The notes under the pieces: generated by a model | The model's database searches: none | Seen by the model: only the letters and a program-made list of their open reading frames with translations | Told to the model about the DNA's origin: nothing | Assembly: GCA_000467715.1 (NCBI GenBank) | Contig: AJFK01000017.1 | Location: 1 to 26,392, forward strand | Reading direction: 5' to 3' | Source: Hysterium pulicare CBS 123377 | Taxonomy: Eukaryota > Ascomycota > Dothideomycetes > Hysteriales > Hysteriaceae | DNA: 26,392 bases | Made by a program: the position numbers and the translations under genes | Shown: positions 1-26,392 of the stretch, piece after piece | Layout of the letters: each line of letters opens with the position of its first letter | Numbering within the stretch: the stretch's first letter is position 1

Positions 1-150
1 TTCTGAACTTGTAAGATAGATACGAAATACCATGTGGCCTTGTCGAAGAAGACAGGGGCCTTTCTCGAAAGAAAATGGACAAGATGCTTGTGATAAATCC
101 TGCATAGAGAGGAGTAGGACTTAAGGAGATTGGGATGACTGGTTAGATCA

Positions 151-1130
151 GGCTTGTGGCTGGAGGATACTGGAGGATAGGTAGAAGGTGGGCAAATGGA
201 TTTCAATAGCGGTACATAGCCCAATCGTTATGGGCGAGCAGCTTAGAGAGTCGTAGAGCTATTGAAGTAGACCGCTGTTAGCTGGATTAGGCTTGTGGCA
301 AGAGGATACTGGAAGATGGGTAAAGGGTGGGCAACTGGATTTCAGCAGTGGTACATAGCCCAGTCGTTATGGGCGAGCAGCTTAGAGAGTCGTAGAGCTA
401 CTGAAGCAGGTCGCTATTAGCAAGATTAGGCTTGTGGAAAGAGGATACTGGAAGATTGGTAAAGGGTGGGCAACTGGATTTCAACAGTAGTACGTAGCTC
501 AATTGTCATGGGCGAGCAGCTTAGAGAGTTGTAGAGCTGTTGAAGCAGGGTACTATTGGCTAGATTAGGCTTATGACAAAAGGATACTGGAAGATGGGTA
601 GAGGGTGGGCAACTGGATTTCAACAGTGGTACGTAGCACGATCGTTGTGGGCGAGCAGCTTAGAGAGTCGTAGAGCTCCTAAAGCAGGTCACTGGATAAT
701 TGCTTTTTAGAAGTGTCTCTTAGCCAGTCTCCTCTATATCTAGAGTAGAACTTAAGGCTATTAGACTCTCTAGCAAGATAAGACTTATTGCTAGAAGGTA
801 CTAGAAGATAGGTAGAGAGTGGGCAACTGGATTTCAATAGCAGTACATAGGCCAATCGTACTAGGTAGACGGTTTAGACCGTCTTAACGCTGTTGAAGAA
901 CAGTACTAGATAACCCCTTTCTAAATACCTGATTTAGCTAGGTTGTTCTTTTTTAAGTTTAAAATTAAGAGTATTAGACAACCTATCTAAACTAGACTTA
1001 TAGAAAGAGAATACTAGAGGATAGGTAGAGGGTGGGCAACTGGATTTCAATAGCGGTACATAGACCAATCGTTCTGTGTAGACGGGTCAGACCGTCGTAC
1101 AACGGTTGAAGCACGATATTGGATAGTCCC
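151..1130. repeat. Diverged tandem satellite, 139-bp then about 213-bp units
   Basis: Six diverged copies of one unit are visible. The landmark GGTGGGCAACTGG starts at about 187, 326, 465, 604, 818 (variant) and 1031. The first four spacings are 139 bp. The last two are 214 and 213 bp because about 75 bp of TA-rich sequence is inserted between units. A second landmark, CGAGCAGCTTAGAGAG, recurs in copies 1-4; copies 5-6 have a related GTAGACGG stretch instead. Units differ by substitutions and small indels, so the array is old. The 139-bp length is not a multiple of three and stop codons occur in all frames, so it is not a protein repeat. It is probably non-coding satellite or a tandemly amplified transposon piece. 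Confidence 0.85.
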
Positions 1131-1633
1131 TTTTCTAATACCTCTTTCTCTTACCTCTCCCTTCTCTCTAAGCTTTTACTACCTAATCTAGCTGCCTCCT
1201 TAAGCTCTTTGTACCTCTACGAGATTCTAGGCTCTAGCCTTCTTATACCCTACGTCCTCTTCATGGCGACCTCAGCGACGTTGGCCGCATGTTCCAGATT
1301 CACCTTATCCACTCTTCCAGCATCCTCATTTGTGGTTAGTAGAGTATACACTCTTGCTATTTCTCTAAGAACCAGCCCGCGGTATTCTTAGAAACTAGAC
1401 ATAAGGGAGGGAGTTAAGGTTGGGAGGTAGAGGATGCAGCGGGAGGTGCATGGAAATATGCTGGTGGTTTGATAGATTGCATGACGATTTGTTGGTTGGT
1501 TATGTGATGCAGAGGTGTTTGCGGTTATAAGGTGTTTGCTGTTGGTTGGCGTTTGATCAGACAGCACATAGAGATAGGTTATAGAAAACTATTGAAGAAT
1601 AGATAGCTTAGTAAGAAGCACCACTAGAGAAAC
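1131..1633. other. TA-rich stretch without a supportable gene
   Basis: This follows the satellite and has long CT-rich and TAG/CTA-rich runs. The minus strand holds a short open piece (about 1258-1385) of charged, helical character, but it is interrupted by stops and no family is recognised. It may be the decayed end of a transposon flanking the satellite; that is inference only. Confidence 0.3.
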
Positions 1634-1975
1634 TCAAGATACTGGCTCTATTCTTAGGAGGAGCCCTTGGAGAAGGAATAACAGGGAGATCCGCTGGAGG
1701 ATTGGAGTTTGGGCGTTTATGAGGCTCATCTGGGGATTCGGATCTTCCTTAATTTGCAATGGCGTTGCACAGTTGCTCGCCTTGCTCTTGATTGAACTCC
1801 TGCTCCTGATCATGTCCATCGATATCCCCATCTTCCATATCCTCTTGCCATACCATAGCCATAAGCCCTTACAAGCTGCATGGACGTTAAGATTGCTGGA
1901 AGCCGACAAGTCCCTCCTTGAACGAGAATGGAATGACAATCTCTTGCGGAAACGGTCGAAGAAGGAGTAGAATAT
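1634..1975 (-). pseudogene. Unidentified minus-strand coding relic
   Basis: On the minus strand one frame reads acidic and proline-rich (EDGDIDGHDQEQEF, then PADLPVIPSPRAPPK, ending SFSSGASY). An upstream stretch reads plausibly only in other frames. This frame-switching with a few stops suggests a degraded coding sequence. I do not recognise the family; a transposon-encoded protein tail is possible given the neighbouring satellite. There is no reliable start codon or splice structure, and a chance open frame cannot be excluded. Confidence 0.25.
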
Positions 1976-2294
1976 GCGCTGGAAGAGGCACGGAAGGCGG
2001 TTGACAGGATCTCAAGGATCCTATGAGGACTTCATATGAAATCAAAAACAATCCGAACCAAGTATCAGAAGCAACGTCTATGTTAACTGAACCATTTATA
2101 TAATCCTACATACATATTTTCCATCGTTTTCCACAACGCGATTGACCTACGTCTGCCCAAACAAATCCAGTTCGCCTCTCCGTCAACAATATCCTATTTC
2201 TCCATATCAGCAGTCTTCTTTCATAGTATGCCACCCTCCCACTCCTTCTCAAAGCCCACAATGACACTCCAAACCTAACCCTTTTGCCGACCTC
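1976..2294. other. Intergenic; probable 3' flank of the next gene
   Basis: No open frame of note. It lies downstream of the minus-strand gene ending at 2295 and probably holds its 3' untranslated region. Pyrimidine-rich plus-strand sequence (2120-2290) would be purine-rich in that transcript. Confidence 0.4.
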
Positions 2295-2863
2295 TTACTT
2301 CCCCCCATTATACGGTGCTTTGATTGCTTCAACATCCTGATCATCGGCGCCAATGGTGGATTGCCGCGGGATTGGCAAAGGTATACCCAAAACTTCGTTG
2401 ACGGCTTTTGGGTCTTCTTGATAGAGCTTCGCGATCTCCTTCGTTTGCTGGTTTTCGTGGTACCTCATTGAGAATGCGTATGTCCGGGTCTTGGGGGAAG
2501 GAGGAGATGGAGTACAGGAAGGAGATGATGTAGGAAGCGGTGGCGATGGAAGCGATTGATGTGGATTGATCGTTGTAGCTTGCGAGTCCGTGTCATGGCC
2601 GGATGAGAGGACTGGATCGCGATTACGTTGCTCCTTCCTGTCGGCTAGCATCCTAGCGAAGCCTGGAAATGGTTGTTGTGGATCGAAAATCTCCTTCGTC
2701 AGGCGGACAGTGTGTGGATGGTCGGTTAGGATTTCGGCAAGGGTGTTTACGTCGACACGGTGGGCCTCATCGAATGTTTCGTTGATAGGAGACTGGCAAA
2801 GTTAGAAGACTTTCTAAATCTGGAAAAAGGGAAAAGGGTTACCAAGCTGTTAGGCAGAGCCAT
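2295..2863 (-). CDS. Two-exon hypothetical protein, 172 aa
   Basis: The model is exon 1 at 2863-2843 and exon 2 at 2792-2295. The first ATG gives MALPNSL. The 50-nt intron starts GTAACC and ends in a textbook CTAAC branch site 11 nt before a CAG acceptor. It is phase 0, so the frame runs on through 165 codons to the stop. The N-terminal half (SPINETFDEAHRVDVNTLAE, then HPHTVRLTKEIFDP) looks like a small helical domain. A proline/serine-rich linker (LPSPPLPTSSPS) spans about residues 90-110, and a second helical stretch (KEIAKLYQEDPKAVNEVL) ends in a polar tail. I do not recognise the family. The frame is also open for about 80 nt upstream of the ATG, so a further 5' exon is possible. This is one of the better-supported genes of the window. 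Confidence 0.55.
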
Positions 2864-3200
2864 TTTACGGTGGTATGCTGGACCTGTACCTTTGGGAAGT
2901 ATCGCTGTCTGCCGCGTAGTTAGTCGATGGCAGGAAGTAACAGCTGTTTGATTTCACCAAGCAACGTGAGGCATGAGGTAAGGTATTCTCTTTGAGTGGT
3001 AGATGATCTGGTACACAAATGCGTCTATGGAAAACGCAGATTCACACTATTAGAATTTATGTCAAGGCCGGATCGGCAGCAGTGAAATCCGGGTTTACCG
3101 GTGATTGATATTCGAATGCGATCACGAAAAAGAGGAAGTCTACTGGTCATTTGTAAAACAATCAGATTTGATAATATTTCATTCGATGTGTTGCACATAA

Positions 3201-4291
3201 CTAGAGTAAAAGATGCACCATTGCACAAATACGCCACTTGTAAGACCCACCGCTGGCAGTGCTCGTCTCGACGCTCGAAATATCCCAAAACCCTTTGTTT
3301 TGAGCCGCTTGCTTCCCAAATCTGTCCATGAGACTTCCTCGCTCTCTTCGGCGACGTACTAGGTGTCCGAGCAGCAAGGTCTCATACCAACGCTCAGTCT
3401 GTGGGCTGTGCGTGCCGTCGACCTCAACGATGCCACTATCGGTAAGCTTCCACCCTTGTGCCCTCGCAGTGATAAGCATGGTTCCAGACATGTTCAGATG
3501 TCTGGTGATGTTGTCTAGAGGTATCTCATCCTTGTACTGAGCTTGGCGGATGCGGTTCGGCGGAGTTGCTGCTGTTGCGCGGATGGTTTCTGGTTGCATA
3601 AGCGACTGTTTTGACTATGTAATTAGGGATAGAAGTCAATGTCAGCTTACAAATATTAGAGTCTCTAATCTCTACCTCCAGCATTTGCCTCATAAAGTGT
3701 GACTCGAAAGCGATGAACAACTCGGTTGCCGATGAACCATCAGGAATAGCGAACGTATGGTAAACTGGAGCGATAAGATCAAATGGTCGGACTGGTGGTT
3801 TGACTGCTTGCAGACAATAAGTCAGCAACAATAAGTCAGCAAGTATGTGCAGCAGAAAGAATAGGTCAGGTTACAAACCGAGCTTGATGACTTCCAGTTT
3901 GAACCCGAGACAACGTGTCGTGTGTGATGTTCAGCATTTTACTGCGGATCGCCTCCTTGCATGTCTCCCTCACCAATCTATTCCCTTCGCAAGAAATTAA
4001 ATTGTCGCAAGATCTTTGATGTAGTCAAAGATACCTCATCTGTGAAGGAGATTATTAGACTTTGCTCAAAATGGTAGATTGCGAGGTACAGAGCGACAAT
4101 GAGCCGACAAAACCGGACGTTCGTCGCTCAATGAAGTGACGACCATTTCTTCGTTGACGAGGACAAAAGAATACCGATGAAACTTACCATGCGCGAAGCC
4201 CAGCATACGTGCCGACACCGTAGGGCTCGATACAGCGGAAGGCGAAGAATGGAAAAATGTTCGGGACTTGGGCGTCGAGGGATGGAGCCAT
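3201..4291 (-). CDS. Multi-exon hypothetical protein; 3' exons well supported, middle uncertain
   Basis: Three exons can be defined. Exon 1 (4291-4188) starts MAPSLDAQVPNIFPFF and ends at a GTAAGT donor. A later exon (3803-3676) reads KPPVRPFDLIAPVYHTF. The last exon (3614-3201) reads SKQSLMQPETIRATAATPP and ends at TAG. The 61-nt intron between the last two (GTAGAG...CATAG) restores a single frame of more than 175 codons, and the intron before 3803 (75 nt, donor GTTTGT at 3878) has a CTGAC branch site. The exon between 4187 and 3879 cannot be settled: the obvious acceptor gives an immediate stop, so I either mis-placed a splice site or the gene is damaged. The C-terminal half is basic (LVRRRRERGSL). 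No known family is recognised. The predicted intron carries a 14-bp tandem duplication (TTGCTGACTTATTG). Confidence 0.4.
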
Positions 4292-4465
4292 CGTGATGTA
4301 TAACTCTGACTGGACGTTGACTACGGGTGGAAAATGGTGGAGAAAGTCTCGCATTGGGACAAGACGAACTGGCTGGTTCTGATGCTGATCGAAGACCGAT
4401 TTGAGGTCGTACTGCGTAGCTCAACTTGTGCTACCGACACCTTCGAGACAACCCTTCGAATCTAG

Positions 4466-5280
4466 TCAGTTTGAATGCATAGGAAGAGTGGGAGAGTTGG
4501 GGAGAATGTTATCTCCAGCAAAAGTGCCGAATCCCGGACGTGAAGCTGAGATACTCGATGTCGGACTGTCGGCAACTTTCTGCCGTTGTCGAGTTATCAT
4601 CATACTCCTCAAGTATTCATGATAGTCGCACTCGTAGGAGGTTGGAATGCGCGATAGAAGGCATAGGCAACCCAATCGGAAAGGTCCTCTCTTTGAGCTG
4701 TCCCGCTGTGTAGCAAGGGTCTATCGGTTCAAGCCAGTTCGCTACGGCAGGGTGGTTCGCATTGTTATCGGACCATCTAGAGGCAGCATCGGATTGCCAG
4801 TCTTGGAACCTCCGCAATGAATCATATCGTGAAATCCGCCCAAACCTTCCCGGCTCTTCCCTTGTTGACTCAGAAGCTGTTGTGGATAGTAGTGCTGAGC
4901 AAAAATGTATGACAATTGCAGAGCACCAGTTTCAGTCAGGAAGCATTTGTTGAGAATGAGATACGGAACGGCTCTGAGTCCACATCGCCGTCGCTTCGCC
5001 GTAGGATTCGTGGCTTCGACAGATCGAACTCTAGGAACGTCAACGAGACTCTAGGGTCAAGGAAGTGACTGCTCAACTTACTTGCGTCCACCCCATCTTC
5101 ATCACGTCGGTGGTGTTCAACTCGCGAGGGTCACAGTCGAGTGCTTGAAGTAAACTCTGGCCAGGATCTCGAGTTCCTGGTGGCAAAAGCTCTTGCCCAA
5201 GCGGCGAGCGAACGAAAGGAAGCAAATGGAACGACGGGTTTAGAGCCCATCGTAAGCTTCGACTTCGAGGGACGTTCTAG
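4466..5280 (-). pseudogene. Degraded minus-strand gene, family unknown
   Basis: Protein-like stretches follow each other on the minus strand in different frames. About 5270-5082 reads LLPPGTRDPGQSLLQALD and then ELNTTDVMKMGWTQ, ending exactly at a GTAAGT donor. After a 51-nt gap with an acceptable acceptor, another frame reads AVPYLILNKCFLTETGALQ and then YIFAQHYYPQQLL (about 5025-4755). A third frame near 4700-4466 reads SASRPGFGTFAGDN. The splice sites do not place these in one frame, so I read it as a broken host gene or one whose introns I cannot resolve. It lies upstream of, and on the same strand as, the 3201-4291 model. Its start overlaps the right flank of the hairpin cluster. Confidence 0.35.
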
Positions 5281-5301
5281 ACTGGTCAGCTTTTGTCTGA
5301 C

Positions 5302-5377
5302 CGATCCACCTAAGATCCCCCAGTAGCTTGTGGTTCGAAAGTCCTCCTACACTCGGATGGGAATCTTAGGTGGATCG
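5302..5377. repeat. Hairpin with 19-bp arms
   Basis: The left arm CGATCCACCTAAGATCCCC (5302-5320) pairs with 5359-5377 with one mismatch around a loop of about 38 nt. It immediately precedes a second, unrelated inverted-repeat element. It could be a tiny non-autonomous element, a transcription terminator-like hairpin, or the left part of one composite element. Confidence 0.6.
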
Positions 5378-5384
5378 TTGTAAG

Positions 5385-5475
5385 ACTCCCCGACTGGCGA
5401 AGTATTCGCCCGCCTCAGCCGAGGCAGCGAGATTTTCTTCTTCGGAGCAGGAGGATACTTCACCAGTCGGGGAGT
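5385..5475. mobile_element. MITE-like 91-bp inverted-repeat element
   Basis: Terminal arms of 23 bp (5385-5407 and 5453-5475) are inverted copies with two mismatches; the first 13 bases, ACTCCCCGACTGG, are identical. The 45-bp interior contains a small GCCTC/GAGGC stem. The structure fits a miniature inverted-repeat element that needs a transposase in trans. No clear target-site duplication is visible: the flanks (GTAAG and TATAC) are themselves partly complementary, extending the arm weakly. The family is not assigned and a lone hairpin cannot be excluded without other genomic copies. Confidence 0.5.
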
Positions 5476-5606
5476 TATACTGGCATGAATGAAGCTGGAG
5501 AGCAGGGTGCGGTGTTGGTGCCAAAATTTTAATAGAGAAGAGTGAGGTGTCCAAGTTGGACGAGGCGAAGGAACAAAAGGCGCTTCACACCCCTGTCAGG
5601 TCGCGG

Positions 5607-6061
5607 ATGCAACAGCCACCCCTGTCCAAAGGCAGGGATGCCATAGCAGGCTGTTGGTATGATGAACATATGAACAGTCAACAGCATGTCTTATGGCTGT
5701 CACAATATCGTCTTCTACCGAGGCTTAGATTTCCTATTAGCATTTTCTACATAGCAGCGGATATCGAGGCAAATATTCATATCGAAATGCTCAGAGCTTA
5801 TCCAGGACTGTTTGACTATCATCGCATGAAGCCTCGTAAGCATGGAGGTGAAACCCCTGTAACTGACACGGTGGTGCACTGCATTGTAGCAGAAGCATCT
5901 GCGAGCGCAGAGTGTCCTAACCTCCCGAATTCTGGCAGAAAGAGATCGAGGACCAAGACTTCAAAGGCCTAGTCCCCTGGACGCAAGATAGAACTGATCC
6001 ACAGGACGTTTCATGTGATAATTGTTTCCTTGCCATTGCATTACTGAGGGCCGACTCTTGA
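5607..6061 (+). CDS. Two-exon hypothetical protein, 124 aa
   Basis: Exon 1 (5607-5858) starts at the first in-frame ATG (MQQPPLSKGRDAIAG). Exon 2 (5939-6061) reads KEIEDQDFKGLVPW and ends at TGA. The 80-nt intron has a GTAACT donor and a clear CTAAC branch site followed by a GGCAG acceptor, and it joins two open frames in phase 0. The protein shows a hydrophobic/aromatic core (RFPISIFYIAADIEANIHIE) and an acidic C-terminal part with two close cysteines (SCDNC). The frame is open for over 100 nt upstream of the ATG, so the start may be wrong. No family is recognised. Support is the intron signature only. Confidence 0.35.
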
Positions 6062-7195
6062 CAACTGGGAAGCTGGTGTGTTGCGCACATGGCTATGCAG
6101 GGCATGATTGCCCTTGTCTCCCACCACATAATTTGAGCATTGCGATTCTAGATACAATGTCGCAGTTAAGTGTTTGGTTGACAGCAGTAACACTTTTCAA
6201 TTATAGTTGACACCAGTGATGATCCCCTTTCCGACGCTAACACCTGACAGATTGTAAACTGAACTTTGTGCAAAATGGGGGAATCAGCTCCCAAAATCTT
6301 ATTATGAAGCTGGAAATTCCTCCCACCAGATTCCACTAATATTCCGAATTGTTAAATCCTATCTACCTCAATCCATGCTCTCTTCCAGCACTCTATCCGT
6401 CTCAAACGGCCTAGTTACAGCATAGCAGAAACCTCACTTTGTGGGCTCGGTGCAGTGGCGGCCGCGAAGCCCACCCGCTGCTGGCTGAACAAAGACCAGG
6501 TAACAAACGGTAGAGGGAAGAGTTTTCCAAGCTTGGGAAACCGAAGGAATAAACAGCACGTACGAGCTGTCTGGATCCTCCCGGGCTCTGATGGTCGTAT
6601 TGACGGGGCCGTTTCGCTATGCCTCCGGTTGTTGGATAATCGTAGTCCTCGTTTGGGGTACCTGGGAGTTAGGTATTAGCCTCTAGCCTTGAGATCATTA
6701 AAGCATCCGTGATAGTCAGCTTTCCTTGGGCGCTTACCTCCATCGTTTTGTCGTGAAGAATGGTAAGAGGTCCACCGTTCAAGACGATACCCTAATACCG
6801 ATCGCCAAACAAGAGAGCCCTCAGCAGCGAAGAACATGTACGTGTATCTACATCGCTGCGATGTTAGAATCCTAATCTTCAAATCATCTGCAAGGGGCCA
6901 CTCACATTGTCGCATTCCTGACACCAGTCTGCATGCTTTGTTCTGTCAATGTATCTTTTGCGGCAGCATCGTCTCTCAGATGCTTGCGTTCCAACAATGA
7001 GGCATGACACACCCACTCAATGATGAGAGACTTCCGGAAACCACTTTTTGCTGACGTTCTCGAAGGAGGCAGGAGATGTGCCCGTCGAGTATAATGAAGA
7101 CAGTGAGGTAAGGTTTATCGCCAATCATTCTGTTTGCTGAGAATCATCAGTAACTGCTATGAGATGATATGTCCTCGTTCGCCATTTCACCAGAA
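6062..7195. other. No supportable gene
   Basis: Only short, conflicting frames. On the minus strand a brief protein-like piece (IVLNGGPLTILHDKTME, near 6795-6740) ends at a GTAAGC donor but has no convincing partner exons. The rest shows nothing I can interpret. A continuation of the glutamate synthase fragment that ends near 7211 was looked for here and not found. Confidence 0.4.
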
Positions 7196-7210
7196 CAAAG
7201 GGACGTACCT

Positions 7211-7605
7211 AATTTACTCCGTGTTGGCATGCCGTTTTCGAGGAGGCGAACTCTCCTTCCGCGATGAGTTTATTTTCCAACAGGACTTGGAGGCAGCGGC
7301 ACTGTTTCCGGACATTGGATATGGCTTCGCCAGGGCGAAGGGTGTGAGCAGGAGTCAGGATCAACCCAAGGTCGATCCCTTCAGCCTTTGCTGTCCGAAA
7401 GTCTTCCCTGATATGCAGAGTGTCTAACCCTTTTGTCGTTCATGTTGCGGAAGCCAAGTTTTGCTAAAATGGCTTTCATTTTGCCACGTAATAGAAGAAG
7501 TTGATTACGTGTTCTGGCGTTCCCTGGAATTTCTTTCGTACTTCAGTGTCTGGAGTGGCGATGCCACTTGTTCGGTGGCCTGTTGGCCCCAACCGCTGAC
7601 GTATC
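7211..7605 (-). pseudogene. Glutamate synthase (GOGAT) fragment 1, FMN-domain region
   Basis: The minus strand reads GIATPDTEVRKKFQGTPEHV then INFFYYVA, AILAKLGFR, REDFRTAKAEGIDLGLILTP then AHTLRPG, and finally ENKLIAEGEF. In the glutamate synthase large subunit this is the conserved run around NTCPVGIATQDPELRKKF and the end of the FMN-binding synthase domain into the following linker. It needs at least two frame changes and has a stop after FFYYVAK. Three residues of the CPVG motif are missing, so the FeS-associated cysteine is lost. Only about 130 residues of a roughly 2,100-residue enzyme are present. It is a truncated pseudogene piece, not a working enzyme. Its first part overlaps exon 2 of the gene model at 7476-7929. 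Confidence 0.85.
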
Positions 7606-7929
7606 CTAGAAAGAGTCGAGGTTAGTAATTGAAAATGAAGATGATGGCTCTGGGTTAGGTAGTTTTGAGTTTTCGGGGCCTAGGAAAATGGAAGCAATGT
7701 ATGGTAGAGGCCAAAGAACAAACCAGAAGACTCACCAAGTGGTTTCGGAGGCCATGCATCTTGACAGCGTATCTCCAATCTGGGGTTGGATTTGCGTTGA
7801 TACAGAAGTGAGAGTGAGAGAGGGAAAACGAAGTGAAGACAAAGAAGTTGCAGGGTCATGTAGCGGCAAGAGCCAGCCGAACCCGCAGCAACAGAAGCTA
7901 GCCATAACAGTACGAAAGAGCATGATCAT
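7476..7929 (-). CDS. Two-exon small protein with a glutamate-synthase-derived second exon, 107 aa
   Basis: Exon 1 (7929-7736) starts MIMLFRTVMASFCCC and looks like a signal peptide or membrane anchor. It continues into a Ser/Thr-rich stretch and ends at a GTGAGT donor. The intron (7735-7606) ends with a perfect TACTAAC branch site and a TTTCTAG acceptor. Exon 2 (7605-7476) joins in phase 2 and reads IRQRLGPTGHRTSGIAT and then EVRKKFQGTPEHVINFF before TGA. Exon 2 is the start of glutamate synthase fragment 1 in its ancestral frame. The product would be a small, possibly secreted protein ending in about 40 enzyme-derived residues. Enzymatic activity is not expected. It could equally be a remnant of the original gene's exon structure. 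Confidence 0.45.
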
Positions 7930-8740
7930 GACTACTACTCGAGCTTTCAATTGCAGCTTCTATACAACTATCTATTAAGTGTTCGAAATAGCACCACTAG
8001 AAGTCCGACCTACCAAGCCATCCCAGCCGTACCAGTAGTGCTCTGCCATAACAAATGCCCTGCGCGGTGATGCTAGTGGCTAAGGAACTTTCCAGAGAGA
8101 GTACTCTTAGGGACACCTACGCCAATGCGCAACGCCTGGGCTCAGCTCTTTTATCGTCCTATGTAGTCCTATCGCATGGACGCCTATTCCAATTCCACAA
8201 GCTCATAGCATGTGCTTGGTACCATCGTCGATCGACAACGAGCAAGCCTTGAAATGACCACATCCTCATTTTGTTGAAATATATCATGACATGATTCCGA
8301 ATGGTGAACACGAGGTGACAATACCCCCATCTGAAAGCGAATATGATGCCAATTTTCATCTCTCCGGTTCTTGTTCCGCTTCCTGGATGGAGCTTCTGAT
8401 TTCCATTGTAACCCTTGTTCTTGAACTGAATTATTGTGATAGGCTTGAATGAGTCCTGTTGGCACCGCTCTGTCGACTTCTTTGCCTGTCTTAATTGTGA
8501 GTACTCATGCTCTGCAGCGACAATTGGTTAGATTTACTTTACCTCGAATCCGACCACAATGGCTTCTCGACTTGACCAACTACCGGCTGGGTCAAGCCAG
8601 CATCCTCTTCTGCGCTGGTAGCATCGACCGGTTCCGTTGACCAATTCGGAGAAGGCCTGGGGGAGCTGTATTGGTCTTTCCTGATATCACGCTTTTGACG
8701 ACGAAGCCTGTGAGTTCTGGGGTACATAGACTTTGTGTTA
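7930..8740. other. No supportable gene
   Basis: A 65-codon plus-strand frame with an ATG (8055-8252) and overlapping minus-strand frames are open, but none has a splice partner, promoter signature or recognisable motif. Upstream of the 7929 start the minus strand has a weak TATA-like TTGTATAGAAG about 40 nt before the ATG. The rest is unassigned. Confidence 0.35.
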
Positions 8741-9001
8741 TTATCCGTATACTGGCTGTTTGATCGGATCTTGGAAAGGATCACCCATTTCGGTAACGCC
8801 ATCTTTTTGGTTGACCATGTGAAGGGACAGGTGGATGGAATGGCAGCGCCGCGGATCTTCGGCGCCCAGTCCAAAGACTGACTCTAAACGATGAGACCAC
8901 CATATCTGGGATGTTCGGGAAGAGGTTTCATTCGCAGATGGTTTCGGTCGCTGACAGTCTTCAAGGTCAAACGTCAAGCTGGCTGATGTTGAGGTGCTCA
9001 T
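8741..9001 (-). CDS. Hypothetical protein, 86 aa
   Basis: Single open frame from ATG (MSTSTSASLTFDLEDC) to a stop at 8741. The composition is polar and serine-rich at the N-terminus, with WWSHRLESVFGLG in the middle and QKDGVTEMGDPFQDP near the end. The first codons are built from the 13-mer ACCTCAACATCAG, which recurs in and before the gene at 12144-12656. No family is recognised. A second minus-strand frame through the same DNA is also open, so the reading is uncertain. Confidence 0.35.
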   Translation of the reverse strand: MSTSTSASLTFDLEDCQRPKPSANETSSRTSQIWWSHRLESVFGLGAEDPRRCHSIHLSLHMVNQKDGVTEMGDPFQDPIKQPVYG

Positions 9002-9313
9002 CGCGCTCAGAGACACTCAAATAGTCTGCCCTGATAAATTGAGCAAGTCCATGCAACAGGAGTGCACCATCGTGCATTCGGATTTTGAGCTGCCTGAGAG
9101 TACTGTGATGCAGCATCTTATCTTAGACTCCCACTCAAAACAGGAGACATAATGTAAAATAGACTCCCTCTCCCCTGGTGCCAATCGGTTGCGGCACAGA
9201 CCGTCAGCTTGCTGAGTATGGTGGCTCTCTTCGCAAGTGAGTGGAGGAAGTGTCCAATTTGTTTGGATGGATCTACCTGTCGCCTTGAAGAAGATGCCGA
9301 TATCTGTAATGTA

Positions 9314-9662
9314 TCACTTGTATCGATGACTGATTGGGAACCGCTGAAAGTAGCCTGGAGCTTCTCCAGAGCTTGTGCAGAAGACGAGTGTATCCTTCTT
9401 GGTCGCGGGTTTGAAACCACAAGAGTCACATTTCTGTTGTGCTATCGCTGAATGGTATTCCGAACTACAGAGACCACTTCGTCAGTTCTCCATCCTCGGG
9501 CATTATAGGAGAAGATACTTACAGAATGTATTCAAGTTCGAGACCACGCTCGTCGCCTTGTTCCACGCCCGAACCACCTGGCCTTGGAAGGGAGCGGCGT
9601 AATGGATCCACTGACATTCGTTGTCCAATCGCATCGTCGACCAACAGAGCCTGAACCGTCAT
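9314..9662 (-). CDS. Two-exon hypothetical protein with a CxxC motif, 96 aa
   Basis: Exon 1 (9662-9523) starts MTVQALLVDDAIGQRMSV. Exon 2 (9464-9314) reads SEYHSAIAQQKCDSCGFKPA and ends HRYK before TGA. The intron is 58 nt with a GTAAGT donor, a CTGAC branch site and a CTGTAG acceptor, joining in phase 2 to give one clean frame. The CDSCG motif plus a later Cys (LVFC) could bind zinc, but the spacing fits no family I can name. Within exon 2 a second frame is open for about 100 codons, so the end of the protein is less certain than the intron itself. Confidence 0.45.
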
Positions 9663-9741
9663 CCTTAGGAGTCAAAAAGTTTCATCAAGGCCGATGTAGA
9701 TGCTGACATCTCCCAGTACTTTCTTGGGAGGAGTGATACCG

Positions 9742-9861
9742 TTGGCGTGGTTGCAAGCCTGTGTTTACAGCGGAGAAAGTTGTTGTCGCATGTTGAGTCT
9801 AGTCTTGGGCTGCTGAGCTGTATACCGCCAGCTATTATCCTCAGGCTTGCAACCACGCCAA
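9742..9861. repeat. Perfect 20-bp inverted repeat around an 80-nt centre
   Basis: TTGGCGTGGTTGCAAGCCTG (9742-9761) is perfectly inverted at 9842-9861. The total span is 120 bp. Perfect arms in an otherwise decayed region suggest a recent element or selection. No target-site duplication is evident beside the arms. Confidence 0.7.
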
Positions 9862-9951
9862 AGTAACAGTATGTTGCTAGTCATAGAGGAACGACGCTCG
9901 CAGTGTTGGCGATGGAGGGGGGAAAAGTAGTACTGTAAAAGAGAGCTCTCA

Positions 9952-10104
9952 ATGGTCGAAGATATTTTGCGTGGTCTAACCGAGCATCTGCGCCAAGCCA
10001 CCAAGGCGAATGCTGGCCAGGCGGCTAAACCGCTGGAAGCGACAACGCAGTCCTGCATTGAGGATGGGTCTAAAGGATCTCCGAAGAATCCTTGTAGGAA
10101 ATGA
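9952..10104 (+). CDS. Small ORF, 50 aa, hydrophilic
   Basis: ATG to TGA with a clean hydrophilic helical composition: MVEDILRGLTEHLRQATK, then AKPLEATTQSCIEDG and a basic end (KNPCRK). It begins 90 nt downstream of the inverted repeat. An in-frame stop lies about 20 nt upstream, which supports this ATG if the ORF is used as one exon. No family is recognised. It could also be an internal exon or a chance frame. Confidence 0.3.
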   Translation: MVEDILRGLTEHLRQATKANAGQAAKPLEATTQSCIEDGSKGSPKNPCRK

Positions 10105-10367
10105 TCGTCTGCCCAATATCTACAGTGTGATAGAAGTCGTTTCAGCCATGCCTTGTGATATGTGAACTTGGTACAGTCCAGTAACCTTTATTAACTACAC
10201 CATTCATGACCAGCGACAGCGAATTTCCTGGATGAGAACGGGACTAGAAGGTACAAAAATGACAATTCAAGCTGGCGTTACTGGAGCATTGAACAGACCC
10301 ATAAAGCCAAAGTCACACGAAACATGATCATAGTTGATCAAACTGTTGGGAACAACAATACCACTAA

Positions 10368-10880
10368 ACGAAAATGAAGTACAGTACATCTCCGATCTCA
10401 GCAAACCCAAGCATTTCCAACAATACGACAGGATGGGTAGCCTTTCTCGTGCAGAGCGAACGCATCTTGCGCAATGAGTTCAAAAATCACGCCCTTCGTT
10501 CAGCTTGCCGTTCCGGTAAAGCAACGATCCATAACAGAGTCATGAATACCAAGAGCTTCGCAAACCCATGTGTCGCAGGAGCCCACCTCTTGTGGTAGCG
10601 GCCCACGCCACCCTCCACTCATGAATACCGAGAGCTTCGAAATCTGGGCGCCCTTGTAACTCTGAAGGGTGGGGATACCTCTATCGCACGAGTGCTTGTG
10701 GTTATAGATTAATTGTTCTGGGCTGAGCTTCTTCCCAAAGAGTCCTTAGCGGCTCTTCTTTAAAATGCACTCGATGGCGAGATATGGCAAATAACGTCAG
10801 CACCGTATCTGACAAGACCAGTGTGGTCTCTCATCGAGACCAGAACAAACGGGCGCCAGTGGTCTCTACTACCAATTGTC
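10368..10880 (-). pseudogene. Glutamate synthase (GOGAT) fragment 2, central domain
   Basis: Reading the minus strand, short matches occur in the order found in GOGAT: LVRYGADV, YLAIECILK, LQSYKGAQI, EALGIHDSVMDRCFTGTAS, KGVIFELIAQDAFALHEKGYP, then a degenerate copy of the VPGLPESGEY segment. These come from the central domain and the start of the FMN domain of the large subunit. Frames change several times and stops interrupt it. A roughly 79-bp duplication repeats the FEALGIH codons (TCATGAATACC-containing 21-mers at 10540-10560 and 10619-10639 on the plus strand). It carries about 170 residues' worth of the enzyme. In the intact enzyme this part precedes fragment 1, and it also lies upstream of it on the minus strand here, about 2.8 kb away with unrelated DNA between. 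Confidence 0.85.
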
Positions 10881-11055
10881 AGCACGACTGTCACAATCTC
10901 ACGTAGACTGTAAAGGAACTGACCTTTCCATTCCCAGCTCCTGCTGTGGCTACCCGGGGGGCAGCCAGTGGCTATGATGGGGCCAAAGCGCTGGATTGAG
11001 TGAAGCTATTGGCATCCGAAGCCAAAAGCAGCGAAGTGTGGCGTGAAAGTATGGC

Positions 11056-11289
11056 TTATGGTCGATGTCCGGAATGTGCTGTATGTGTATACTGCAGAGC
11101 GTGAGCATACTTGTCATCATTCAGGCTAGAGAAGCTCACCTGTCCATAGGAAGCGCCCGCTGGTATCGCCCGATAACCAGAGTACAGTGGAGCAGTATAA
11201 GGAGTGAAACTAGGAGCGTTTGGTGCAAAAGACTGCGAATTCTGGCGCGTAAGAGCGTTGCTGGTATTTTCGGGCGCCGTGGGATCCAT
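11056..11289 (-). CDS. Small Pro/Ser/Tyr-rich protein, 77 aa (61 aa if spliced)
   Basis: Starts MDPTAPENTSNALTRQN and continues FAPNAPSFTPYTAPLYSGYR. Low-complexity, polar and aromatic-rich, like many fungal disordered proteins. An in-frame 48-nt segment (11139-11092) has a GTGAGC donor, a possible branch site and a CTGCAG acceptor and may be an intron. Removing it keeps the frame and leaves YTHTAHSGHRP as the tail. Just upstream a 44-nt 5'-leader intron (11341-11298, GTATGT...CGCAG) is plausible, preceded by a CT-rich leader near 11385-11415. A short upstream ORF (MCAQRSSWGS) starts in that leader and could affect translation. No family is recognised. Confidence 0.45.
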   Translation of the reverse strand: MDPTAPENTSNALTRQNSQSFAPNAPSFTPYTAPLYSGYRAIPAGASYGQVSFSSLNDDKYAHALQYTHTAHSGHRP

Positions 11290-11435
11290 CCTCGTGCTGC
11301 GAACTATTAGCTAAAGCACCTCCATCAGGCGTCAGACATACCTTTGACTGTGAACCCCAGGAGGAACGCTGAGCACACATGTCAACAACGCAAAAGATGG
11401 TGGTTGTTTCAGAAAGGAAAGACGGAGGGTGGAGT

Positions 11436-11684
11436 CTAGTAGGCGAGGGATCTCAAAATGGGCAGTGGTTTAGCCGAGCCAATCACGCTCCTGGTGAACA
11501 ATGAAGGCGCGCCATTGAGCATTCCAAGGCTCCCAGGGCCTCTACCCTTTTCATTCCTTGGGGCAGGTAAAATGTAGACTGGAGAGCAGAAGCTCTTTTT
11601 ACAAGGCTGGCTGTATAAGATCTCAAACCGTAAATTCAGTACGGACTGCCCATATAAATAAAGTGTTTCAAGATCATCCAACAT
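11436..11684 (-). CDS. Weak ORF, 82 aa
   Basis: ATG (MLDDLETLYLYGQSV) to a stop at 11436. No splice signals or motif. A strong TATA-like sequence (CATATAAATAAAG, about 11652-11664) lies within it on the plus strand, which argues that this DNA may instead be a plus-strand promoter. Kept at low confidence. Confidence 0.2.
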   Translation of the reverse strand: MLDDLETLYLYGQSVLNLRFEILYSQPCKKSFCSPVYILPAPRNEKGRGPGSLGMLNGAPSLFTRSVIGSAKPLPILRSLAY

Positions 11685-11689
11685 GTTGC

Positions 11690-12140
11690 TTTCGAGGTCC
11701 CCCCATGTTTTTCGCAATTTAGAATCCTGACGAAAGGTGCTATGTCGTGATCAGCCGACATCACCACATACATACATGAAAAACCACAGACAAGTGCATG
11801 GAAAAATCTCGATTTCTGATTTCACTGCAAGCATCACGAAGACGAGAATTGGTGGAGAGAAGGCAGTTTGCTTCATCCCACAAAGCAAAAATACATGAAG
11901 TCCTCATCCACCATTCTCCTCAGCCAACAAGATCGAACACAATTACCGCCGTCTCATTGAGCATAAAGCTCAGAGTGCTGAGCCCTCTCAAGTTGTCCCA
12001 AGGTTTGACACCTGAGCCATGAAGCCACTATTGGATGCGAGTCATCTTTTTAGCAAGCAGAGCCGCATCGATGACCAATGGCGAAGGCAGACACTGGTTC
12101 GACTCAGCAGTGGCCATGTGATAATTTGAGATTGGAAGGG
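11690..12140. other. No supportable gene
   Basis: A 74-codon plus-strand frame (11798-12022) with an ATG is open but unsupported. A minus-strand stretch near 12096-12030 (QCLPSPLVIDAALLAKK) is protein-like and could be a further 3' exon of the 12144-12656 gene, but the splice phase does not fit. Confidence 0.3.
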
Positions 12141-12143
12141 AAC

Positions 12144-12656
12144 TTACATGAAGTCCTGGAGAAGTAATGGCTGGCGCTGGTGGCCTGATGTTGAGGTTTG
12201 TGCCTGGTGATGGGAGCTTGGCTGATGTTGAGGTGTACCGTGTGAGTGTGAGCTGTCATGGAGTCAGCACATAATGAGAGGACATTGAGATGAAAGAAAC
12301 CGAAGGACTTACGGGTATGAAGTCCAGCCATCAAAGTCGTGATATCGAGCACGGATGCAATACCGCCAGACATACCGGTGGCGAAGTGAGTTCGAGGTGG
12401 GTAAGTCGAAGCGTGCTCCCAAGGACCTTTCGACTGCCGTTGGGTTGGACAAACATGCGCTTGTCGAGGTATTGCCACTGGAGACGATCAGCAGCATTGT
12501 CAGTATCAATGATGAACAGAGAATTGGGAACACTTACCCGACATGCGGCGTCAACGAGCCGCCACCAGGCTCCCTTTGCCCTTCATGGCATCCTTTTTCT
12601 TCAGCGGTGGGGTGGTCATTGATGTATCTGGAAACTTCTTGGGTCGAAATTGGCAT
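12144..12656 (-). CDS. Three-exon hypothetical protein, 130 aa; exon 2 overprints a glutamate synthase fragment
   Basis: Exons are 12656-12538, 12477-12313 and 12252-12144. Both introns are 60 nt, with GTAAGT donors, CTGAC branch sites and CAG acceptors, and the joins keep one frame from ATG (MPISTQEVSRYIND) to TAA. The N-terminal exon is acidic and glycine-rich (REPGGGSLTPHVG). Exon 2 is basic and aromatic (RHRYVWRYCIRARYHDFDG). Exon 3 is Gln/His/Ser-rich with an internal repeat (TPQHQ and TSTSG are both coded by ACCTCAACATCAG). A TATA box and CT-rich leader lie about 65-125 nt upstream. Exon 2 contains the glutamate synthase fragment at 12327-12436, but in a different reading frame. The last codon overlaps a possible GTAAGT donor (ATGTAAGT), so a fourth exon is possible. 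No family is recognised. Confidence 0.5.
12327..12436 (-). pseudogene. Glutamate synthase (GOGAT) fragment 3, GXGXG-domain region
   Basis: One minus-strand frame reads HFATGMSGGIASVLDI, matching the hallmark run NFAAGMSGGIAYVLD in the C-terminal beta-helix (GXGXG) domain of the glutamate synthase large subunit. Just upstream KVLGST matches the preceding VVLGSTGRN segment with a roughly 18-nt insertion, and downstream a one-base shift gives HDF. Only about 35 residues remain. In the intact enzyme this part lies after fragments 1 and 2, whereas on the minus strand it lies before both, so the three pieces are not simply one collinear decayed gene. The open frame around it could otherwise be mistaken for a 124-codon gene. 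Confidence 0.75.
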
Positions 12657-12680
12657 GAATGCCTGGGACCACCCCACCGC
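12604..12680. repeat. 14-bp perfect inverted repeat
   Basis: GCGGTGGGGTGGTC (12604-12617) is perfectly inverted at 12667-12680, spanning the start codon region of the 12144-12656 gene. In that mRNA it would form a GC-rich stem sequestering the first ATG (12656-12654) in its loop. It could instead be a chance GC-rich inverted repeat. Confidence 0.5.
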
Positions 12681-12720
12681 CGATGGTAAATAACAGGACG
12701 TCTGATGTTGAGGTGGAATC

Positions 12721-12779
12721 TGAAGAAAAGTGAAGTGAATGAAGAACGGAGAAAGTTGGCGGGAGGTTCTGCTTTTATG
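12721..12779 (-). promoter_or_regulatory. Core promoter: TATA box and CT-rich leader of the 12144-12656 gene
   Basis: The minus strand has CATAAAAGC (about 12771-12779), followed by a pyrimidine-rich run with TTTCTCCGTTCTTCA and CACTTTTCTTCAG. The next ATG that opens a long spliced frame is at 12656. This layout is typical of filamentous fungal genes. The leader also contains one copy of the 13-mer ACCTCAACATCAG (about 12702-12714). Confidence 0.5.
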
Positions 12780-13237
12780 TCTGTGAGGTGAGGAGATGAC
12801 CACCGAGCATCGGGCCCACGGCAACTCCCATCCCTCGGTATGACACAGGAGTAATGACGCATCTGACTCAAAATGGTCATGCTGCTGCTTCCTATCGTGA
12901 TTTCGAAGTGACCTCGGCCTGATGTTGCCCCAGTGCTATGCCCCTTTCAGCGACAGGCTGACCAATTTCCAGTGCACGGGGTCTGTAGTCACAGAGGTGG
13001 TTTCCCAATGAGACAGCCCGAGGTATCACGACATAGATAGGAGAATGGTGTTCGCCGATTCCGGCGTTCCAGGTAGCCTATAGATGTAGAGTCGCCGTGC
13101 AGTGTACGTTTAGTCTTTGGGCCACAATTGAAATCCAGTTCATCGCTGTATCCTCAAATCCTCCTGCGCTCTGCTCACAAACCTACAATCCCCTGCCCCA
13201 GAAAAGCCTTCTATCTGCTGTTGCTGCTGCGCCGACA

Positions 13238-13676
13238 ATGGTTCAGCCAAATCTGAACAAGCCGCTGCCGCCGCTACCTAAGCGGGCAGGCAAGCGTGAG
13301 TCAACCTTCCCTCCCATGATCATATCAGGCTTTGGATAGCTGACTCTTTCCAGCCAATGGACTGGTGGCTTCTGCCAAGAAGCTGTACGTCCGGCTCCTG
13401 AAGCCGAGGAAGTGGGCGCTGGAGAAGAAGAGGAAGGCAGAGGAGATGGCCTGGTGGGTCGAGAAGTGAGGAGTCTTTGTGTAGGTCCTTCAAATCAGAC
13501 GTACGAGATAGCCTGCAGTGATTCTGATCTCAATTCGTAGGGCTGGGCTGGACTCTGCGGGCGGAGTCCACAATTTCATGATTTTCGATGCGCTTTGTGG
13601 TTGCGGAGAGCCAATGCATCCGAGGCTTCATTGCATGCGTAGGCATTATTTCCATGTGAAGCCAGAGTGGTTCTAA
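13238..13676 (+). CDS. Small basic protein, 57 aa (or 101 aa with a third exon)
   Basis: Exon 1 (13238-13295) starts MVQPNLNKPLPPLPKR. The 58-nt intron has a GTGAGT donor, a GCTGAC branch site and a TTCCAG acceptor. Exon 2 continues NGLVASAKKLYVRLLKPRKW and EKKRKAEEMAWWVEK, then TGA at 13467-13469 (57 aa). Alternatively, splicing GTGAGG at 13466 to the CGTAG ending at 13540 adds AGLDSAGGVHNFMIFDALCG and a Cys/His-rich tail (CGCGEPMHPRLHC), with the stop at 13674-13676 (101 aa). The leader is CT-rich. PLPPLP could be an SH3/WW-type ligand, which is inference. The basic helix may bind nucleic acid or sit in the mitochondrion. No family is recognised; the first intron is convincing. Confidence 0.5.
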
Positions 13677-13911
13677 TAGTCATACAGCAAGCCGGACTCG
13701 GGATAGCGGAGAGACCTAGGGTTGTGGGTGTTTCCGGAGGAGGGATGAAGCTTTTGGAACATGCTTGGAGACTTCTTGGGGTTTTTGGACGATGCGGTGC
13801 TTTCATGGAATTCTACGTAATTTTTGATGCCGCCTACTGCTTGCGCTGGTCGCTAAGCTCTTCTGAAAGCATTCTGAAGTTCTCTTGTGAAACGTGACAG
13901 GGCATTATGCT

Positions 13912-14430
13912 TCAGATGCGTGAAGACTGGATGATCCATGAGATGATACTATTGAGAATATATACATCTGTGGCTCTGCGAACGCCTTCAATGCCCACCG
14001 GCTGAGCAGTTCCAAACGAACACCACCAATCCGCTTGGTCCCAGCCTCGAGTCGCCCGCACAGCATCTACATAGCTAGGTCAGCACTTCAGTACATCTGT
14101 AGGATGCGGAGGTAGGATGTCCATGATACGAGGCTACCTGAAAGTAATAAAACTTCCAAACTGATGCTGGCGCACATGACCAAAGAACTCCGGCTTGAAG
14201 CAGACTGTCAGCATTTCGAGCCTTTCTCGTGACCACGAGGGAGGAGGTAGATGAGCGTGTGTAATGGGTATTTTCAATGTAGAGGCAGGGCGGTCTACGC
14301 TTTGGGGCATAGCTTTGAACAGCGCCAATATAAGTGTTGCGTGGTAAGACCGGAAATGAATGAATGGTCTAGTAATGAAGCGTGGAATTTGCTTTGCCGG
14401 TGTAATAATGGATAGCGTCAATATACGCAT
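13912..14430 (-). CDS. Possible two-exon gene, product unknown
   Basis: A 98-codon frame starts at an ATG (MRILTLSIITPAKQIPR, 14430) and ends at a TTTCAG^GTAGCC junction near 14135. About 70 nt on, after a CTGAC and TGTAG acceptor, a strongly protein-like frame reads AVRATRGWDQADWWCSFGTA and then VGIEGVRRATDVYILNSI, to a stop near 13912. The splice phases of the two long frames do not match; the matching upstream frame is shorter (MCASISLEVLLLS). Either the upstream exon is misread or the gene is damaged. No family is recognised. Confidence 0.3.
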
Positions 14431-14929
14431 TGTGCGGTCAGGTTGGGTATCGATATGCGGGTGATGAAAAACTAGGAATGTCCTAATGTTAACGAGACTT
14501 GTCAGCTACTACTCTGAGGAAAAGAGACAATGATCGAGCTCGCTATAGGCCATTGGGTGTTCTGGATTCTGGTGGCGGTGAATATGTATATGCAATATTT
14601 GGTTTTGAATAGTTAGAAGGAATAGAAGCTAGCCTCCCGACTAGGAATATGATCCTTACGATTCGGCATTGAGCCAGACTGCGAAGTAGCCTTTGAATGA
14701 CACGAGGGATTGCCAACTTCAGACCGTTCTCCATGCGGACTCAGCGAGATAAATGTGTCAATCGTGGTTGTGAAGGAATTGATTGCGGCAGCATGTCTCC
14801 TGCAGGAGAAGATTCTCGTGTACCCGAGATCGTGCATGTGCGTCAAAGGTCGGGATGTAATGGCTGGCGGCACTGATTACTGTGAAGCTTCTTCAAGCTG
14901 TTGATGTGCTAATATGATAAAGACAGAGT
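14431..14929. other. No supportable gene
   Basis: Overlapping short frames on both strands at 14613-14904, all without splice partners or motifs. Nothing else is visible. Confidence 0.35.
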
Positions 14930-15513
14930 GTGTTAGCAAACGATACGATAGTAGTATTAGCCGTTTACATACTTGATGGCTCCTCAAGGCCTGCTTTTAA
15001 CATGACTGCTTGGACAGAAAATGCCAGCGCCTGCAATAGCCATGCTTTCGCCTTCGCTCGAGAGAGCACAAGTGTGGATTGCGGAGCAGACCAAAACTCT
15101 GTCATTGTGGACCCGGCTGAGTATGAATTCTCCGAGTACAAAGATCAACTGGAGAAATTGTACCTTTGAACGGACCACCCGTAATCCTCCATTTCCTGTT
15201 CAAGTGTCTTCTTTGTCTGCATTGTCTGCTTCTCGTGAACTCCTTGTCCAGGAACGCGTGGATTTACAGGGATGTCTCACAGTCGTTCAAGACGTTCGTA
15301 ATAAAATGAGGACTTGGGGTTGGTACAAGAAAGGGTGAAGATGAGAGGCATTCCCGAAGAGGATATTGATGCTTGTGTTTACAGAGCTGCTCGGCCCACA
15401 TAGATAACGAACGAGGGACGTGTGTTTGAGCAAGAAGTGCTTCAAGGCTACTTTCCTAGCGAACGTCAGCAAAGGAGAAAGGAACGATGTGATCCAGGAG
15501 ACTCAATTAGGTA
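14930..15513 (+). pseudogene. Possible Clr5-domain protein relic
   Basis: Plus-strand pieces in changing frames read EYEFSEYKDQLEKLYL (to about 15167), NKMRTWGWYKK (about 15302-15335) and VKMRGIPEEDIDACVYRA (about 15334-15390), followed by a charged tail (PSERQQRRKERCD). The fungal Clr5 domain has the pattern of an initial W/Y-E-x-YK...LY helix and, about 35-40 residues on, a basic K-x-W-G-hydrophobic-x-K motif. The first and second pieces fit that loosely, with a longer gap that could hold an intron. Several stops interrupt it. The match rests on two short motifs, so it is tentative; an unrelated decayed gene is equally possible. Confidence 0.3.
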
Positions 15514-15900
15514 GCTATGGCAAATAAATGTCGGGGTGAAGCTGCCACGGTAGATTTGGCTGGTCGTTCGGGGCTCCATTCGTAGTATCAAGCTGGGAAA
15601 AAGTGTCAAAAAGTTTTCTGAAGCAGGTCGTAAAATCAAATCAGCCGCCAGCGCAATGGGTTATTATGACTCTCAGTGGCCTAATGTTATGAAGACAAGG
15701 TATGTTCCAAGGAGTATGCTCCATGTGATGGGCGAAATGGATTAGGCCCTAGTAATGGCGTGCCGAAATGGCAGCTTGGGTTTCAATGTTCCTAGCTGCC
15801 GCTTCCGCCTGTCAACCGCTTAATGTTGAATACCTTCCGCCCCAATCTTTCTAAAACTTTCACCAACCACCAATTTACACCGATTTGAAATCTAACATAG

Positions 15901-16080
15901 TCCTGCGATGACGAAAACGGAATCTGTATCAACGGCATTCCTGGCGATGTCAACCGCGAAGACACAAGAAATGCTTTCCCCTTCCTGCAACCAACAACCT
16001 CGACACTCTGTGTCAATCTCGACCACATTCATTTTGGGAGTCTCATTGGACAAACTTCGTATCTGAACAAGGGGACATGA
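15901..16080 (+). CDS. Possible exon of an unknown gene
   Basis: Following a CATAG acceptor, one frame reads SCDDENGICINGIPGDVNRE and then LCVNLDHIHFGSLIG to a TGA at 16078-16080. It looks coding (acidic, with domain-like hydrophobic spacing). A candidate upstream exon (KEYAPCDGRNGLGPSNGVPK, about 15703-15770) is in the right place, but no splice joins them cleanly. Family unknown. Confidence 0.25.
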   Translation, partial: SCDDENGICINGIPGDVNREDTRNAFPFLQPTTSTLCVNLDHIHFGSLIGQTSYLNKGT

Positions 16081-16364
16081 TTTCAATAATGTCTGGAGGC
16101 GATAACTCCGGCTGGTACAATGTCTTACCCACCACCCATTCCAGAATGCATCTGCTGCCCATCAAAGTCTTCTTCCAGGCGAACTTTGGCGTTATCGAGG
16201 CGAACGAGATGGAGGAGCACGGGTTATCTCCAACTCAGCATCCACTTTGCTTCCATACCATCAGCGCTGATGAAAGCCTGTTGTACGCGTATCGAAGCGG
16301 CATGGTTGATACTGTAAGCAAGCGAAAGACCCTCTGGCTTTCCAATCTACCTACTCCATGCTAA
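16077..16364 (+). CDS. Hypothetical protein, 95 aa
   Basis: ATG (MISIMSGGDNSGWYNVL) to TAA. The central part reads FQANFGVIEANEMEEHGLSP and then ISADESLLYAYRSGMVDT, where a GTAAGC donor occurs. The true exon may stop there (about 16314). The EMEEHGLSPTQHP-coding DNA is duplicated in diverged form about 237 bp downstream. No family is recognised. Confidence 0.3.
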   Translation: MISIMSGGDNSGWYNVLPTTHSRMHLLPIKVFFQANFGVIEANEMEEHGLSPTQHPLCFHTISADESLLYAYRSGMVDTVSKRKTLWLSNLPTPC

Positions 16365-16482
16365 TGTCAATCGATTATGTCAGTCAGTTTGAGAGCTGTA
16401 CAACAAAGCAGAAAATCGGCGCCAAAGCAACTCGCAAATGAGTAGGATGGAAAAGCACGGGTTTCTCCAACTCGGCTTCAAC
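16206..16482. repeat. Diverged direct duplication (about 40 bp, 237 bp apart)
   Basis: Segment 16206-16245 (core GAGCACGGGTTATCTCCAAC) matches 16443-16482 (core AAGCACGGGTTTCTCCAAC) at roughly three quarters of positions. It probably reflects an old local duplication. Confidence 0.55.
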
Positions 16483-17096
16483 ATTTCTCGCGGCCACTAC
16501 TGAATAATCCAGAAGCTCATCGAAGTCGAGATGAGGTAGGTCTGGCCACAATTCAAAACGAGAAAAGGCACTCACAACGTGTCTTTAGAGGTACGAAAAC
16601 GGACGACTATTCACCCGACTATCCCGAAATTACATCCCAACCAAGGCCGGGTAACCGTCGCATCCCAGGAGGTAGGTTCCTTTTCCAGTAGCGGCAGAAC
16701 GAACCCATTAGTCACAACCTACAGCATATTTCTCAATGGTGGTGGACTGGAGGTTGGGCAACGGTGCGGAGGTAGATGTAGGCCAATGGGACTGATTGCG
16801 TATACATTTAATGTCATTGGTCAATTTTCTATCACTCGAAGACTCCATTTTCGTGATTTCACGTCTTCAATTCTTCAATGGCTCCCAAAAGAGCTCGGTT
16901 CTCTTTATAAACCCATCATATTGTCATGCGGACGGGAAAGCCATTCATCATCTGTCCCAGAGCTCGTTCATACACTTCAGGATGCTGCTTTCGCCGAATG
17001 CTCCCCTCTCAAGCCATTCAGATCTGCGTGAGATAGTTAGCCATGAAGTGTAAACAAGCAAAAGGCTTCATAATATTTCCCTACCGTCTCCATATC
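16483..17096. other. Long open plus-strand frame without a start; unassigned
   Basis: The plus strand is open from 16579 to 17031 (150 codons), but it begins with GTG and the first in-frame ATG is around codon 70. Inside it a GAG^GTAGGT donor-like site occurs near 16670. Composition (many Ser, Arg and Leu, no motif) does not distinguish a decayed exon from chance. No gene is called. Confidence 0.3.
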
Positions 17097-17342
17097 TCAG
17101 ACCTCTAAAAGTTCGATACCGAATTCATTCCTTCTTCTCCTCCTCTCCCTCGCCTCCTCCGCAAAGAGAAAGACCACCCATTCCGCCCCGTTGTGCATCC
17201 AGAGAACGAGGCCTAAAAGGAAGTCTACGATAAGGGCCAAAGAGAGCGCAAAACTGTAGAAGAGGAGGAAGGCGGCGGCGGACAGGACTAGAACCGACAG
17301 GATTGCCCGAAGCAGCGAGACGAGGACTTCGAGGACAGACAT
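17097..17342 (-). CDS. Small membrane protein, 81 aa
   Basis: Single-exon frame from ATG (MSVLEVLVSLLRAIL) to TGA. Residues about 6-48 are almost entirely hydrophobic (LSVLVLSAAAFLLFYSFALS, then LIVDFLLGLVLWM), enough for two transmembrane helices. A third, short hydrophobic piece (AEWVVFLFAEEA) leads into a very basic stretch (RERRRRRNE) and an acidic tail. The Kozak-like context and a probable 5'-leader intron (branch CTAAC, acceptor GCTTAG, about 60 nt upstream) support expression. By the positive-inside rule the basic C-terminal tail would face the cytosol. No family is recognised. The clear hydropathy pattern makes a chance frame less likely. Confidence 0.5.
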   Translation of the reverse strand: MSVLEVLVSLLRAILSVLVLSAAAFLLFYSFALSLALIVDFLLGLVLWMHNGAEWVVFLFAEEARERRRRRNEFGIELLEV

Positions 17343-17797
17343 TGCGGCGGTGAGTGGGTAATGCGGTAAGTTATCTAAGCAACACAGAGTTAGCTGGGCT
17401 AGAGAAGGAGAGTGTAAGTATCAATTACAGTGTGTGTTTGTGGAGCTCTCCGGCTTTGCGGGCTGGCTACGCTGTTGAATTGAGCTGCGCGATGGTGTCG
17501 CAATCCAGTTCGACGCTGTACGAGCACGATCCTATGAGGCTTTGGAGTGCACGTGATTCCGAATTGAGTAGTAGGATGATGCAACAACAGATTGTAAAGT
17601 GGCCTCGAAAAGGTGGATGTTGTTGTGTGGTGGTGAACGGCGTGCACTGGTACTTTTCCGCCTATGTTGACAGTGAGGCGCAATGAGCCGAAGTACCCAC
17701 AATCAATACTACACGCACTTCAAACATTGAGAGAGCCCATTAAATAAGATAATCTAATACGTCGTTCAATAAAGCATTGATCTAATGCTGCATACAT

Positions 17798-18052
17798 TTA
17801 CTGCGTTGCACTATCAAGCCGACGTGTCAAAACGCGAAGCCCCAAACCCCAGAGTAAAAACACCAGAGAAGATTTTCTTCCACAAGACCTCAGATATACT
17901 GAAGCACTCATCGAAAAAAAGAATGGGTCGAACCCAGAGGTAGCCAACAAAAATTCCTGACCCTCGCATGCTGGGTGTAACTCCATGCGAGTTATTCCAA
18001 AGGAATAGTCAGAGGTAAGAACACCGGGGTGCTCTAATGCCCAGTCCGACAT
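17798..18052 (-). CDS. Array copy A: hypothetical protein, 84 aa
   Basis: ATG (MSDWALEHPGVLTSDYS) to a stop at 17798. It lies behind a TATA/CT-leader module (18096-18144) shared with copies B, C and D. The 3' part of the DNA (17871-17928) is the block conserved in all four copies. In the listed frame it reads FDPFFFSMSASVYLR. In another frame it reads RPILFFDECFSISEVLWKK, which resembles copy D (CPILFFNPVCALSVTWWKK), so the true frame is uncertain. Part of a locally amplified, diverging family of unknown function. Confidence 0.35.
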   Translation of the reverse strand: MSDWALEHPGVLTSDYSFGITRMELHPACEGQEFLLATSGFDPFFFSMSASVYLRSCGRKSSLVFLLWGLGLRVLTRRLDSATQ

Positions 18053-18095
18053 CCTGTGCTCACAAACAAAAAAGTTAGTGAGTGTGCAGTAAGTC

Positions 18096-18144
18096 TGAGG
18101 AAAAAGAAAAGAGGAAGAAGTGGCGCGGTGGATTTTCTTTTATG
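18096..18144 (-). promoter_or_regulatory. Array copy A: TATA-like box and CT-rich leader
   Basis: On the minus strand CCATAAAAGAAAATCC is followed by CTCTTTTCTTTTTCCTCA, the same leader core as copies B and D. The first ATG is about 45 nt further on. The upstream GATC element found in B-D is not recognisable here. Confidence 0.5.
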
Positions 18145-18830
18145 GACCTCATTCTACGCTATTACGATTGTGGGTTAGATTCTGGTTACATCATCGCCGC
18201 TGAGGGTAGTTAAGCGAGGCTCTGGTGCGTTTGATTGTGGTGGGAGAGCGGAGGGTAGATGGTAGGTTCTTCAAGGTTCTTCAAGGTGGTAGTTTTGGTC
18301 GCGGGGAAATGCACTCGTAATACCTGATAGTGTAACTACTTACAAGCATATTCTGATACTTATTCGGTTTATGTGGGCTGTTCTTAAGCTTGTCGCTTGA
18401 AGTTTAGGTGGTTGATGAGTCCTTGGGTTCTCCAAATGTGAGGCTACACACAGCTCCGGAAAAAATGGGAATCGCAGCTTTTCCTTCAGAGAGCTCAACA
18501 CCACACTCACAAACAGCTTTTCCAAGCTATTTCCATAGATTTGATTTTGTAGCTTAAGAGTCTAGTCTTCACATTCACGTAAACTTTTGAAGTGTCTATG
18601 TCGTGTGGCGCTGAATTAACAGGAAAATCAAGAACCACTACGACGCCAAGTTCACCCGCTACTCAAATAGAGATTGAATACCTTCAAAATTTGGGTTTTT
18701 CGAAAGCCTATGCATGATCTCAGGTGATTGGCGCAAACGCAATTGTTATCGTATAACACCGGGCTGAAGAACTCACAACAGTGCTAGTCACTGAGAGAAT
18801 TGCAATCAATGTAGAGATTGCAAAACAGTA
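18145..18830. other. No supportable gene
   Basis: Spacer between array copies A and B. A tandem GGTTCTTCAA duplication lies at about 18268-18287. Short minus-strand frames (18340-18525) are unsupported. Confidence 0.4.
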
Positions 18831-18866
18831 GAACATCTTCCACAACGCGCTGGCAAGCCAATGCAG

Positions 18867-19034
18867 TCATCGAAAAAGAAAGGTCGTGTCAGCTCGAGGT
18901 AGTGCAATACGAGCGACACTGTGAGCCGGTGGTATAGCAAGCCAGAGGCCACCAGCGCTGTTTTCAAAAAGAAAAGAAGGGTCCAACCTTTTACAGTCGG
19001 TATGCATCCACACTGTCATCAGTGTGCCATACAT
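18867..19034 (-). CDS. Array copy B: small ORF, 55 aa
   Basis: First ATG after the copy B promoter module: MYGTLMTVWMHTDCKRLDP, then a short aromatic/alanine stretch and the end TTFLFR before TGA. Copy C also ends in PFFR at the same aligned position. The conserved block (18831-18885) overlaps the 3' end. In another frame it reads ALWKMFYCFAIS, matching the LWKK part of copies A and D. Function unknown; a decayed paralogue or a short non-coding transcript is possible. Confidence 0.3.
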   Translation of the reverse strand: MYGTLMTVWMHTDCKRLDPSFLFENSAGGLWLAIPPAHSVARIALPRADTTFLFR

Positions 19035-19075
19035 AAAGGCCGGTGCCCAGATGAACGCTAAGCAGGCCGACCGTG

Positions 19076-19124
19076 TGAGGAAAAAGAAAAGGGGGTGGTG
19101 AGGGGGACGAGGAAGTATTTATAT
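19076..19124 (-). promoter_or_regulatory. Array copy B: TATA box and CT-rich leader
   Basis: The minus strand has AATATAAATACTTCC followed by CCCCCTTTTCTTTTTCCTCA. The TATA box is about 165 bp from the oppositely directed TATA box of copy D, so B and D share one bidirectional intergenic region that also holds a GATC...CTGGCG element. Confidence 0.6.
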
Positions 19125-19286
19125 TGAGCCCACCGCGCTAGCGCCAGAGGTTGATCCTGTGACGCCGTCGCCAGGCAGACGCTCGGAAGATTCTGGATTG
19201 ATTCCGAGATCTCCCGGCAACCAATATCCTTCCTAACATGGTTTAGTGTGCGTAGTTGATCTGGCGGGCAGCGTGCTGGGCCGAAA

Positions 19287-19336
19287 CATATAAATACCTG
19301 GCCCTACTCCTAAGCCTTCTTTTCTTTTTCCTCAGC
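19287..19336 (+). promoter_or_regulatory. Array copy D: TATA box and CT-rich leader (plus strand)
   Basis: CATATAAATACC (19287-19298) is followed by CTTCTTTTCTTTTTCCTCAG (19317-19336). About 30 bp upstream of the TATA box, GTTGATCTGGCGGGCAGC matches copy C's upstream sequence closely. Confidence 0.6.
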
Positions 19337-19405
19337 CCTTGCCCCGGTGCTTATACTCTCAAACTCGGTTGCGACCTGGGCGCTCAAGAATGCCTTCGGT
19401 CTAGT

Positions 19406-19555
19406 ATGGGCCTTCGGGTCTGTACTATGGAGTTGGGCAACTCCTGCGGCCTACTTTTTGATCGACCTTGGGCTTGTCCCATTCTCTTTTTCAATCCTGT
19501 TTGCGCCTTGAGCGTGACTTGGTGGAAGAAGCTTGAACTGACTGGTCCTTGGTGA
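19406..19555 (+). CDS. Array copy D: small ORF, 49 aa
   Basis: ATG (MGLRVCTMELGNSCGLLFD) to TGA, downstream of the copy D promoter module. The end CPILFFNPVCALSVTWWKK resembles copy A's second frame (RPILFFDECFSISEVLWKK) at about half the positions, the best sign that a protein was once encoded by this family. An alternative frame in the same region is strongly hydrophobic (NAFGLVWAFGSVLWSW). Membrane association is possible; function unknown. Confidence 0.35.
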   Translation: MGLRVCTMELGNSCGLLFDRPWACPILFFNPVCALSVTWWKKLELTGPW

Positions 19556-19927
19556 TTTTGGCATGCTTCAGATTTGTAGACACGACCGAAATTTCATTTG
19601 CCTCCGAAATGTGGACTTGTGCTTGAGTATTCACAGTGTTTGTAATTGTGGCATGGAATATATCACAACATTAGGGAAGTGATCACTTTTGAGGGATTGA
19701 AAACTTTTCAGTCCACCGCCACCTTTTTCAATGAGTGAAGACTTTGGGGAAGGTGGAATCGGCATGTAGACTATCTATACTAAGGGACTTTCTGTAGATA
19801 CAAGTACTACAGTGAACTCATTGCAAGCCACAAGCCAGGGAACTGTAACTTGACAGATTGAGACCAATTCAGGCCTTTGTAAGTGCATCTGGATTTCTTC
19901 CTCAACCCATCGCACAAGGCGACGAAA

Positions 19928-20050
19928 TCAACGAAAAAAAGGCATTCTGAAATCAAAAATTGCGCCGGTGAAGCCCGCCGAAGCAGGATTCATACCAACC
20001 AACCACCACGCTGTGCAATGCAGGGCGACTGGCAGATCAACCGTAATCAT
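19928..20050 (-). CDS. Array copy C: small ORF, 40 aa
   Basis: MITVDLPVALHCTAWWLV to the ending FRMPFFR before TGA. It lies after a leader intron with a GTAAGT donor (about 20132), an ACTGAC branch site and a CTTAG acceptor (about 20080). The 3' block (19892-19949) aligns with A, B and D; in another frame it reads ECLFFVDFVALCDGLRKK, again resembling the LFF...KK pattern. Same uncertainty about the coding frame as in the other copies. Confidence 0.3.
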   Translation of the reverse strand: MITVDLPVALHCTAWWLVGMNPASAGFTGAIFDFRMPFFR

Positions 20051-20148
20051 GAGCACGGATGATCCCAAACGAGAGACCTAAGAAGCGTCAGTATTCATTG
20101 AAAGTTGGGAGACATGTGTGGGTTTGACTTACCCTTGGCCCCTCCTCC

Positions 20149-20197
20149 TGAAGAAAAAGAAAAAAGGGAGAGGCGAGGGCAGGAGCAGCTATTTATG
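20149..20197 (-). promoter_or_regulatory. Array copy C: TATA box and CT-rich leader
   Basis: The minus strand has CACATAAATAGC and then CCCTTTTTTCTTTTTCTTCA. Upstream, GTTGATCTGGCGACAGC (about 20218-20234 on the plus strand, inverted) matches copy D upstream sequence. Confidence 0.6.
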
Positions 20198-20250
20198 TGT
20201 GTGGGGGGCCGCCAAGCTGTCGCCAGATCAACCCAACGCACTAGGCTCTA

Positions 20251-20683
20251 AACAGGATTAAGAGCAGGCTTCCACCAGATTCTACTGCATCACGTGGAAA
20301 GTGGTCGTATTTTAGGGACGTGCCTTGATACGGACTTCTGAGTAATTGCCAGGCTCTCAGCAATACGTCATAGCGCCGCATTGAGTTTCGGGGCTTTCGG
20401 ACTAGTTAGTGACGTGTTCTGGAAAATATCTGGTAAAATTAAGCGATCAATGAGTTCTGAGACGTTAATGAGCTATTTTCGTTCTTCTGAGCAAGAACGA
20501 TAGCCATTTTGGAGACATTTACACACTTCGAAGTCGTTGCTGATCCTGTGTTTCAGTTCAATGCCGTAGTGTAATTTTGGGGCTTTAAGGGCTTTTGCGA
20601 GTCAGATTACCGTCTCATTTCGCGTTTCCGAAGATCACCGGGCTGTAGTAAAGTTTTGGTCTAATTTCCAAGCGTAGCGTGCA
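20251..20683. other. No supportable gene
   Basis: No frame of note on either strand and no repeat or promoter signature beyond the copy C upstream element. Confidence 0.45.
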
Positions 20684-20965
20684 ATGAGAGACAATCATGA
20701 TAGATTCGTACTTACAATGTGCGAGAGTCTGGAATTGCAAGGTGAGATTGCTGAAGAAAAGAAAATTTGTTGTCAGGACTACTTGACCATGTGCTTTCCT
20801 GCTCCCCCAAATACCGTGCCTTGTTCTCCTTTAAGAATACCGAATAATTACAACATCATGGTTCATAATTGGAGAGAACTAATCTCGCCTGACTACCCTA
20901 TTCGATCTGTACCGTGTCCGTATTTAGTTTTGTCGAGAGAAGACGCTTTTCGAAATGCTCGGTGA
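20684..20965 (+). CDS. Weak ORF, 93 aa
   Basis: ATG (MRDNHDRFVLTMCESLE) to TGA. Contains EIAEEKKICCQDYL and ends in LVLSREDAFRNAR. Composition is protein-like, but there is no motif, intron or promoter support. Confidence 0.25.
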   Translation: MRDNHDRFVLTMCESLELQGEIAEEKKICCQDYLTMCFPAPPNTVPCSPLRIPNNYNIMVHNWRELISPDYPIRSVPCPYLVLSREDAFRNAR

Positions 20966-21098
20966 TTATCTCCCCGTAGTACACTTACTCCTTGCAATCA
21001 TAGTGAATACAAGCGTAGAACTGAGTACATTGCATGTCCAGAATTCAGAATCAATTCTCTTGTAGGAGTGGTTTGGCCCCTGAGCTTGCTCTCGTCGT

Positions 21099-21311
21099 TT
21101 AGGGACGCTGCTGAGGCATTCTGGGGATATTCGGCAAGTCGGATACGTACTCCTGAGAGTTTTTGGTGATTTTTTTAGCTCTCAATGCATCGAGCATTGC
21201 GTTTGGACGTGAATTCGCGTAGATGCGTCCGCGATCCGCCCGGTCCGCAAGCCACTCATTCGATCTCAGCCTTGGCCATAATCCCTTGCCTTGATATCTT
21301 TCTCCAAGCAT
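21099..21311 (-). CDS. Weak ORF, 70 aa, basic
   Basis: ATG (MLGERYQGKGLWPRLRSNE) to a stop. Charged and helical (RADRGRIYANSRPNAMLDAL, then AKKITKNSQEY). An upstream ATG in another frame (MAFVGAGRSLDCADDLN, 21374) gives a short competing peptide, so either a frame break or the wrong start is involved. Family unknown. Confidence 0.25.
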   Translation of the reverse strand: MLGERYQGKGLWPRLRSNEWLADRADRGRIYANSRPNAMLDALRAKKITKNSQEYVSDLPNIPRMPQQRP

Positions 21312-22549
21312 TTGTAAGCGATGTTTAAATCATCTGCACAATCTAGGCTTCTTCCGGCGCCTACAAAAGCCATGGTAGTGCGATACCTAGCTGGTCAAAA
21401 GAAGTGCGGGATCTCCATTTCCACATCTTGGAAGCCTTCGAAATCTCCAAATCACCCAATTTTCGCCACAACCAGCCCCTCAATAGCAAAATCTTATCTG
21501 GCAGCGCCTCAGCCTTTCAGCAATTGTTTTGGGTGGTTAAACTCAACGATCTGCGCTGTCTGGGGGATGAGTTGACGTTGAAAAGCTCGGATAAACGGCG
21601 CTTAGGCTCCGGAGTTGAATAAGCAGTAAGGGGGCGAATGCTTGCCCGATGCGCTTCCCGTTTTCGAATCCACGACCCACAACTCTATCCCAACCTCAAC
21701 TCACTCAATGCGATGGACTTCTGCATCAACTTAACAATCTTAGACGATGCATCGACATCGTAAGCAGCGCCTGTACTTCGGGGCTGTTTCCTTGGAGTTT
21801 TCGGCGGCGGAATCGATCTCCGGCGGCCTGACGACGGGCCTGCAGCGAAGCGTCGCGACAGGGAGGCTGCAGCTGCAGTCGCATTCGAAACAAATGCATA
21901 CGTGGCAGAATACCACAACATCACCACTGCATGCACTTGATTGAGCCTGCAGGGGCGTGGTCGACATTCTTCACGTCTTCGGGAGTGATTCTGAAAAAGG
22001 TCCGTGCGCTTCTTGAAATCGCCATGAAAATCCTCGACGGTCGACACCGGGTCAAAGCAGACGAATCCCTATGTGCTCCAAACTGGGCTCATCATAGAAC
22101 ATTGTCCCAAAATAGATGGACCTAGGGTCATAGATGATAGAGCGGGATTGGCACGACGTCTCTCGGTCGCGCCCAACACCCAAGCTGCAGATGCAACGGA
22201 CTTTCGCTTGCATTCGGGCTGCATCTGTCATTCAAGTATGCAAACCATGTGGAAGGCATCCAATGCGATCAAATGGTAGGGACTCCGCAACAGTTGAATG
22301 CCATCTGCCGTCCGGTGGAATCGCCGAAAGAGACGAGACGTATCCCTACTTTCGGCCGGCATATGGAGTTGTCGGTTAGAGAGAGTAGCCGTCCATGGAC
22401 AACTCGCTCAAAGGGCTTTCCAGTTCGGAATAAGAGCTCTGCATCTCATTAACTAATTGCGGATGCCTGTCGACAGCATATCCCTGCAATGGGAAGAGTG
22501 CATCCATTATTGGCTATACTCTTGCCCTGGCCATTGCATAATCATTGTA
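21312..22549. other. Overlapping short frames; unassigned, includes a Cys-rich ORF
   Basis: Several frames of 60-120 codons overlap on both strands, which is expected for GC-rich, stop-poor DNA. The minus-strand frame at 21740-21967 (ATG, 75 aa) is cysteine-rich (VVFCHVCICFECDCSC and YRRCLRCRC, 11 Cys). The minus strand near 22140-22060 reads YDPRSIYFGTMFYDEPSLEH, a protein-like piece possibly belonging to the relic at 22550-23590. No complete gene is supportable. Confidence 0.3.
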
Positions 22550-23590
22550 TTACATCACCTCAGAAGCGAGGGGATCTTCGAAATCCCGTATATGGAGGCC
22601 GAAGCTCCTGGGAGACTTGATCTTAAACGGACATGGGTCATAGTAAAGGACCGCGCCCTGCTTGTAAGACAGGTCAAGCTCCGCTGGAACTTTCGGCCAA
22701 GCATAGGTGGATTCACTATGCAACAATAACCATCAGTAAATATCCTAGTATGAAATCGACTCAGGTGGAACTCACTTTCATGTGCATTGAGCCCGGTAGC
22801 GAAAAGAAGTAAGCAATCAAAGGCAGGCTTGGCATAGAGACATCCTGAAAGGTAAACCATAACTCCTGGTTATACTTGACATACATGCTTGAGCTGCAAA
22901 GGACGGTGCTTACGTATACCCCTTAGGAAGTTGATACTGGGGAGAGAGCTACCTGGCACCACCCATCAGCTTTGTCATGAGAGTTCATAGAGGCAAAGGG
23001 TCGACCGCCTTGCAAGGCCGGCACAATCAGCTTTTCGCGGTGGTATATCATAGCGAGAGAAATTTGACCATCAAAAATGGAAGGCGTGTCAAGATTTCCG
23101 CCCTCATCCTCACTCTCCCACCACTGCCGACTCGACCATGACACAGCGGAAGTTGAAAGAGTTCTCTTCTGGCAGGGAAGCGACAATGTCAATGTGAGAG
23201 CATGCCATCCGTATCCGGATCTACCGGGCCGCAAACAAGAAACCTCTTTTTCTGGGTTCCCAGACGTTATCTGTAGTGATTGTCTTTGCTCCAGCTGAAG
23301 GTCCAGCCTTGAATCGTACACGAACTTGGAGAGCCTAACAGACCTCCAAGTTAGCAGATATTCGACAGCAGTCAGACGATCATACCTCTGTGATACTCGA
23401 ATGATATCTCGGCTCCGCTTCGGCTTCCCCGTCTTTGCGGCAAGTATGGACAACGAGTTTTCCCGGCGTCAAGAAGTCAAAGGCAGGACCATGACATTTA
23501 ACTTGGTTCGTGGCAGTGTAGGCCTTGTCGTCGCTTCGATCGCATCGCTCCCAACATCGTCAGTCCGCCATCAAGCAGGTTTCCAACTAC
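22550..23590 (-). pseudogene. Multi-exon minus-strand gene relic, family unknown
   Basis: Clear exons with good splice sites. The one ending at 23386 reads CHGPAFDFLTPGKLVVHTC. Its 51-nt intron has a perfect CTAAC branch site and leads to 23334, reading ALQVRVRFKAGPSAGAKTIT. Later pieces are IFDGQISLAMIYHREKLIVP (about 23075-23000), VSMPSLPLIAYFFSLPGSM (about 22840) ending at GTGAGT, and a last exon from 22715 reading YAWPKVPAELDLSYKQGAVL and LYYDPCPFKIK to a stop at 22550. The later joins do not keep one frame with the splice sites I can see. I therefore read it as a damaged gene, though unresolved small introns could explain some breaks. No family is recognised. Confidence 0.4.
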
Positions 23591-24528
23591 ACCTAGACTC
23601 CCAGAGGGCAAGAGATGCATCGAAAAGCAGCGAGCTTCCGGTCAAATCCACCACGAATCTCCAGTAGGTGTAACGAAGGATATTCTACAATGTGTCCCAG
23701 CACTTCCTTCTTGCTTTTCCTCTTTCTTGATCATTCCTATCGTTTCCATCGTCTCAGTATGTCCTCTTTCCGACGCACGCTGGATATTTCTGAATCATCT
23801 GCGATATCCTGTCCCGACACGTATGGACGTCGTCGTTCCGTCTGCGGGTCCATCAATCAGTCTCCGAATGCAATCTATGATCCAAATATACCCGCGAGCC
23901 GACGGCAGAATCCCTTGGCTACTTCCAAGTCATGACTAACTCGCGCGAGAGGAATAGGATTCCTCTGATTCGAATGTTGGGCTGGCAGACATGGTACCAA
24001 ATTTCGCTTTGGGTCCTCTGTTCCACATCACAAGATATCGAGGCGAAAGGATCGCATTATCCTTTTGTAGCTCCATTTAAAATCATAACCGAAGAACAAG
24101 AGCATGGGATATTGTCCGGGAAGATTTGAAGTTGTCATTGCGATCGTACGGACTCGACTCTCGAAAGGTGGTTCCAGGATCCAGCAGAAGTTCTGCACGT
24201 CGCCTAAGTCTGCTTAGTAGATTATCTCGTGTTTGGGGCAAGACTAAGCTTGAGCACGTCCTCCAATAATCTTCGGAAGTTGTTTTGTTCTTCAAAAGAC
24301 CAGCTGTCCTATGTCCGTTTGTTGCACTACTTCCGCGAAGCTTATCAATAGTATTAGGATACCGGCACAATTGTCCAAGTCCCTGCCATTTCTTTGCTGT
24401 TGTCCAATAGCATTTGCAAGATGTTTTCTGATTGCTATGTCGATAAAAGGGAAGCCGTGCGCGCAATGCGGGCTAAGGCCAACGTGCTAGCTCAGGAGGC
24501 CGAACCTTGAAGGCATGGTGTCGAACGA
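23591..24528. other. Weak plus-strand frames; unassigned
   Basis: ATG-started frames at 23615-23935 (106 codons) and 23932-24129 (65 codons) overlap alternative frames of equal quality. Around 24440-24510 the plus strand reads YVDKREAVRAMRAKANVLAQ, a helical piece with no defined start. The 127-codon minus-strand frame at 24083-24466 runs over the same DNA. No gene is called. Confidence 0.3.
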
Positions 24529-25432
24529 ATGATATCCTGCAGGAGTCACGAAGCGCTCTTGTTCGATTCGTTCGGGTTCGGAATTCGTCGCAATTGTCCT
24601 CGTTATGGTGCGCGTCTTTGCCAGAGGTTGTTGGCATTCTTTGCTAACCTGCTACTGGGTATAGCCGAGACTGGAGGCTTGGCGACTTTGTGCAAGAGTG
24701 GGAGTTGCCAAATTGTTGCAACGGGTATCGCAGAGTCTGTATCTTCAGGAGCCAGTGTAGAAGGAGAGGTTTCCAAGATGGCTATATTCTGCGAAGATTG
24801 CTTCAAGTGTCGCGCCGGTTGTTGTGAGATGGCTCGTTCGCTGTGAGGCTGTTACGCGCAGACTTTCTACGCGCAGAAGTCCTACGAGAATGATTCCACC
24901 GAGCTACCTCTGAGCATCTAGCACTCGTACGCGTTTGAGACACCGGAAGCAGAGGGTATAGAAGTTGTCGAGCAACTTAGGCGCGCCCAGCTTCGTCGTG
25001 ACCCTCGCCGCGGAGGTTTTCCAATTGGCGTTTCGAATTCTCTCAACTCCGCAGGCAGCTGGATGAGGTATTTTGAAGCGGATATCGTTGTAAAGGAGGC
25101 TTCCGTCAAAGGGGCCTTCTAGTATGGCGCAAGTGTTGTACTAGGTGGTAGCAGCCCAGGTGCAGTCCCGCGACGCGCTGAGTAGCCAACTGGCTAAAGG
25201 AGACCGCCTAGACGAAGAACACAGAGACCATCGCTATCATTTGAACTGGCTGGCTGTATCTTCTCGCATGATGAACAACCAGCTCGTTTTGTGGCAGGTA
25301 TGGGCGATGATGGGCTCGTCTGCGATTGGTCCGCAACTCCGTGTGCACACGAATCGACAAGGTGTCTCTCGCAATACAGATTTCGCGAAGGATGGGGGCT
25401 GCGACTTTGGAAATGAGTCTTCTGGAATATGA
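24529..25432 (+). CDS. Possible fragmented plus-strand gene, family unknown
   Basis: Three protein-like plus-strand stretches follow each other. An ATG frame at 24529-24846 is Cys-rich in its last third (FCEDCFKCRAGCCEM). A stretch at 24922-25122 directly follows a CTAG acceptor-like site and reads TPEAEGIEVVEQLRRAQLRR and SLNSAGSWMRYFEADIVV. A third at 25145-25432 reads SRDALSSQLAKGDRLDEEHR and WLAVSSRMMNNQLVLWQVW. They are in different frames and I found no donors joining them. They may be exons of one gene, or relics. An ATG-started minus-strand frame (25237-25581, 114 codons) competes for the last part. Confidence 0.25.
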
Positions 25433-25759
25433 TGCGTACTCAAAATCGATCTGGTCGTTGGCTGGTAGATGTTATGTCGGCATTGTTCGAATGTTTGTGC
25501 GACCGGGTTGCCGAAAATGGTTGCGGACTTAGAGAAAGTTCGCGATCGGCCGGCTCCCGGGCAAACCACCAAGACAGTCATCCCTGCATTCTGTCTCCCA
25601 ACAGCACGGTTTCAAGCACATAGAATTCACAGAGCAGAGAGCAGGAAACTCTCTTAGATGAGCAATGCACAAGGAGGTCTTGAAGGACGATCGATTGGTG
25701 ATCAGCATTATCCTAGATGCATCCGACAAGCTGAATAGGGTTACAACTCTACTGCTACA

Positions 25760-26080
25760 CTACTTGAAAGCTCGGAATGGCAAAATCTTCCTCTTGATTC
25801 TCTGGAGAATCCCTGATAGGCCCCTGCTTGTTCTCCTCTTTGTCCCCAGCTGGTATCTATTTGCTGGTTTCTCATCAGCCTGCTGTGCGCAAAGCTGTGC
25901 TTCCTTCTTCGCACACATCCTCTTCACCAACTCAAGCTCCCTCCCCCTACGCCGAAGTCGTGTATACAATGCCGCGTTCTTAACTGAAAGAACAACTATG
26001 CGGCCGTAGGTGTAGCGAAGGAGCTCTTCCGGTATTACGGTCCCTACAGGCTTTTCACTTTCCCTTCCGCAACTGGACAT
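25760..26080 (-). CDS. Small basic protein with a helical, possibly coiled-coil core, 106 aa
   Basis: ATG (MSSCGRESEKPVGTVIPEE) to TGA. Residues about 20-70 are a continuous helix-former with regular leucine/valine spacing (GRIVVLSVKNAALYTRLRRR and GRELELVKRMCAKKEAQL), so a short coiled coil is likely. The C-terminus is very basic (RIKRKILPFRAFK). Upstream, a TATA sequence (26335-26346) precedes a probable 5'-leader intron (26304-26089, GTGAGT donor, CACACAG acceptor) that ends 8 nt before the ATG. Coil plus basic tail resembles the C-terminal part of fungal DNA-binding or transposase-like proteins, but nothing specific can be named. A 114-codon plus-strand frame (25665-26009) overlaps it and is the main alternative. 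Confidence 0.45.
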   Translation of the reverse strand: MSSCGRESEKPVGTVIPEELLRYTYGRIVVLSVKNAALYTRLRRRGRELELVKRMCAKKEAQLCAQQADEKPANRYQLGTKRRTSRGLSGILQRIKRKILPFRAFK

Positions 26081-26334
26081 TGTTTGGCCTGTGTGAGTCT
26101 ATCCGTAAGCTTGAGTACCCCAATGCGGGAAGTCGGATTGGTGTGGGGCGTATCTTACATGCATCGCCGATGATTGTAACTTTGTGTGAATGATGTAATT
26201 GGTGCAGTGTTATGGCTGATAGCGTGGTGTGTGTGAAGATTGTGGGGGCTTCAGCGCCCGCAAGAATTTAGAATTTCTAAAGGTTCGCAAGCTTACTAAC
26301 TCACCAGTTTAAGGAAATCAGAGCGAGGAACTAC

Positions 26335-26346
26335 TATATATATTAT
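26335..26346 (-). promoter_or_regulatory. TATA box upstream of the 25760-26080 gene
   Basis: The minus strand reads TAATATATATAG in an AT-rich run, about 30 nt before the putative 5'-leader intron donor CTG^GTGAGT. Simple TA repeats can mimic TATA boxes, so confidence is limited. Confidence 0.35.
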
Positions 26347-26392
26347 ATTATTCGTTCCATTCTCCCAGTCGTCCAAGTGGTGTGGGAAGCCA

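Follow-up and report, generated by a model that had tools for sequence, protein, structure and literature searches.

Is the spliced 130-codon reading frame on the minus strand of a Hysterium pulicare contig a gene in the making, or a path left open by accident through the remains of other genes? The window, the whole stretch of DNA analysed here, is the complete contig C15 (26,392 nucleotides) of a 37.2-Mb genome in 596 contigs; its gene structure and introns appear fungal. A sequence-only reading had proposed that the frame, whose exon 2 contains glutamate-synthase (GOGAT) DNA read in another frame, is a candidate for de novo protein birth by overprinting. A letter-by-letter check recovers the frame exactly as that reading described it, from ATG 12656 to the stop at 12144 and ending in TAA, with two 60-nt introns, and by eye it is preceded, as also described, by a CT-rich leader and by the TATA-like CATAAAAG, 116–123 nt upstream of the ATG. 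We consider it quite probable that the locus is a fossil mosaic of captured gene pieces and that the 130-codon frame runs open across these pieces by accident. The features on which this answer rests are collected in Table 1. Also by eye, a third candidate intron (GTAAGT...CAG, 54 nt, 12147–12094, minus strand) begins at the last codon of the ORF; its donor holds the stop codon, which makes it uncertain where the model ends on its 3′ side.

Table 1. Features of the window that bear on the candidate ORF.
Feature	Position	Strand	Details
Candidate ORF	12144–12656	minus	best read as a probably incidental frame over a fossil mosaic
Exons	12656–12538, 12477–12313, 12252–12144	minus	checked letter by letter
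Intron 1	12537–12478	minus	60 nt; GTAAGT, CTGAC, CAG
Intron 2	12312–12253	minus	60 nt; GTAAGT, CTGAC, CAG
LSM12-like copy	12572–12603	minus	32 nt, exact; source C535:46388-46419, sense orientation; in exon 1
Inverted repeat	12604–12617 / 12667–12680		14 nt, perfect; reported as 24-nt arms at 83%
SmG (snRNP G) copy	12419–12484	minus	66 nt, 79%; intron end and start of next exon; donor YLDKRLFVQLNGSRKVLG
GOGAT fossil, focal	12330–12385	minus	donor FAAGMSGGIAYVLDMYHDFD; 75% over 60 columns, 4-nt gap
Second GOGAT fossil	10384–10820	minus	70% over 438 columns, 3 stops, many frame-breaking gaps
Third GOGAT fossil	7218–7565	minus	81% over 360 columns, frame-breaking gaps
Fossil mosaic tract	1–20233		30 alignments, 21 donor loci, 18 contigs

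The introns are more than chance would supply. When the window was resampled by a first-order Markov model (60 windows), two consensus introns together with a frame of at least 130 codons appeared in 0 of 60 windows with strict sites and in 1 of 60 with looser sites; the window itself holds four strict donor sites, against a mean of 0.4 in the resampled windows. With the introns held fixed, a frame of at least 130 codons was present in 10.3% and 8.0% of 20,000 resamplings. Codon usage, trained on 47 ORFs (20,714 codons), prefers none of the three frames, which score −0.027, −0.012 and −0.035 per codon, the first value being that of the 130-codon ORF. This score still lies inside the coding range (5th percentile −0.040), and the test has little power, codon usage being a poor separator of coding from non-coding DNA in this genome: in-frame coding windows average 0.092 and wrong frames −0.080, on either side of the ORF.

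Searches for relatives of the 130-residue protein returned no homologue in Pfam, in the PDB or in the rest of its own genome, and none in two scanned collections of contigs, one from prokaryotic genomes and one viral. A conserved gene hidden in another frame was set aside, the alternative readings having no Pfam match and a 127-residue frame no PDB match; so were a structured RNA, with no Rfam match at the gathering score, and a tRNA, none being found with bacterial settings. On the plus strand, a possible small two-exon ORF at 13238–13469 (MVQPNLNKPLPPLPKRAGK...), which has no Pfam match, points away from the 130-codon candidate.

The exons themselves are built from recognizable pieces of other genes. 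Exon 2 encodes, one frame off (phase 1), the peptide FATGMSGGIASVLDI, which is homologous to the product of the GOGAT gene that this genome carries on contig C74 (PF01493), and in this respect the sequence-only reading identified the source correctly. When the window is compared with the 9.5-kb GOGAT locus, the focal alignment has an E value of 3.9e-5; scaled to 37 Mb this becomes about 0.15, so that the match alone is not significant genome-wide, and the piece is absent from the matches listed by the whole-genome DNA searches. GOGAT is nevertheless an established donor, because two strong GOGAT fossils (E 8.5e-89 and 7.8e-42, window 1–20000 against the genome) share its contig and strand. The ORF reads the focal piece off frame (phase 1) before the 4-nt gap and in the GOGAT frame for a few codons after it; the sequence-only reading names neither this gap nor the two other gene copies that the exons hold. 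Nine of the 11 mismatches in the focal piece fall at third codon positions, and GOGAT mismatches number 33, 25 and 82 at codon positions 1, 2 and 3, a pattern that fits a copy that would have decayed freely beside a constrained donor changing mainly at silent sites. Within one GOGAT fossil, a short stretch (10540–10563) is repeated at 10619–10642.

A second piece, from the gene for snRNP protein G (SmG) on C416, identified from manually joined exons, covers the end of intron 1 and the start of the following exon. Most of its 66 nt lie within exons, where the ORF reads it off frame (phase 2), and its significance is E 0.0043 in a genome-wide protein-level comparison and E 2.9e-9 for the window against the 2-kb locus. 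Significant alignment is limited to an intron end and part of one exon, so the copy falls short of a complete Sm-fold coding sequence: the resemblance to SmG exon 1 is not significant (54 of 300 shuffles as good), nor is that between the next SmG exon and the sequence after intron 2 (32 of 300). Intron 1 is placed where the SmG gene has an intron and can therefore be read as a fossil, captured intron. This reading is positional only, because the body of intron 1 does not resemble the SmG intron (shuffled sequences do as well in 300 of 300 cases) and only its 3′ end aligns to SmG. In the alignment, the SmG acceptor is lost at the aligned place and the acceptor of the ORF lies 6 nt upstream of that place. 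Most simply, we infer, intron 1 came in with the captured SmG piece; no source is assigned to intron 2. Because the copy includes an intron end, the copying took place at the DNA level, and the same intron end disfavours a retrocopy origin.

The third piece, in exon 1, is an exact copy (E 1.3e-6) from a gene on C535 that carries a Pfam AD domain. We call this gene LSM12-like after the type of that domain, the domain itself coming from Pfam. The ORF reads this copy off frame as well (phase 1). An inverted repeat (12604–12680) directly abuts the copy, and together they have the shape that a template-switch scar would be expected to leave. The three pieces make up 147 of the 393 exonic bases, and all are read out of frame by the ORF, bar the few GOGAT codons.

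The focal pieces belong to a much larger tract of the same kind, which reaches from the first base of the window to 20233. Assigned alignments cover 4,613 of these 20,233 bases (23%), a lower bound, and 77% are without an assigned source. The alignments are 32–438 columns long, run in both orientations and range from 65 to 100% in identity; several overlap one another (11051–11356 and 16477–16601), and their count of 30 leaves out matches that were not fetched (C289, C243, C315, C387, C569, C87, C180, C159 and C300:35072). The genome search, in which 30 of 31 candidates were scored, places 36 matches to window 1–20000 on 25 other contigs, at E values of at most 0.001. The part of the window from 20001 onwards adds three non-self matches, confined to its first 200 bases, and no donor match was found in 20234–26392. 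Pieces of a single donor can lie far apart and inverted, as do those of C14 at 9031–9397 (minus) and 15906–16206 (plus), and one piece can be nested in another: a C63-like piece (15980–16102) separates two pieces that directly follow one another in the C14 donor (1195|1196). At the start of the window, a 139-nt tandem repeat of about 3.9 copies occupies 144–688, with related units to about 1143, and a diverged inverted relative of part of this unit lies at 13104–13140, upstream of the candidate ORF.

The copies are broken as well as scattered. Frame integrity was scored where a long ORF of the donor spans the match, as it does in 8 of the 21 donor loci, with GOGAT entered in two parts; 12 of the 16 alignments contain a stop or a frame-breaking gap, and the other four are 43–74 nt long. 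The focal GOGAT piece is among the 12, and the LSM12-like and SmG pieces, which lie outside this set, are simply truncated. Among these eight loci, GOGAT and a Ras-family gene pass the Pfam cut-off, and the rest are considered coding by ORF length only. The pieces are thus truncated, frame-broken copies with homology to functional-looking genes elsewhere, as pseudogene relics are. Repeat-induced point mutation was considered and set aside, as C>T plus G>A changes from donor to window are only slightly in excess of the reverse (285 versus 240). The window has 32 ORFs of 110 residues or more; 28 of these were tested, and none reaches the Pfam cut-off. The longest ORF between stops has 181 residues. 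Across three slices of the window the longest ORF is 163–181 residues, as opposed to 312–1467 in all 15 control 10-kb loci, 5 of which come from C74 and C535, already known to bear genes; in the remaining 10 controls the longest ORFs are 332–1166 residues. We speculate that the tract may be an accessory or otherwise non-essential region.

These observations suggest a sequence of events. Pieces of functional genes (SmG with its intron edge, GOGAT, the LSM12-like gene and others) would have entered a gene-poor tract as DNA copies, on separate occasions over a long period, as the identities of 65–100% suggest, coming to lie nested and inverted and then decaying. Capture would probably have proceeded by templated filling during the repair of DNA breaks, no signs of a transposon being seen. 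Intron 1 would be left over from the SmG piece, and the 130-codon frame would arise by accident across the patchwork; we infer that this ORF is without function. Against the fossil reading, the strict introns exceed chance and both are intact in consensus, which would not be required of a long-dead sequence.

Two rival explanations concern what the locus does. Protein birth would make the locus a young, living gene for a spliced microprotein put together on pseudogene scraps of essential genes, its intron from snRNP-G taken over, its introns and promoter-like leader in use, and its frame overprinting SmG, LSM12-like and GOGAT DNA. The rarity of such a frame over two consensus introns in the resampled windows and the TATA-like and CT-rich leader seen by eye speak for it, and the GOGAT DNA read off frame, as the overprinting proposal had it, and the introns beyond chance both stand. 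The proposed birth of a protein does not follow from them: the exons carry three gene copies, a frame of this length is expected in 8–10% of cases given the introns, codon usage (a weak test) gives no signal, intron 1 sits at the place of an SmG intron, the candidate intron at the stop codon leaves the 3′ end uncertain, and neither Pfam, the PDB, the genome itself nor the prokaryotic and viral contigs yielded a homologue. We regard a living gene as very improbable. A putative spliced non-coding transcript from the fossil patchwork would account for introns better than chance and for the lack of a frame preference, but consensus sites may go unused, and this explanation too appears improbable to us, if less so.

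The two other explanations concern where the pieces came from. Delivery by a gene-capturing transposon (transduplication, or a Helitron) is compatible with an incidental ORF. Such elements are known to pick up pieces of host genes, and there is a fungal precedent: DNA transposons transduplicate in Pyrenophora tritici-repentis, where copies of host gene pieces lie outside their genes as they do here (PMC3538342). The copies there are multi-copy and stand between terminal inverted repeats, whereas no element is seen at the present locus. No transposon domain was found in the 28 of 32 ORFs tested, no long paired terminal repeats are among the repeats listed for the window, although short or decayed ends could be missed, and no second copy of the focal DNA appeared in a search that also missed the GOGAT and SmG pieces. 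Transposon capture therefore strikes us as unlikely. That the GOGAT-like peptide is a chance resemblance would agree with the genome-wide E of the match taken alone, but the two strong GOGAT fossils that share its contig and strand and the concentration of mismatches at third codon positions leave this with hardly any probability.

Two familiar classes of sequence come close to the fossil mosaic. Gene relics, or pseudogene fragments between genes, are like the pieces here in being short copies of functional genes that have decayed and lost their frame; the locus differs in that its pieces are packed closely, nested in one another and scrambled across some 20 kb, come from at least 18 contigs and lie in a tract without long ORFs. 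Templated insertions at repaired DNA breaks are short copies of genic DNA from distant sites, with sharp borders. The exact 32-nt piece beside an inverted repeat is like them, but most pieces at the locus are diverged, and the repair mechanism proposed here is tentative. Among the literature matches listed, none describes a dense mosaic of this kind without a transposon, a statement that holds for those matches only.

The idea that pieces of pseudogenes are revived in de novo ORFs is credited to Ohno (PMC5247788). It predicts a new frame crossing pseudogene scraps, as at this locus, where the candidate ORF is known from sequence alone. Since the idea is already published, expression of the locus would make it an example of a route already proposed and not a new kind. 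If a living microprotein gene were nonetheless the truth, the functional donors in its own genome would allow steps of its birth to be dated. On the preferred reading, that of an accidental frame across a fossil mosaic, the locus illustrates how a convincing gene model, complete with introns, a leader and 130 codons, can emerge from gene scraps, a pitfall wherever de novo genes are claimed. The tract, with nested pieces from at least 18 contigs, would serve as a natural record of the capture and loss of fragments in a compact genome.

Such mosaics may extend beyond the window. In a comparison of three scored control loci, which leaves out a fourth (L019) that may be richer, 10 kb of control L016 yield five fragment-like matches, with 3 of 4 candidates scored, and 10 kb of L021 yield two, with 2 of 3 scored, so that the mosaic is denser in the window but not unique to it. 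L016 (G000:C3:20001-30000) also matches split and inverted pieces of contig C156, and mosaics of this kind may therefore not be confined to the window. The third control, L018 (7 kb), gives besides itself only two contig-end overlaps: its own end (C100:26931-26961) shares exact stretches of 30–31 nt with C4 and C101, which probably reflect the overlap length of the assembler.
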